Assembly (NCBI RefSeq): GCF_900106525.1
Contig: NZ_FNOG01000005.1
Location: 186,001 to 250,000 of the forward strand
DNA length: 64,000 bases
Origin: Lysobacter enzymogenes
Lineage (GTDB): Bacteria; Pseudomonadota; Gammaproteobacteria; Xanthomonadales; Xanthomonadaceae
Reading direction: 5' to 3'
This document shows, piece by piece, positions 1-64,000 of the stretch; positions within the stretch are counted from its first letter, which is position 1, and every line of letters begins with the position of its first letter. The notes under the pieces were generated by a model that was given only the letters and a program-made list of their open reading frames with translations, was not told where the DNA came from and made no database searches. The translations under genes and the position numbers were made by a program.

Positions 1-3000
1 GATTCGGGCAGGCTGCGCCCGCGCTCGACGGTTTCGCGCAGCACCAGGGTGTTGGCGAAGAAGCCGATGGTGTGCTCGAACTCGGCGCGCTCGCGGCCGG
101 ACACCGGCGTGCCCAGGACGATGTCGTCGTTGTCCGAATAGCGCGCCAGCACCAGCGCGAACGCGCTCTTGAGCAACAGGAAGGCGGTGACGCCGCAGTC
201 GCGCGCCAGCGCGTCGAGCCGCGCCACCAGCGTCGCCGGCAGCGCGAAGGCGTGGTGGCCGCCGCGGTGGTCGGGGCGTTCGGGCCGCTCGTAGTCCAGC
301 GCCAGCGAATGCACCGCCGGCGCGCCGGACAGGCGTTCGCGCCAGTACTCCAGTAAGCCTTGTTCGCGTTCGGGGGTGAGCCGGCGCTGTTGCCAGTCGG
401 CGAAGTCGGCGTAATGCAGGCGCGAGGCGCCCTCGTCTTCGCTCAGGCCGTGCAGCGCGGCGCGATAGGCGGCATTGGCCTGCGCCATCAGCAGGCCCAG
501 CGAGGCGCCGTCGGCGGCGATGTGGTGCAGGCAGACCAGCAGCGCGTGTTCGTTCGCGCCCAGCCGGATCAGCTCCACCCGCAGCGGCAGCTCGCGTTCC
601 AGGTCGAAGGCGGCGGTCGCGCTGGCGTGCAGGCGTTGCTGCAGCTGCGCCTCGCGCTGCGCCGGCGCCAACGCCGACAGATCGAGCTCGCGCCACGGCA
701 GCGCGGCCTGCGGATCGGGCAGCGCATACGGCGCGCCGGCATCGCTGGCGATGCGGCTGTGCAGCGCCTCGTGCCGCGCCAGCAGGCGGGCGAACGCCTC
801 GCGCAGCGCGGCCGGGTCGAGCGCGCCTTCGATCCGCCACGCGCCCGGCATGTTGTAGCTCGGCGAGGCGGCGTCGAGCTGTTGCAGGAACCAAAGCCGG
901 CGTTGCGCGGACGACAGCGGCAACCGCTGCGCGCGCGACAGCCGTTGCGGCGCCGTGGTTTCGACCTCGGCCTGTTCCAGCGCCGCGGCCAGGGCGCGCA
1001 CGTTCGCCGCAGCGAACAACTGACGCAGCGGCAGCGCCCGCTGCAGGCGGGTGCGGACCAGGCCGGCCAACCGCGCCGCCGCCAGGGAGTGGCCGCCGGC
1101 GGCGAAGAAATCCTCGTCGGGGCCGAATCCGGGCTGGCCCAGCACTTCGCGGAACAGCGCCAGCAGCGTGGTTTCGCGCTCGCTCAGCGGCGCCGCCGGC
1201 GCTGCGGGCGCGGCGTTCCAATTCGGCGCCGGCAAAGCGCGGCGGTCGAGCTTGCCGTTGACGTTCAACGGCAGCCGCGACAGGTGCACGAAGCGGCTCG
1301 GCAGCAGATAGAACGGCAGCTCGCGCGCGAGCGCGGCGCGCAAGGCGGCCTCGTCGGGCGCGTCGTCGGCGTCGCTCTGCCAATAGGCGACCAGACGGTT
1401 CTCGCCGGCCGGATCGCGCAGGCACAGCACGCAGGCGTCGGCGACGCCGTCGAGGGCGCGCAGCGCCGGTTCGATTTCGCCGGGCTCGACCCGGAAGCCA
1501 TGAACCTTGGCCTGATCGTCGCGGCGGCCGAGGAATTGCAGCTCGCCCTCGCGCCAGCGCACGCGGTCGCCGGTGCGGTAGACGCGCTCGCCCTGGAACT
1601 CGGCGAAGCCGGTCGCGCTCGCGGCGGCATGGCCGATGTAACCCTCGCCGACACCCTCGCCCGCCAGCACCAGTTCGCCCGGCGCGCCCTCGGGCACGCG
1701 CACCTCGCCCTGCAACACCAGGCAACGCGCGTTCGCGTAAGGACGGCCGATGCGAACCTCCCCGTCCGCGCCGAGTTCGGACCACGTGGCCGCCACAGTC
1801 GCTTCGGTCGGGCCGTAGGTATTGAGCAGGCGCAAGCGCGTACCGACCGCACGGCGCCAGGCGCGCACGCAATCGGCGCGCGCGGCTTCGCCGCCGATCA
1901 ACAACAAGCGCAGCGGGCTGTCGGCCGGCACCGCGACGGCTGGATCGCCACACAGCACATGCCAGAACGCAGTCGGCAACGAGGCCGCGGTAATCCGCTG
2001 CGCGGCAACGAAGCCGGCGAAGCCGGCCGGGCCGGCCACGCATTCCTCGTCGCGCAGCACCAGGGCGGCACCGGCGGCCAGCGCGCAGAAGATCTCCTCG
2101 ACGCTGATGTCGAACGACAGCGAAGCGAATTGCAGCACGCGGTCGTGCGGTTCGATACGGTACTGCTGCGCCGCAGCGCGCACGTAGCCGGCGAGATTGC
2201 GCTGCGAGATGCGCACGCCCTTGGGCCGTCCGGTCGAACCGGAGGTGTAGATCACGTAGGCCGGTAGGGCCAACGACTGTTGCCGCGGCATGGGCGCGAC
2301 GGGCGTCGTCGCGACCAGAACCTCCGGCGCGACCCAGGCTGTGTCCCCGACCGGCGCGGCGGCGATCAGCAGCCGGCAACCTGCATCGGTAAGGACGAAC
2401 TCGCAGCGCTCTGGCGACAGCGCCGTATCCAGCGGCACGTAGCCCGCGCCGAGCCAGTGGCAGGCCAGCACACACTCGATCGCCGCGGCGCTGCGCGGCA
2501 GCCGCAGCGCCACCAGGTCGCCGGCGCCCACGCCGTGCGCGGCCAGGGCCGCAGCAATGGTGGCTACGCGCTGCAGCAGCTGGCGATAAGTCAGGGACGA
2601 TGCGCCGTCGACCAGCGCGACCGCGTCGGGCGCGCGTTCGGCGCGTTCGACGATCTCGCACAGGACCGGGCGCTCGCCGCGCAGCCGCACCTCGCCTTCC
2701 CAGCCGCGCAGCGTCTGCCGCTGCGCGGCGTCGAGCATGTCCAGCGCGCTCAACGGCGCGTCGCCGCCTGCGCACATCTGCGCCAGCAGCTGCCGCAGTT
2801 GCGCCGCCATGGCGCCGATGCGCGCCGGCGCGAACAGTTCGGTGTTGTACTCCAGGCTCAGTTCGATGCCGTCGTCGCTGTCGAGCGCGTCCAGCGACAG
2901 TTCGAACTTGCTGCCGGCCTGCGGCAGCGGCCACGGCCGCACGTCCAGGCCCGGCAGGCGCAGCCCGTCGCCTTCGCGGCGCTGGTAGGACAGCATGATC

Positions 3001-4256
3001 TGCAACAGCGGCGCGTGGCTGAGGCTGCGCGCCGGCCGCACCGCTTCGATCAGCTGATCGAACGGCAGGGCCTGATGGGCGAACGCACCCAGGGTCGTGC
3101 GCTTGACCTGGGCCAGCCACTCGCCCACCGAGCAGCTTTCATCGACCTGATGGCGCATCGCCAGGGTGTTGACGAAGAAACCCACCAGCGGCTGCAACTC
3201 GCGATGCTCGCGGCCCGCCACCGGCGTGGCGAAGGCGACGTCGGCGTGATCGCCGTGACGCTTGAGCAGCAGCGCGAACGCCGCCTGCAGTACCACGAAG
3301 ACGGTGGCGTCGTGAGCCTGGGCCAAACCCTGCACCGCGGCGCGCTCTTGCGCGTCCAGGCGCACGCTCAAGCTCGCACCTGCGTTGCCGAGCCGTTCCG
3401 GGCGCGCATGGTCGGTAATCAGCGAATGCAGCGGCGCCAGCCCGTCCAGGCGTTGCACCCACCAGTCGCGGCTGGCATCGAGCCCGCCCGCGTCGCGGCG
3501 CTCGCGTTGCCAGTGCGCGTAGTCGGCGTATTGCAGCGGCAACGGCGCCCAGTCGGGTTCGCCGCCGTCCAGGCAGGCGGCGTAAGCCTGGGCGAACTCG
3601 CGGGTGAGCACTGCCATCGACTGCGCATCGCCGGCGATGTGATGCAACAGCAGCAGCAACACATGGCGCTGCGGCCCCAAGCGGAACGCATGCACGCGCA
3701 GCATCGGCTCGCGTTCCAGCTCGATCGGGTCGGCGCAGGCCGCGGCGATGGCCTGCGCCAGTTCCGCTTCGGGGTCGGCGACCTGTTCGAGATCGAGCCA
3801 ATGCAGGCGCTCCGGCCAGGTCTCCAATCGGTGCGCACGCACGTCGCCGTCGATTTCGCGGAATGCCGTGCGCAAGACCTCGTGCCGCCGCATCAGCGCT
3901 TCGATGCTGCGCCGCACCGCGTCGGGATCGAGCGAGCCGCGCAGCTCCAGCGCCGCCGGGATCAGGTACAGCGCCGGGTCGGATTCCAGCTGCTGCAGCA
4001 GCCACAGACGCTGCTGCGCCGGCGACAGGATCGCGTCCTGGCGGTCGTGCAGACGCGGAATCGACGGGTCGCCCGCCGCGGCGGCCGGGTCGTTGGCGGC
4101 GAGCAGATCGGTCAGTTCGTCGCGATGCGCCTTGAGCCGGTCGCGCAGCGCCGGCGTCAGCACGCCGGCCGGCGCCTGCACCTGCAGGCGGCCGTCGGCC
4201 AGGCTCAGGCGCACGCCTTGGCGGCGCAGGTCGATCAGCAATTGCGAGGCGCTCAT
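1..4256 (-). CDS. Non-ribosomal peptide synthetase, third subunit (C-terminus beyond left edge)
   Basis: First 1418 codons of an NRPS that runs off the left edge, so later modules and any terminal thioesterase are outside. The ATG at 4256 lies in an ATGA overlap with the stop of the preceding NRPS gene, suggesting translational coupling. Domain order by motif: TubC-type docking segment (residues 3-55), LCL-type condensation domain (SPAQQRLW; HHIAGDAQS near 204, with A instead of the usual G), adenylation domain (YTSGSTGRPKG near 670, NTYGPTEATV near 812), carrier domain (GGHSL near 1053), and a second LCL condensation domain (HHIAADGAS near 1243) cut by the edge. Aligned by eye to GrsA, the specificity residues are D-I-E-S-L-G-T-V-A-K, close to the Lys code of bacitracin synthetase, so Lys or a similar basic residue is inferred. 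No epimerase follows this carrier, and the next C domain is LCL type, so an L residue is expected. Confidence 0.93.
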   Translation of the reverse strand, partial: MSASQLLIDLRRQGVRLSLADGRLQVQAPAGVLTPALRDRLKAHRDELTDLLAANDPAAAAGDPSIPRLHDRQDAILSPAQQRLWLLQQLESDPALYLIPAALELRGSLDPDAVRRSIEALMRRHEVLRTAFREIDGDVRAHRLETWPERLHWLDLEQVADPEAELAQAIAAACADPIELEREPMLRVHAFRLGPQRHVLLLLLHHIAGDAQSMAVLTREFAQAYAACLDGGEPDWAPLPLQYADYAHWQRERRDAGGLDASRDWWVQRLDGLAPLHSLITDHARPERLGNAGASLSVRLDAQERAAVQGLAQAHDATVFVVLQAAFALLLKRHGDHADVAFATPVAGREHRELQPLVGFFVNTLAMRHQVDESCSVGEWLAQVKRTTLGAFAHQALPFDQLIEAVRPARSLSHAPLLQIMLSYQRREGDGLRLPGLDVRPWPLPQAGSKFELSLDALDSDDGIELSLEYNTELFAPARIGAMAAQLRQLLAQMCAGGDAPLSALDMLDAAQRQTLRGWEGEVRLRGERPVLCEIVERAERAPDAVALVDGASSLTYRQLLQRVATIAAALAAHGVGAGDLVALRLPRSAAAIECVLACHWLGAGYVPLDTALSPERCEFVLTDAGCRLLIAAAPVGDTAWVAPEVLVATTPVAPMPRQQSLALPAYVIYTSGSTGRPKGVRISQRNLAGYVRAAAQQYRIEPHDRVLQFASLSFDISVEEIFCALAAGAALVLRDEECVAGPAGFAGFVAAQRITAASLPTAFWHVLCGDPAVAVPADSPLRLLLIGGEAARADCVRAWRRAVGTRLRLLNTYGPTEATVAATWSELGADGEVRIGRPYANARCLVLQGEVRVPEGAPGELVLAGEGVGEGYIGHAAASATGFAEFQGERVYRTGDRVRWREGELQFLGRRDDQAKVHGFRVEPGEIEPALRALDGVADACVLCLRDPAGENRLVAYWQSDADDAPDEAALRAALARELPFYLLPSRFVHLSRLPLNVNGKLDRRALPAPNWNAAPAAPAAPLSERETTLLALFREVLGQPGFGPDEDFFAAGGHSLAAARLAGLVRTRLQRALPLRQLFAAANVRALAAALEQAEVETTAPQRLSRAQRLPLSSAQRRLWFLQQLDAASPSYNMPGAWRIEGALDPAALREAFARLLARHEALHSRIASDAGAPYALPDPQAALPWRELDLSALAPAQREAQLQQRLHASATAAFDLERELPLRVELIRLGANEHALLVCLHHIAADGASLGLLMAQANAAYRAALHGLSEDEGASRLHYADFADWQQRRLTPEREQGLLEYWRERLSGAPAVHSLALDYERPERPDHRGGHHAFALPATLVARLDALARDCGVTAFLLLKSAFALVLARYSDNDDIVLGTPVSGRERAEFEHTIGFFANTLVLRETVERGRSLPE

Positions 4257-7200
4257 AGTTCGAAGCTTTCCCAGGTGTCGTCCGCGCGTTCGGCCGCCGG
4301 TTCCGGCGCGGCCAGTGCGTCGAGCAAGGCGGCCTGGTCGGCCAGCCGCGGCTGCTCGAACAGGGATTTGAGCGGCACGGCGAGCGCGAACTCGGCGCGG
4401 ATGGCTTCGGCCAGGCGCACCACCAGCAGCGAGTGGCCGCCGCGGGCGAAGAAGTGCGCGCCGCGGCCCGGCAATTCGCCGCCGAGCAGCTGCCGCCACA
4501 GTTCGGCCAGGCGTCGCTCGCTGGCCGATTCGAGCGCGCCTTCGTCGCGGTCTTGCGTTTCCGGCTTGGGCAAAGCCTTGCGGTCGAGCTTGCCGTTGGC
4601 GGTCAGTGGCAGGGCCGGGAGCAGTTGGATCAGGCGCGGCAGCATGTAGTCCGGCAGCAGCGCACGCAGCGCTTCGCGTAGCGATTGCGGATCGGGTTCG
4701 GCGCCATCTGCGGCGACCACATAGCCCATCAGCCAGGCGCCTTCGCCCTGCCCTTCGACGGTGACCGCGGCGTCCGCGACTTGCGGCAGCGACGCCAGTT
4801 TCGCTGCGATCTCGCCCGGTTCGATGCGGTAGCCACGCAGCTTGACCTGATCGTCGCCGCGGCCGCGGTATTCGAGCGAGCCGTCGGCGCGGTAACGGCC
4901 GAGGTCGCCGGAGCGGTAGCGGCGTTGGCCGTCGCGCTCGACGAAACGTTCGGCGGTCAGTTCCGGCCGTTGCCAGTAGCCTTGCGCGACGCCGTCGCCT
5001 TCGACCACCAGTTCGCCGACTACACCCAGCGGCACCGGCTGGCCGGTACTGTCGAGCACGTGCACGGCCAGATCCGGCAGCGCGCTTCCGATGCGGCTGG
5101 CGGGGCTTTGCAGGTCTTCGTCGCTGAGGCGATGGAAGCTGACGTGTACCGTCGTTTCAGTGATGCCGTACATGTTGACCAGCTCGGCCTGCAGATAACG
5201 CTCGCGCCAGGCCTGCAAGCGTGAAGGTTCCAGCGCTTCGCCGCCGAACACCACGGTTCTGACCCTGAGCGCGATGTCGCGTCGCATCGCCTGCGATTGC
5301 AAGGCGTAAAACGCCGACGGCGTTTGATTGAGCACGGTGACGCCGTGTTCGGCCAGCAGATCGAGGAAGGCATCGGGCTGACGGCATACCGCTTCCGGCA
5401 CCAGCACCGCACGGCCGCCGTACAGCCAGGCGCCCCACAGCTCCCATACCGCGAAGTCGAAGGCATGGGAGTGGAACAGGCTCCAGACGTCGTGTTCGTC
5501 GAAGCTGAAACGATTGGTCTGCGTCGCCGCGGTAAACAAACGCTCGACGTTGCGATGGGTGACGACCACGCCCTTGGGCGTGCCGGTTGAGCCGGAGGTG
5601 TAGATCAGGTACGCCGGCGCGTCGACCGGAACGTCCGGCAGTTCCCCCGGCTCCACCGCATCCAGTTGCGCTTGGGTGAACGGATCGTCCAGGCACAGCG
5701 CGGTTCCGGGCAGTTCGATCGCCAGCGCTCGCTGGCTGACGCTGAGGCAGACGCCGCTGTCTTCGAGGATGAAGCCGCGCCTCGCCGCGGGCGCCTGCGG
5801 ATCGACCGGAACGTAGGCGGCTCCGGTCTTGAGGATCGCCAGCAAGGCGACCAGCAGATCGCAGCCGCGCGGCAAGCACAGGCCGACTCGCTGGCCCGGC
5901 CCCGCACCCTGGCGGATCAACAGCGCCGCCAGTTGCGAAGAACGGCGGTCGAGCGCGGCGTAATCGAGTTCGCCGTCTTCGGCCGAAACCGCGATGCGTG
6001 CGGGATGGCGTTGGGCGACATCGGCGAAGCGCGAAACCAAACTGCCGGTGCACGCGTAACGTTCGCGCGAGGTCCAAGCCGCCGAACGTGTCTGCGACGG
6101 CAGCAACGGCAGCGCATCGAAGCGCTGCAGCGTCGGCAGTTGCTGCAGCACGAAATCGAGATCGTCCAGCATCTGCTCGACCAGCCAGCCATCGAGCTTG
6201 CTGCGATCGAGCGCGGCTTCGATCCGCAACCCGCCCGCGTCGGGTATCGCGGTCAGCATCAAGGGATAGTTGCTGTGGGCGCGATGATCGAGCTCCTCGA
6301 TGCGCATGCCGGAGCGTTCCTCGCGCGATTCCGTGGGCAGGTTCTCGAACACCAGCAGGACATCGAACGGCGATACGGCATCGGCGGCTCCGGCGCGCTG
6401 GATCTGCGCCAGCGGCAGATAGCCGTGCGTACGCAGATCGAGATTGCGCCGCTGCAAGGCCTGCAACCACGGCGCCGGCGCCGCTTCGCCGGTCGGCGCT
6501 ACGCGCAGCGGAACGCTGTTGATGAACACGCCGAGCATGCGCTCGACCCCGGCCAGCTCGGGCGGACGCCCGGCGATGGTGATGCCGAGAGCGAAGTCGT
6601 CGCGGCCGTAGTAACGCTGAAGCACCAAGGCCAGCGCGCCCTGCAACAGCGAATTGGCGGTCAGGCCGTGGCTCTGCGCCCAGGCCGATGCAGCCGTGAG
6701 ATCGAAGCGGCGCGTCGACGACGCGTAGCCCTCGGCCGGCTCGGTGGCTTCGGGCAATGCGGCCGGCTCCAGGCCAGTCAATTGTTCGCGCCAGAACGCG
6801 CGCGCAGCCGCTTCGTCCTGCCCGCGCAGCCAGTGCAGGTAATCGCGGAACGGCGGCGCGGCCGGTAGTTGCGGCGTGCGCGATTCGCGTAGCGCCGCGT
6901 ACAGACGCCAGACCTCGTCGAGCAGCAGCGCCGAACTCCAGCCATCGACGATCAGATGATGACGGGTCCATACCAGCCAATGTTCGTCCGCACTGCGTCG
7001 CAGCAGCGCGAGCCGCATCAGCGGCGGCGCGGCGAGGTCGAAACCAGCTTCGCGCTGCTGGGCTTGCAGTTCGCTCAGACGCGAACGCGCCTGGGCCGGT
7101 TCGAGCCCGCTCCAGTCCTGCTCGGCCAGTGGCACCGACACTTGCCGATGTGGCAGCTGCCGCGGCGACGGCAGCCCCTGTACCGCGAAGCCGCTACGCA

Positions 7201-10200
7201 GGATCGGATGCCGTTCCAGCACTTGCTGCCACGCGGCGACGAAGGCTTCGCGGTCGAGCGCGCCGTGCAGCGCCACCGTGGTCTGGTTGATGTAGGGATC
7301 GGCCTCGGCATTGAGCAGGCTGTGGAACAACAGGCCTTCCTGCAGCGGCGCCAACGGATAAACATCCTGCGTCTGCGGATGCTGGGCCAGCAAGGCGTCC
7401 AGTTGTGCGTTGTCGAGTCCGGCCAGCGGCAGGTCGGCGAGCGTCGGCCGCGGTTCGGCCGTCTGCAAGCAGGCGATCAGTTCGCGCAGCACCGCCAGAT
7501 AGCGCCGGCTCAGCGCTTGCATCGCCTCACGGCTGGCGGCGTCTTGCGGCCACGCCCAATCCAGGCGCAGCTCGCCGTCGACCAGCATCGCGTTGACATC
7601 GAGCAAGTGGCGACGCCGGTTGCCGCCGGCGCGACCGCCGCCGTCGGGCTCCTCGCACAAGGCCCAGCCGTCGCGCTCGCCGGCGCGCAACTGGCCGAGG
7701 TAGTTGAAACAAACTTGCGGCACCGGCAGCTCGGCGAGTTCGCCGTGCAGATAGCGCAGCACGCCGAAACCCAGGCCGCTGTCGGGCACCGCGCGCACCC
7801 GATCCTTGGTCGCGCGCAGCGCGGCGCCGAGGTCTTCGCCCGCGGGAAGCTGCAGCGCCAACGGATAGCGCGCGGTGAACCAGCCGACCGTGCGCGAAAG
7901 ATCCAGACCCGCGCCGAGATCGTCGCGGCCGTGGCCTTCCATCTCGACCCACAGCGTGGCCGCGTCGCCGCCGTCGCGCAGTGCAAGGGCCAACGCCGTC
8001 AAAAACACTTCTTGCGGTTCGTTGCCGTAGGCGCGGGCGGTCTGGGTCAGCAGACGCGCGGTCCAGTCGCGCTCGAGCCGGTCGTGCAGATGGACGGTGT
8101 CCGCATAGCGGTTTTCGCTGTCCTGCCACGGCAGAGCGATGGCTTCGACATCGGCGGCCTGGGCGCGCCAGTAACTGCGCCAACCGTCCAGTGTCGCCGC
8201 CGGCAACTGCTGCAGCGCAGCCTGCCAGGCGCCGAAACCGCAGGCTTCCGCGGTCAGCGCCGGCGAGCGGCCGGCGCGACGCTCGGCATAGGCGTGTTGC
8301 AGATCGTCGACGATGACGCCCCACGACACAGCATCGACCAGCAAGTGATGCGCGGCGAACAGCACCCGGGTGTCGCCGTCCTGCGGATCCGACAGCGCCA
8401 ATACCCGCAGCAGCGCGTCGTCGAAGCTCAAGCCGGCCTGCCACTGCGCCAACAGGTCTTCGCGTTGTCCGGCATCGGCTTCGCGATGGGCGAAGCGGTC
8501 CGCCTGCCATTCGCCGAGGGTTTGCTGCCACTGTCCCGCTGCATCGCGCTGGAAGCGCGCACGCAGCATCGGATGCGCGGCGGCGACATCGGCCAGCGCC
8601 GCAGCGAAGGCGGCGGTGTCGAGCGCGCCGGGCAGTTTCAGGTACAGCGACATGTTCCAGTGCGCGGGTTGGTCGAGGGCTTGCTCGAAGAACCAGTGCT
8701 GGATCGGGGTGAGGCCGAAGCTTTGTTCGGCTTCGGTTGCGGGTTTGACTGTGGCGGGTGCGGGCGAGCTCGCTTGCACCTGCGCGCTCAGTCCCGCCAG
8801 GGTCGGATGGTCGTACAGCTGGCGCGGCATCAGCGCCAGCCCGGCTTGGCGTGCGCGCGCGACCAACTGCAAGCTCAGGATCGAGTCGCCGCCCAAGGCG
8901 AAGAAGTTATCGTGGGCGCCGATGTGCTCGCGGCCCAGTAGCTTCTGCCACAGCTCGCGCAGCACTTCGTTGACTGGTGTTTCGTCGATGACTTCGGGCG
9001 AAGAATCGGTATCCTCCTGCTGCAGCAACTCGGCCAGCGCCTGTCGATCGATCTTGCCGTTGCCCAGGCGAGGCATCGATTCGACTGCACGCCAACGGGT
9101 CGGACACAGGTATTCCGGCAGTCGTTGCGCCAAGGCTTCGGCGACACCCTCCAGCGAACCCTGTACGCAGGCACCCAGTTGCAGCACGCCATTGGCGCCC
9201 GGCAAGGCCAGCACTGCCGCGACTTCGACACCGGGCAACTGCGCCAGCACCTGTTCGACTTCGCCCAGTTCGACGCGGTAACCGCGGATCTTGACCTGAT
9301 GATCGCCGCGGCCGAGGTACACAATCCGGCCTTCGCTATCGAGTCGAGCCAGATCGCCGCTGCGGTACAGCAACCGACCCGGCGCGAACGGGTGCGCAAC
9401 GAATCGCTCGGCGGTTTGTTCGGCGCGCTGCCAATAACCCAGCGACAGGTTACCGCCGCCCAGGTACAACTCGCCGGCGACGCCCACCGGTGCCGGTAAG
9501 CCAAACCGGTCCAGAACCCAGGCTTCGTTGCCCGCCAGCGGATAGCCGACCGGCACGCCCTGCTCAACTGGCCACTCGTCCGGCACGGTGCAGGTCAGAA
9601 TGCCGACGGTAGTTTCGGTCGGGCCGTAGTGATTGACGATCCGCAAGGTCGGCGCGAGTGCGCGCACTTGCTGGACCAGGGCGCCGGTCAAGGCTTCGCC
9701 GCCAGTAACCAAACACTTGCGTGGCAATACGGCCGTACCGCCGCCAGCCGCCAGCAGGCCGGCCAGATGCGAGGGCACGATCTTCAGGCAATCTACCGGA
9801 TGCGCTTGCAGATGTGCGGCCAGAGCCTGAGCATCGAACGCCAGCTCCGCCGGCAACAACCGCACCCGACGTCCGCTGAGCAGCGCGCCGAACAGCGCGG
9901 TGAAACCCAAGTCCGCCGCAACCGTGGACAACGTCGCCAGCGATGCGTCTTCGCCCAGATCCAGCACGGGCAGCACACCAGCGACGTAATGCGCCAGATT
10001 GCCTTGGCTGACCACCACGCCCTTGGGTGTTCCAGTCGAGCCTGAGGTGTAGATCAGATAAGCCGGCGTATCCGCCTCGACATCGACGCGCGGCGGCTCT
10101 TCATACGCCGAAACAGCGTCGAGAACCGACTCCGCATCGAGCCAGCGCACCGACGCCGGCATCCAAGCCGGCGCCGCGCCCCATCCGACCACGACACGCG

Positions 10201-13200
10201 CCCCGCTGTCATCGAGTACGGCAATCTGCCGCGCATCCGGATGCTGAGGATCCAATGGCAGCCACGCCGCACCGCGATGCCACACCGCGGCCATCGCCGC
10301 CAACTGGGCGAACGTGCGCGGCAGACACAGCGCCACATGCGCGCCGGGCTGAACACCCACCGCGTCGAGCGCACCAGCGATCCGGCCGGCTGCCGCGCGC
10401 AGTTGCGCGTACGTCCAACTGGCAGCGCCCTCCTCCACCGCGACCGCCTGCGCCGGCATCTGCCACAGCAGCGACTGCGCAGTGGCCGACGAAGCCCGCT
10501 GCGGCTGCGGTGCCTGTATCGCATCGTCGCCGCCCAGCAGCAGTTCGGCCACGCGGCAGTCCGGCCGCTGCAGCAGGCGCAGCAGGCCGGCCACGGCGAG
10601 GTCCAGCATCGCCGCGACCGCAGAGCGGTCGACCCGCGCGGCGTCGAGCAAGGCTTCCAGGCGTACGCATTCGCGCTCGGACACGCGCAAGGTCAACGCG
10701 TAGTGATTGGCGGCGCGGGTTTCGCGCACGCGCAGCGCGAACGGCAACTGCGCCGGCGCCATCGCCGGGAAGTTCTCGACCACCAGCAAGCTGGCGAACA
10801 GCCGGTCTGCATCCAGGCCGCTGTCGGCCAGGATCTCGCCCAGGCCGACCGCTTCGTTCTCGGCGACTTCCAGCGACTGCGTACGCAACGCCGACAGCAG
10901 ATCGAGCGCCGGCTGGCCGGCGTCGATGCGCAGGCGCAGCGGCAAGGTGTTGATGAATACCCCGACCATGGATTCGACCCCGGCCAGTTCCGGCGGCCGC
11001 CCCGATCGGGTCACGCCGAGCACTACGTCGTCGTGGTTGCCGTAACGCGCGTTGGCCAGGCCCCAGACCATCGCGATCAGGTCGCTGAGCGTGCAGCCGC
11101 GCTCGCGGCAGAAGGCGCGCAGGCGTTCGCTGTCGTGGGCGCTGAGCCGGCGCTCGCATTCTTCGCGCTGCACCGGGTGGTGCGCGGCGGCAGCCGGTGC
11201 CGGCAGCGCGACGGTGCCGGCGTATCCGCTCAGGCGTTCGCGCCACCAGCCGCGCTGGCGCGCCAGATCCTGCCGTTCGCGCCAATCCAGGTAGGCTTGG
11301 AAGCCCGGCGCCGGCGGCAAGCGCAGCGTCGCGCCCTGCGCGCCGGCGGTATAACGCTGCAGCATCTCGCCGACCAGCAGCGGCGTGCTCCAGCCGTCGA
11401 CGATGAGATGGTGGATGCTCCACACCAACCAGTAGCGGCCGCCGCCGCGTCCGATCAGGCTCATGCGCGCCAACGGCGCATGGGCGAAATCGACGCCCTG
11501 CGCCGCGTCGTCGGCCAGCCAGCGCTGCAGCTGCGCGTCCTGGGCGGCATCGTCGAGCGCGGACCAGTCCAGCGTCCGCCACGGCGCCGCCGCGTCGGCC
11601 AGCACGACCTGGTGCGGCACCGACAGGCCTTCCCAAACGATCGCCGTGCGCAACATCGGTTGCCGGCGCACGGTCTCCTGCCAGGCCTGCGCGAGCGCGG
11701 CCGCATCGATCTCGCCGTCGAGCTCGGCCACGGTCTGCTGGAAATACGGATCGGCGCCGTCGCCGCGCAAGCTCTCCAGCAGCACGCCGCGCTGCAGCGG
11801 CGTCAGCGGGAATGCGTGCTCGATGGCCCGCGCATCCTCGCGCGCTGCCAGCAAGGCGAATTCGTCGGCCTGCAGCCGCGCCTGCGGCAGGTCGCTGGCG
11901 GTCAGCGCGCCGGTGCCGGGCTGCAGGCAATGCGCCACCAACGCTGCCAGTTCTGCTGCGAAGGCCTGCGACCAATCTTCGAGCGTGGCGGCATCGTAGG
12001 CTTCGCCCGCGTAGTTCCACACCAAACCGAGCCGGCCGGCGTGCACTCTGGCGTTGATCTCGACCAAGGCACCGGGCGGATTGCCTGCGCCATTGCCGGA
12101 CGCCAATGCGCGCGGCTCGACCTCGAACGCCGGATGCGCGCCGGCGTCGACCACGCCGTGGTAGTTGAACAACAACTGCCCCGCCGGCAACGCCGGTATC
12201 CGCGCGCTCGCGACCAGCGGCATGTAGTCCAGGCCGCGCCGCGCCAGCGCGCGGATCTGTTCCTTGAGCGCGCCGATCTGCGCCGGGCCATCGGCAACGC
12301 CCAGATCCAGCGGCAAGGGATGCACCGCGGTGTACCAACCCAGCACCGACGACCAGTCGCGGCCATCGAGCACGTCGCGGCCATGCCGCTCGCGGTCCAG
12401 CCACAGTCGGTTGCGGCCGGTGCGCGTGGCCAGCGCCCGCGCCAGGGCGATCAGCAGCAATTCGTCGGTACGGCAACGATAGGCTTCGCTCGCGCGTTCG
12501 AGCAGGTCGGCGGTCAAACCGGCATCGAGGGTCTGGACGATGCGGCCGACGTTGCTTTGGCGCGCATCGGCCAACGCCACCGGCCGATCCTGCGGCAACG
12601 CCTGCGCCGGCTCCGCGGCGAGTTCGCGCCAGAAGCCGGCGTCGAATCGTTGTGCGTCGTCCGTTTCGCGCAGGGCCTCGACATAGTCCGCATACGAGGC
12701 GCCGCGTGCGGACGGCGTCCACGCGTCGCCGCGCGCCAGCGCCGCCAGGCCGTCGAACAGTTCGCCCAGCAGCAGGCGCCAGGACACCGCATCCACGATC
12801 AGATGATGGGCGCAGACCAGCAGCCGTTCGCCGTCGTCGCAATGCGCGTGCGTCAGCGCGGCCAGCGGGCCGGCCAACGGCGTCGCTTCCTGCATGCGCG
12901 CGAACGCGGCATCGACGCGCGCGTCCAGGTCGGCCGCGCCGCGCCAGTCCTGCGCTTGGATCGCCGGCGCCGGGCCGGGCGCGGCGACTTGCTGCCGCCA
13001 TTGCCCGTCGACGCGCTCGAAGCTCGCGCGCAACAGGTCGTGACGCCGCCACAGCGCGTCCCACACCTGGGCCAGATGCTGCGCATCCAGCGGTTGCTTC
13101 AACCGCAGCGCCACGTATTGGTGGTAACGGTCGGGCTGCGCCGGCGCGCTGTCGAAGAACCAGCGCTGGATCGGGCTCAGGCCGACCTCGCCGACCAGCG

Positions 13201-16200
13201 GCGCGGCCTCGGCCGGCGCCGCCTGCAGCGCGATCAGTTGCGGCGCAAGCTCGGCCGCGCTCTGGTACTGGTACATCAGCTTGGGCGTGACCGCATAGCC
13301 GCGCTCGCGCAGGCGCGCGACCACTTGCAGGCTGCGGATCGAATCGCCGCCGAGGCGGAAGAAGCTATCGTGGATGCCGACTTCGCACTGCAGCACCTCG
13401 GCCCAGACCGCGCACAGGGCGCTTTCTTCCACGGTGCGCGGCGGCGTGCGCTCGGTTTGCGCCAACGCCGGCGGCGCCGGCAGGGCGCGACGGTCGATCT
13501 TGCCCGAAGCGTTGCGCGGCAAACGCGGCAGCGCGACGAACTGGGTCGGCACCATGTACGCGGGCAGGCGCTCGCTCAAGGCGCGGCGCCAGCGTTCGGA
13601 TTCGGTTTGATCCGAATCGGTTTGATTCAAATCGGCTTGGCCGAAACCGTCTTCGCCGGCGCGTTCCACCCACGCGACCAGACGCTGCGCGGCGCCCTCG
13701 CCGACCACGCCGGCGGCGGCCGCCCGCACCTGCGGCAACTGCCCCAGGCAATGTTCGATTTCTTCCAGCTCGATCCGGTAGCCGCGCAGCTTCACCTGGA
13801 AATCGGCGCGACCGAGGAACTGCAGCTCGCCGTCGTCGAGCAGGCGCACGCGGTCGCCGCTGCGATACATGCGCAGCGATTCGCCCGTCGGCAGGCGCAG
13901 CGGCGCGAAACGTCGTTCGCTGGCGGCCGCGTCGCCGCGGTAGCCCTCGGCCAGGCCGATGCCGCCGAGCGCGAGTTCGCCGCACACGCCGCGCGGCACG
14001 ATCCGCCCGTGCGCGTCGAGCACCGCGGCAATGCGTCCCGGAAACAGCTGCCCCAACGGTACCGGCCGCGATGCATCGATGGCCTGCACGCGGTGATAGT
14101 GGCTGGAGATGGTCGCCTCGGTTGGGCCATAGGCGTTGATCAGCGCACAGCGCCGGTCCAGGCCGAGTTCGAACCAGCGCTGCGCCAGCGCCACCGGCAG
14201 CACGTCGCCGCCGACCACTACGCAACGCAGGGCCAGGTCGCGCCAGTCGTCGGGGACGCTGGCCCGCACCAGTTCGTTGGCGTAGGCCGGGGCCAGGTCG
14301 GTCACGGTGATCGCGCGTTCGGAAAGGAACGCGAGCAGACGTCGGGGTTCCAGCAATTCGTCGGGGCGTGCGACCACGCAGGCGCCGCGGCTCCAGGCCG
14401 CGAGAATCTGCTCCAGGGTGGTGTCCACGGCGAGGCCGGCGACGTGCAGCACGCGGTCGTCCGCGCTCAGCGCCAGGGCCTCGGCCGCGGCGGCGATGTG
14501 CGCGGCCAAGGCGGCATGACCGACTTCCACGCCCTTGGGAACGCCGGTGGAGCCGGAGGTGTAGAGAATGTAGGCGAGCTGGTTCGGCGCAGCGTTCTCG
14601 CCTGAACCGTTTTCGTCCGCGCCGTCCGACTTCAATTCATCGACGGCGATGGCTACGCCTGGCGCGAACCCGGCCAGACTCTGTGCATCGGTCAACACCG
14701 CGTCGCAGCCGCTGGCGGCGACGACCTCGGCTCGACGCGCTTGCGGCCATTCGGGATCCAGCGGAACCACGCTCAGCCCGGCGCGCCACGCGCCCAGCAG
14801 CAGGCAGTACCAGTCCAGCCCGCGCGGCAGGCACAGCGCGACGCTGCGCGCTTGCGCGCCCAGGCGCCGGCGCAGGGCGGCGGCGCGCGCATCGGCGGCC
14901 GCGAGCAGTTCGCGATAGTTCAACCGGCCTTGCGCCGTTTCCAATGCGGCGTGCTCGGGAAATTCGCCCGCAGCGCGCGCGATCGCATCGACCACGTTGC
15001 CGACGGTTCGCGGCGCCGGTTCGCGCTTGTCGTCGAGCGCCAGTTCTTCCGCCGGCCACCGCCACGACAAGGCCGGCTCGTGCGGACGCTCCAGCATCGC
15101 CGCCAGCGCGACGAAGTAACGTTCGGCCCAACGCGCCACCGTCGCCGGGTTCCAAAGCGCGGTGTTGTACTCCCACACTGCGCTCATGCCGTCCGCACCG
15201 ACCAATACCTCCAGGGTCAGCTCGTGCTTGGCCACGTCCTCAGGCAGCGTCAACGCATGCGCCTGCACGCCGTGCAGGTCCAGGGCCAGGTCGGCGTCGT
15301 GGCGCAGCGCGAACATCAGCTGGAACAGCGGCGCATGGCGGCTGCTGCGTTCGACCTGAAGGGATTCGATCACGCGTTCCAGCGGCAGCGCCTGATGTTC
15401 CAGCGCGGCCAGTTGATGATCGCGGCAACGCGCGACCAGGCTGGCGAAGTCGGGATCGTCGTGCAGCTGCGTGCGCAGCACCACGGTGTTGACGAACAGG
15501 CCGACCAACGAATCCAGTTCCGGCCGCACCCGGCCGGCCACCGGGGTGCCGATCAGCAGGTCCTCGCCCGCGCCGCAACGCGCCAGCAGCGCGGCGAACG
15601 CGGCCTGCAGCACATGGAACGCGGTGGCGCGCGAGGCCTGGGCGTACGCGGCCACGCGTTCGGACAGGCCCGGCGGGAATGCCAGCCGCAGTTTGGCGCC
15701 GGATTGGCCGAGCACGGCCGGACGCTCGTGGTCCAACGGCAGCGCATGCAGATGCGGCGCGCCGCTCAGCGCCTCGATGTGATGGCGCAGCGACGCGTCG
15801 AGCCGGTCGAGCGTATCGCGTTGCCAGCGCGCGTAATCGCCGTACTGGCACGGCAACGGCGGCGCCGGCTCCGCGGCCAGACCGCATTCGACACGATAGG
15901 CGCGGCTCAGATCCTGAGTCAGCAGGCCCAGCGATACGCCGTCGCAGGCGATGTGATGCACCACCACTTGCAGCCAATGCCGGACGGGCCCGTCGCCCTG
16001 CCCGTCCAGGCGCAGCAACTGCATGCGCAGCGGACGCTGCCGTTGCAGGTCGAACGGCCGCAGGCGGAAACCTTCGACCAATGCGTCGATCTCGTCCTGG
16101 CCGCGTCCGCGCAGATCGGCGCTCTCCACCGCTGCGCCGCCGCCGGCTGCGACCGAGCCTTCGTCCTGGATGCAGCGATCGAGTACCTCGTGACGAATCA

Positions 16201-16603
16201 GCAAGCCTTGCACGGCGCGCTCCAGCGCCGCCGCGTCCAACTCGCCGCGCAGTTCGAACAGCGCCGCCAGATGGTAGGCATGGCCGCCGGGTTCGAATTG
16301 CTCCAGGAACCACAGCCGCTCCTGGCCCAGCGACAGCGGCGCGGGCGCTCCGGCCGGCGCGGGTTGGATCGGCTGTGCGCGCCAGTCCGCGTCCTGGGTC
16401 TGGCTCAGCAGCGTAATCAGCGCTTCGCGCTGGGCGACGATGTCGGCGCGCAGTTGCGCGTCCAGCGGCGCGCGCGTCGCCTTGTAGCCGAGCCGGCCGT
16501 CCTCGACGTGCAAGGCGACGCCGGCGGCGCGCGCGCGTTCGAGTACGGCGAGCGCGGCGAGTCCGGGCGCGGCGCCGGCAGCGGAAACTTCGGGGGCGAT
16601 CAT
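4253..16603 (-). CDS. Non-ribosomal peptide synthetase, second subunit, three modules (X2-Asp-Thr)
   Basis: A 4116-residue NRPS. The ATG at 16603 overlaps the stop of the upstream subunit as ATGA; the open frame extends further upstream, but that part is shadow sequence. Domains: TubC docking (about 10-65), LCL condensation (HHIACDGVS near 215), adenylation 1 (YTSGSTGVPKG near 681), carrier (LGGDSI near 1087), epimerase (HHLIVDAVSWR near 1265), DCL condensation (HHLIVDGWS near 1730), adenylation 2 (near 2185), carrier (LGGDSI near 2570), epimerase (HHLLVDAVSWG near 2752), DCL condensation (near 3215), adenylation 3 (near 3670), carrier (GGHSL near 4055). By-eye codes: module 1 D-T-E-D-V-G-A-I-S-K (two acidic residues, so probably a basic substrate), module 2 D-L-T-K-V-G-H-V-G-K (Asp), module 3 D-F-W-N-V-G-M-V-H-K (Thr). 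C-domain types agree with the E domains. The Asp module is a plausible client of the SyrP-like hydroxylase at 23338. Confidence 0.96.
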   Translation of the reverse strand: MIAPEVSAAGAAPGLAALAVLERARAAGVALHVEDGRLGYKATRAPLDAQLRADIVAQREALITLLSQTQDADWRAQPIQPAPAGAPAPLSLGQERLWFLEQFEPGGHAYHLAALFELRGELDAAALERAVQGLLIRHEVLDRCIQDEGSVAAGGGAAVESADLRGRGQDEIDALVEGFRLRPFDLQRQRPLRMQLLRLDGQGDGPVRHWLQVVVHHIACDGVSLGLLTQDLSRAYRVECGLAAEPAPPLPCQYGDYARWQRDTLDRLDASLRHHIEALSGAPHLHALPLDHERPAVLGQSGAKLRLAFPPGLSERVAAYAQASRATAFHVLQAAFAALLARCGAGEDLLIGTPVAGRVRPELDSLVGLFVNTVVLRTQLHDDPDFASLVARCRDHQLAALEHQALPLERVIESLQVERSSRHAPLFQLMFALRHDADLALDLHGVQAHALTLPEDVAKHELTLEVLVGADGMSAVWEYNTALWNPATVARWAERYFVALAAMLERPHEPALSWRWPAEELALDDKREPAPRTVGNVVDAIARAAGEFPEHAALETAQGRLNYRELLAAADARAAALRRRLGAQARSVALCLPRGLDWYCLLLGAWRAGLSVVPLDPEWPQARRAEVVAASGCDAVLTDAQSLAGFAPGVAIAVDELKSDGADENGSGENAAPNQLAYILYTSGSTGVPKGVEVGHAALAAHIAAAAEALALSADDRVLHVAGLAVDTTLEQILAAWSRGACVVARPDELLEPRRLLAFLSERAITVTDLAPAYANELVRASVPDDWRDLALRCVVVGGDVLPVALAQRWFELGLDRRCALINAYGPTEATISSHYHRVQAIDASRPVPLGQLFPGRIAAVLDAHGRIVPRGVCGELALGGIGLAEGYRGDAAASERRFAPLRLPTGESLRMYRSGDRVRLLDDGELQFLGRADFQVKLRGYRIELEEIEHCLGQLPQVRAAAAGVVGEGAAQRLVAWVERAGEDGFGQADLNQTDSDQTESERWRRALSERLPAYMVPTQFVALPRLPRNASGKIDRRALPAPPALAQTERTPPRTVEESALCAVWAEVLQCEVGIHDSFFRLGGDSIRSLQVVARLRERGYAVTPKLMYQYQSAAELAPQLIALQAAPAEAAPLVGEVGLSPIQRWFFDSAPAQPDRYHQYVALRLKQPLDAQHLAQVWDALWRRHDLLRASFERVDGQWRQQVAAPGPAPAIQAQDWRGAADLDARVDAAFARMQEATPLAGPLAALTHAHCDDGERLLVCAHHLIVDAVSWRLLLGELFDGLAALARGDAWTPSARGASYADYVEALRETDDAQRFDAGFWRELAAEPAQALPQDRPVALADARQSNVGRIVQTLDAGLTADLLERASEAYRCRTDELLLIALARALATRTGRNRLWLDRERHGRDVLDGRDWSSVLGWYTAVHPLPLDLGVADGPAQIGALKEQIRALARRGLDYMPLVASARIPALPAGQLLFNYHGVVDAGAHPAFEVEPRALASGNGAGNPPGALVEINARVHAGRLGLVWNYAGEAYDAATLEDWSQAFAAELAALVAHCLQPGTGALTASDLPQARLQADEFALLAAREDARAIEHAFPLTPLQRGVLLESLRGDGADPYFQQTVAELDGEIDAAALAQAWQETVRRQPMLRTAIVWEGLSVPHQVVLADAAAPWRTLDWSALDDAAQDAQLQRWLADDAAQGVDFAHAPLARMSLIGRGGGRYWLVWSIHHLIVDGWSTPLLVGEMLQRYTAGAQGATLRLPPAPGFQAYLDWRERQDLARQRGWWRERLSGYAGTVALPAPAAAAHHPVQREECERRLSAHDSERLRAFCRERGCTLSDLIAMVWGLANARYGNHDDVVLGVTRSGRPPELAGVESMVGVFINTLPLRLRIDAGQPALDLLSALRTQSLEVAENEAVGLGEILADSGLDADRLFASLLVVENFPAMAPAQLPFALRVRETRAANHYALTLRVSERECVRLEALLDAARVDRSAVAAMLDLAVAGLLRLLQRPDCRVAELLLGGDDAIQAPQPQRASSATAQSLLWQMPAQAVAVEEGAASWTYAQLRAAAGRIAGALDAVGVQPGAHVALCLPRTFAQLAAMAAVWHRGAAWLPLDPQHPDARQIAVLDDSGARVVVGWGAAPAWMPASVRWLDAESVLDAVSAYEEPPRVDVEADTPAYLIYTSGSTGTPKGVVVSQGNLAHYVAGVLPVLDLGEDASLATLSTVAADLGFTALFGALLSGRRVRLLPAELAFDAQALAAHLQAHPVDCLKIVPSHLAGLLAAGGGTAVLPRKCLVTGGEALTGALVQQVRALAPTLRIVNHYGPTETTVGILTCTVPDEWPVEQGVPVGYPLAGNEAWVLDRFGLPAPVGVAGELYLGGGNLSLGYWQRAEQTAERFVAHPFAPGRLLYRSGDLARLDSEGRIVYLGRGDHQVKIRGYRVELGEVEQVLAQLPGVEVAAVLALPGANGVLQLGACVQGSLEGVAEALAQRLPEYLCPTRWRAVESMPRLGNGKIDRQALAELLQQEDTDSSPEVIDETPVNEVLRELWQKLLGREHIGAHDNFFALGGDSILSLQLVARARQAGLALMPRQLYDHPTLAGLSAQVQASSPAPATVKPATEAEQSFGLTPIQHWFFEQALDQPAHWNMSLYLKLPGALDTAAFAAALADVAAAHPMLRARFQRDAAGQWQQTLGEWQADRFAHREADAGQREDLLAQWQAGLSFDDALLRVLALSDPQDGDTRVLFAAHHLLVDAVSWGVIVDDLQHAYAERRAGRSPALTAEACGFGAWQAALQQLPAATLDGWRSYWRAQAADVEAIALPWQDSENRYADTVHLHDRLERDWTARLLTQTARAYGNEPQEVFLTALALALRDGGDAATLWVEMEGHGRDDLGAGLDLSRTVGWFTARYPLALQLPAGEDLGAALRATKDRVRAVPDSGLGFGVLRYLHGELAELPVPQVCFNYLGQLRAGERDGWALCEEPDGGGRAGGNRRRHLLDVNAMLVDGELRLDWAWPQDAASREAMQALSRRYLAVLRELIACLQTAEPRPTLADLPLAGLDNAQLDALLAQHPQTQDVYPLAPLQEGLLFHSLLNAEADPYINQTTVALHGALDREAFVAAWQQVLERHPILRSGFAVQGLPSPRQLPHRQVSVPLAEQDWSGLEPAQARSRLSELQAQQREAGFDLAAPPLMRLALLRRSADEHWLVWTRHHLIVDGWSSALLLDEVWRLYAALRESRTPQLPAAPPFRDYLHWLRGQDEAAARAFWREQLTGLEPAALPEATEPAEGYASSTRRFDLTAASAWAQSHGLTANSLLQGALALVLQRYYGRDDFALGITIAGRPPELAGVERMLGVFINSVPLRVAPTGEAAPAPWLQALQRRNLDLRTHGYLPLAQIQRAGAADAVSPFDVLLVFENLPTESREERSGMRIEELDHRAHSNYPLMLTAIPDAGGLRIEAALDRSKLDGWLVEQMLDDLDFVLQQLPTLQRFDALPLLPSQTRSAAWTSRERYACTGSLVSRFADVAQRHPARIAVSAEDGELDYAALDRRSSQLAALLIRQGAGPGQRVGLCLPRGCDLLVALLAILKTGAAYVPVDPQAPAARRGFILEDSGVCLSVSQRALAIELPGTALCLDDPFTQAQLDAVEPGELPDVPVDAPAYLIYTSGSTGTPKGVVVTHRNVERLFTAATQTNRFSFDEHDVWSLFHSHAFDFAVWELWGAWLYGGRAVLVPEAVCRQPDAFLDLLAEHGVTVLNQTPSAFYALQSQAMRRDIALRVRTVVFGGEALEPSRLQAWRERYLQAELVNMYGITETTVHVSFHRLSDEDLQSPASRIGSALPDLAVHVLDSTGQPVPLGVVGELVVEGDGVAQGYWQRPELTAERFVERDGQRRYRSGDLGRYRADGSLEYRGRGDDQVKLRGYRIEPGEIAAKLASLPQVADAAVTVEGQGEGAWLMGYVVAADGAEPDPQSLREALRALLPDYMLPRLIQLLPALPLTANGKLDRKALPKPETQDRDEGALESASERRLAELWRQLLGGELPGRGAHFFARGGHSLLVVRLAEAIRAEFALAVPLKSLFEQPRLADQAALLDALAAPEPAAERADDTWESFEL
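13599..13643. repeat. Three degenerate 15-bp tandem repeats inside an A domain
   Basis: Three consecutive 15-bp units start at 13599, 13614 and 13629. The first two are nearly identical around TCGGTTTGAT and the third has diverged. On the coding (minus) strand they give the 5-residue pattern GQADL-NQTDS-DQTES at about residues 987-1001 of the second NRPS, in a variable stretch between the A8-like and A9-like motifs of adenylation domain 1. The units are less GC-rich than the surrounding gene and keep the frame, as expected of a slippage-expanded surface loop. Confidence 0.75.
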
Positions 16604-19600
16604 AGAAATCCTGATTCGATGACGGGTTCGGCGCCGGCGCTCGACGCGGTTGAGGCGGCCTGCAAGGCGTCGATCAACAAGGCCTGGTCGCGGATCGTGG
16701 TGGCGGCGAACAGCCGGCGCAGGTCCAGGCGCAGATCGAACTCCAGCGCGATCGCGCCGGCCAATCGGGTGGCCAGCAGCGAGTGGCCGCCGAGAGCGAA
16801 GAAGTCCTCGGTGACGCCGATCTGCTCGCGCTGGAACAATCGCTGCCACAGCGCCAGCAAGCGGCGCTCGCTGTCGCTGGCCGGGGCCAGCCGCACCTGC
16901 GGACGCAGCACTTGTTCGACCAAGGCCGCCAACGCGCGCCGGTCGACCTTGCGGCTGGCGCTTTGCGGCAACGTCGCCATGCATTCGATATGCGCCGGCA
17001 GCAGATGCGCCGGCAGGCGCAGGCGCAGCGCGTCGCGCAGCGCCGCCGGTTCGGCCCCGCCCTGCACGAACGCCACCAGGCAGGCGTTGTCCTGCCCCGG
17101 CCGATGCACCAGCGCGACCGCCTCAGCCACGCCCGGTTGCGCGCGCAGCGCCGCTTCCACTTCGCCCAGCTCGATGCGCAGGCCGCGGATCTTGACCTGG
17201 TGATCGCGCCGACCGAGAAACTCCAGGCGGCCGTCGCGGCGCTGGCGCACGCGGTCGCCGGTGGCGTACAGGCGCACGCCGGCCAACACGCCGCGCTCGG
17301 GCGTGCGGAACGCCGCCGCGGTTTTCTCCGGCAAGCCCAGATAGCCATCGGCGAGGTAATCGCCGGCCAGATGCAATTCGCCGACCGACTCCGGCGGACA
17401 CGGTTGCCCCGACCAGTCCAGCACATAGCACTGCGCGTGCGGCAAGGGATGGCCGAGCGCGATCGCGCGACCGGGTTCGTGGCGGTCGGCGGTGACGATC
17501 ACCGAGGCCTCGGTCGGGCCGTAGCCGTTGAGCAGTACGCGCCCGCGTCCCCAGCGCTCGGCCAGTTCGCTCGGGCACACGTCGCCGCCGAGCAGCAGAT
17601 AACGCAGCGCCGGCAACGACGGCGGCGGCAGCGGCGCGAACACGGCCGGCTGCGCCACCACGTGGGTGATCGCTTGTTCGGCCAGCAGTGCCAGCAAGCC
17701 TTCGCCGGAACGGGTCAGCTCGCGCTCGATCAGGTGCAGACAGGCGCCCTGGGTCCAGGCGCACAGCCATTCCAGCACCGACATGTCGAAGTGCAGCCCG
17801 GTGAACTGCAGCACGCGGTCGCCGGGGCCGGCCGGCAGCATCGCGTGCACCGCCTGCATCAAGCGCAGCGGGCCGCGGTGCGGCACCAGCACGCCCTTGG
17901 GTTGGCCGGTGGAACCGGAGGTGTAGATCACGTACGCCGGCGAGGACGCGTCGTGGCTGCGCACCGGATTGCTCTCAGGTTGCGCGGCGAGTTCGGCCAG
18001 CAGCGTGTCGCTGTCGAGATCGAGCGCGCGGCTGGCGCTGCCGTCGACACAGGCCAACCCCGCCCCGCGCGCCAGCGCGAAGCGGCAGCCCGCATCGGCC
18101 AGGATGAAGGCGATGCGTTCGTGCGGATGCTCCGGATCGATCGGCACATAGGCGCCGCCGGCCTTGAGCACGGCCAGCATCGCCACGGTGATGGCGACGC
18201 TGCGGTCGGCCACCAGCGCCACCCGCTCGCCCGAGGCCAGGCCGAGCGCGCGCAGATGATGGGCCAGCCGGTTGGCGCGGCGATTGAGTTCGTCGTAGCT
18301 CAGGCAGCGGCCGCCGCCGACCAGGGCCGGCTCGGCCGGATGCCGCTGTGCGCTGCGCTCGATGCAGTCGGCCAGCGAATCGGGCATGCGTTCGGGCACG
18401 AACGGCAACGCCGGTCCCTGCCCGCGCGCGCGCCACGTCGCCCATTGCGCCGGCGCGAGCAGGCCGATCTGCCCGACCGGCGTGTCGCTCAGGCTGGCGA
18501 CATCGCGCAACAGGTGCAGCCAGTCGGCGAGCACGCGCTCGACGAAATCGTCCGGCAACTGGCTGCGCTGGCTTTGCAGCAGCAGGTGCAGGCCGTCCTC
18601 TTCCGGGGTGATCTGCACCAGCAACGGCAGATTGGTCGCACTGGCGGCGTGCACCAATTCGTAGGCCAGCCCGCCGGGCAATTGCGCGCTGGTATCGAGC
18701 GGAATGTTCTCGATCACCAGCAAGGTCTGCAGCAGCGCCGCGCCGTTGGGGAAACCGGCCAGCTCGGCGATCCGCGCCAGCGGCAGGCGATCGTGCGCCT
18801 GCACCGCGAAACTCAGGTCGCGCGCCTGGCGGCACAGCTCGCCGAATTCGAGCCCGGCCTGCAATCGCAGGCGCATCGGTACGGTGTTGATGAACAAGCC
18901 GGTCATGCGCTCGGCCTGCGCCAGCGCCGGCGGCCGGCCGCTGACGGTCAGGCCGAAGCAGACGTCGGCGCTGTTGCTGTAGCGGCTCAGCAACAGCGCC
19001 CAGGCCGCTTGCAGCACGCTGGTCAGCGGCACCTGCAGGCGCGCGGCGCAGGCGCGCAACGCGTCGATCTCGGCGCGCTGCAGCCGCGCTTCGGTGAGGT
19101 AGCGGCCCTCGCCCGGCGTTGCCGGCACCGGCAGCGCTTCGCCGCCTTCGTAGTCGGCCAACTGCGCGCGCCAGAAGGTTTCCTCGCCCTGCACCGGTTG
19201 TGCGCCGAGCCAGCCGATGTAGTCGCGGTAACGCGGCGCCGGCGCCAATTCGGCGCCGGCGTACAGCGCGAACAGCTCCTGCAGCAGCACGGCCGCGCTC
19301 CAGCGGTCGATCACCAGATGGTGCACGGTCAGCACCAGCCAGGCCTGCGCCGGCCCGGCGCAGACCAGGTGCAGGCGCAGCAACCCGGGCTGCTCCAGCG
19401 CGAACGCGCTGGCGCGCTCGCGCTCGCACAAGGCCCACAGTTCGGCCTGGACCTGAGCGCTGTCGCGGCCGGACCAATCGTGCTCGTGCAGGCGCGGCGC
19501 GGCCTGCACCGGCAGCCACTGCACCGGCCGGCCGGCGTGATCCCAGTCGAAGCCAACGCGCAGGCTTTCGTGGCGTTGTTGCAGACCCGACCAGGCCGCG

Positions 19601-22600
19601 ATCAGGCGCTCGCGATCCAGCGGGCCGGTCAGGCTCAGCACCTGCTGGTTGAGGTACTGGCCCGAATCCGGCGCGGCCAAGGCCGCGAACAGCAGGCCTT
19701 CCTGCAACGGCGACAAGGGATAGGCATCGACCGCATCGGCGTGCGCCGCGCGCAGGCGCGCGCCCTCGGCGGCGTCGAGCAGGCCGAACGGCGCCCCCAT
19801 CGTCGACGCCGTCGGGTCGGACGCTGCGGCCGGTTCGGCGGTCGCGTCCGTAGTGCGATCCAGGTGTGCAGCCAGCGCCGACAGCGGGCGGTGTTCCAGC
19901 AACTCGGCCGGCGTCAGCGTCAAACCGGCCTGACGCGCGCGCGCGACCAGCTTCAGCGCGGCGATCGAATCGCCGCCGAGCTCGAAGAAATCCGCGTCGC
20001 CCTCGATGCTGTCGCGATCCAGCGCCTGCGCGCAGACCCGGCGCAGCAGCGCCTCGGTCGGCGACAGCGGCCGCAGCCGCTGCGCCAGTTCGCGCAGGCT
20101 GGCGGTTTCCACCAGTAGCGTCGGGGTCAGTTCGATCCCGTGCTTGCGTGCGCTGGCCACCAGGCGCAGCGCCAGGATCGAATCGCCGCCGAGGGCGAAG
20201 AACGAAGCGTCCGGCCCCAATACCGCCTGCGGAAACAGCGGCTGCCACAGCGCCGCCAGCTGCGCCTCGAACGGCGTCAGCGGCGCGGCCTGCGCCGTCT
20301 CCGCGGGCGTTGCGGCCTCGAGCAACGCCAGCAGCGCGGCGCGGTCGATCTTGCCGTTCGCGGTCACCGGCACCGCTTCCACCTGCAGGCAGCGCGCCGG
20401 CACCATGTAGTCGGGCAAGGCCGCGCGCAACGACGTCAGCGGATCGGCGTGGGCGCCGCGATAGAACGCGGCCAGCGCTTGCGCCCCGTTCGCGCTTGTC
20501 GTCGCCAGAACCACCGCCTGCTCGATGCCGGGCAGCGCGCGCAAGCGTTGTTCGACTTCGCCGGGTTCGACCCGATAGCCGCGGATCTTGACCTGATCGT
20601 CGGCGCGGCCGAGGAACACCAGTTCGCCGCCCGCCAGCCGCTGTACGCGGTCGCCGGTGCGGTAGACGCGCCGCGCCGGGTCCAGCGGATCGGGCAGGAA
20701 GCGTTCCGCGCTCAGCGCCTCGCGGCGCCAGTAGCCGCGCGCCACGCCGATTCCGCCGACGTACAACTCGCCGATCGCGCCCTGCGCCACCGGGCGGCCC
20801 TGCGCGTCGAGCACATAAGCGCGGTAATTCGGCAACGGCGCGCCGATCGCGACCGACGCGGTGCCGCGCGGCGCGCGTGCGGCATCGATGCAGGTCGCGC
20901 CGACCGTGGTTTCGGTCGGGCCGTAGTGGTTGAACACCCGGCATTGCGGCGCCAGTTCGCGCACGTGCTCGACCAGCGACCACGGCAAGGCCTCGCCGCC
21001 GAATACCAGCGCCTGCTTCGGCAGCAAGCGCTGCGGCCGTTCGGCGGCGAGCAGAGCTTGCAGGTGCGAAGGCACGATCTTGAGCACGTCGACGCGGTGC
21101 TGCTGCAAATGCTCGGCCAGCGCGTGCGGATCGCGCGCCAGCGCATCGCCGATCAAGCGCAGCGCGCGTCCGCTCAGCAAGGCGCCGAACAAGGCGGTAT
21201 GGCCGAGGTCGGCCGAGGCCGTGGCCAAGGTCGAGAACACCGCGTCGGCGGCCAGCGGCTGGTCCGCCTGCAATCGCGCCAGCACGCCTTCGACGTAGCC
21301 GCACAGATTGGCGTGGCTGACCGCCACGCCCTTGGGCTGTCCGGTCGAACCGGAGGTGTAGATCAGATAGGCGACGGCGTCGGGGTCGCGCGCGATGTCG
21401 CTCAGGCTAGCGCCGGCCAGCGTTTCAGGCGCGCGCCACGTCACTGCTGCGGGCAGCCACGACGGACGCGGGCCTTCGCCCAGGACCACGCCCGCACCGC
21501 TGTCTTCGACCATGTAAGCCAGGCGCTCGTCGGGCAGGCGCGGGTCCAGCGCCAGCCAAGCCTGCCCCGCGTACCACGCCGCCAGCATGGCGGCGATTTG
21601 CGCCTCGCCGCGCGGCAACGCCAGGCCGACCACGTCGCCGCCTTGCGCCTCCAGTCCCGTGGCCCAGCTGCGAGCGCGGGCGCGCAGTGCGGCGTAGTCG
21701 AGCTTGCGCTCGCCTTCGTGCAAGGCGATGCGCGCGCCCGGCGCGGCCTCGATGCGCTCGATCGCGTGGCGCGCGCCCGGCTCGATGGTTTCGCCGTGTT
21801 CGCCGGCTTGCCCGTGCCCGGCCCAGTCCAGCGCGTCGAGCGCTTGCGCCGGGTCGGCGACGATCCGCGCCAGCAGTGCGACATAGCCGTCCAGCCAGCC
21901 CGACACGGTCTGCACGCTGTACAGCGCGTCGCTGTAGCCGATCTGGCAGCGCAGTTCATCGCCGTTCTCGAACACGGTCAGGATCAGTTCGTGGGCCGCG
22001 CCGCGCATGCCCATGTGCAGCGTTTCCAGCGCCACCGCCTCGCCCCAGCCCAAGCGCGCCTGCGAGTAGGTGAAGAAATGCTGGAACAGCGGCGCGCGGT
22101 CGGAACGCCGCGGCAGCGCCAGATCGTCCAGCAAACGGGTCAGCGGATAGCGCTGACGGCGCAGGGACGCATCCATCTGCGCCTTCAATGATGCGGCGAG
22201 ATCGGCGAAGCCCTGTTGCGGATCGATGCTCGCGCGCACCGGTACCGGGTTGGCCAGATATCCGACCAAATGCCGGTGCCGCGCCGCGTGGCGTCCGAGC
22301 GTCGGCGTGCCGATCACGAAATCGGTCTGCCCGCTCAAACGCCACAGCCATAGCTGATAGGCGCCGAGCAGCACGATGTACGGGGTGACGCCGAGCGCGG
22401 AGGCGGTCGCGCGCACTTGCGCGCTCAGGTCCGGATCGAGCGCGCGCTCGATCCGCTCGCCGCTCCATTGCCGCAGCGGCGGACGGGCGAAATCGGTCGG
22501 CAGGTCGAGGCTGGCCGGCGCGTCGCGCAGCAGCGTTTGCCAGTAGCGAGCCGCATCTTGGCCGCGCTCGCTGTCGAGGTAGTTGGCGTTCTCGCGGCTC

Positions 22601-23268
22601 CATTGCTCGTAGGACGCGGCCGGCGCGTCGACCGCCTCGCCGCCGAGTTCGGCGACCAGTTCACGGGCGAGGATCTCGCAGGAATAGAAGTCGGCGACGA
22701 TGTGGTGCAGCACCATCGACACCACCAGACGCTCGCCGACGCGCACGCTGGCCAGGCGCATGACCGCGCCGTCTTCCAGCGCGAACGCGCGGTCGGCCTG
22801 CGCCAGCAACAGGTCTTTAGCCTGCGCTAAATCGTTCGCGGTTGCGTGAGCCCGGCATTCGTTGCGATGTTTGGCGAGGATGCGATAGCACGGCTCGCCG
22901 TCGCGCTCGCCGAACTGCGCGCGCAGCATCGGATGGCGCGCGCACAAACGCTCGAACGCAGCGGCGAGCTGGGCGTCGCCGATCCGGCCGTCCATGCCGA
23001 GCACGGCGGTGCAATGGTAGGCCGCGCTGTGCGGCGCGAGACGGTGCAGGAACCACAGCGCGCGCGGATTGGCCTGCAGCGGACGCCAATCGAAATAATC
23101 CGGCTGCGCGGCGAGGATGGCGTCGATCTCGTCGCGGCGCTCGTGCAGCGCCTGGCGCTCGGCGGGAGCGATCGCAGCCTCATCGTGCGCCGGAACCCTC
23201 CAGCCTGCGGGGCCGCGCTCGAGCGTGCCGCCCTTGCGCCAATAACTTGCGAGAATCGAGGACGCCAT
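16600..23268 (-). CDS. Non-ribosomal peptide synthetase, first subunit, two modules with tandem carriers (Asp-X1)
   Basis: A 2222-residue NRPS that starts the assembly line visible here. The ATG at 23268 is chosen because AGGGAAG lies 5 bases upstream and the protein then begins at the TubC docking segment. Domains: TubC docking (2-55), condensation (HHIVADFYS near 187), adenylation 1 (YTSGSTGQPKG near 637), carrier 1 (LGGDSILAL near 1027), carrier 2 (LGGDSIAAL near 1098), condensation with a DCL-type start (YPLSPLQEGLLF near 1184; HHLVIDRWS near 1320, R for the usual G), adenylation 2 (near 1787) and carrier (GGHSL near 2160). The by-eye code of A1 is D-L-T-K-V-G-H-V-G-K, the Asp code apart from V for I. 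A2 reads D-M-L-V-L-G-G-V-I-K, which I cannot assign. There is no epimerase. The N-terminal C domain has no upstream module in the window; it could be a starter (acylating) domain or accept from another protein. Confidence 0.95.
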   Translation of the reverse strand: MASSILASYWRKGGTLERGPAGWRVPAHDEAAIAPAERQALHERRDEIDAILAAQPDYFDWRPLQANPRALWFLHRLAPHSAAYHCTAVLGMDGRIGDAQLAAAFERLCARHPMLRAQFGERDGEPCYRILAKHRNECRAHATANDLAQAKDLLLAQADRAFALEDGAVMRLASVRVGERLVVSMVLHHIVADFYSCEILARELVAELGGEAVDAPAASYEQWSRENANYLDSERGQDAARYWQTLLRDAPASLDLPTDFARPPLRQWSGERIERALDPDLSAQVRATASALGVTPYIVLLGAYQLWLWRLSGQTDFVIGTPTLGRHAARHRHLVGYLANPVPVRASIDPQQGFADLAASLKAQMDASLRRQRYPLTRLLDDLALPRRSDRAPLFQHFFTYSQARLGWGEAVALETLHMGMRGAAHELILTVFENGDELRCQIGYSDALYSVQTVSGWLDGYVALLARIVADPAQALDALDWAGHGQAGEHGETIEPGARHAIERIEAAPGARIALHEGERKLDYAALRARARSWATGLEAQGGDVVGLALPRGEAQIAAMLAAWYAGQAWLALDPRLPDERLAYMVEDSGAGVVLGEGPRPSWLPAAVTWRAPETLAGASLSDIARDPDAVAYLIYTSGSTGQPKGVAVSHANLCGYVEGVLARLQADQPLAADAVFSTLATASADLGHTALFGALLSGRALRLIGDALARDPHALAEHLQQHRVDVLKIVPSHLQALLAAERPQRLLPKQALVFGGEALPWSLVEHVRELAPQCRVFNHYGPTETTVGATCIDAARAPRGTASVAIGAPLPNYRAYVLDAQGRPVAQGAIGELYVGGIGVARGYWRREALSAERFLPDPLDPARRVYRTGDRVQRLAGGELVFLGRADDQVKIRGYRVEPGEVEQRLRALPGIEQAVVLATTSANGAQALAAFYRGAHADPLTSLRAALPDYMVPARCLQVEAVPVTANGKIDRAALLALLEAATPAETAQAAPLTPFEAQLAALWQPLFPQAVLGPDASFFALGGDSILALRLVASARKHGIELTPTLLVETASLRELAQRLRPLSPTEALLRRVCAQALDRDSIEGDADFFELGGDSIAALKLVARARQAGLTLTPAELLEHRPLSALAAHLDRTTDATAEPAAASDPTASTMGAPFGLLDAAEGARLRAAHADAVDAYPLSPLQEGLLFAALAAPDSGQYLNQQVLSLTGPLDRERLIAAWSGLQQRHESLRVGFDWDHAGRPVQWLPVQAAPRLHEHDWSGRDSAQVQAELWALCERERASAFALEQPGLLRLHLVCAGPAQAWLVLTVHHLVIDRWSAAVLLQELFALYAGAELAPAPRYRDYIGWLGAQPVQGEETFWRAQLADYEGGEALPVPATPGEGRYLTEARLQRAEIDALRACAARLQVPLTSVLQAAWALLLSRYSNSADVCFGLTVSGRPPALAQAERMTGLFINTVPMRLRLQAGLEFGELCRQARDLSFAVQAHDRLPLARIAELAGFPNGAALLQTLLVIENIPLDTSAQLPGGLAYELVHAASATNLPLLVQITPEEDGLHLLLQSQRSQLPDDFVERVLADWLHLLRDVASLSDTPVGQIGLLAPAQWATWRARGQGPALPFVPERMPDSLADCIERSAQRHPAEPALVGGGRCLSYDELNRRANRLAHHLRALGLASGERVALVADRSVAITVAMLAVLKAGGAYVPIDPEHPHERIAFILADAGCRFALARGAGLACVDGSASRALDLDSDTLLAELAAQPESNPVRSHDASSPAYVIYTSGSTGQPKGVLVPHRGPLRLMQAVHAMLPAGPGDRVLQFTGLHFDMSVLEWLCAWTQGACLHLIERELTRSGEGLLALLAEQAITHVVAQPAVFAPLPPPSLPALRYLLLGGDVCPSELAERWGRGRVLLNGYGPTEASVIVTADRHEPGRAIALGHPLPHAQCYVLDWSGQPCPPESVGELHLAGDYLADGYLGLPEKTAAAFRTPERGVLAGVRLYATGDRVRQRRDGRLEFLGRRDHQVKIRGLRIELGEVEAALRAQPGVAEAVALVHRPGQDNACLVAFVQGGAEPAALRDALRLRLPAHLLPAHIECMATLPQSASRKVDRRALAALVEQVLRPQVRLAPASDSERRLLALWQRLFQREQIGVTEDFFALGGHSLLATRLAGAIALEFDLRLDLRRLFAATTIRDQALLIDALQAASTASSAGAEPVIESGFL

Positions 23269-23337
23269 GGTGTCTTCCCTTGCATGCATCGCGGCCCGCG
23301 AACGCATCGCCGGGCCGGCCCAGAGCCTCGGCGGCGG

Positions 23338-24396
23338 TCAGCCCGCCTGTCGTTCGCCTTGCGCGCGTTCCAGTTCCTGCAGCGAGAACGGCTCGGCCAT
23401 CGACACCACGATCTTGCGCTCGCCGTCGAACGGCTCGCGGCCGTGCGCGGCGAGCATGTTGTCGAGCATCACGATGTCGCCGGGCTGCCAGGGGAACTTG
23501 ACCGCTTCCTCGGCCAGCACGCCGCGGATGGACTCGAGCACGCTGTCTTCCAGTTCGCTGCCGTCGCCATAGAACACATGGCGCGGCAGGTTGCGCGCCT
23601 CGCCCAGGATGTCCAGCAGCATCGCCATCACGTCCGCGCCCTGGCTGGAGGCGTGGAACAGGTGGGCCTGGTTGAACCACAGCGGCACGCGCGTAACCGG
23701 ATGCCAGGCGGTGCCCTGCACCAGTTGCTCGGTGCGCAGCTGCTTGTCGCCGATCCAGTGGGTGGCGATGCCGTTGTCGCGGCAGAACGCATCGACCTCG
23801 GCGCGCGATTCGGTGCCGAAGGTCTGCTGCCACGACAAGTCCATGCCGGTGCCGTAGTTGCGCACGTACAGCAGGCGCTTGCGCTCGAAGCGCTCGCGGA
23901 TCGCAGGCTCGATGCGCTGATAGATGCGGCGGCTGTCGGCGATGGGCGTCTCGCCGCCGACCGGGCTGGCGACCACGCAGTGCAGCCAGATCTTCATCGG
24001 CCAGGCCGTGGTGTAGGCCTGCTCGTTGTGCAGCGGAATCGAGCGGTTCTTGGGGAATTCGGTCGAGGTGTACACGCCCTTGGTCAGCTTGGAGCGCTGG
24101 CTGGAGCCGAATTCGTAGCTGATCGGACCGAAGCCGAAGCTGCGCACGAAGGCATCGAAGGATTCCAGCCCGGCCACGCCGAAGCCGCGGAACAACAGTC
24201 CGGCGTGGCGGTACAACAGGCGCGAATTGAGTTCGGCGATATCGCCCGCGCTGTCGGCGATGGCGGCGCCGGCTTGCGCCGGCTCGACCAGCAAGGGGAA
24301 GCCGCGGGCGGGGTCGAACGCGCGCACGCGCAGCGAAGTCAGATCGGCGGTTGCGGCGGCCAGCGCCGAATCGTCCAGCGGAGCAAAGTCAACCAT
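23338..24396 (-). CDS. SyrP/TauD-type Fe(II)/2-oxoglutarate dioxygenase, probable Asp beta-hydroxylase
   Basis: A 352-residue stand-alone member of the TauD/TfdA fold. The iron-binding triad is visible as H-x-E in IPLHNEQAY (near 125) and the distal His in NMLAAHGREPF (near 318), with the following Arg positions for 2-oxoglutarate. The HNE form rather than HxD is typical of SyrP-like enzymes, which hydroxylate the beta carbon of Asp while it is bound to an NRPS carrier. The gene lies 69 bases upstream of the NRPS operon, in the same direction, and downstream of a Fur-like box, so it is probably the first gene of the iron-repressed transcript. Two Asp-type A domains in the following NRPSs (first module of subunit 1 and second module of subunit 2) are its likely clients. 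Acting on Asp is inferred from context; the family assignment is solid. Confidence 0.9.
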   Translation of the reverse strand: MVDFAPLDDSALAAATADLTSLRVRAFDPARGFPLLVEPAQAGAAIADSAGDIAELNSRLLYRHAGLLFRGFGVAGLESFDAFVRSFGFGPISYEFGSSQRSKLTKGVYTSTEFPKNRSIPLHNEQAYTTAWPMKIWLHCVVASPVGGETPIADSRRIYQRIEPAIRERFERKRLLYVRNYGTGMDLSWQQTFGTESRAEVDAFCRDNGIATHWIGDKQLRTEQLVQGTAWHPVTRVPLWFNQAHLFHASSQGADVMAMLLDILGEARNLPRHVFYGDGSELEDSVLESIRGVLAEEAVKFPWQPGDIVMLDNMLAAHGREPFDGERKIVVSMAEPFSLQELERAQGERQAG

Positions 24397-24441
24397 GTCA
24401 GCGATCCATATGCCAAAGCGGGCGATAGAATAGGATCAATG

Positions 24442-24458
24442 CAAATGATTGTCATTTG
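24442..24458. promoter_or_regulatory. Fur-like operator between the hydroxylase/NRPS operon and the thioesterase
   Basis: CAAATGATTGTCATTTG is a perfect 7-3-7 palindrome, and pairing continues outward after one mismatch. It closely resembles the Fur box of proteobacteria. It sits in the only AT-rich stretch of the 81-base gap between two divergent starts (24396 minus and 24478 plus), so one site could control both the NRPS transcript and the thioesterase. This predicts derepression under iron starvation. Confidence 0.82.
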
Positions 24459-24477
24459 AATTTATGGAGTTCAGCTG

Positions 24478-25212
24478 ATGCCCGTCACGCAATCCCTGCC
24501 GCGTTTGATTTGCTTTCCTTACGCAGGCGGCAGCTGGCATGCGTTCGCGCCGTGGCAAGCGGCGCTGCAAGGCCAACTCGAAGTGGTCGCACCGGAACTT
24601 CCAGGGCGCGGGCATCGCATCGGCGATGCCCCGTTCAGTCGTTTGCCTGCGCTGGTCGATTGGTTGCTCGACGAAGTCGACGCGCAATTGGCTGATGATT
24701 TCTCGCTATGGGGTCATAGCATGGGCGCATTGCTCGCGTATGAAGTCGCGCGCACGCTCGAACGCCGCGGGCGCCGCGCGCCGCGTCATCTGTTCGTCAC
24801 CGGCGCGTTGCCGCCGCGTCATCCGCGCCACGCCGAGTTCTATCATTCGCTCGACGACGACGAGTTGATCGCCAAGCTGGCGGCGATGAACGGAACGCCG
24901 CCGGAAGTGCTGCAGGACCGCGAACTGATGCAGATCCTGCTGCCGTTCGTGCGCGCGGATTTCGCCGTCTGCGAGACCTATGCCTGGGATCCGCGCGAAG
25001 CCGCGCTGCGCATGCCGATCACCGCCATCGGCGGCGACCGCGATCCCGATATCGCGATCGACCTGCTGCACGGCTGGCGCGATTGCACCCGCGCTGGCGT
25101 GCGCGTGCTGAGCATGAGCGGCGACCACTTCTTCCTGCGCGAACACGTCGCCGCGCTGGCCGAGGTGTTCACCCGGACCCTGGCGCGGCCGCTGCGGGTC
25201 GCGACAGCGTAG
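24478..25212 (+). CDS. Type II (editing) thioesterase
   Basis: A 244-residue alpha/beta hydrolase of the external thioesterase family that clears misprimed or stalled acyl groups from NRPS carriers. The order of elements fits: FPYAGGSWHAF oxyanion region near 15-26, PGRGHR near 44, nucleophile in GHSMG near 80, acidic residue in GGDRDPD near 183, and His in SGDHFFL near 216. Size is normal for the family (230-260). The ATG at 24478 is preceded by GGAG at a suitable distance. It is divergent from the NRPS operon across the Fur-like palindrome, which fits co-expression with siderophore synthesis. Its 3' end overlaps the tail of the convergent reductase gene by 44 bases. Confidence 0.93.
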   Translation: MPVTQSLPRLICFPYAGGSWHAFAPWQAALQGQLEVVAPELPGRGHRIGDAPFSRLPALVDWLLDEVDAQLADDFSLWGHSMGALLAYEVARTLERRGRRAPRHLFVTGALPPRHPRHAEFYHSLDDDELIAKLAAMNGTPPEVLQDRELMQILLPFVRADFAVCETYAWDPREAALRMPITAIGGDRDPDIAIDLLHGWRDCTRAGVRVLSMSGDHFFLREHVAALAEVFTRTLARPLRVATA

Positions 25213-26758
25213 CCGCGCGGATCGGGTCGCGGCGCAGCCAGCGCACGGTGCCGAGGCTGGCGACGGCCAGCGCCAGGCACAGCAGCTCGATCGTGACCAT
25301 CGGTGCTGCGTCGCCGGCGACGAGCGCGGCCCGTAGCGCGCGGCCCATCAGCGCCCAGTCGAGCAACGGCAACAGCAGGAACAGCGCGCCGGCGATGCCC
25401 AGCAGCACGATCAAGTCGCGCCGCGGCCGCGCGCTGCACACGCCCAGCGCGCAGGCGGCCAGCAGCGGCGCGGCGAACGCGCCGATCACCCAATCCATGC
25501 GCGCGGATACGTCCACCGGCAGCGTGCGCGCGGCCAGCATGACCGTCGCCAGCGCCAGCATCCCGCCACCGCAGGCGCCCACGCTCAAACCGGCGACCCA
25601 GCGCAGGCCGCGCGGTCGGACGCGCTGGCTCAGACGCTTTTCCAACCACAGCAGATTGCCGGTGGCGATCAGCACGCAGGTCGCGATCGCCAGCAGGAAG
25701 TAGATCAGGCGCAGGCCGAAGCCGCCGAAATCGCCGTAATGCAGCCGGTGCAGGACTTCGTTGCCGTGGGCCAGCGCGTTGATCGCGTGCGGCGGCAGCG
25801 TGCGCAGCGGTTCGCCGGTATCGAGGCGATAGCTCGCCTGCCCCACCTGGGCCAGCGAACCGTGGCCGTGGCCGTGCACGGTCAGCCAAGCGTTGCGGTC
25901 GCCGTAATGCAGGATCGAAACTCGCACCGGTTCCATGTCCCACTGCAGCGAGGCCGCGCGGATCAGCGCGTCGATGCTGCGCGCCGGCGCCGGCGCATGC
26001 GCGCTTTCGATCGGCAGCGGCGGCGCGAACAGCAGCTCGCGCAGCGGTTGCTCGTCGCCCTGCAGGCGGCCGAACACCATCAACACCTGCAGCAGCAAGG
26101 TCAGGCTGAACACGGTGCCGGTGAACGCCATCAGCAGATGGAACGGCAGCGCCAGCACGCCGAGGCTGTTGTGCAGGTCCAGCCAGCGCAGGCGCGGCTT
26201 GCCCCAGCGCGGGGCGAACAGCGCGGACAGGCTCAGTTTCGGCCAATGCAGCACCAATCCGGTGAGCAGGCCGAGGAACATCAGCAGCGACGCCACTCCG
26301 ACCAGGTAATGGCCGCCGGGCAGATACAGCTCTTTGTGGAATTCCTCGAAGAATTCGCCCAGACCGGTCGCCTCCGGGTCGGGCAACTGCGCGCCGGTGA
26401 CCGGATGGAACGCGGTGGCGCGGTAGAAATCGCCGGCGTCGTCGTAGAGGAAGACCTGGTAATAGGCGCTCATGCGCCCGGGCAGGATCACTTCGATGTG
26501 CGGGTCGGCGACTTCGCGCGGGACCTGCGTCGCTGCGAGCACGCCGTCGAGGCCGGCGACCGCGCGGCTGTGGCTGCCCAGGTAGTGCGGCGCCTTCTCC
26601 CACAGGTCGACCTCGCGCTTGAACATGGTCATGGCCCCGGCGAGGAACACCAGGAACAGCACCCACGACGCGATCAGCCCCAGCCAGCTGTGCGAGGCCA
26701 GCAAGCCGGCGGTGCCGCCGCGCGAACCCGGCTTGGCCGGCGCAGGCTTAGCGGACAT
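25169..26758 (-). CDS. PepSY-associated inner-membrane protein, probable siderophore-iron reductase
   Basis: A 529-residue membrane protein with a hydrophobic helix near the N-terminus (residues 23-46), a periplasmic PepSY-like loop, a further helix near 150-170 with LVLHWPK, another near 200-225 and several in the C-terminal third. This is the layout of the PepSY-TM family, whose members include FpvG of Pseudomonas, which reduces ferric pyoverdine in the periplasm. Conserved His in HKELYLPGGH and DLHNSLG are candidate haem or metal ligands. The ATG at 26758 lies inside the end of the preceding small membrane-protein gene (11-base overlap). Together with the TonB receptor upstream, the context points to releasing iron from the imported siderophore. 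The reductase role is inferred from family and neighbours. Confidence 0.85.
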   Translation of the reverse strand: MSAKPAPAKPGSRGGTAGLLASHSWLGLIASWVLFLVFLAGAMTMFKREVDLWEKAPHYLGSHSRAVAGLDGVLAATQVPREVADPHIEVILPGRMSAYYQVFLYDDAGDFYRATAFHPVTGAQLPDPEATGLGEFFEEFHKELYLPGGHYLVGVASLLMFLGLLTGLVLHWPKLSLSALFAPRWGKPRLRWLDLHNSLGVLALPFHLLMAFTGTVFSLTLLLQVLMVFGRLQGDEQPLRELLFAPPLPIESAHAPAPARSIDALIRAASLQWDMEPVRVSILHYGDRNAWLTVHGHGHGSLAQVGQASYRLDTGEPLRTLPPHAINALAHGNEVLHRLHYGDFGGFGLRLIYFLLAIATCVLIATGNLLWLEKRLSQRVRPRGLRWVAGLSVGACGGGMLALATVMLAARTLPVDVSARMDWVIGAFAAPLLAACALGVCSARPRRDLIVLLGIAGALFLLLPLLDWALMGRALRAALVAGDAAPMVTIELLCLALAVASLGTVRWLRRDPIRAATLSRPAAAAPGSG

Positions 26759-26999
26759 ACAGCCACGCGTTCAACAGCAGCGACGGCAGCGCCAGCGCAG
26801 CCAGGCCCAGCCACGCCGTGCGCAGGTTCGGCGCCCAATAGCAGAAGTAACCGAGCGCGACCCACAGCGGAAACGCCGCCAACAGCAGGATCAGCGACAA
26901 GACCGCCAGCGACGGGCCGGGCAGCCACATCAGGCTGAGCATCAAGGTGACCGTCGTCGCAGCCCCGCCGAGGCCGGCGGCCGCGCTACGCGCCCACAT
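26748..26999 (-). CDS. Small membrane protein of siderophore-uptake operon (DUF3649-like)
   Basis: An 83-residue, very hydrophobic protein with two or three predicted membrane helices (about 10-30, 32-55, 62-80) and a central CYWAPNLRTAWLG loop. Small proteins of this kind often precede PepSY-type reductases in siderophore operons and are annotated as DUF3649 or DUF3325; I favour DUF3649 but cannot confirm it by eye. GGAGGG lies about 8 bases before the ATG. The gene overlaps the reductase start by 11 bases and follows the TonB receptor after 111 bases, so the three are probably co-transcribed. It may be an accessory subunit of the reductase. Confidence 0.7.
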   Translation of the reverse strand: MWARSAAAGLGGAATTVTLMLSLMWLPGPSLAVLSLILLLAAFPLWVALGYFCYWAPNLRTAWLGLAALALPSLLLNAWLYVR

Positions 27000-27110
27000 G
27001 CGCCGCGCCCTCCGGCGACAGGCGAGCCGGCGCCCGATCGCGCTGCGCGACCGGGCGGCGACCGCTGGCGATGCGCGGCGCTGGCGTCATGGCGGGCGTC
27101 CCGGCGCCGG

Positions 27111-29351
27111 TCAGAACCGGTAGGCGACCGATACCAGCGCGGTGCGCGGATCGCCGATGCGCACGCTCGGAGCGAAGCGGTCGCCGTCGGAGGCGTAGTA
27201 CCAGCGTTTGTCGGCGAGGTTCTTCACGGTGAGCTGGAAGCGCAGATTGGCGTTGTCGCCGACCGGCACGTAGTACCACACGCCGGCATCGAACAAGGTG
27301 TAGGACGGCATCGACCAGGTGTTGTCGTCGTCGCCGTAGCGCTTGGACACGTAGTTGACGCCGGCGCCGAAGCCCAGGCCGCGCCAGGCGCCGTCGCGCA
27401 ACTCGTAGCTGCCCCACAGGTTGCCGCTGCGCGGGGCGACGTTGGCGTTGGTCTTGCCGAGCAGGGCCGGGGCCGGATCGCGGGTGATCTCGTAATCGAA
27501 ATCGGCGTAACTGGCGATCAGGTTGAAGCCTTCGGTGATGCGCAAGGTGGCATCGAACTCGATGCCGCGCGAGCGCGCCTCGCCGATGAAGCGGTAGCGG
27601 TCCAGGGTGCCGGTCGAATCCGGGTTGAACGCCGGGATGTTGGTCTTGCGCAGGTCGAACCAGCTGACGGTGAACTGCAGACGATCGGCGAACAGGTTGC
27701 CCTTCAGGCCCAGCTCCCATTGCTTGCCGGTCTGCGGCAGCGAGCGCGGATCGTAGTTGAAGAACGGGTGCACGGTGAACGAGGTCGCGCGGCTGGCGTA
27801 CACGGCCAGGCCCGGGGCGAACTCATAGGACACGCCGAGCTGGTAGGAGTTGTCGCTCCATTCGCGGTCGGCCACGGCGGCGGCGCCGACCGGGCGGCCC
27901 TCGTCGTAGCTCTGGTTGCGGCTGGCCACTTCGTACCAGTCGCGGCGCAGGCCCGCGGTCAGCAGCCAGGCCTCGTTCGGCTGCAGGATGTTCTGCACGT
28001 ACACGCCGCGGAAATCCAGGTCGGTGCGCGCGGTGCGGCTGAGCGTGGCCGAGGTCGGCTGCAGATTGCCGTAGACCGGCGCGAACACGTTGAACAGCGG
28101 CCGGCCGGTAAAGGCGTTGGCGGTCTCGTTGTCGCCGGTGAGCTCGCCGGCGTTGGTATCGGTGTAGCCGCCGTCGACGCCGGCCATCACCGTGTACTTC
28201 ATTCCGGCCGGTTCGAAACGGCCGGTCAGGCGGGCGTTGTACTGGCCCGAATCGACGTCGTAAGGATTGTTGCCGGCGACGTTGCGGATCAAGGTGCCGG
28301 CCGGCAAGGTGCGGCCGCGGACGGTAGTGTCGACCGCGTAGAAATCGTAGGCCCGCACCTGCAGGTCGTGCGATTCGGTCTTCTGGTAGGTGTAGCCCAC
28401 CACCGCGTCCCAGTGCTCGTTGAAGCGATGCTGGTACTGCGCGTCGAGCGAGTTGCCGGTCGACCAGGAATTCTCCCAGGACTCGCCGAAGCTGCGCGAG
28501 CGCGGCGTTTTCACGATCCGGCGCTCGCCGTCGGCGTAGCGGCCGACGATCGCGCCGCGGTCGATCGGCAGGGTCTCGTCGTAATAGTGATAGCTGACGG
28601 TGAGTTCGTCGCGCTCGCTCGGCCGCCAGGTCAGGCTCGGCGAAATCACCGTGCGCTCGACCTGCTTGCCGTCGCGGAAGGTGTCGGAATCTTCATAGGA
28701 CGCGGACAGGCGGTACAGCAGCGTGCCGTCGCCATCGAGCGCGCCGGTGAAGTCGCCCAGCAGATGGCGCTTGCCGTATTCGTCGAAGGTCGCCTCAAGA
28801 TAGCGGCGCGGCTGCGCCTGCGGCTTCTTGGTGACGATGTTGACCACGCCGCCCGGCTCGATCGCGCCGAACAGCAGCGAGGCCGGGCCTTTGATGACTT
28901 CGATGCTCTCGATGTCGGTGGTCGGGTTGCGCTGGTTCGCCGCCAGGCGGCGGCCGTCGCGATAGACGTTGTCGCGGCGGAAGCCGCGCAGGAAGAAGTC
29001 GTCGTTGGTGCCGCCGAAGCCGTCGCCGCGGCTGACGCCGCTGACGTTCTTGAGCGCTTCGTCGAGCTGGGTGACCTTCTGGTCGAGCAGGATCTGTTCG
29101 GGCAGCACCACCACCGAGCGCGGCGTGTTGAACAAGGGTGCGTCCACGCCCAGCACGCTGGCGGAGGCGTCGTTGTGATAGCGCGCCGGCTCGGTGCCCA
29201 CGGCCTGGACTGCGTCGAGCGTGGTCGGCTGATCGGCCGCCTCGGCCGCCTCGGCTGCGGCGGCAGCGCCCGTGGATGCTTCGGAGGCCAACGCCGTCGG
29301 CGAGGTCAGCGCCGCGATGCACAACGCCAAGGTTCGTTTGCGCAGGGTCAT
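27111..29351 (-). CDS. TonB-dependent siderophore receptor
   Basis: A 746-residue outer-membrane receptor. I start it at the ATG at 29351, which gives a clean signal peptide (MTLRKRTLALCIAALTS, cleavage near ALASEA), rather than the longer frame that reads through the promoter. The plug domain shows PRSVVVLPEQIL, the R-x-FFLRGF segment near 120 and EVIKGPASLLFG with PGGVVNIVTKKP, all hallmarks of the ferric-siderophore branch (FhuA/FpvA/FoxA). The chain ends in a typical beta-barrel signature (ALVSVAYRF). It lacks the long N-terminal signalling domain of transducing receptors. A Fur-like box lies 40 bases upstream. The next two genes encode membrane proteins for iron release. It probably imports the siderophore made by the neighbouring NRPSs. 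Confidence 0.93.
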   Translation of the reverse strand: MTLRKRTLALCIAALTSPTALASEASTGAAAAAEAAEAADQPTTLDAVQAVGTEPARYHNDASASVLGVDAPLFNTPRSVVVLPEQILLDQKVTQLDEALKNVSGVSRGDGFGGTNDDFFLRGFRRDNVYRDGRRLAANQRNPTTDIESIEVIKGPASLLFGAIEPGGVVNIVTKKPQAQPRRYLEATFDEYGKRHLLGDFTGALDGDGTLLYRLSASYEDSDTFRDGKQVERTVISPSLTWRPSERDELTVSYHYYDETLPIDRGAIVGRYADGERRIVKTPRSRSFGESWENSWSTGNSLDAQYQHRFNEHWDAVVGYTYQKTESHDLQVRAYDFYAVDTTVRGRTLPAGTLIRNVAGNNPYDVDSGQYNARLTGRFEPAGMKYTVMAGVDGGYTDTNAGELTGDNETANAFTGRPLFNVFAPVYGNLQPTSATLSRTARTDLDFRGVYVQNILQPNEAWLLTAGLRRDWYEVASRNQSYDEGRPVGAAAVADREWSDNSYQLGVSYEFAPGLAVYASRATSFTVHPFFNYDPRSLPQTGKQWELGLKGNLFADRLQFTVSWFDLRKTNIPAFNPDSTGTLDRYRFIGEARSRGIEFDATLRITEGFNLIASYADFDYEITRDPAPALLGKTNANVAPRSGNLWGSYELRDGAWRGLGFGAGVNYVSKRYGDDDNTWSMPSYTLFDAGVWYYVPVGDNANLRFQLTVKNLADKRWYYASDGDRFAPSVRIGDPRTALVSVAYRF

Positions 29352-29390
29352 CCGCGAGCCTAAAGCCGATCTGGGGCGCGCATCATACAA

Positions 29391-29413
29391 ATAAATGGGA
29401 ATGGTTATCAATT
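29391..29413. promoter_or_regulatory. Fur-like operator upstream of the siderophore receptor
   Basis: On the minus strand the segment reads AATTGATAACCATTCCCATT and onward. It matches the GATAAT-GATTCTCATT pattern of Fur boxes before many xanthomonad TonB receptors, with two or three changes. It lies 40 bases from the receptor start in an AT-rich island, a normal place for an iron-dependent operator overlapping the promoter. Confidence 0.7.
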
Positions 29414-29581
29414 GCGCGTTGCCGCGGCCCCTGTTGAGGGGACGGCAGGAACATCTGCGGAGCGATCTATCTCGCCCAGAAACGGTGTAGCCGCTGGCCA
29501 AAGCATCTAGCGGCGCAGACCGAACAGCCCCCAAGAACGGGAGCCGCTCCATGCCTATTTACAGGCGTTCCACACGTAGTC

Positions 29582-30100
29582 ATGCCAAGCGCGGCGGCCA
29601 TCGATGCCGGCGTCGCGACCTTCCGGGCTCTTCAACCACGCGTCCCGCTTGGCCCGGGCGTCGGCACAAGCCGCGCCGCCGAGGGGTATGGACGCGCCCT
29701 GCGGCCCGCACCACTGGCGGCCGTGGACACGCCGGTGGACCTGCCGGCGAGCGCGGCGAAGCCGCAGCCGCGCGAACCCGAGCCGGTGTTCCTGAGCGTG
29801 CAGGCCGATCTGTCGCTGCGCCTGGGCGATGCGCCGGTGACGCGCGAAGCGCTGGCGCCCGCGCTGCAGCGCGCCACCGACGGCGACCGCGAACAAGGCG
29901 TCGCCTATGTGCGCTTCGCCGTCGACCGCAACGGCGCGGTCTCGCAGATCCGCATCGGCCGCAGCAGCGGCTATCCGGCGCTGGATGCCGGCACGCTCGA
30001 GACCGTGCGGCTCGCCGCGCCCGTGCCGGCGCCGCCGGCCGGGATCGAAGGCGATCCGGTCGATGTCATGGTGCCGGTGGCGTTCTTTATCCGGCGCTGA
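29582..30100 (+). pseudogene. ExbD-TonB chimera: periplasmic part of ExbD joined to a TonB C-terminal domain
   Basis: An open frame of 172 residues. From about residue 48, DTPVDLPASAAKPQPREPEP and VFLSVQADLSLRLGD continuing to ATDGDREQ resemble the periplasmic region of ExbD. The sequence then switches to a TonB C-terminal domain (GVAYVRFAVDRNGAVS, IRIGRSSGYPALDAGTLE, ending MVPVAFFIRR). The membrane helix of ExbD with its essential Asp, the Pro-rich spacer of TonB and any transmembrane anchor are absent, and the first 45 residues look like neither protein. A deletion that fused exbD to tonB of a dedicated siderophore TonB system would explain it. It is probably non-functional, although the frame is intact. 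Recognised by motif only. Confidence 0.6.
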
Positions 30101-30253
30101 GCCGGCGGCGAGGTATCGGTCGGCTTCGTCGATCGGCCTGTCGGCGCCTCAACGGTCGCAAGCCTGGGCAGCCCTTTCTACAATGAGAAAGAAGCTTGCA
30201 ATAGGCTCGCGCTAGATTCAGGCGCGCATTCGACGTTTGCGAACGAGGCAGCA

Positions 30254-30751
30254 ATGGAGTTGCAGGAGTTCATCGCCGCGATCAGCGGCTTCACCCACGT
30301 CCCGCCCAGCGAGGCCGACGTCGTCGCATTCGAGCAGACGCTGGGCCACCGGCTGCCGGCGGATTACCGCGCCTTCGTATTGGCCTGCGGCGGCGGTTAC
30401 ATGGCCTCACAGCCGTCGTTTCGCTGGTCCACCGGCGAATGGGCAGGTCGTGTGCATACGGTCGGCGGCCTGCGCGAAGACCTCGAGGATTACTCGTTGC
30501 CGTCGCAATGGCATGAGCCGCACTGGAAGCGGCCGCACGATTTCCTGTGGATCCTGCGCGACCACGGCGGCAACCCGATCGGCCTGGCCCTGTCCGGGGA
30601 GGATGCGGGCCAGGTGTTCTTCCTCGACCACGAGATGGAACCGGACGAAGAGGATTGGGACGGCAGCCTGGCCGGCGCCGTGGAGGCCGAGTATCTGCTG
30701 CCGCTCGCGCCGTCGTTCGCGGATTTCGTCGCAAGCGTCTACGAAGACTGA
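30254..30751 (+). CDS. SMI1/KNR4 family protein
   Basis: A 165-residue acidic soluble protein. EADVVAFEQTLGHRLPADYRAF near the N-terminus is the usual SMI1/KNR4 signature, followed by a GG-rich turn (ACGGGYM), WILRDHGGNPIGLAL, and FFLDHEMEPDEEDWD. Such proteins occur as immunity proteins to contact-dependent or polymorphic toxins and as stand-alone proteins of unknown role. GAGG lies 5 bases before the ATG. No toxin gene is adjacent, so a specific immunity role is not supported. It is convergent with the glycosidase gene. Confidence 0.82.
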   Translation: MELQEFIAAISGFTHVPPSEADVVAFEQTLGHRLPADYRAFVLACGGGYMASQPSFRWSTGEWAGRVHTVGGLREDLEDYSLPSQWHEPHWKRPHDFLWILRDHGGNPIGLALSGEDAGQVFFLDHEMEPDEEDWDGSLAGAVEAEYLLPLAPSFADFVASVYED

Positions 30752-30856
30752 GCGCGCTCGCCGTTCGAAGCCGCCGCTGAGGCGACACAGCGGTCGGCGG
30801 CAAGATGGGTAACGCCCTCACCGACGACAGCGCGGGCCGGCAACACCTCGGGCGAC

Positions 30857-32719
30857 TCAGCGCGCTTCCTCGCCCGCCACCGCCATCGCCGCGAACAGCA
30901 TCCAGGTGGTGTGCGGAATCCACTGCTCCACCCAACGCCACTGTTCCGAATCCGGCCCGGGCGCGAAGGCGATGCCGGCGCCGGTGTCGCTGCCCACCGC
31001 GCCGGTGATGCCGTTGGAAATGCCGCCGACGAACATTTCGCCGGCGCTCTCCAGCACGGTCGGCGGGTTCTTGCGGCCGAAGCCGTAGAGCATGGAGATG
31101 CCGTAAGGGTTGCGGCCCAGGGTCCAGTCGAGCTGGTCCTGCGCGTAGGCGGCGCGCTCGGCCGGCAGGCCGTAGCCGGCGTCGCCGCGGCTCGCCAGGG
31201 CGCGGCTGCCGACCGCCATCGCCGCGCTGAGCGAGGCCAGGCGCGCGCTTTCGCCCTGCCACCAGTAGCCGGTTTCGTTGCGGTGCGGGATGAAGAAGCC
31301 TTCCAGCACGTCGCCGGCGGCCTTGCCGTCCTGGGCCAGTTGGAAGCGTTGGCGGGCGTAGCCGTAAGGGTTGGCGACCGCACCGGTGATCGCCAGTTCG
31401 TGCGCGAGCGCCTTGCCGATGGCGTCCAGCGCGCCTCGGCGCCGCGCCGGTTCCGGCTCGATCTCGGCATAGGCCGACAGGCTGATGACCGGCAAGCCCG
31501 CCTCGGCCGCGTGGTAGTACGGGCGATGCCCGCCGTCGCTGACGAAACCGCCGTCGGCCTGCTGGCGCGCGATCAGGCGCGCGGCGCGCTCGCGCGCATC
31601 GTCCAGATAGCGCGGCTGGCCGGTGGCGCGCTGCAACTCCACCAGCGCCATCAGCGCGGTGTAGTCGTCGATGATGTTTTCCTTGCCGTCGGCGCAGTAC
31701 TGCGGGTTGAACTCGCGCAGGTGGGCGTAGGCGCGCTCGGCGTCGGCCAGGTACTGGGCGCCGTCGAATTCGCCGTGGCGGCCGCTTTGCCGGGCCAGCA
31801 TCGAAGCGCGCGCGAGCGCGGCGATGGCCATCCCGCCGCCGGCGCGGAAGGCCGAGCGGTACAGCGTGGTGTAGGTTCCGGCCGAGCCCTCGTAGCCGGT
31901 GACCATGCGCACCGCGCCGGGCGTGCCCCACTGGTCGAACACCGTGGTGTAGAAATAACCGTCCTTGTCGAGGATGCGGTGCAGATAGTCCGCGCCCCAG
32001 AACGCTTCGTCCTCGACCTGCGCCTGCAAGCCGTGCGCGGCGAACAAGGCCTTGCGCGCGTGCGCGCCGTAGGCCAGCACCCACGCCGCCATCGAGGCCT
32101 GCTGCGGATTGAAATGATTGGCGTAGCCCAGGTGCGAGAGGTACTTGCCCTTGTCGCCGCCGGCGTCCTGCCAGCCGCCCCAGGCGTTCACCCGGCGCGG
32201 GCTTTGGAAGATCGGCAGGTCGCGGTCGGCCGGGTCGGTGTGGCGGCTGCGCTTGAAGTAGCCGAGCATCTGCGCGCCGGCGACGGCGAAGATCGCGTCG
32301 TCGCGCACCGGCACGACGGCCGACTGCGCCTGGCGCTTGCCGATGCTTACCTTCACCTGGTACTTGCCGGCCTGCTGCGCATCGGAGAAGTCGACGCTGA
32401 AATAGCGTTTGCCCGGGCTCCACTCGACGAACGCCGGCAGCGCTTGCAGCTCGCCTTGCTTGATCGGCTTGCCGTCGCGCAGCACGGTGTAGCGGCCTTG
32501 TTCGGCTTCGCCGGCGTATTCGACGATGGCCCGCTTCGGCCCGCGCCGCTCCAGCGCGACCTGATTGAGCTGCACCAGCAGCGGCGCGGCCGGCAGGCTC
32601 ACCGACACGGTGGTCTTCGACGCCTCGGGCGCGGCCGCGTGCGCGCCGCCCGACAACGCGAACGCCAGCGCGGCGATCGCCAGGATTGCGGTCTTGCGGG
32701 CAAGCGGCGGACGGGTCAT
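30857..32719 (-). CDS. Secreted GH9-type glycoside hydrolase with N-terminal Ig-like domain
   Basis: A 620-residue protein with a signal peptide (cleavage near GGAHAAA). Residues about 35-130 look like the CelD-type Ig-like domain (FVEWSPGKRYFSVDF, AGKYQVKVS). The catalytic part has GGWQDAGGDKGKYLS, where the two Asp match the GH9 base region but with an extra Gly compared with the usual DAGD. Near the C-terminus are LGRNPYGISMLYGFG and FVGGISN, and an E in VEQWIPHTTWM aligns with the usual acid Glu. The ATG at 32719 is preferred over a GTG six bases upstream because GGAA lies at the right distance. It is divergent from the ROK regulator and shares a promoter motif with the sugar-kinase operon, so it probably supplies the sugar that operon uses. 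The substrate is unknown; cellulose is not assured. Confidence 0.85.
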   Translation of the reverse strand: MTRPPLARKTAILAIAALAFALSGGAHAAAPEASKTTVSVSLPAAPLLVQLNQVALERRGPKRAIVEYAGEAEQGRYTVLRDGKPIKQGELQALPAFVEWSPGKRYFSVDFSDAQQAGKYQVKVSIGKRQAQSAVVPVRDDAIFAVAGAQMLGYFKRSRHTDPADRDLPIFQSPRRVNAWGGWQDAGGDKGKYLSHLGYANHFNPQQASMAAWVLAYGAHARKALFAAHGLQAQVEDEAFWGADYLHRILDKDGYFYTTVFDQWGTPGAVRMVTGYEGSAGTYTTLYRSAFRAGGGMAIAALARASMLARQSGRHGEFDGAQYLADAERAYAHLREFNPQYCADGKENIIDDYTALMALVELQRATGQPRYLDDARERAARLIARQQADGGFVSDGGHRPYYHAAEAGLPVISLSAYAEIEPEPARRRGALDAIGKALAHELAITGAVANPYGYARQRFQLAQDGKAAGDVLEGFFIPHRNETGYWWQGESARLASLSAAMAVGSRALASRGDAGYGLPAERAAYAQDQLDWTLGRNPYGISMLYGFGRKNPPTVLESAGEMFVGGISNGITGAVGSDTGAGIAFAPGPDSEQWRWVEQWIPHTTWMLFAAMAVAGEEAR

Positions 32720-32749
32720 CGGCACGGTTCCGGATAGACTGGGCAGCGC

Positions 32750-32799
32750 AACTTAGCCACGCGACCAGCCGCTCGTCAATAAATACTTCACATGGATGT
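32750..32799 (-). promoter_or_regulatory. Promoter and candidate ROK operator of the GH9 gene
   Basis: On the minus strand TTGACG (32779-32774), an 18-base spacer and TAAGTT (32755-32750) form a plausible promoter about 30 bases before the start. The -35 lies within TTTATTGACGAG, identical to a segment before the sugar kinase, and the 16 bases upstream of it also match at 9 positions (28-position motif at 32772-32799). The segment also contains a small palindrome, ACATGGATGT at 32790-32799. It is a good candidate for regulator binding between the divergent GH9 and ROK genes. Confidence 0.5.
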
Positions 32800-32852
32800 A
32801 TGAATAATACGGCGTCAGTCCCCTCCCCTACGCTCAACCGGTTCCAACCCCT

Positions 32853-34103
32853 ATGAACATCGGCCGCGGCGCCACCCAGCAATCCAGCGCCCCCTACAAC
32901 CGCCGCCTGGTGCTGGATTTCATCCGCCAGCACGGCGCGGCCTCGCGCAAGGACATCCAGGAGAAGGTCTCGCTCAGCCCGCAGACGGTCGCCAACATCA
33001 CCAACGAGCTCGAATCCATCGGCCTGATCGTTTCGCGCCGGCAGAAGGATCTCAAGACCCGCGGCCAGCCGCCGATCGCCTTCGAGATCAATCCCGACGC
33101 CGGCCAGTCCATCGGCATCAGCCTGGAGCCGGGCCGAGCGTCGGGCGCGCTGGTCAATCTGGTCGGCCGCATCGATGCGCGCTGCGAGGTGCAGTTGCAA
33201 GGCTGCGACCGCGCGCAGTTGCTGGCCGGGCTGATGGAACTGGTGGCGAGCCTGCGCCGCCAAGCCAATGCGCGGCTGTGGGGCATCGGCGTGGCCCTGC
33301 CCGGCCCGCTCGGCGACACCGAGCTGAGCTTCGTCGGCCCGACCGCGCTGGAGGGCTGGAAGGATCTGTCGATCCTCGACCAACTGCAGGAAGCCACCGG
33401 CCTGCCGCTGTTCCACAGCGTCGACAGCGTCGCCGGCGCGCTCGGCGAGACCTTGTACGGCGTCGCCCGGCACCTGGACAACTTCTTCTATCTGCACCTG
33501 AGCATGGGCCTGGGCGGCTCGCTGATCGTCGGCCGCAACCACTACCGCGGCGCCGACGGCAACGCCACCGAGATCGGCCACGTGCCGGTGGTTCCCGGCG
33601 GCACGCCCTGCTATTGCGGCAACCACGGCTGCCTGGAGCGCTACCTGTCGCTGCACTCATTGGCCGAAGCGTTGGGCCTGGACGATGCGCAGATCCGCAC
33701 GCCGGACTGGCTCGAACGCCTGGACGACGCCGCCGACCCGGCCATGCAGCAATGGTGCGCGCAGGCGGCGCAGCGGCTGCGCGATGCGATCTGCATGATC
33801 GAGAACCTGTTCGACCCGCAGACCATCGTCATCGGCGGTTCGGCGCCGCAGCAGTTGGTGCAGCGCCTGGTCGAACTGGCCCAGCCGCTGCACCGCTCGG
33901 TGCGCGGCCGTCCCGATCCGGAACTGCCGCGGGTGATGATTTCCCAGCGCGAGGAAGACTGCTCGCTGCTCGGCGCGGCGGTGCTGCCGATCCACGAACT
34001 GCTCTCGCCACGCCTGGAAGGCCTGCAGAAGGACGAGCTCGGCGAGCTGCAGACGACCGAGCTGCTGGGCCATCGCCCGGCCGCCGGAGGGCGCCGGATT
34101 TAA
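32853..34103 (+). CDS. ROK-family transcriptional regulator
   Basis: A 416-residue protein with an N-terminal winged helix-turn-helix (residues 15-75; GAASRKDIQEKVSLSPQTVA) and a C-terminal ROK sugar-binding fold. The ROK zinc motif is intact as CYCGNHGCLERY near 250, and LSMGLGGSLIVGR near 215 is the usual ATP/sugar loop region. It is a repressor type (Mlc/NagC/XylR-like) that releases DNA on binding a sugar or sugar phosphate. It is divergent from the GH9 gene and 62 bases upstream of the kinase-transporter-receptor genes, so it is their likely local regulator. No clear ribosome binding site precedes the ATG. Confidence 0.92.
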   Translation: MNIGRGATQQSSAPYNRRLVLDFIRQHGAASRKDIQEKVSLSPQTVANITNELESIGLIVSRRQKDLKTRGQPPIAFEINPDAGQSIGISLEPGRASGALVNLVGRIDARCEVQLQGCDRAQLLAGLMELVASLRRQANARLWGIGVALPGPLGDTELSFVGPTALEGWKDLSILDQLQEATGLPLFHSVDSVAGALGETLYGVARHLDNFFYLHLSMGLGGSLIVGRNHYRGADGNATEIGHVPVVPGGTPCYCGNHGCLERYLSLHSLAEALGLDDAQIRTPDWLERLDDAADPAMQQWCAQAAQRLRDAICMIENLFDPQTIVIGGSAPQQLVQRLVELAQPLHRSVRGRPDPELPRVMISQREEDCSLLGAAVLPIHELLSPRLEGLQKDELGELQTTELLGHRPAAGGRRI

Positions 34104-34107
34104 TTAA

Positions 34108-34157
34108 ACTTCCACTGGATATTTTTATTGACGAGGCCGAATCGGGGTGACTATAGT
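34108..34157 (+). promoter_or_regulatory. Promoter and candidate ROK operator of the sugar kinase operon
   Basis: TTGACG (34128-34133), an 18-base spacer and TATAGT (34152-34157) make a strong promoter in the gap between the ROK gene and the kinase. The -35 is embedded in TTTATTGACGAG (34124-34135), identical to the GH9 promoter, preceded by 16 bases that match that promoter at 9 positions. The -10 ends only 8 bases before the kinase ATG, so transcription would begin at or next to the start codon. Confidence 0.6.
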
Positions 34158-34165
34158 CGGCCCCC

Positions 34166-35167
34166 ATGAAGCTCGATTCGCCTCAATCCCACCTCGCCCA
34201 ATCCGGTCTTGAGCCGGCCCCGCCCCGATTCAGCATCGTCGGCGACGTCAGCGTCGACCTGGTCCTGGGCACGCTCGACGGCTGGCCCAAGATCGGCACC
34301 GAACAACTGCTGCCGCGCAGCGAGCTGCGCGCCGGCGGTTCGGCCGCAAACTCCGCCCTAGCCGCCCGACACCTCGGCCTGAGCCCGCACCTGATCGGCG
34401 CGATCGGCGAGGACGACCTCGCCCAGTGGCTGCTGCTGCAGCTGACCGGCATCCGCGTCGATCTGCAGACCTGCGCCAGCGACACCACCATGTCGGTCGG
34501 CCTGTTGCACACCGGCGGCGAGCGCACCTTCTTCACCAGTTACGGCCACCTGCAGCACCTGAGCCCGGACTTCGTGCTCAGGCACCTGCCGCCGGCGACG
34601 CCCGGCAGCGTCGTCTTGTTCACCGCGCCGTTCCTGCTGCCCGGCCTGCGCGCGGATTTCGCCGCCCTGCTGGCCGAAGCCTCGCGCCAGGGCTATCAGG
34701 TCGCGCTCGACACCGGCTGGCCGCCGGAAGGCTGGACGCCGCAGGTGCACCGCGAAGTCGAAAGCTGGCTGGCCCAGTGCGACCACTTGCTGGTCAACGA
34801 ACTGGAAACAATGAGCCTGGCCAGCGGCCAGGACGAGTGCCACGACCTCGAGCAAGCCGTGCAGCGCGTCGCCGCCCTGCTCAAGCCCGGCGCCCACCTG
34901 ATCGTCAAGCTCGGCGCCGCCGGCGCGCTCGGCCACGTCGACGGCCGCAGCCTGCGCTACGCCGGCGAAGCCGCGCTCGACATCTTCGACACCGTCGGCG
35001 CCGGCGACAGCTTCAACACCGGCTATCTGGCCGCACGCCTGAACCGGGCGAGCCTCGCCGACGCGCTCGCCGCCGGCTGCCGCACCGCCGCCGCGATCCT
35101 GCCGCGCTTCCCGCGCAAGCGCATCGCCGCCGGCGAACTCGCCCACTGCCTGCTGCCGCAGACCTGA
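34166..35167 (+). CDS. PfkB-family carbohydrate kinase
   Basis: A 333-residue ribokinase-like enzyme that phosphorylates a sugar with ATP. The first signature region (GDVSVDLVLG, AGGSAANSALAARHLG near 55-70) and the second signature with the catalytic Asp (DTVGAGDSFNTGY near 275) are both intact. It has a slight N-terminal extension of about 22 residues. No ribosome binding site precedes the ATG at 34166 and the best -10 is immediately upstream, so the message may be leaderless. It is followed by the transporter after 16 bases. It probably phosphorylates the sugar released by the GH9 enzyme and imported by the transporter; the exact sugar cannot be told from sequence. Confidence 0.92.
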   Translation: MKLDSPQSHLAQSGLEPAPPRFSIVGDVSVDLVLGTLDGWPKIGTEQLLPRSELRAGGSAANSALAARHLGLSPHLIGAIGEDDLAQWLLLQLTGIRVDLQTCASDTTMSVGLLHTGGERTFFTSYGHLQHLSPDFVLRHLPPATPGSVVLFTAPFLLPGLRADFAALLAEASRQGYQVALDTGWPPEGWTPQVHREVESWLAQCDHLLVNELETMSLASGQDECHDLEQAVQRVAALLKPGAHLIVKLGAAGALGHVDGRSLRYAGEAALDIFDTVGAGDSFNTGYLAARLNRASLADALAAGCRTAAAILPRFPRKRIAAGELAHCLLPQT

Positions 35168-35183
35168 CCCCGGAGGCACGATC

Positions 35184-36401
35184 GTGAAGCACCGGCCGTT
35201 GATCATCAGCTACATCCTCCTGATCTGGTTCGCGATCTCCTTCATCACCAATCTGATCGGGCCGCTGATGCCGATCGCCATCCAGGACTTCAAGCTGAGC
35301 CTGACCATGGCCGGGTTCATGCCGTTCTCGTTCTTCCTGGCCTACGGCCTGATCTCGATTCCCGGCGGTTTGCTGATCGAACTGCGCGGCACCCGCTTCA
35401 CCTTGTTCGCCGCGTTCGCCCTGAACTTCATCGGCGCGCTGGCCATCGCGGTGATGCCGGGCTATGTCTCGGTGGTGGCCGGCCTGTTCGTGATCGGCCT
35501 GGGCATGGCGCTGCTGCAGGTGGTCATCAACCCGCTGATGCGCACCGCCGGCGGCGAGGCGCACTTCGCGTTTTTCTCGGTAATGGCGCAGTTGGTGTTC
35601 GGGCTGGCCTCGTTCCTCAGCCCGCTGGCGTTCCGCTTGTACATGCAACGCCCGGGCATGGAGGGACAGCCACTGAGCTGGCTGACGTTCTACTGGTACT
35701 TCAGCGCCGCCTTCGTGTTGCTGGCGCTGCTGAACTACAAGCTGCCGCTGCCGGCGGTGGAGCTCAAGGACGACGAGCGCGCGGGCAGCCGCGAGGCCTA
35801 CCGCAGCCTGCTGCGGCGCCGCGACGTGCGCCTGTTCTTCCTGGCCATCGTCGCCTACGTCGGCACCGAGCAGTCGCTGGCCAACTGGATGTCGCAGTTC
35901 CTACACAGCTACCACGGCCTGTCGGCCACCGAACAGGGCACCGTCGCGGTCAGCCGCTTCTGGGGGCTGATGTCGCTGGGCTGCCTGGTCGGCCTGGGCC
36001 TGCTGAAACTGCTGGATTCCAAGCTGGTTCTGGCGATGTTCTCGACCTTGGCCATCGCTTGTCTCGCCTTCGCCCTCCTCGGTTCCGCGGCCGTCGCCCA
36101 GCTCGCCTTTCCCGCCGCGGGCTTTTTCTTGTCGGTGATGTTCTCGGTGATCTTCTCGCTGGGATTGAACTCGGTCAGCCAGCACCACGGCGCGTTCTCG
36201 GGAATCTTGTGCACCGGCATCCTCGGCGGCGCCGTGGTGCCGCTGCTGATCGGCGTCGTCGCCGATTACTGGGGCCTGCGCGTGGGCCTGTCGCTGGTGT
36301 TCGTCCCGCTGCTCTACATCCTCAGCGTCGCGCTGTGGGCCAGGCCGCTGGTCCGCAACCAGACCGTGTACTCCGCGAAACATCCTTCCGTCCCGTCTTG
36401 A
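35184..36401 (+). CDS. MFS sugar transporter
   Basis: A 405-residue polytopic membrane protein with about 12 hydrophobic segments, beginning with ISYILLIWFAISFITN. Its features resemble the FucP/sugar-proton symporter branch of the major facilitator superfamily: early PLMPIAIQDFKLS, SIPGGLLIE in the first loop region, and a C-terminal GILGGAVVPLLIG followed by DYWG. It would move the monosaccharide or small oligosaccharide from periplasm to cytoplasm. GGAGG lies 5 bases before the ATG. It sits between the PfkB kinase (16 bases) and the TonB receptor (67 bases), all in one direction, which supports a single uptake operon. Confidence 0.9.
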   Translation: MKHRPLIISYILLIWFAISFITNLIGPLMPIAIQDFKLSLTMAGFMPFSFFLAYGLISIPGGLLIELRGTRFTLFAAFALNFIGALAIAVMPGYVSVVAGLFVIGLGMALLQVVINPLMRTAGGEAHFAFFSVMAQLVFGLASFLSPLAFRLYMQRPGMEGQPLSWLTFYWYFSAAFVLLALLNYKLPLPAVELKDDERAGSREAYRSLLRRRDVRLFFLAIVAYVGTEQSLANWMSQFLHSYHGLSATEQGTVAVSRFWGLMSLGCLVGLGLLKLLDSKLVLAMFSTLAIACLAFALLGSAAVAQLAFPAAGFFLSVMFSVIFSLGLNSVSQHHGAFSGILCTGILGGAVVPLLIGVVADYWGLRVGLSLVFVPLLYILSVALWARPLVRNQTVYSAKHPSVPS

Positions 36402-36468
36402 CCGGGCCGCAACGCCAGCCACCGCGCGGGCCCGCGGGCCCGTGTCGCCGCACAACCAGGAGCCAACG

Positions 36469-39168
36469 ATGAAAAAGCATCCCCGCGATGTTCGACCGAC
36501 CGGCATCGCCGCCGCGGTGGCCGCGGTATTGATCGGCTGCGCGACCGCGCCGGTCATGGCCCAGTCCGCCGCGGCGGAGGGGAAGGAACCGGCCCAAGCC
36601 GGGCAAGCCGACGCCGCGCAGGGCCAGACGGGCGAGGCCCGCGCCACCCTGGAAACCGTGCGCGTTTCGGCCACGCGCCTGGAATCGGACCTGCTGAAAA
36701 CGCCGGTGACCGTCACCGCCGTCACCCAGGACGCGCTGACCCGCGAAGGCGTGCGCGACGTGCGCGGGCTGTCCGGCAGCATGCCCAACCTGCAGATCGC
36801 CTCCGGCCCGGATTCCGGCGTGCAGGTCAGCATCCGCGGCATCGGCGCCAACAACTTCACCGAAATCGGCGACCCGGCCGTCGGCCTGCACGTGGCCGGT
36901 TTGTACTCGCCGCGGCCGCAGGGCGCGCTGGCGCTGATGTTCGACGTCGACCAGGTCGAAGTGCTGCGCGGCCCGCAGGGCACGCTGTTCGGGCGCAACT
37001 CCACCGGCGGCAGCATCAACATCATTCCGGCCAAGCCGCGCTTCGATTCCACCTTCGGCAGCGCCGAGATCGACGTGGGCAGCTACAACCTGCGCCAGCT
37101 CAACCTGATCCAGAACATCGCGGTCAACGACCGCTTCGCCCTGCGCTTCTCCGCGACCAAGGTCGAGCGCGACGGCTGGATCGACCAGCAACAGGACTTC
37201 ACCGACGTCGATATTCCCGAGCGCGGCTTCATCGCCGACGGCATCCCGGACGTGGACCAGCGCCGCAACGTCAAGGTCGGGCGCGACAAGTACTACTACA
37301 ACCGCGACGAATGGGCGGTGCGCCTGGCCGCGCGCTTCGCCTTCAGCGACAACGTCGAATGGCTGCTGGCTTACGAGAAGTTCCAGAACGACGGCGCCGG
37401 CCAGGTCGGCCTGAAGGATTGCGACCAGGCCGCCGGCACCCGCTTCGCCTGCCCCGGCGGCAAGTGGGACGTGAAGATCAACGTGCCCGGCAAGACCGAC
37501 ATGTCCATCGACACGGTCCGCTCCAACCTCAACTGGTTCATCGACGACCGCAACAGCCTCGAGTACAGCGTCGCCTTCGCCACCCAGAAGCGCTCGCAGA
37601 TCGCCGACGACGACGGCGGCTATCACGAGATTCCCTCGCAGGTGACCGCGACGTTCCCGCCGCCGGCCGAAGGCGACTGGGGCGTGTGGCCGGTGCGCGA
37701 CAACACCTCGATCACCCTGGATTCGAAGTACAAATCGTTCGTGCACGAACTGCAGTACAAGCACCAGGGCGAACGCCTGAAGCTGGTGTCCGGCCTGTTC
37801 TGGATGCGCGAGAAGAACCAGATCGACTACGCCCAGGAAATGCTGGTCAACGCGCCGTACGGCTACCCGATCAGCCAGCTCTATCACCAGCCCGATCGCC
37901 AGATCGACGCCAAGGCGATCTTCAGCCAGGCGGACTGGCGCTTCGCGCCGACCTGGACCTTGACCGCGGGCGCACGCTACAGCCGCGACGAAAAGACCGA
38001 CCGCGGCGGCCAGGTGTACGGCGGTTGGGACGCCACCTCGACCGCCTACTACAACGGCCTGTACAACCCGGGCACGCCGGGCCAGCCGGGCTTTCGTCCG
38101 CACAACGGCCGCGACCTGAGCGAACGGATGGGGCCGTTCGGCGGTATCGATGCCTACAAGCTGTGGGGGCCGCCGGCGGAGAACGCCAACTCCGAATCCT
38201 GGCGCAAGGTCACTTGGCGCCTGGGCCTGACCAAAGATCTGTCCGAGAACGAGATCCTGTTCGCCTCGCTGTCCACCGGCTACAAGGCCGGCGGCTTCGG
38301 CGACAAGGACGACAAATGCGGCGGCAAAGTCTGCATCGACGGCCCGCCCGGCCCGCAGTACACCTTCTTCTCGTACAAGCCCGAAACCGTCACCAACTTC
38401 GAAATCGGCTACAAGGGCCTGCTGCTGGACCAGCGCCTGAGCCTGTCGGTCACCGCCTTCTACAGCCGCTACAAGGACATGCAGGTGACCGGCGACTTCT
38501 ACGCCGCCAAGGTCCACGTCGAGGAGCCCTGCCCGGACTTCGACCCGACCTGCGACGTGATCAAGAAGTGGCAGACCGTCAACGTCGGCACGGTCAACAT
38601 CCCGGGCCTGGAAGTGGAAGTGGACTACCTGCCCACGCCCAACACCCGCATCGGCGGCTTCTTCTCGTACATCGACAGCAAGATCAAGGATTACCCGAGC
38701 TTCAGCGACGAATGGAACTGCGGCGTGCGCGAAGAGTTCGGCGCACCGCCCTGCCCGGCTCCTTACACCGGCCCCGACCCGACCCTGGCCGGCCGTCAGG
38801 TCTACGACATCACCGGCAACCATCTGCCGATGACGCCGAAATTCACCGCCGGCATCAATGCTTCGCACACCTTCAAGTTCGGCAACGGCTACGAGCTGGT
38901 GCCGTGGGTCAGCGTGAAGTGGCAGGACACGATGTACTTCACCCTGCGCAATCTCGACAACCCGCACATCTCCGACGCGCAGGAGGCCTACACCAAGGTC
39001 GACGCCAGCCTGAGCCTGAAATCGCCGTCGTTCTGGCGCGCCGAGCTGTACGTGCTCAACGCCACCGACAAGATGACCAAGAACTGGGCCGACGACGCCG
39101 GCGGCTTCATCCGCGGCTACTGGAACGACCCGCGCACGGTGGGGCTGCGGGTGCGGTTCGACTACTGA
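36469..39168 (+). CDS. TonB-dependent outer-membrane receptor of the sugar locus
   Basis: An 899-residue receptor. The ATG at 36469 is chosen because AGGAG lies 5 bases upstream and it gives a signal peptide ending near PVMAQ. The plug starts at LETVRVSATR and includes VQVSIRGIGANNF, VEVLRGPQGTLFGRNSTGG and SINIIPAKP; the barrel ends in GLRVRFDY. This belongs to the large IroN/FecA-like branch used in Xanthomonadaceae and Sphingomonadaceae also for plant or microbial glycans. Two Cys pairs (CDQAAGTRFAC; CGGKVC) lie in loop-like regions and may form disulfides. Its operon position with the sugar kinase and MFS gene suggests oligosaccharide rather than iron uptake; this is inference. Confidence 0.92.
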   Translation: MKKHPRDVRPTGIAAAVAAVLIGCATAPVMAQSAAAEGKEPAQAGQADAAQGQTGEARATLETVRVSATRLESDLLKTPVTVTAVTQDALTREGVRDVRGLSGSMPNLQIASGPDSGVQVSIRGIGANNFTEIGDPAVGLHVAGLYSPRPQGALALMFDVDQVEVLRGPQGTLFGRNSTGGSINIIPAKPRFDSTFGSAEIDVGSYNLRQLNLIQNIAVNDRFALRFSATKVERDGWIDQQQDFTDVDIPERGFIADGIPDVDQRRNVKVGRDKYYYNRDEWAVRLAARFAFSDNVEWLLAYEKFQNDGAGQVGLKDCDQAAGTRFACPGGKWDVKINVPGKTDMSIDTVRSNLNWFIDDRNSLEYSVAFATQKRSQIADDDGGYHEIPSQVTATFPPPAEGDWGVWPVRDNTSITLDSKYKSFVHELQYKHQGERLKLVSGLFWMREKNQIDYAQEMLVNAPYGYPISQLYHQPDRQIDAKAIFSQADWRFAPTWTLTAGARYSRDEKTDRGGQVYGGWDATSTAYYNGLYNPGTPGQPGFRPHNGRDLSERMGPFGGIDAYKLWGPPAENANSESWRKVTWRLGLTKDLSENEILFASLSTGYKAGGFGDKDDKCGGKVCIDGPPGPQYTFFSYKPETVTNFEIGYKGLLLDQRLSLSVTAFYSRYKDMQVTGDFYAAKVHVEEPCPDFDPTCDVIKKWQTVNVGTVNIPGLEVEVDYLPTPNTRIGGFFSYIDSKIKDYPSFSDEWNCGVREEFGAPPCPAPYTGPDPTLAGRQVYDITGNHLPMTPKFTAGINASHTFKFGNGYELVPWVSVKWQDTMYFTLRNLDNPHISDAQEAYTKVDASLSLKSPSFWRAELYVLNATDKMTKNWADDAGGFIRGYWNDPRTVGLRVRFDY

Positions 39169-39185
39169 CTTCGGCGCCACGCCCG

Positions 39186-39212
39186 GCCCCGCTCGCCTCG
39201 CGCGGGCGGGGC
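39186..39212. terminator. Possible bidirectional terminator
   Basis: GCCCCGC (39186-39192) pairs with GCGGGGC (39206-39212) across a 13-base loop, between the ends of two convergent genes. There is no clear T tract on either side, so an intrinsic terminator is only plausible. Confidence 0.4.
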
Positions 39213-39227
39213 TCGCCGCCGCCAAGG

Positions 39228-40109
39228 TCAGCCGAACGCAAGCAGATGGCGATGCGGGAAGTTCGAGCGGTTCCAATGCGAGACGTAGCAATGCGGCGGC
39301 GCCAGCACCACGCTGAACTGGCAGCGCGGCCGCAATGCCTGCAGCGCCAGATATTGGGCTTCGGTCAATGCGGTGTTGCGCAGACGCAAGCCCCACAAAC
39401 GCTCCGTCGTCGACGAGCGAAACAGCCGCTCGTAATCTTCGAACGGCGTGGTGCCCCAGTCGTCCGGCTGTGGTTCGATCGAAAGAAACGGGGCGAGCGA
39501 GTCGGTGAAGTCGACGAAGCCCAGCGACGGCAGCCGCCGCGCCTGGGCCAGATGATGGATGAAGCCGTGGGTGCGGAAGTCGCCGCCGGTGCGAAGGTTG
39601 GCCAGCTCGGGCAGGTCGAGCTCGAAGAATTCCGCTTCCGGTGCCTGCGGCAGCACGAGGTTGCGCAAGGCCGGCATCAACGCGAGCAGGGCCGGCAGCT
39701 GGCCGTCTTCGACCGTGGCCTGATTGTGGTCGCCCGGATCGGAGATCGCGATCTGCAGATCCGCCAGTTGGCCGAAGCGCGGCGCGGCATCGATCAGCGC
39801 GCTGAAATCCCAGGTCTTGAGGCCGTTGGCGCCCTGGTCGGGGCCGGCGATGCGCAGTTGCGCGATGTGCGCGGCGATGCCGGCTTGCGCCAGCACCGCC
39901 GAGGCCAGGGCCCAGCCGTCGTGATCGTCGCCGTAGTAGTCGACGGCGAGCGCGCCGCCGAGATCCACCGCCGCAAGCCGCGCGCACCGGTCCGGATGGC
40001 GCAATCTCGCCTCGGACGCATCGTCGGCGCCCCATTCCTCGTCCGCGCTTTGGTTGAGCGCCTGCTGGGCTGCGCGGATCGCGTCCAATGCCTGGGCCAT
40101 CGTGGTCAT
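39228..40109 (-). CDS. Hypothetical protein, STM4015/leucine-rich-repeat-like
   Basis: A 293-residue soluble protein without signal peptide or membrane segment. The middle has spaced leucines and short periodic segments (LRIAGPDQG, LADLQIAISD, LPALLALMPALRNLVLP, LPELANLRTGGDF), suggesting leucine-rich-repeat-like structure as in STM4015-type proteins of unknown function. An ATG nine bases downstream (40100) is an alternative start; neither has a convincing ribosome binding site. It is convergent with the TonB receptor and not part of the sugar operon. Function unknown. Confidence 0.7.
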   Translation of the reverse strand: MTTMAQALDAIRAAQQALNQSADEEWGADDASEARLRHPDRCARLAAVDLGGALAVDYYGDDHDGWALASAVLAQAGIAAHIAQLRIAGPDQGANGLKTWDFSALIDAAPRFGQLADLQIAISDPGDHNQATVEDGQLPALLALMPALRNLVLPQAPEAEFFELDLPELANLRTGGDFRTHGFIHHLAQARRLPSLGFVDFTDSLAPFLSIEPQPDDWGTTPFEDYERLFRSSTTERLWGLRLRNTALTEAQYLALQALRPRCQFSVVLAPPHCYVSHWNRSNFPHRHLLAFG

Positions 40110-40370
40110 TGCGGCTCGCTTTCGTCCCTGTAAGAAGGCCCGATTCTAGCGTCGCTGCGGCCGGCCGGTTCGTCTCGACACGATCGATGCGCGGCCCCAC
40201 CGATGAGCCGCAGCGACGGCCGGCGCGTTTCGTTCTGTACGCCCGTTCGCATTAATTCGCGGTGTGCGCGATAGCATCCGGGGTGCGGCCTGCATCCGCG
40301 CTCGCGCCGGTTGAGCGACGCGTGCAGACCGCGCTCCCGCCGCGCAAGGCGGCCTAGCAGGATGACGAAC

Positions 40371-40823
40371 ATGCACAGCAAACTGATCTGCGCGGCCGCG
40401 TTGATGTCGGCCGCCATGCTCGCCCAGGCGGCCGAGCCGCCGGTGGTCGCGCTGACGCCCACGCAGATGAAGTGGTCCTCGCAAGGCGGGCTAGCCCTGC
40501 CCGGCATGGAGCAGGCGCTGCTCATCGGCGCGCCGGACAAACCCGGCCCGTACACGATCCGGCTCAAGTTCCCCGCCGGATTCAAGCTCGCACCGCACAC
40601 CCACACCGATTCGCGCGAGATCACCATCCTGTCGGGCAGCTGGTACACCGGCTATGGAGAGAAAACCGATCCGGCCGGCTTGAAAAAGCTGCCGGCCGGC
40701 AGCTTCTACACCGAACCGGCGGGCGTTCCCCACTATGTCGAAGTGCGCGAGCCGACGGTGATCCAGGTCAGCGGAACCGGGCCGAGCGGGCGCAAGTTCG
40801 TCGATCCGGCGGCGGGGAAATGA
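40371..40823 (+). CDS. Secreted cupin-domain protein
   Basis: A 150-residue protein with a signal peptide (MHSKLICAAALMSAAMLAQA). The cupin metal-binding motif is clear: HTHTDSREITILSG near 75-88 (His and Glu ligands) and the second half GSFYTEPAGVPHYVEV with a further His. Such small periplasmic cupins (DUF4437/ChrR-like) bind a divalent metal; the reaction is unknown. The ATG at 40371 is chosen because AGGA lies 6 bases upstream; an ATG three codons earlier is possible. No operon partner is obvious. Confidence 0.82.
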   Translation: MHSKLICAAALMSAAMLAQAAEPPVVALTPTQMKWSSQGGLALPGMEQALLIGAPDKPGPYTIRLKFPAGFKLAPHTHTDSREITILSGSWYTGYGEKTDPAGLKKLPAGSFYTEPAGVPHYVEVREPTVIQVSGTGPSGRKFVDPAAGK

Positions 40824-41032
40824 AAGGCGCCGGGCGCTTCATCGCCGCTTGCGCTTGAATCGCGGCGCGCACCGATCCGTCGCCGGCCAGCGCCCCATGC
40901 CATCTGCCTGCGCCCGCTCGGCGGCGCGGCGACTGCGAACCGACGCGCTTGTCGCGCCTGCGCCGATTTATCATGATCGCGCGGCATCCTTCCGCCATGC
41001 GCGGCCCCGCGTCGAATCTACAGAGGTCTGGA

Positions 41033-41584
41033 GTGACACAAGCATCGGAGCAGCTGATTGCCCTGTTGGGGCACGCGTTCGACGGCAAGGCGATCCGCGA
41101 TGTATTGGCCGGCTGGGAGGTCAAGCGGGTCGCCGCGCCCAACAGCCCGTTGAGCGAGAGCATCGTCTGGATTCCCAAGGCCTCGGTGCGCATCGACGTG
41201 TACCGGCCGCCGCAGCTGAGCAAACTCACCGCAACCGCCCGCGCGGCGCAGGCCGATGATTGGCTGATCGGATCGGTGGAACTGCTCGCGCCGGGTTCGG
41301 ACAGCCGGATCAAAGCGCCCTTCCCCGGTCTTCTGCCGCAGGGCCTGAGCATGCAGTCTACGCCGCAGGCCTGCATCGACGCCTACGGCGAGCCGGATCT
41401 GGACGAAGAGCACGAGCGTCCCGGCTTCTCTGGCCGGGTGCTGGCCTGGCGATTGCAGACGACCAATCGCGCGATCACCTTCGCCGGCCTCGGCGACGAC
41501 AGCGTAATGATCGGCTACACCGCCTGCCTGATCGGGTGCATCGGCGCATGGCGCTCTACCCAGCCCGAGATCTTCGCGCCTTGA
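41033..41584 (+). CDS. Hypothetical protein
   Basis: A protein of about 183 residues starting at GTG 41033, where GAGG lies 6 bases upstream. A longer frame from 40949 exists but its extra residues look non-coding. There is no signal peptide or membrane helix. Features are a WIPKASVRIDVYRPP segment, and PGFSGRVLAWRLQTTNRAITF followed by DDSVMIGYTACL near the end. I do not recognise the family. It ends 7 bases before the next gene, so the two are probably co-transcribed and may be functionally linked. Confidence 0.65.
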   Translation: MTQASEQLIALLGHAFDGKAIRDVLAGWEVKRVAAPNSPLSESIVWIPKASVRIDVYRPPQLSKLTATARAAQADDWLIGSVELLAPGSDSRIKAPFPGLLPQGLSMQSTPQACIDAYGEPDLDEEHERPGFSGRVLAWRLQTTNRAITFAGLGDDSVMIGYTACLIGCIGAWRSTQPEIFAP

Positions 41585-41591
41585 GCCGGCC

Positions 41592-42629
41592 ATGAACGAA
41601 TCGACGCTGGAGTGGAACGGCCCCGACCTGCTCGATCTCGCTCCGGTCGCGCGCGCCGACGGCGATCTGCTGGCGCTGGACGCGAGCGGCGGCCTGCACT
41701 GCATCGATCTGCGCGACGGACGCACCACGCATCTCGGCGCGGTGGAATTGCCGGCGCAGACGGTCGACAACCCCGGCGCGTTCGGACTCGACTCGCGCTG
41801 GCGTCTGCACGCCAGCGCCGACGGCAAGTTCGCGGCGCTGGTGTTCGATGGCGGCCGGCATGGGCTGGTCGTCGCTCTGGCGCCGTTCCGGGTCGCGCTG
41901 CGGCTCGACGGCGGCGACTACTACGAAGACACGGTGCCGTTCTCGGCCTGCTTCCTGCCGCTCCAGGGCGAGACCGTGCTGATCCATCGCAGCGCCTGGA
42001 ATCGGCTCGACGCGTCCGACCCGCGCAGCGGCAGCTTGCTCACTGCGCGCGGCCCCACGAGTTACGAAAACGGCGAGCGTCCGCCGCACTATCTGGATTA
42101 TTTCCACGGTCTGCTGCGGCCTAGCCCGTCCGGCCGCTTGCTGTTCGATTCGGGCTGGGTTTGGCAGCCGGCCGGCGTGCCTTGCGTGTTCGACGCCGCG
42201 GCGTGGCTGGCGTCCAACGTGTGGGAGTCCGACGACGGCGCCTCGAAGCGGCGGCTCGCCCTGCGCGACGACTGGAACCTGCCCGCGTGCTGGATCGACG
42301 AGGACCACATCGCCCTGGGCGGCATCGCCCAATGGGACGAGGAGGAAGCCGAGAATGTCGCCGCCCCCGCCGGCGTGCGGATCGTCGATGTGCGCCAAGG
42401 GACGTCGGCGCCGGATCGGATCGTGGTCATGAGCGCCGAGCCGAAGGAACTGTTCAGCGACGGCCGTTCGCTGTTCGCCACGCTCGCCGGCGACACCGCG
42501 ATCTGGTCGCTGGGCAGCGGCGAGTGCGTAACGGTGCTCAGCGGCTTCGCCGCGACCCACCATCACCCGCGTTGCCGGATGCTGCTGCAGGCACTGCCGC
42601 GGCGGATACGGATCGTGCCGCTGGATTGA
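41592..42629 (+). CDS. Hypothetical protein, beta-propeller-like
   Basis: A 345-residue soluble protein. Repeated short segments such as GDLLALDASGGLHCIDL, DGKFAALVFDGGRHGLVV, GRLLFDSGWVWQP and DGRSLFATLAGDTAIWSL resemble blades of a WD40/Kelch-type beta propeller, but no canonical WD repeats are present. There is no signal peptide. The gene starts 7 bases after the preceding hypothetical gene and is probably translated from the same message. Function unknown. Confidence 0.72.
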   Translation: MNESTLEWNGPDLLDLAPVARADGDLLALDASGGLHCIDLRDGRTTHLGAVELPAQTVDNPGAFGLDSRWRLHASADGKFAALVFDGGRHGLVVALAPFRVALRLDGGDYYEDTVPFSACFLPLQGETVLIHRSAWNRLDASDPRSGSLLTARGPTSYENGERPPHYLDYFHGLLRPSPSGRLLFDSGWVWQPAGVPCVFDAAAWLASNVWESDDGASKRRLALRDDWNLPACWIDEDHIALGGIAQWDEEEAENVAAPAGVRIVDVRQGTSAPDRIVVMSAEPKELFSDGRSLFATLAGDTAIWSLGSGECVTVLSGFAATHHHPRCRMLLQALPRRIRIVPLD

Positions 42630-42854
42630 GCGGCCTGCGCCGTTTGCGCATCCGCACGGGGCTTTGCGTTCTGCGGTCTTAGGCCGTCACGGCGTTCGAC
42701 TCGGGAACGGTTGCGCGCCGGCATCGTGCAGGCCGCTGCGAACGATGTTCGCATCGGCGCAGGGCAGCATCGATGCGCGACAGCGGCCACGCAGCGCAGA
42801 ACCTGATCCGGATCCGGTATAAACATCGAGACTCTCGTTCTTCGACTTCCCCGC

Positions 42855-43385
42855 ATGCGCGTCGTTTTCATCCACGGCCCGGCCGCTTCCGGCAAGCACA
42901 CCATCGGCACCCTGGCAGCCCAGGCGCTGGGCATCCCGCTGTTCCACAACCATCTGGCGGTGGACGCGGCCTTGGCCTTGTTCGAATTCGGCAGCGCGGG
43001 TTTCCGTGGCATGCGCGCGGCGATCTGGAGCGCGGCGTTCGAACAAGCCGCGGCCAGCGACCGTTCGTTCGTATTCACCTTCCATCCAGAGGCCAGCGTC
43101 GACCCGGCGCTGATCGACGCGCTCGCCGCGGCGGTGCGCGAGCGCGGCGGCGAGGTTGTGTTCGTCGAGTTGCTGTGTTCGCCCGCCGCCGTCCTGCAGA
43201 GGCTCGACCAGCCCAGCCGGCATCGCTTCGGCAAGCTCACCGATCCGGTCTTGTACCGCTTGATCGAAGACAGCGGCGGCTTCGTCTTCCCGCCGCTGCC
43301 GGCGCCTGCGCTGCGCGTGGACACCGAGGCGCTTACACCCGAGCAATCGGCGGCGGCGATCGTCGCTGCATTGCGCCAGCGCTGA
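42855..43385 (+). CDS. P-loop kinase-like protein (shikimate kinase/AAA fold)
   Basis: A 176-residue protein beginning with a strand and a Walker A motif, MRVVFIHGPAASGKHT. Downstream are VDAALALFEFGS, FVFTFHPEASVD and VVFVELLCSPAAVLQRL, then a lid-like QPSRHRFGKLTDP. The size and layout fit small P-loop phosphotransferases (shikimate kinase or chloramphenicol phosphotransferase-like). The substrate cannot be deduced. No strong ribosome binding site precedes the ATG, and the 225-base gap before it contains no gene that I can see. Confidence 0.75.
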   Translation: MRVVFIHGPAASGKHTIGTLAAQALGIPLFHNHLAVDAALALFEFGSAGFRGMRAAIWSAAFEQAAASDRSFVFTFHPEASVDPALIDALAAAVRERGGEVVFVELLCSPAAVLQRLDQPSRHRFGKLTDPVLYRLIEDSGGFVFPPLPAPALRVDTEALTPEQSAAAIVAALRQR

Positions 43386-43436
43386 GCTGCGAGCGTCCCG
43401 GCTCCAGGCAGTGCGACGGCCGATACCGCCGCGGCG

Positions 43437-43685
43437 TCAGCGCGCCGCGGTTATTCTGGGAACGTCGTTGGACTCGTCCACCACCGCCGCGATCGCATAG
43501 CCGCTGCGCGCGATCGCTTCCACCGTTTCGGCCACGGTCAGCCAGTTCTCGACCCGCACGATCGGCGCGTCGTGCTCAAAATCGCGCTCGAAATTGATCC
43601 GGCTGCCGAGGTCGGCGCGCAGCACCGCGGCGGTGATGCCGCGCATGGCGTCGGCGTCCAGGGTCTGTTGCAGTCGCAGTCTCAT
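43437..43685 (-). CDS. Small HMA-like hypothetical protein
   Basis: An 82-residue protein, MRLRLQQTLDADAMRGITAA onward, ending in YAIAAVVDESNDVPRITAAR. The beta-alpha-beta pattern resembles heavy-metal-associated or BON-type small domains, but there is no CxxC, so metal binding is not supported. The ATG at 43685 overlaps the stop of the upstream hydrolase as ATGA, a strong sign that the gene is real and translationally coupled to it. Role unknown. Confidence 0.65.
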   Translation of the reverse strand: MRLRLQQTLDADAMRGITAAVLRADLGSRINFERDFEHDAPIVRVENWLTVAETVEAIARSGYAIAAVVDESNDVPRITAAR

Positions 43686-44809
43686 GGGCGGGCGGTCCGT
43701 TCGGTGGCGTGCCGGTGGAGGGTGTGATCGGTTGCGGTGCGCTGCGCTTGGGCTTGCTCGGTTTCGCGCCACCACGTCGCGGTGGCTTGCGGCGCGGACA
43801 GATCGACACGTTCGCCCATGCGCGGCGTGACCAGGGCGACGCCGCGTTCGGCGGCCAGGGCCGAGACGCGTTCGAACGGCTCAGTCCAGGCATGCATCGC
43901 CAGGTCGAAGGTGCCGTTGTGGATCGGCAGCAGCCAGCGGCCGCGCAAGTCCAGGTGCGCCTGGACGGTCTGTTCGGGCTGCATGTGCACGTGCGGCCAG
44001 TTGGCGTTGTAGGCGCCGGTTTCCATCAGCGCGACATCGAACGGGCCGAAGCGGCGGCCGATCTCGGCGAAGCCGTCGAAGTAGCCGGTGTCGCCGCTGA
44101 AGAACAGCCGCAGCGGCGACGCGCCCGGCGCTTCGTCGAGGATCGTCCACGAGGCCCACAGGGTCTTGTCGCTGTCGAACAGGCCGCGCCCGGAGAAATG
44201 CTGCGCGGGCGTTGCGACGAAGCGCACGCCGTCGACGACGGTGCCCTGCCACCAATCGAACTGGCGCACCTTGGCCGGGTCGACGCCCCAGCCGATCAGG
44301 CGGTCGCCCACGCCGAGCGGCGTCAGGAACACCTCGGCGGTCTTCGCCAGGGTCAGCACGGCGTCGAAATCGAGATGGTCGAAGTGATCGTGCGAGAGGA
44401 TCACCCCGCGCAGCGGCGGCAGATCGGCCAGGGCGATCGGCGGTGCGTGGAAGCGCTTGGGGCCGATCCACTGCACCGGCGAGGCGCGTTCGCTGAACAC
44501 CGGGTCGGTGATCCACCAACCGCCGCGCAGCTTGATCAGCACGGTCGAGTGGCCGAGCCGGAACAGGCTGCGGTCCGGCGCCTGGGCCAAGTCCTCACGG
44601 GTCAGCGCGAGGACCGGCGGCGCGGCCGCCGGGACCGTGTCGGCCGGTTTGTTCCACAGGGCGTCGGCGATGATCCGCAGCATCTTGCGCAGCCCGGTGG
44701 CCGGGCGCGGGACCGGATTGCGGAAGCGGCCATCGGCGAACTGCGGCGAGGCGGCGTGTCCGTCGGCGGGGCGTTGGGGCTTGGCGAAGGAAAGCAGGCA
44801 GGCGCTCAC
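43682..44809 (-). CDS. Metallo-beta-lactamase-fold hydrolase, NAPE-PLD/UlaG-like
   Basis: A 375-residue protein starting at GTG 44809, with GGAG upstream. Metal ligands are visible: HSTVLI strand, SHDHFDHLD (HxHxDH motif) near 145, PAQHFSGRG near 205, FSGDTGYFDGF near 240 and the late His in LLPIHNGTFDLA near 298. This arrangement is typical of the N-acyl-phosphatidylethanolamine phospholipase D-like branch of the superfamily; the natural substrate in bacteria is generally unknown. It is divergent from a TetR regulator across palindromic sites and so is probably its target, together with the overlapping small gene downstream. Confidence 0.88.
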   Translation of the reverse strand: MSACLLSFAKPQRPADGHAASPQFADGRFRNPVPRPATGLRKMLRIIADALWNKPADTVPAAAPPVLALTREDLAQAPDRSLFRLGHSTVLIKLRGGWWITDPVFSERASPVQWIGPKRFHAPPIALADLPPLRGVILSHDHFDHLDFDAVLTLAKTAEVFLTPLGVGDRLIGWGVDPAKVRQFDWWQGTVVDGVRFVATPAQHFSGRGLFDSDKTLWASWTILDEAPGASPLRLFFSGDTGYFDGFAEIGRRFGPFDVALMETGAYNANWPHVHMQPEQTVQAHLDLRGRWLLPIHNGTFDLAMHAWTEPFERVSALAAERGVALVTPRMGERVDLSAPQATATWWRETEQAQAQRTATDHTLHRHATERTARP

Positions 44810-44876
44810 GAGCGGGACTCCGGTGAACAGGCAGGTACAGCGGGGATGGGCAGCCGGACAGGCCGGCCTGAATGAT

Positions 44877-44912
44877 TACACTGCCCAGTGTAGTGTACTT
44901 TTTGAAAAAGTA
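44877..44912. promoter_or_regulatory. Two adjacent palindromes, probable TetR operators
   Basis: TACACTGCCCAGTGTA (44877-44892) is a perfect 7-2-7 palindrome. TACTTTTTGAAAAAGTA (44896-44912) is a perfect 8-1-8 palindrome. Both lie between the divergent hydrolase and TetR starts, in the only AT-rich part of the gap. The first resembles TetR-type operators in size; the second may be part of the promoters or a second site. Confidence 0.65.
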
Positions 44913-44937
44913 AACCCTGCGGTGTAACCTTGCCGCC

Positions 44938-45555
44938 ATGAACCGCCCTGCCCCCGCCCGCCTGACCGACCGCAAGCGCGCGGCCATCCTCGACGCCGCC
45001 GAGGCCGAATTCCGCCAGGCCGGCTACGAAGCCACCAGCATGGACCGCATCGCGGCCAGCGCCGGCGTCTCCAAGCGCACCGTCTACAACCACTTCCCGA
45101 GCAAGGAAGTGCTGTTCGCGCAGATCCTGCAGCAGTTGTTCGAGCGCAGCCGCGAATCGCCGGAACTGGCCTATCGCGCCGACCGGCCGCTGCGTCAGCA
45201 ATTGCTCGACCTGGTCCAGCAGAAGCTGCAACTGCTGCACGACGAAGCCTTCATCGACCTGGTCCGGGTCGCCGTCGCCGCGGTCATCCCCTCGCCCGAA
45301 CGCGCGCAGCAGATCTTCAAGCGCGTCGGCGACAAGGAGGAAGGCCTGACCGTGTGGATCCGCGCCGCCGCCGCCGACGGCCGGCTCAAGACCGACGACC
45401 CGCAGTTCGCCTCGATGCTGCTGCAAGGCATGATCAAAGGCTTCGCGTTCTGGCCGCAGATCACCCTCGGCCATCCGATCCTGAGCGCGGACGAGCGCGA
45501 GCGCGTGGCGCATACGGCGACGGATATGTTCCTGGCGCATTTCGCCGCGCGCTGA
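44938..45555 (+). CDS. TetR/AcrR-family transcriptional regulator
   Basis: A 205-residue regulator. The N-terminal helix-turn-helix is textbook: RAAILDAAEAEFRQAGYEAT, then MDRIAASAGVSKRTVYNHFPSKEVLF (residues about 15-60). The C-terminal half resembles the AefR-like TetR_C domain (QQIFKRVGDKEEGLTVWI). It is divergent from the hydrolase pair at 43437-44809 and close to two palindromes that it probably binds, so it likely represses that pair and itself. The inducer is unknown. Confidence 0.92.
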   Translation: MNRPAPARLTDRKRAAILDAAEAEFRQAGYEATSMDRIAASAGVSKRTVYNHFPSKEVLFAQILQQLFERSRESPELAYRADRPLRQQLLDLVQQKLQLLHDEAFIDLVRVAVAAVIPSPERAQQIFKRVGDKEEGLTVWIRAAAADGRLKTDDPQFASMLLQGMIKGFAFWPQITLGHPILSADERERVAHTATDMFLAHFAAR

Positions 45556-45619
45556 TTCGGCTGCGCGGCACGCATCGCCCGCATCGCGCCGGCCCGCAGA
45601 CGATTCGCGCAACCGAGTC

Positions 45620-46258
45620 TTACGAACGCCGCGAAATGCCGATCTTCAGATTGTCGCGGATGTAGATCTCGACATACCCCGGCAGCCATCCCTCGAACGC
45701 CATGCGCACGAACGGTGCGAGCAGGCGGCTGTCCTGCTGCGGGGTCAGGAACACCACCGACCACAGGTTCAACGGCCGGGTTTCCTCGCCGCTGACGCCG
45801 TGGATCACATGGAAGATCGGTTGGCCTTCGCCGGCTTGCAGGGTAGCGCCGTCGGCACCGGGATACTCGGCGGCGCCGATGAAGGTCACCTTCTGCTGGA
45901 TGTGATCGACCCGGGTCTGCTCAAGAATCAGTTCGTGCCGCTCCGGCTGCAGCCACAGGCGCTGGCGCGACTTGCGCACGAAACGCTCCACGCCCGCGTT
46001 TTCGCCGCGATCGTCCCACACTGCTGCGCTGCCGGGCTCGACCACGTAGGGAATGAAGAGGTCGGGCCGGCGCGCCTTGCGCGCTTCCATGTCCCACAGC
46101 TGCGCGCGGGTGAGTTGCAGCGGGCGTTCGAGCTCGTAACGTTCGGCCAGGATCCGGTTCACGTCCAGCGGCGGAATTTCGAAGCGGGTGTGGGCGGGGT
46201 CGTTCCAGGCCTGTTCGAAGAGCGGCTCGTGTTCGATGTTCGGGAAGGCGATGGCCAT
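45620..46258 (-). CDS. Hypothetical protein
   Basis: A 212-residue soluble protein, MAIAFPNIEHEPLFEQAWND onward, with no signal peptide or membrane helix. It contains WDMEARKARRPDLFIPYVVE, an acidic WDDRGEN segment and a C-terminal LLAPFVRMAFEGWLPGYVEI. AGGAG lies 6 bases before the ATG, which makes this a confident gene despite the unknown family. It is convergent with the TetR gene and stands alone. Confidence 0.7.
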   Translation of the reverse strand: MAIAFPNIEHEPLFEQAWNDPAHTRFEIPPLDVNRILAERYELERPLQLTRAQLWDMEARKARRPDLFIPYVVEPGSAAVWDDRGENAGVERFVRKSRQRLWLQPERHELILEQTRVDHIQQKVTFIGAAEYPGADGATLQAGEGQPIFHVIHGVSGEETRPLNLWSVVFLTPQQDSRLLAPFVRMAFEGWLPGYVEIYIRDNLKIGISRRS

Positions 46259-46630
46259 GCGTTTTCTCCTGGGGAGGTGGTAATGCGGCGGCGCTTGCGT
46301 TCGGTCGAGCGAAAGCGGCGGCGTGTGCGCAAACGCTATGACCTCAGCTTAGGTAGAGGTCAACGATTTCGCGGGCGAACGGACAGTTCCAGGCGGGCAA
46401 CGCTGGGCGCGATGCGATCGCTGAACGATGTGAACGCTGGCGATGAATGAGGTGAACGCTGCACGCCGCGCCTGCGCATGAACGCGCGCGGAGCATCCCG
46501 GCATCGCGCTGTTCATGCGGATTCGCGCGCGAACGCACCCCGCTTTGTGCGTCGTGCCACGCACGCAGCGGCGCGGATGGGCGAGTATCGCGGCGTCGAC
46601 AAGCGGTCGACGACGAATGAGGAAACGCGC
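46259..46630. other. Non-coding stretch
   Basis: A 372-base gap between divergent genes. I see no convincing open frame, RNA or repeat. It presumably carries the promoters of the hypothetical gene on the left and the small secreted protein on the right. Confidence 0.5.
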
Positions 46631-46864
46631 ATGAAGCGCAGCACCAAGACCCTGTGCCTGGCGATGACGCTGCTGTTGACGGCGGCCGCCAGCGGCCCGC
46701 TGCTGGCCAAGAACGACTATCTGCCCGCGCCGGGCGAGGTCCGCACCTATTTCGAAAACGGCGTCGAAGTCGGACGCGCGGTGCACAACCAGTGCACGGG
46801 CCAGATCAGCGTGCAGGGACGGGTCACGCCGCAGTACACCGGCTCGTTCACCGTCAGCTGTTGA
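46631..46864 (+). CDS. Small secreted protein (DUF6289-like)
   Basis: A 77-residue protein with a clear signal peptide (MKRSTKTLCLAMTLLLTAAA, cleavage near GPLLAKN) and a short mature part of about 50 residues. Two Cys (NQCTGQIS and the final TVSC) could form a disulfide. Layout and size resemble DUF6289-type exported proteins common in Lysobacter and relatives, of unknown function. GAGGAAA lies upstream of the ATG at 46631; longer frames are shadows. A strong hairpin follows the stop codon. Confidence 0.72.
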   Translation: MKRSTKTLCLAMTLLLTAAASGPLLAKNDYLPAPGEVRTYFENGVEVGRAVHNQCTGQISVQGRVTPQYTGSFTVSC

Positions 46865-46871
46865 GCCGGCG

Positions 46872-46908
46872 CCGCGGCGAGGCGCGCAGTGCGCGCCCCT
46901 CGCCGCGG
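46872..46908. terminator. Hairpin, likely terminator of the small secreted-protein gene
   Basis: CCGCGGCGAGG (46872-46882) pairs with CCTCGCCGCGG (46898-46908), and an inner CGCGC/GCGCG stem closes on an AGT loop. The stem is very stable and begins 8 bases after the stop codon. Only a weak T-rich tail follows. Confidence 0.65.
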
Positions 46909-47366
46909 TCTATGTCGCGACGCTCTCGGCGTATCGGCTAATCGCTGTCGTTGCAATCAGCGCGCACGAACGCCCTAAGCCCTGAGCTGCCAAAGCCCGC
47001 TGCGACGCGCTGCGATCCTCGGCAAGCGCGGAGCGCCGACATCGTCGCAACGAAAAATCGCGCGTCGCAACATTTGCGCTCGCATCGCGGATGCATAGCC
47101 TGCGCGGCTTCACGACCGCCGTCGCGCTTCGGCCGATTCGCCGCGCAATCTGTGTCCTCGTTCCATCCGCGTGCGCTCGCGCTGATCTAGCATCGCCCCG
47201 TCATTGCGGCTATCGCGCATCGCGCAGTCCGCATCGCCGACGCGGACACACCATCGTCCGCGCATTCCCGCCACCGCCCTGCTCGCCCGGTTCCGCTGCG
47301 CGGGACGCGGCGGAGCCTGCGCGGCGGCGCGCGACGCACCCGAGCTTCCCCACGCCTGAGGTAGTC
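46909..47366. other. Non-coding stretch
   Basis: A gap of about 460 bases with no supported gene, RNA or repeat. It should contain the promoter of the following membrane-protein gene; I cannot place it with confidence. Confidence 0.45.
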
Positions 47367-47861
47367 ATGACCGATCCGTCCCTGCCGGGTCCGCGCGTTG
47401 TCGGCGCGGCCTTGAGTCCGCTGCGCCTGAGCTTGATCCGCGGCTATTTCCTGCTCGATTTCGTCCTGCTCGGCGCTTACGCCTGGTCGACCATTCTCGG
47501 CCGCGACGCGCCCTGGCCGGCGCTGGACGGCGTCGCCTTCAGCTTCTGGGCCGCGGTGTCGCTGCTCAGCGGCCTGGGGCTGCGCTATCCGCAGAAGATG
47601 CTGCCGGTGCTGTTCGTGCAACTGGCCTACAAGCTGGTGTGGTTGCTGGCCGTGGCCGCGCCAATGGCCTTGCGCGGCCACGGCGGCGAGGTCGCGCCGA
47701 TGGCGCGCGACATGGCGGTGGCGCTGGCGCTGCTGGTGGCGGCGATTCCGTGGCGTTACGCGCTGGACACGTATCTGCGCGCACCGGCCGAGCCGTGGCG
47801 CGGCACGCCTCGCGCGGCGCAGGCGGCCGAGCTGGAACCGGCCGCACGCCGCGGCGCTTGA
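47367..47861 (+). CDS. Hypothetical inner-membrane protein
   Basis: A 164-residue protein with about four membrane helices (LSLIRGYFLLDFVLLGAY; GVAFSFWAAVSLLSGLGL; MLPVLFVQLAYKLVWLLAVA; MAVALALLVAAIPW) and short charged loops. The C-terminal tail is Ala/Pro-rich and probably cytoplasmic. The ATG at 47367 follows GAGG by 5 bases; the frame upstream is shadow sequence. The family is not recognised and no neighbour hints at a role. Confidence 0.72.
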   Translation: MTDPSLPGPRVVGAALSPLRLSLIRGYFLLDFVLLGAYAWSTILGRDAPWPALDGVAFSFWAAVSLLSGLGLRYPQKMLPVLFVQLAYKLVWLLAVAAPMALRGHGGEVAPMARDMAVALALLVAAIPWRYALDTYLRAPAEPWRGTPRAAQAAELEPAARRGA

Positions 47862-47866
47862 AACCG

Positions 47867-47894
47867 ACCGCGGCGGCGCGAGCGGCGCCGCGGT
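47867..47894. terminator. Possible bidirectional terminator
   Basis: ACCGCGGC (47867-47874) pairs with GCCGCGGT (47887-47894) across a 12-base loop, between the ends of the convergent membrane-protein and RfaH-like genes. There is no T tract, so support is moderate. Confidence 0.42.
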
Positions 47895-47945
47895 CCGTTG
47901 CCGGCGCGGCATCGACTGCGCGCCGGCGCTACGCCGCGCGCGCGG

Positions 47946-48449
47946 CTACAGCGCCGCGATCGCGTCGGCGTCGACTTCCACGCTGACGCAACTGCCGAGC
48001 ATGTGCGCGTTGATGACCAGGTGCTCCTGGCTGCGCACCCGTACCAGTTCGCCGCACACGCCGGCGAACGGGCCGGCGATCACTTCCACGCGCTGGCCCG
48101 GCATCACCCGCGGCGCCACTTCCAAAGTCGCGCCGCTTTCGACCATGCGCTTGACCGCCTGCAGATCGCCTTCGGGCATGGTCGCCGGCTTGGTTCCCTG
48201 CAGCACCAGGCCGCAGGAACCGCGGATGTAGCGGATGTTCTCGTACTGCTCGGGACTGGGCTGGACGAACACATAGCCCGGAAACAGCGGCATCTCCACC
48301 ACCGCCTTCTTGTCCTGGCGACGCGTGACCACGCTGCGCCGGGGCAGATACGCCTTGATGCTCTTCTGCTGCAGGCTGTCTTCCACCACGTTCTCGTGAC
48401 GGCAGCGGGTGCGCAGCACCAGCCAGGGTTCGGAACTCGATTCGCTCAC
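47946..48449 (-). CDS. NusG paralogue, RfaH/TaA/LoaP-like antiterminator
   Basis: A 167-residue protein with an NGN domain (WLVLRTRCRHENVVEDSLQQ; MPLFPGYVFVQPSPEQYENI; IRYIRGSCGLVLQ) and a C-terminal KOW motif (PGQRVEVIAGPFAGVCGELV). The divergence from housekeeping NusG (short, no acidic loop) and the position beside a polyketide cluster match specialised NusG proteins such as TaA of the myxovirescin cluster and LoaP of Bacillus, which let RNA polymerase read through long biosynthetic operons. The start is GTG 48449 with GAGG upstream. It is transcribed separately from the PKS operon, the acyl-hydrolase gene lying between on the other strand. Its target operon is inferred. Confidence 0.88.
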   Translation of the reverse strand: MSESSSEPWLVLRTRCRHENVVEDSLQQKSIKAYLPRRSVVTRRQDKKAVVEMPLFPGYVFVQPSPEQYENIRYIRGSCGLVLQGTKPATMPEGDLQAVKRMVESGATLEVAPRVMPGQRVEVIAGPFAGVCGELVRVRSQEHLVINAHMLGSCVSVEVDADAIAAL

Positions 48450-49444
48450 TCAACGGCCTCTTGGTCTCGTAGGACAGGCTCGCGTTGCGCCCGCAACGCG
48501 TATTGCCAAACGAACGACTGCCCTTCGCGCAACAGGCGCGGCCACGCGCCGGCGCCGGCGCAGGCCGGAACCGTTGGCGTGAGGGGAGCGCAGAGGGCTC
48601 GAGACGGCCTTGCGGCCGCGCGCGTCCCTGCCGTCCCCGTGCCGGCATCGATGCGGAAGTTGTGGTTGCTGCTGGATGTTGCGATACGGACACATCCGAC
48701 GGTCCCAGCGCCGGTCGTGCCGAAGCCGATCCGTGCATCGACGAAACTACCGCGGCGGGCGATGCGAGTGGATTACCGCTTCGCCGCCGCCGTGCCCGTC
48801 GTGCCCGGTGGCATGTGCATACGGTGCCAGAATCGATTCGCAAGTAAACGAATCGTGGCGCGAATTGGGATGTGGAATCAGGAATTTAGTTTAGTTAATC
48901 GCGGCCGCGCGGAGCGATAAAGTTCCAATTTGACCGGAGTCACGACGCGGCGGTGATGTGTGGTGTGAATGCACCGAAATACCATGCTGAGCAGTACAAA
49001 AATTGCTCATTTCAGCTTATTTACAGGCACCTAATGCGCGCTAACCCAGGTCTGATGGGAATGTCATGACCGTTGGCCCAAAAATGCGTCCTGCACGCGT
49101 GTGAATACGCTTGTGCGGTCGATGGGCGACGGGCTCGGAAATCATCGGATACCCGCTCCCTGCTCGGCCGAGATTATCCGGCGCATTGCATCGACGACGT
49201 AGAACAGGCCGGAAAACGGCCATTAGCGACGCGCAGGGTCGCTTTTCACCGAAGTGAAAGCGCATCGAAACGGAATCGAAAAGAATGTAGCCGCGCGAAG
49301 GGCCGATATGGCGAAGATAATAGACAGCGCGATAAAGTATACCGGCGCGACTCGCACACGCCCGCTACCGATCACCGCGCGGCGGCCGCGCGGGCCGTTA
49401 AACTTGCGCTTCCAGGGCGCCTCCGGCGCCAGCCGAGACCGCCG
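48450..49444. other. Long gene-free divergent regulatory region
   Basis: About 1 kb without a convincing gene between the NusG-like gene and the plus-strand acyltransferase. The part at 48840-49060 is much less GC-rich than the rest of the window. A near-perfect hairpin, CGCTTTTCAC paired with GTGAAAGCG across CGAA, lies at 49240-49262. Open frames here have atypical composition and no ribosome binding sites. The region probably holds the promoters and leaders of both flanking genes. Confidence 0.55.
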
Positions 49445-50398
49445 ATGCCGCCCGCCAGCACCGTTTTCATGTTCTCCGGGCAAGGCTCGCAGTACTTCCA
49501 GATGGGCCGACGGCTGTACCAGGACGACGACGTCTTCCGCCGCTGGATGATTCATCTGGACGATTTCGCGCGCGAGTGGTGCGGCGAATCTGTCATCGAT
49601 GTCATCCATTCGCGCGGCAAGGCCGAGGCCTTCGACCGCACCGCCCACAGCCATCCCGCGATCTTCATGGTCGAGTACGCGCTGGCGCGTTGCCTGATCG
49701 AACGCGGCGTGCGCCCGGACTTGTGCCTGGGCGCGAGCCTGGGCTCGTTCGCCGCCGCGGCGGTGGCCGGGCACGTGTCGGTGGAGGATGCGATGCAGGC
49801 GGTGGTGGCCCAGGCAGAAGCCTTCGAAGGCCACTGCGAGCGCGGCGCGATGATCGCGATCCTGGCCGACCCGGCGCTGTACGCGCAGCCGTTCCTGAGC
49901 GAGCGCAGCGAACTGGCGGCGGTCAATTTCTCCAGCCATTTCGCCGTGGCCGCGCCGCAGGCCGCGCTGGCGCCGATCGAGGAGGAATTGCGCGCGCGCG
50001 CGATCAGCTTCCAGCGCCTGGCGGTCTCGTATGCGTTCCACTCGCGCTGGATCGAACCGGCGCAGGCGCCGTTCGCCGCGGCCACGTCTGTGCTGCCGCT
50101 GAGTCGCGGCGCGTTGCCGGTGGTGTGTTGCGAGCAGGCGGCGGTGCTGGACGAGCTGCCGCAGGATTTCTTCTGGCGCGTGGTGCGCCAGCCGATCCGC
50201 TTCGGCGAAGCGATCGCGCAGTTGGAGCGCAGCGGACCGCACCGCTATCTCGACCTCGGCCCGTCGGGCACGCTGGCGACCTTCGCCAAGTACCTGCTCC
50301 CGCAAGGCACGCGCTCCACTACGCAGGCGCTGATGACGCCTTACGGCCAGGACGAAAAACTGATGGCGGCGGTGCTGGCGCCGGCGCAGCCGGCCTGA
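49445..50398 (+). CDS. Trans-acting acyltransferase-like protein, probable acyl hydrolase (PedC/PksD type)
   Basis: A 317-residue FabD-fold protein starting at ATG 49445 (MPPASTVFMFSGQGSQYFQ); a much longer frame upstream is shadow. The nucleophile elbow is GASLG instead of the usual GHSLG, and the general base is in YAFHSRWI near 200. The Arg that holds the malonyl carboxylate (VxxR in malonyl transferases) is replaced: VVAQAEAFEGH has no Arg at that point. This pattern is known for the proofreading branch of trans-AT systems (PedC), which hydrolyses stalled acyl groups from carrier proteins. It points towards, and ends 32 bases from, the end of the PKS operon, and is divergent from the NusG-like gene. 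Confidence 0.85.
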   Translation: MPPASTVFMFSGQGSQYFQMGRRLYQDDDVFRRWMIHLDDFAREWCGESVIDVIHSRGKAEAFDRTAHSHPAIFMVEYALARCLIERGVRPDLCLGASLGSFAAAAVAGHVSVEDAMQAVVAQAEAFEGHCERGAMIAILADPALYAQPFLSERSELAAVNFSSHFAVAAPQAALAPIEEELRARAISFQRLAVSYAFHSRWIEPAQAPFAAATSVLPLSRGALPVVCCEQAAVLDELPQDFFWRVVRQPIRFGEAIAQLERSGPHRYLDLGPSGTLATFAKYLLPQGTRSTTQALMTPYGQDEKLMAAVLAPAQPA

Positions 50399-50430
50399 AG
50401 TCTCCGCGGCGGTAGCGGCGCGGTCGCGCC

Positions 50431-51276
<846 letters not shown>

Positions 51277-51278
51277 GC

Positions 51279-52040
51279 TCAGATCTCCTCGACGCACAGC
51301 AGGCGCCGCGCGGCGATGCCCGTTTCCTGCGGATAGCCGAAGGCGTTGTTGACGTAGCGCACGCCGTCGAGCACGACGTCGCGGTTGATGTGGCTGTGGC
51401 CGTACACGTGCAGGTCGGCGCCGAGCGCGCGCAGCCGGCGTTCGATCCCGGCGCTGCCGAGCACCGGGTCGAGGATGCGGTGGCGCGCGGGCACGTAGTT
51501 TGGGATCAGGTCCAGGCGCGGCAGGAAGTGCGAGACGGTGATGGTACGTGTGATGCCCTCGCGCGGCGGCAACGGATCCAGCGCAGCCAGGTGCGCGGCG
51601 ATCCGAGCGGCGTCGTAACCCGACGGCCAACGGCAGGCGCGGTAGTCCATCCACATTTGCTTGAGTTCTTCGCCGGGCTCGGCGAAGCCGTGGTCGTACC
51701 AGCCCAGCAGCGGCGCCACCAGGGTCGCGCCGTGGCGCCAGGCGCGGGTGGTGGCGCCGTGGTCGTGGGCCAGCCGGCGCACTTCGTCGAGCTTGTCCAG
51801 CGAGGTCTTGCCGGGATCTTCGCCGAGCACCCATAGGTCGTGGTTACCCGGCACGAACAGCACCCGGCCGAAACGCGCGGCCAGTTCGCCCAGACACGCG
51901 CCCAGCAACTGCGGGCGGTGGCTGATATCACCGGCAAGGATCAACGCGTCGTCGCGGTAATCCCAGCGCGACAGCGACTGCACCCACTGCGCGTTGTCCG
52001 GGTAGTCGACGTGCAGGTCGGAGACCGCGAACAAACGCAT
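51279..52040 (-). CDS. Calcineurin-like metallophosphoesterase, possible phosphopantetheinyl hydrolase
   Basis: A 253-residue protein with all metal-binding motifs of the superfamily in order: SDLHVDY near 7, AGDISHR near 37, VPGNHDLWVLG near 64, VSHFLPR near 165 and VYGHSHINRD near 211. There is no signal peptide, so it is cytoplasmic. A TTG one codon upstream is a possible start, but the ATG at 52040 is preferred. It is in the same operon as the malonyl transferase (85 bases upstream) and is separated from the phosphopantetheinyl transferase by 2 bases. In Mycobacterium tuberculosis a phosphoesterase of this fold (PptH) beside the transferase PptT removes phosphopantetheine from carrier proteins; the same role here is a hypothesis. 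Confidence 0.88.
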   Translation of the reverse strand: MRLFAVSDLHVDYPDNAQWVQSLSRWDYRDDALILAGDISHRPQLLGACLGELAARFGRVLFVPGNHDLWVLGEDPGKTSLDKLDEVRRLAHDHGATTRAWRHGATLVAPLLGWYDHGFAEPGEELKQMWMDYRACRWPSGYDAARIAAHLAALDPLPPREGITRTITVSHFLPRLDLIPNYVPARHRILDPVLGSAGIERRLRALGADLHVYGHSHINRDVVLDGVRYVNNAFGYPQETGIAARRLLCVEEI

Positions 52041-52125
52041 CAACGCGCGCCCCGGCGCAGGTGCGCCGCGTCCGCGCCGGCGCCGCTGCCGCCAAGCCGG
52101 TGCCCTGCTCTGCTGTTGGCTACGC

Positions 52126-53259
52126 TCAAGCCGGCACCACCTCGTCCAGATCGAAGTAGCCGTTATAACCCTTCATATAGACCGCTGCGCGATGGCCGAA
52201 CAGCACCAGCGCCTCGCTGCGGGTCTCAAGGTCGGTGCGGTCGATCAGCAGCGAGCGCACCCGGGTGCCGACCGGGTGGGCGCGGTTCCAGGCCGCGACC
52301 TTGCCGGCGGCGTCGCCGCGGACCGCCTCGGCGGCCGCTGCGGCAGCGGGCTCGGCGGCGGGTGCCGCGCTCGCCTGCGCAGCCTCCGGCTCGGGCTTGC
52401 GGGTTTGCAGCTTGATCGTCTGCACCAGCCGGGTCAGCACGTCGCCGTGGCCGATCTCCTCGAACGTCATCTCCTCGCCGCGTTCGGCCGCGAGCCCGAG
52501 GAGGTACTGCACGCTCTCCGACCAGCGCACCGTGCTGGCGATCTGCGCCGACAAGGTCTGCGCCAGCTCGCCGGCCTCGTACTCGCGCGCGGTCACGTTG
52601 GAGATCACCGGGATCTTCGGCGCCGCCAGCTTGAAGGTCTTGAGGTATTTGGCGAACTTCTCCCGCGCCGGCAGCATGAACCTGGAATGGAACGCGCCGC
52701 TGGTGTTGAGCGGATAGAAGCGCATCTTGCCCTGGCGGAACAGCGGCTCGGCCTTGGCCAGTTGCTCGGCCGGGCCGGAGATCACGATCTGCGACGGCGT
52801 GTTGTAGTTGGCCAGACCGACATCGTCGAGCCCGTGCTCGGCCAGCAGCGCCTCGATCTGTTCCTTGCTGGCGTTGAGCACCGCCGCCATCGCCCCGCCG
52901 GACACCTGGCCCATCAGCGCGCCGCGCTTCTTGACCAGCTTCAGCCCGGTTTCGAAGTCGTAGCAGCCGGCGGCCATCAGCGCGTCGAACTCGCCCAGGC
53001 TGTGGCCGGCGAGGAAGTCCGGCGGCGCAGCGCCGTCGTCGATGCGGGCGAAATAGCTCAGCGCATTGACCACGTACAGCGCCGGCTGGGTGAACTGGGT
53101 GCGGCCGAGTTGGTCGTCGGGATCGTCCAGGCACAGCTGGCGGATCGAATAGCCGAGCACGGCGTCGGCCTGGCGCACCCGCTCGGGATAGCGCTCGAAC
53201 AGCTCGCCGCCCATGCCCTTGGCCTGCGAGCCCTGGCCCGGAAACACGAAAGTCTTCAT
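52126..53259 (-). CDS. Trans-acting malonyl-CoA:ACP acyltransferase with C-terminal extension
   Basis: A 377-residue FabD-fold enzyme that loads malonate onto the AT-less PKS modules. Motifs: FPGQGSQAKGMG, nucleophile in GHSLGEFDAL near 92, Arg present in LVKKRGALMGQV near 117 and base in AFHSRFM near 200, so unlike the plus-strand homologue it should be a genuine malonyl transferase. After the AT fold (about residue 285) come an Ala-rich linker and a compact terminal domain of about 60 residues (VGTRVRSLL, LFGHRAAVYMKGYNGYFDLD). It lies between the decarboxylating KS (49 bases) and the phosphoesterase in the operon. Confidence 0.93.
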   Translation of the reverse strand: MKTFVFPGQGSQAKGMGGELFERYPERVRQADAVLGYSIRQLCLDDPDDQLGRTQFTQPALYVVNALSYFARIDDGAAPPDFLAGHSLGEFDALMAAGCYDFETGLKLVKKRGALMGQVSGGAMAAVLNASKEQIEALLAEHGLDDVGLANYNTPSQIVISGPAEQLAKAEPLFRQGKMRFYPLNTSGAFHSRFMLPAREKFAKYLKTFKLAAPKIPVISNVTAREYEAGELAQTLSAQIASTVRWSESVQYLLGLAAERGEEMTFEEIGHGDVLTRLVQTIKLQTRKPEPEAAQASAAPAAEPAAAAAAEAVRGDAAGKVAAWNRAHPVGTRVRSLLIDRTDLETRSEALVLFGHRAAVYMKGYNGYFDLDEVVPA

Positions 53260-53308
53260 CGCTGGTTCTCCATCGTCGTTCGTAACGGCGGCGTGCGGCC
53301 GCCGGCGG

Positions 53309-54571
53309 CTAGTGGCGGCTCAGGCATACGGCGGTGTTGACGCCGCCGAAGCCCATGCTCAGGTTCAATGCGTGCTCGATGCGGTGGTCGAGCGCGCGTT
53401 CGCGCACCCACGACAGCGAGGGTTCCATGCAGTCGTCGAGATTGCGGCTGGGGTGCAGTTGCTCGGCGCGCATCTGCAACGCCACCGCGGCCAGTTCGAC
53501 TGCGCCGGCGGCGCTGAGGCCGTGGCCGGTCACCGACTTGGTGGTGTTGAGCCAGGCATGGCCCAGGCCGCTGCGGCGCAACGCTTCGAGTTCGGTGACA
53601 TCGCCGATGCCCGAGCCGGTGCCGTGCGGGTTGACGTAGTCGATCTGCGCCGCGTCCAGGCCGGCGCGCTGCAGCGCCTTGGCTATCGCCGCCATCTCGC
53701 CGTCGAGCGAGGGATTGGGATTGCGGTTGCCGTCCATGCCCATCGCCCATCCGGCGATGCGCGCATACGGCCGCACCCCGGCGTGGCCGGCGCTGGCTTC
53801 GCGCTCGATCACCAGCACCGCGCAGGCTTCGCCGTAGATGAAACCGTCGCGCTCGCGGTCGAACGGGCGGCAGGCGTACTCCGGGCGTTTGGCGTAGCGG
53901 TCCGACCCCATCGCGCCGAGCGAGCGCAGGCCCTGGCATTCCCAGTGCGACAGATCCATCAGCGTGCCGACCGCGACGCAGGCGTCGACGATGCCGGCCT
54001 GGACCGCAGCGATCGCCTGCACCACCGCGACCTGGCCGCTGGCCGAGGCGCCGCCGACGGTGTGGGCGAAACCGCGGATGCCGAACACTTCGGTGCACAG
54101 CCCGCACAGGTCGCTGTCCATGAACGACATCGCATAGGTCGGGCGCAGGAACTGCGGGCGCTCGCGATAGGCCTCGTGCAACTGCACGAGTTCGCGTTGC
54201 TGGAAGTTGGAGCCGCCGACCACCAGCCCGACCCGATCCGGGTCGAGCCGGTCGAGCGCGGCGTCGTGCCAGGCCTCGTAGACGCTGGCCAGCGCGACTT
54301 GAGACGAGAACGACGCGGTGCGCAGCAGGCTCGGCGGAATCTCCACCGGCAACCCGAGCGTGCCGATCTCGGCGCCGAGATACGCGGTGCCCTCGCCGCG
54401 TTCGTCGGCCTGACGCTGGCGCCCGGGTCGGCGCATGACCCCGAAACGATGGCGGCCCGCAAGCAAGGCGTCGAGAAAATCGGCCTTGCCCTGCCCGATC
54501 GCCGAGGTCACGCCGATGCCGCTGATGAGCAGGTCCGAGCGCATCGGATCGGCGCGCTCAGGCTTTGCCAT
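53309..54571 (-). CDS. Decarboxylating ketosynthase of the beta-branching cassette (active-site Cys to Ser)
   Basis: A 420-residue FabF-like protein. The catalytic Cys is replaced by Ser in GGASASGQVAV near 170, while both His motifs are kept (NPHGTGSGIGD and KSVTGHGLSAAG). This is the hallmark of the PksF/TaK/CurC group, which decarboxylates malonyl on the donor ACP to give acetyl-ACP for the HMG-CoA synthase-like enzyme. Its start at 54571 overlaps the end of the ACP gene by 14 bases, so the enzyme and its carrier are coupled. It cannot be a chain-elongating KS. Confidence 0.94.
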   Translation of the reverse strand: MAKPERADPMRSDLLISGIGVTSAIGQGKADFLDALLAGRHRFGVMRRPGRQRQADERGEGTAYLGAEIGTLGLPVEIPPSLLRTASFSSQVALASVYEAWHDAALDRLDPDRVGLVVGGSNFQQRELVQLHEAYRERPQFLRPTYAMSFMDSDLCGLCTEVFGIRGFAHTVGGASASGQVAVVQAIAAVQAGIVDACVAVGTLMDLSHWECQGLRSLGAMGSDRYAKRPEYACRPFDRERDGFIYGEACAVLVIEREASAGHAGVRPYARIAGWAMGMDGNRNPNPSLDGEMAAIAKALQRAGLDAAQIDYVNPHGTGSGIGDVTELEALRRSGLGHAWLNTTKSVTGHGLSAAGAVELAAVALQMRAEQLHPSRNLDDCMEPSLSWVRERALDHRIEHALNLSMGFGGVNTAVCLSRH

Positions 54572-54812
54572 GGATGATCGTGGCCAGTTCGCCGATGTTC
54601 TCGGCCTTGGCCATGTCCATCATCGGCAAGTTCAGGCCCAGCGATTCCAGGGTCATGATCAGGATGTCGGCGCGGTCGATCGAGTTGGCGCCGAGCGCGC
54701 GCAGCGAATCGGTGCGCTGGAACTCGTGGCGCTCCAGCTGCGGCAGCACTTCGCGGGTGTGCAGGACGATGGTGTCGAAGACGTGCTGCAGTTCGACGGC
54801 GGTCTGGCTCAT
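54558..54812 (-). CDS. Stand-alone donor acyl carrier protein of the beta-branching cassette
   Basis: An 84-residue carrier protein. The phosphopantetheine Ser is in ALGANSIDRADIL near 45, the typical form of AcpK/TaB-like donor carriers (ANSIDR instead of the usual DSL). It carries malonyl then acetyl for the HMG-CoA synthase-like enzyme. GGGAGAG precedes the ATG at 54812. It overlaps the decarboxylating KS by 14 bases and follows the second enoyl-CoA hydratase after 100 bases. Confidence 0.94.
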   Translation of the reverse strand: MSQTAVELQHVFDTIVLHTREVLPQLERHEFQRTDSLRALGANSIDRADILIMTLESLGLNLPMMDMAKAENIGELATIIHGKA

Positions 54813-54912
54813 GGGTCTCTCCCTGGGTGTGTGGCGTGGGTGGGTGACGACTGGGGCCCGCGGCGCGGGGCGATTGAAAGAACGAAAGAGCGATGCAGCG
54901 GTCGTGCGTAAC

Positions 54913-55695
54913 TCAGCGCCCGAACGCGGCGTCGATGCGCGCGCGCACTTCGGGCTGGTGGAAGGTCAACTCGTGCAGGGCGACTTCCTGCTCGATATAG
55001 CGCGGCAGGCGCTGGCGCAGATCCGCGACCAGATGGTCCTTGAGCGCGACCAGCGACACCCGCGGTTTTTCGGCCAGGTTGCGCGCCAGTTCCAGCGCAT
55101 GCGCCAGCACCTGTTCGCGCGGCAGCACCGGGAACGCGACGCCGCGGCGCTGCAATTCTTCGCCGCGGTAGGTCTGCGCGCCGAGCATCATCTCCGCGGC
55201 CAGCGCCGGGCCGAGCTTGTGCGGCAGGATCAGGGTCGAGCCCATGCCCGGGGTGAAGCCGTACTTCATGAAGTTGGCGGTGTACACGCTCTCGCGCGCC
55301 AGCACGACCAGATCGGCGAACAGGCCGAGCACGAAGCCGCCGCCGATGCCGTGGCCCTGCATCGCCGCGACCACCGGCACCGGGCAGTTCAAGGCCAGGC
55401 TGTAGAGGTCTTTGTCGGTGAACTTGAACCGGCCCTCGTACAGGTCGCGCAAGCCTTCCTGGGTGCCGCCGCTGGAAAAATAGGTGTCGTAGCCGGTCAG
55501 CACCACCGCCTTGCAATCCTGGCGTTGGCCGATGCGGGCGAAGACGTCGGTGAGGCCGGCGATCAGCGCGTCGCTGAAGGTGTTCTTGCTGGCGCGGTCC
55601 TGCATGCGCACCAGCAGCACGCCCTCGCCGGCTTCGCTGAGCGTTACCGGCGCGCCGTCGTCGATGCTTTCGGAGTTGGCGACAGTCGCGGACAT
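54913..55695 (-). CDS. Enoyl-CoA hydratase-like decarboxylase (ECH2) of the beta-branching cassette
   Basis: A 260-residue crotonase-fold protein. The oxyanion loops are FSSGGTQEGLRD near 73 and HGIGGGFVLGLFADLVV near 115, and MKYGFTPGMGSTLILP near 143 is typical of the decarboxylase class (PksI/TaY/CurF-ECH2). It removes CO2 from the glutaconyl intermediate to leave a methyl branch. The start at 55695 shares one base with the ECH1 stop (TGATG), showing translational coupling. Order of action: KS-Ser and ACP, HMG synthase, ECH1, then this enzyme. Confidence 0.92.
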   Translation of the reverse strand: MSATVANSESIDDGAPVTLSEAGEGVLLVRMQDRASKNTFSDALIAGLTDVFARIGQRQDCKAVVLTGYDTYFSSGGTQEGLRDLYEGRFKFTDKDLYSLALNCPVPVVAAMQGHGIGGGFVLGLFADLVVLARESVYTANFMKYGFTPGMGSTLILPHKLGPALAAEMMLGAQTYRGEELQRRGVAFPVLPREQVLAHALELARNLAEKPRVSLVALKDHLVADLRQRLPRYIEQEVALHELTFHQPEVRARIDAAFGR

Positions 55696-56468
55696 CAGTC
55701 GGCCTCCCACGGGAACTTGCCGCTGCGAACAAAGCGGACGATCTTGGCGACGTTGTCGGCATCGCCGAACACCTCGCGGTTGGCCGCCAGCGCCTTGGGC
55801 TTGGCTGCGGCGAGGCTGTCGTCGAGCTCGGCCGCATAACGCTTGTAGCGGGCCACGCCGTCCTTGCCGAGCCGGCGCAGGCGCAGCAGGTGCTTGCGCA
55901 GCAGATTGGCGCTGTCGGCCTCGCAGGCGTCGACCAGGCCCCAGTCCAGCGCCTGCCGCGCCGATACGGGCTGGGTGGTCAGGGTCAGGTAGTTGGCGCG
56001 GGCGATGCCGGTGCGGCGGATCAGGAACGGCAGCACGCAGGCCGGCATCAGGCCGAACAACAGCTCGGACAGGCTGAAACTGGCGGCGTCCTCGGCCAGC
56101 ACCAGATCGCAGGCGGCGACGAAGCCGATGCCGCCGGCGTTGGCGCGGCCGCGCACGTGGGCGACGCTGACGAAGGGGCCGCAGGCCAGGCGCCGCCACA
56201 GCTCGTACAGCGGCTCCGGGTCCTGGCCCTGGATGGTGCCGCGCTCGAAGCGCCCGCGGATCTCGTCGAAGTCGGCGCCGGAGCAGAACACCTCCGGCAG
56301 GCCTTCGAGCACCACCACCGTGGCCTGTGCTTCGCAAGCGCTCAGGGCGTCGCCGAGTTCGGCGATCAGGCGGTCGTCGATGGCGTTGTTGGCCTGCGGA
56401 CGATGCATCTGCACGAAGACGATGCCGTCCTCGGCGCGGACCTTGATCGACTCGTAATGGCGGCTCAT
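55695..56468 (-). CDS. Enoyl-CoA hydratase-like dehydratase (ECH1) of the beta-branching cassette
   Basis: A 257-residue crotonase-fold protein. GRANAGGIGFVAACDLVLAE near 105-125 and FSLSELLFGLMPACVLPFL near 130 are diagnostic of the PksH/TaX dehydratase class, which removes water from the HMG-like intermediate. FCSGADFDEIRG provides the first oxyanion loop. The ATG at 56468 forms a TGATG junction with the HMG-synthase stop; an ATG three codons upstream (56477) inside the previous gene is an alternative. It is co-transcribed with ECH2. Confidence 0.92.
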   Translation of the reverse strand: MSRHYESIKVRAEDGIVFVQMHRPQANNAIDDRLIAELGDALSACEAQATVVVLEGLPEVFCSGADFDEIRGRFERGTIQGQDPEPLYELWRRLACGPFVSVAHVRGRANAGGIGFVAACDLVLAEDAASFSLSELLFGLMPACVLPFLIRRTGIARANYLTLTTQPVSARQALDWGLVDACEADSANLLRKHLLRLRRLGKDGVARYKRYAAELDDSLAAAKPKALAANREVFGDADNVAKIVRFVRSGKFPWEAD

Positions 56469-57724
56469 CAGACCCATTCGTACTCCCGATGGAATTCCTT
56501 GATCTGCTTGAGGAACAAGGTCTTGTGGCCGAGCGCGGCGCGGGCCTGCGGCACGAACGCGGTGTCGGCGTCGAGGTTGCGGGTGCCGAACTTCATGCTG
56601 CGGCTCTTTTCCAGCAGCGCGTCGTACTGCTCCATGCTGAGCTGGTGACGACGATCCAGGCGCTCGCCGATCTTCATCGCGCGCAGCCGCTCCTGGCCTT
56701 CCTTGCGCACGGTGCCGCTGAAGAATTCCGAGCAGCAGCCCGAGCCGTAGGAAAACACGCCGATACGCTGCGGCGCGTCGAAGTCGCCGTTGTCGATGGT
56801 GCTGGCCAGCGACAGCGCGGCGGTGGCGCCCATGATGTTGCCCACGCGCTGGCAGTGGACCAGGCCCGGATTGACCCGGCGCTGGAAGTCGACTTCGATC
56901 TCGTTCGGCTTGGCCTTGGCCAGCTTGCGCATCATGTTGCGGTGCGCGCCCTTGACCATGCCGCCGAACGGGGTGTGATACGCGATATAGCCGAAGGTGT
57001 CGGCGAAGCTCGCGCCGGCGACGCGCTTTTCGTATTCCAGGTACGCGTTTTCGCAGCAGTTGAGGTAGGACAGCAGCGACAGGTCGGTGTCGCCGGCGTC
57101 GGTGTCGGCCGAGGGCCGGCAGGTGTCCATCACCTCGTAGCCGTAATAGCCGTTGGCGCCGACGTCGATCTGGAACACGTGCGGGCGGTCGCTGATCAGC
57201 ATCGCCACTGCGCCGGAGCCGCCGCTGGGCTCGGCGAACGACCAGTCCGCCGACAGCGCCTCGCCGCCCTCCTCGACCATGAAGCGCGACACGTCGGTGG
57301 CGATCACCAGCACCTTGGCCCCGGGCGAGACCTGCGAGAGCACGAAGTTGACCGCCATCTGCAGCCCGGCCACGCCCGAATAACAGGCGTTCTTGAGCTC
57401 GAACAGGCGGCAGTTGCGGTTGAGCCCGAGCAGGTCGTGGCAGTAGGTGCTCATCGACTTGCCGAAATCGAACGCCGACTCGGTGCAGGTGATGACCATC
57501 TCGATGCGGTCTTTCTCCTGCTCGCTGAGCGCGTCCACCAGCGGCTTGGCCGCGTTGACCGCGAAGGTGATCGGGTCTTCGTAGGGCAGCGCCACGCTCT
57601 TTTGCTTCATCAGCAGGTTCTCGAACCGGCTCATGTCCAGGCCGCGGTGGCGCGCCAGCTCGGTCACGTCCAGGCAGGCGGTGCCGGCGAATACGTTCAT
57701 CGCTTCGATTCCAACAGGGCTCAC
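56468..57724 (-). CDS. HMG-CoA synthase-like enzyme of the beta-branching cassette
   Basis: A 418-residue thiolase-fold enzyme that adds acetyl from the donor ACP to the beta-keto group of a PKS intermediate. Catalytic residues are visible: Glu in TCTESAFDFGKS, Cys in ELKNACYSGVAGLQ near 115 and His in YHTPFGGMVKGAH near 250. The N-terminus VSPVGIEAMNVFAGTA matches PksG/TaC starts, so I choose GTG 57724, with AGAGGT 7 bases upstream, rather than the internal ATG at 57700. It lies 73 bases after the hydrolase gene and is followed directly by ECH1. With its neighbours it forms the complete cassette. Confidence 0.94.
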   Translation of the reverse strand: MSPVGIEAMNVFAGTACLDVTELARHRGLDMSRFENLLMKQKSVALPYEDPITFAVNAAKPLVDALSEQEKDRIEMVITCTESAFDFGKSMSTYCHDLLGLNRNCRLFELKNACYSGVAGLQMAVNFVLSQVSPGAKVLVIATDVSRFMVEEGGEALSADWSFAEPSGGSGAVAMLISDRPHVFQIDVGANGYYGYEVMDTCRPSADTDAGDTDLSLLSYLNCCENAYLEYEKRVAGASFADTFGYIAYHTPFGGMVKGAHRNMMRKLAKAKPNEIEVDFQRRVNPGLVHCQRVGNIMGATAALSLASTIDNGDFDAPQRIGVFSYGSGCCSEFFSGTVRKEGQERLRAMKIGERLDRRHQLSMEQYDALLEKSRSMKFGTRNLDADTAFVPQARAALGHKTLFLKQIKEFHREYEWV

Positions 57725-57797
57725 GTTCTTTACCTCTGGCGATTGATGGGGCGCGCTGACGTCGGCGCGGGATGATGCGGCTGAGGCGCGGCGGCGC

Positions 57798-58510
57798 TCA
57801 GCGGAAGGCGACCAACTTGCGCGGGTCTTGGCCGCGCCGCAGGCGATAGGCGGCGAAGCTGCTCTGGTCGGGAAATTGCAGGTACATGTTCCAGCGCAGC
57901 AGCTCGGCGAACGGCACGCCGGGCCCACGCAGATAGGTATGGCCCGGATGGATGCGCGTGTCCGGCGCCAGTTCGCGCTTGAGCCGTTCCAGGCTGTCGA
58001 ACATGGCGTGGGCGGCGGCTTCGTCGCGGCACAGGCCGCAGCCTTCGATGAACAGCACGTCGCCGGCGAACAGGTGCCCGCCGATGCGGTAGCACAGGCA
58101 GCCCGGGGTGTGACCCGGCGCCAGGATCGGCTCGATCCGCAGCGCGCCGAGCGTGCGCGGGGTCTCGTCGATGGCGAGCAGGCGCGGCAGGTCGAAGCCG
58201 CTGGTCTCGATCTCGCGCTGCGACATCCACACCGGGCAGTCGTGCGCGGCCGACAGTTCGCCGGCCAGATGCACGTGATCGAAATGGGCGTGGGTGATGG
58301 CGATCGCGCTCAAGGTCGCGCCGGCGCGCTGCAAGGCGGCTTCGAGCTTGTCGCGCTGCCAGGCCGGATCGACCAACAGCGCCTGGCGGGTGACCGGGTC
58401 CACGACCAGGTAGTTGTTGTTCTTCATCGCGCCGGCGGCGACTTCGATCAGGGTCACCTCCGGCGCGACCACGGCGTCGGCCTGCGCATGCGTCTGGGCG
58501 ACGGCTGCGC

Positions 58511-58514
<4 letters not shown>
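57798..58514 (-). CDS. Metallo-beta-lactamase-fold hydrolase, BaeB/PksB-like
   Basis: A 238-residue glyoxalase II-like protein. The metal motif THAHFDHVHLAGEL near 75, APGHTPGCLCYR near 133, FAGDVLFIEGCGL near 150 and HPGHTYLRG near 193 are intact. Members of this type (BaeB/PksB) are common in trans-AT PKS clusters such as bacillaene; their function is not settled, with thioester hydrolysis proposed. Start ATG 58514 overlaps the PKS stop as ATGA, so it is coupled to the megasynthase. It may release or edit thioester-bound chains. Confidence 0.9.

Positions 58515-64000
<5,486 letters not shown>

Follow-up and report, generated by a model that had tools for sequence, protein, structure and literature searches.

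Genome analysis of the window, a stretch of 64,000 nucleotides from the 6.26-Mb source genome of Lysobacter enzymogenes, led to two adjoining genes encoding a PptH-like metallophosphoesterase (MPE) and an Sfp-type 4'-phosphopantetheinyl transferase (PPTase), which form a real, conserved gene pair. As judged from sequence comparison, MPE is very probably a member of a new PptH-type subfamily. It is also probably a PptH-type phosphopantetheine hydrolase that turns holo carriers into apo carriers, which the PPTase would re-arm, and its most likely use in the polyketide synthase (PKS) cluster would be a reset of the carriers.

Gene pair and genomic context

Both genes are located on the minus strand (Table 1). 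The frame of MPE opens with the ATG at 52040, closes with the TGA at 51281-51279 and has no internal stops, and that of the PPTase opens with the ATG at 51276 and terminates at 50431. With both frames intact and the gap read at 51277-51278, the sequence-only reading of a complete calcineurin-like metallophosphoesterase lying two bases before an Sfp-type transferase proved correct. MPE harbors the Metallophos domain (Pfam, E-value = 7e-13), and the PPTase matches ACPS (E-value = 8.7e-19) and AASDHPPT_N (Pfam).

Table 1. Features of the MPE-PPTase locus (positions in the window).
Feature	Position	Strand	Remarks
NusG-like antiterminator	47946..48449	-	UpxY model above its cut-off
Second discrete acyltransferase-like gene, convergent with PPTase	49073..50398	+	domain/NCBIfam matches; start uncertain
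Sfp-type 4'-phosphopantetheinyl transferase (PPTase)	50431..51276	-	281 aa; domain matches, homologue searches
Intergenic gap, MPE stop to PPTase start	51277..51278	-	two bases, read directly
PptH-like metallophosphoesterase (MPE)	51279..52040	-	253 aa; Metallophos domain, PptH comparison
FabD-type malonyl acyltransferase, discrete (trans-AT)	52126..53259	-	domain/NCBIfam matches
KS-like protein, PRK07103 type	53309..54571	-	domain/NCBIfam matches
Enoyl-CoA-hydratase-like (PRK07110)	54913..55695	-	domain/NCBIfam matches; start estimated
Enoyl-CoA-hydratase-like (PRK07112)	55695..56477	-	domain/NCBIfam matches; start estimated
HMG-CoA-synthase-like	56468..57700	-	domain/NCBIfam matches; start estimated
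Metallo-beta-lactamase-fold (MBL) hydrolase, SolJ-like	57798..58514	-	below curated cut-off; start estimated
PKS modules: KS, KR, ACP, DH, no AT match	58511..64000	-	open at window edge

The order along this strand is PKS, MBL hydrolase, HMG-CoA-synthase-like, two enoyl-CoA-hydratase-like, KS-like and FabD-like AT genes, followed by MPE and the PPTase; the genes from the PKS to the FabD-like one are presumably a beta-branching trans-AT PKS set. The giant minus-strand ORFs extend at least 38 kb past the window, and the domain scan covered their in-window part. There, the PKS ORF shows KS, KR, ACP and DH domains but no AT match, which fits a trans-AT PKS and, together with the discrete ATs, bears out the trans-AT setting proposed earlier. 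The pair had also been described as the last two genes of a PKS operon. This is true of the same-strand run, since the gene after the PPTase lies on the opposite strand, but not of the region beyond, where that acyltransferase-like gene is followed about 2 kb further by the NusG-like gene, back on the minus strand. The NusG-like (UpxY) gene adjoins the PKS run, and homologues of it were also found in two other loci (L011 and L022). Apart from the trans-AT PKS run, the window carries large NRPS genes at 4253-23307 (minus strand), whose domains are of the condensation, adenylation and carrier types.

Relationship of MPE to PptH

PptH (6UNC) is the top relative of MPE by profile, by fold (Foldseek) and by reciprocal search; the fold match spans nearly the whole length, at an identity of about 25%. 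The comparison with PptH suggested by the sequence-only reading was thus upheld, with MPE falling outside the Ap4A and nucleotide hydrolases. Residues D8, H10, D38, N66, H67, H171, H215 and H217 of MPE, which we take to be the metal ligands of the superfamily, are invariant in a 51-row alignment and are common to PptH as well. Specifically, H215 aligns with H246 of PptH and H217 with H248 (PptH chain index less 3). According to the PptH report, cited here and below from its available excerpts, lysates of an H246N strain lack hydrolase activity and H248 takes part in metal coordination (PMC8557913). Additionally, F57, P110, P139, Y213 and P237 are found in at least 85% of the close MPE rows and of the PptH rows, and in at most 15% of 26 distant rows.

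In a quick tree (SH-aLRT only, no bootstrap, midpoint root), MPE lies outside the actinobacterial PptH clade, and the close MPE rows and nine PptH rows form separate groups with a joining branch of 3.5 changes per column. An earlier tree had held PptH as a lone row, with an end branch of 4.72 and an unsure placement; after the addition of eight plasmid-record relatives PptH stood firmly among them, the branch between the subfamilies still being long. MPE therefore resembles PptH (Rv2795c; class 'PTPH' in the excerpts of PMC8557913) in its fold, its presumed metal site, the H246/H248 positions and its PPTase-adjacent gene, Rv2795c adjoining the family II PPTase gene Rv2794c (PMC8557913). It differs in being only about 25% identical, in belonging to a separate long-branch subfamily with a proteobacterial and wider distribution, in its location in a trans-AT PKS run, and in that its hydrolysis is predicted.

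Concerning other families, a symmetrical diadenosine tetraphosphatase (Ap4A) identity was rejected: no NCBIfam model of that kind matched MPE at an E-value of 0.001 and the PDB profile gave E-values of 0.07-0.6, while the fold list, which speaks solely for the families present in it, does not by itself exclude it. The acc_ester family (TIGR03729) was rejected too, MPE scoring 66.3 bits against a curated cut-off of 148.25.

Conservation of the gene pair

Among 198 genomes of the family, MPE was found in 10, as a single copy in each. A homologous PPTase adjoins it in 8 of these, co-directional or convergent, and PKS or AT genes lie near it in all 10 (stretch examined). Conversely, 10 of the 198 genomes have a PPTase match of at least 200 bits, a limit chosen by us under which G132 (169 bits, no MPE) just misses being the eleventh, and 9 of the 10 also carry MPE. 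The exceptions are G013, where both genes are present but far apart, G089, which has MPE without that PPTase, and G101, which has the PPTase without MPE.

A contig scan by similarity to the window MPE gave at least 204 relatives, the best 80 of which were kept, leading to 78 loci. The close group comprises 61 rows: 50 of the 78 loci, six family loci (L013, L016 and L017 were omitted as duplicates of fetched contigs), four loci from plasmids and the window itself. Contigs shorter than 5 kb carry three of these rows, and one contig (L051) stops right behind MPE. PPTase ends were estimated with a profile derived from 12 of the paired PPTases; divergent PPTases may escape it. Among the matches listed, a PPTase with ends so estimated lies within 128 bases of MPE in 39 of the 61 close rows and, in the stretches examined, in none of 28 more distant rows. 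The conservation of the pairing that had been asked for was thus found within the family (8/10) and, among the matches listed, in the close group (39/61). The paired loci are distributed over three phyla, with hosts from the Gammaproteobacteria, Burkholderiales, Alphaproteobacteria and Acidobacteriota and a KSB1 MAG. Their orientation is MPE-then-PPTase in 30, convergent in 6 and PPTase-then-MPE in 3, the tree showing 8 changes of state (again among the matches listed). Distances between paired MPEs mirror those between their PPTases (r = 0.79, 0 of 2000 permutations as high), a value that still includes shared ancestry.

The remaining 22 of the 61 close rows have no adjacent PPTase, and 16 of them also have no PKS-type gene nearby (among the matches listed). 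Genome-wide searches for 18 of the 22 showed a PPTase above 140 bits elsewhere in six, weaker matches in seven and none in five (E-value 1e-6). Dyella and its kin (L033, L034, L035, L042, L068 and L072) carry MPE with no PPTase gene next to it; the L068 copy lies between the genes of a PCu(A)C copper chaperone and CtaG. On a Vibrio nigripulchritudo plasmid (L117, 12001-12765), MPE directly follows a PKS/NRPS run, with no adjoining PPTase in the annotation. In a random draw over the class, profile A2 matched 4 of 369 genomes at an E-value of 1e-25, indicating that the close group is rare in that draw. The three matches besides the own genome are nearest to L069/L070, and the short flanks examined around them contain no PPTase. 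Together with L130-L132, L069 and L070 constitute a middle group just outside the close group, also without a PPTase in the stretches examined.

Earlier tables already bring such pairing into view in actinobacterial PKS clusters: in the available excerpts, a PPTase and a metallophosphoesterase occupy consecutive table rows as abmK/abmL (PMC5819245) and as S/T of I-NTF (PMC8312574), and NypF and NypZ are tabulated within one cluster (PMC2942817). In contrast to the window pair these are actinobacterial, and the excerpts assign them no joint function; we liken them by description, not by sequence. For a gammaproteobacterial polyketide cluster, no description of an MPE-PPTase pair was found in the literature searched, in agreement with the novelty claimed at first.

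Occurrence outside polyketide clusters

When proteins of the window were used as queries (E-value 1e-20), PKS-type genes were detected near 17 of the 39 paired loci and were absent from the stretch examined at 22, one of which (L021) is a 4.8-kb contig; over all close rows they were near 23 of 61 (all among the matches listed). Sixteen MAGs with such PKS-less loci (L043, L046, L048-L050, L052-L054, L056, L058-L061, L064-L066) are titled SAR86 cluster, Pseudomonadales, Pseudohongiella and similar. In L056, for example, a LysR gene lies ahead of the pair and shares four bases with MPE; rubrerythrin, DUF3501, CorC-like, SRP54 and RimM genes lie around the pair. PF01648 finds one PPTase in each of the 16, always within the MPE-paired Sfp-type gene, and a separate AcpS in none of these gammaproteobacterial MAGs (completeness not given). 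Carrier hits are few, mostly short single ACPs: one in 8 MAGs, two in 6 and none in 2. An ACP of 82-85 aa is present in 14 of the 16, six of which have a weaker second match, in one case within a 2137-codon frame. For two Steroidobacteraceae, the same searches gave 3 and 4 PPTases, and carrier hits numbered 23 and 34.

Both the 22 paired loci without a PKS-type gene (of 39, among the matches listed) and the sole PPTase of the 16 MAGs indicate that the MPE-PPTase module is not PKS-specific. With the only PPTase found being Sfp-type and coupled to the hydrolase, and with no separate AcpS found, the balance of holo and apo forms of AcpP, the fatty-acid carrier, might be set by the pair in these MAGs. 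Tentatively, a PPTase with a PptH-type hydrolase might be a widespread, portable module of reversible phosphopantetheinylation, the sole such system in one uncultured gammaproteobacterial group and recruited elsewhere by PKS clusters.

Proposed function and alternatives

From the fold, the aligned residues and the conserved pairing we transfer the PptH reaction to MPE, whose substrate and purpose are likewise inferred. A two-metal site would activate water and cut the phosphodiester joining 4'-phosphopantetheine (Ppt) to the carrier serine, giving the apo form, and the neighbouring PPTase would reattach the Ppt arm; co-translation of both genes could keep addition and removal in step. In the PKS cluster, idle, blocked or misprimed arms would be stripped and the carrier then recharged. 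The data would fit a plain regulatory off-switch equally well. Sfp-type PPTases accept acyl-CoAs. It is on this ground, and on the tolerance of PptH for a modified thiol, that we prefer the reset: in the available excerpts, several foreign holo-carriers are PptH substrates and an arm with biotin on its thiol is removed as well (PMC8557913). The sequence-only reading had seen an opposing on/off pair acting on PKS carriers; the likeness to PptH and the conserved pairing favour such an opposition, but with no PKS-type gene in the stretch examined at 22 of 39 paired loci (among the matches listed), it should be widened beyond PKS.

MPE might instead clear the PPTase by-product 3',5'-ADP (PAP) or some other small molecule derived from CoA, the pairing then reflecting product removal and not reversal. 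Hydrolysis of PAP cleaves a monoester. Product removal would explain why a PPTase accompanies MPE both inside and outside PKS settings, and in the excerpts the PptH authors do not rule out small-molecule substrates; nevertheless we find it unlikely, since the nearest characterised relative, PptH, a Mn/Fe-dependent phosphodiesterase, acts on carrier proteins and is inactive on the monoester pNPP (PMC8557913). The next Foldseek matches of MPE after PptH include Rv0805 and GpdQ, and Dyella, some Rhizobiales and Aureispira have MPE without a neighbouring PPTase. Both facts would suit a phosphodiesterase of an unrelated substrate (e.g., a cyclic nucleotide or a glycerophosphodiester) that meets the PPTase by chance or through shared regulation, a reading to which we attach a low probability. 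The presence of MPE in a PKS run, with PKS-type genes near 23 of the 61 close rows, could also point to a tailoring or self-protection phosphatase acting on the finished polyketide. Such a role is highly improbable in view of the paired loci without PKS-type genes (22/39; both counts among the matches listed) and of the 16 MAGs with 0-2 carrier hits, mostly short single ACPs.

As a PptH-type hydrolase, MPE is predicted to catalyse a reaction analogous to that of AcpH, the HD-type ACP hydrolase of E. coli and others, which belongs to a different protein family (PF04336, as against Metallophos). Membership of MPE in the AcpH family was rejected, as PF04336 did not match it and solely two Metallophos models hit it at an E-value of 0.001. 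A search of the window's own genome showed no AcpH. MPE as a replacement of AcpH was considered as well: AcpH exceeded its cut-off in 3 of 34 MPE genomes (31 close-group and three middle-group, a subset of those known) and in 5 of 46 other gammaproteobacteria (Fisher p = 1.0), the latter count including one marginal split match (G264), with a sixth (G276) below the cut-off. AcpH is thus no rarer in MPE genomes, giving no sign of replacement.

The physiological function of Ppt removal by PptH remains to be determined, according to the excerpts (PMC8557913). A sister subfamily that culturable proteobacteria encode together with a PPTase, at times within biosynthetic clusters, offers an easier setting, in which loss of the hydrolase could be read from the yield of product or from the state of the carriers. 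Should its function be confirmed, the pair would be a ready tool to recycle carriers in engineered polyketide pathways.

PptH group outside mycobacteria

PptH has been said to appear limited to mycobacteria (PMC8557913, excerpts), a statement that looks too narrow given the PptH-group genes found well outside them. About 34 plasmid loci of the PptH group were matched, and four of the eight examined are paired with a PPTase by profile. Annotation confirms the pairing in Tsukamurella, S. clavuligerus and S. fungicidicus; the fourth is a Nocardia record whose region carries no annotation. Two Streptomyces, a Nonomuraea and a Niveispirillum locus are unpaired by profile. The last, on an alphaproteobacterial plasmid of Niveispirillum cyanobacteriorum (L118, 8001-8819) and with no adjoining PPTase by profile, encodes a PptH-group phosphoesterase sharing 50.6% identity with the stretch from M. 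tuberculosis.
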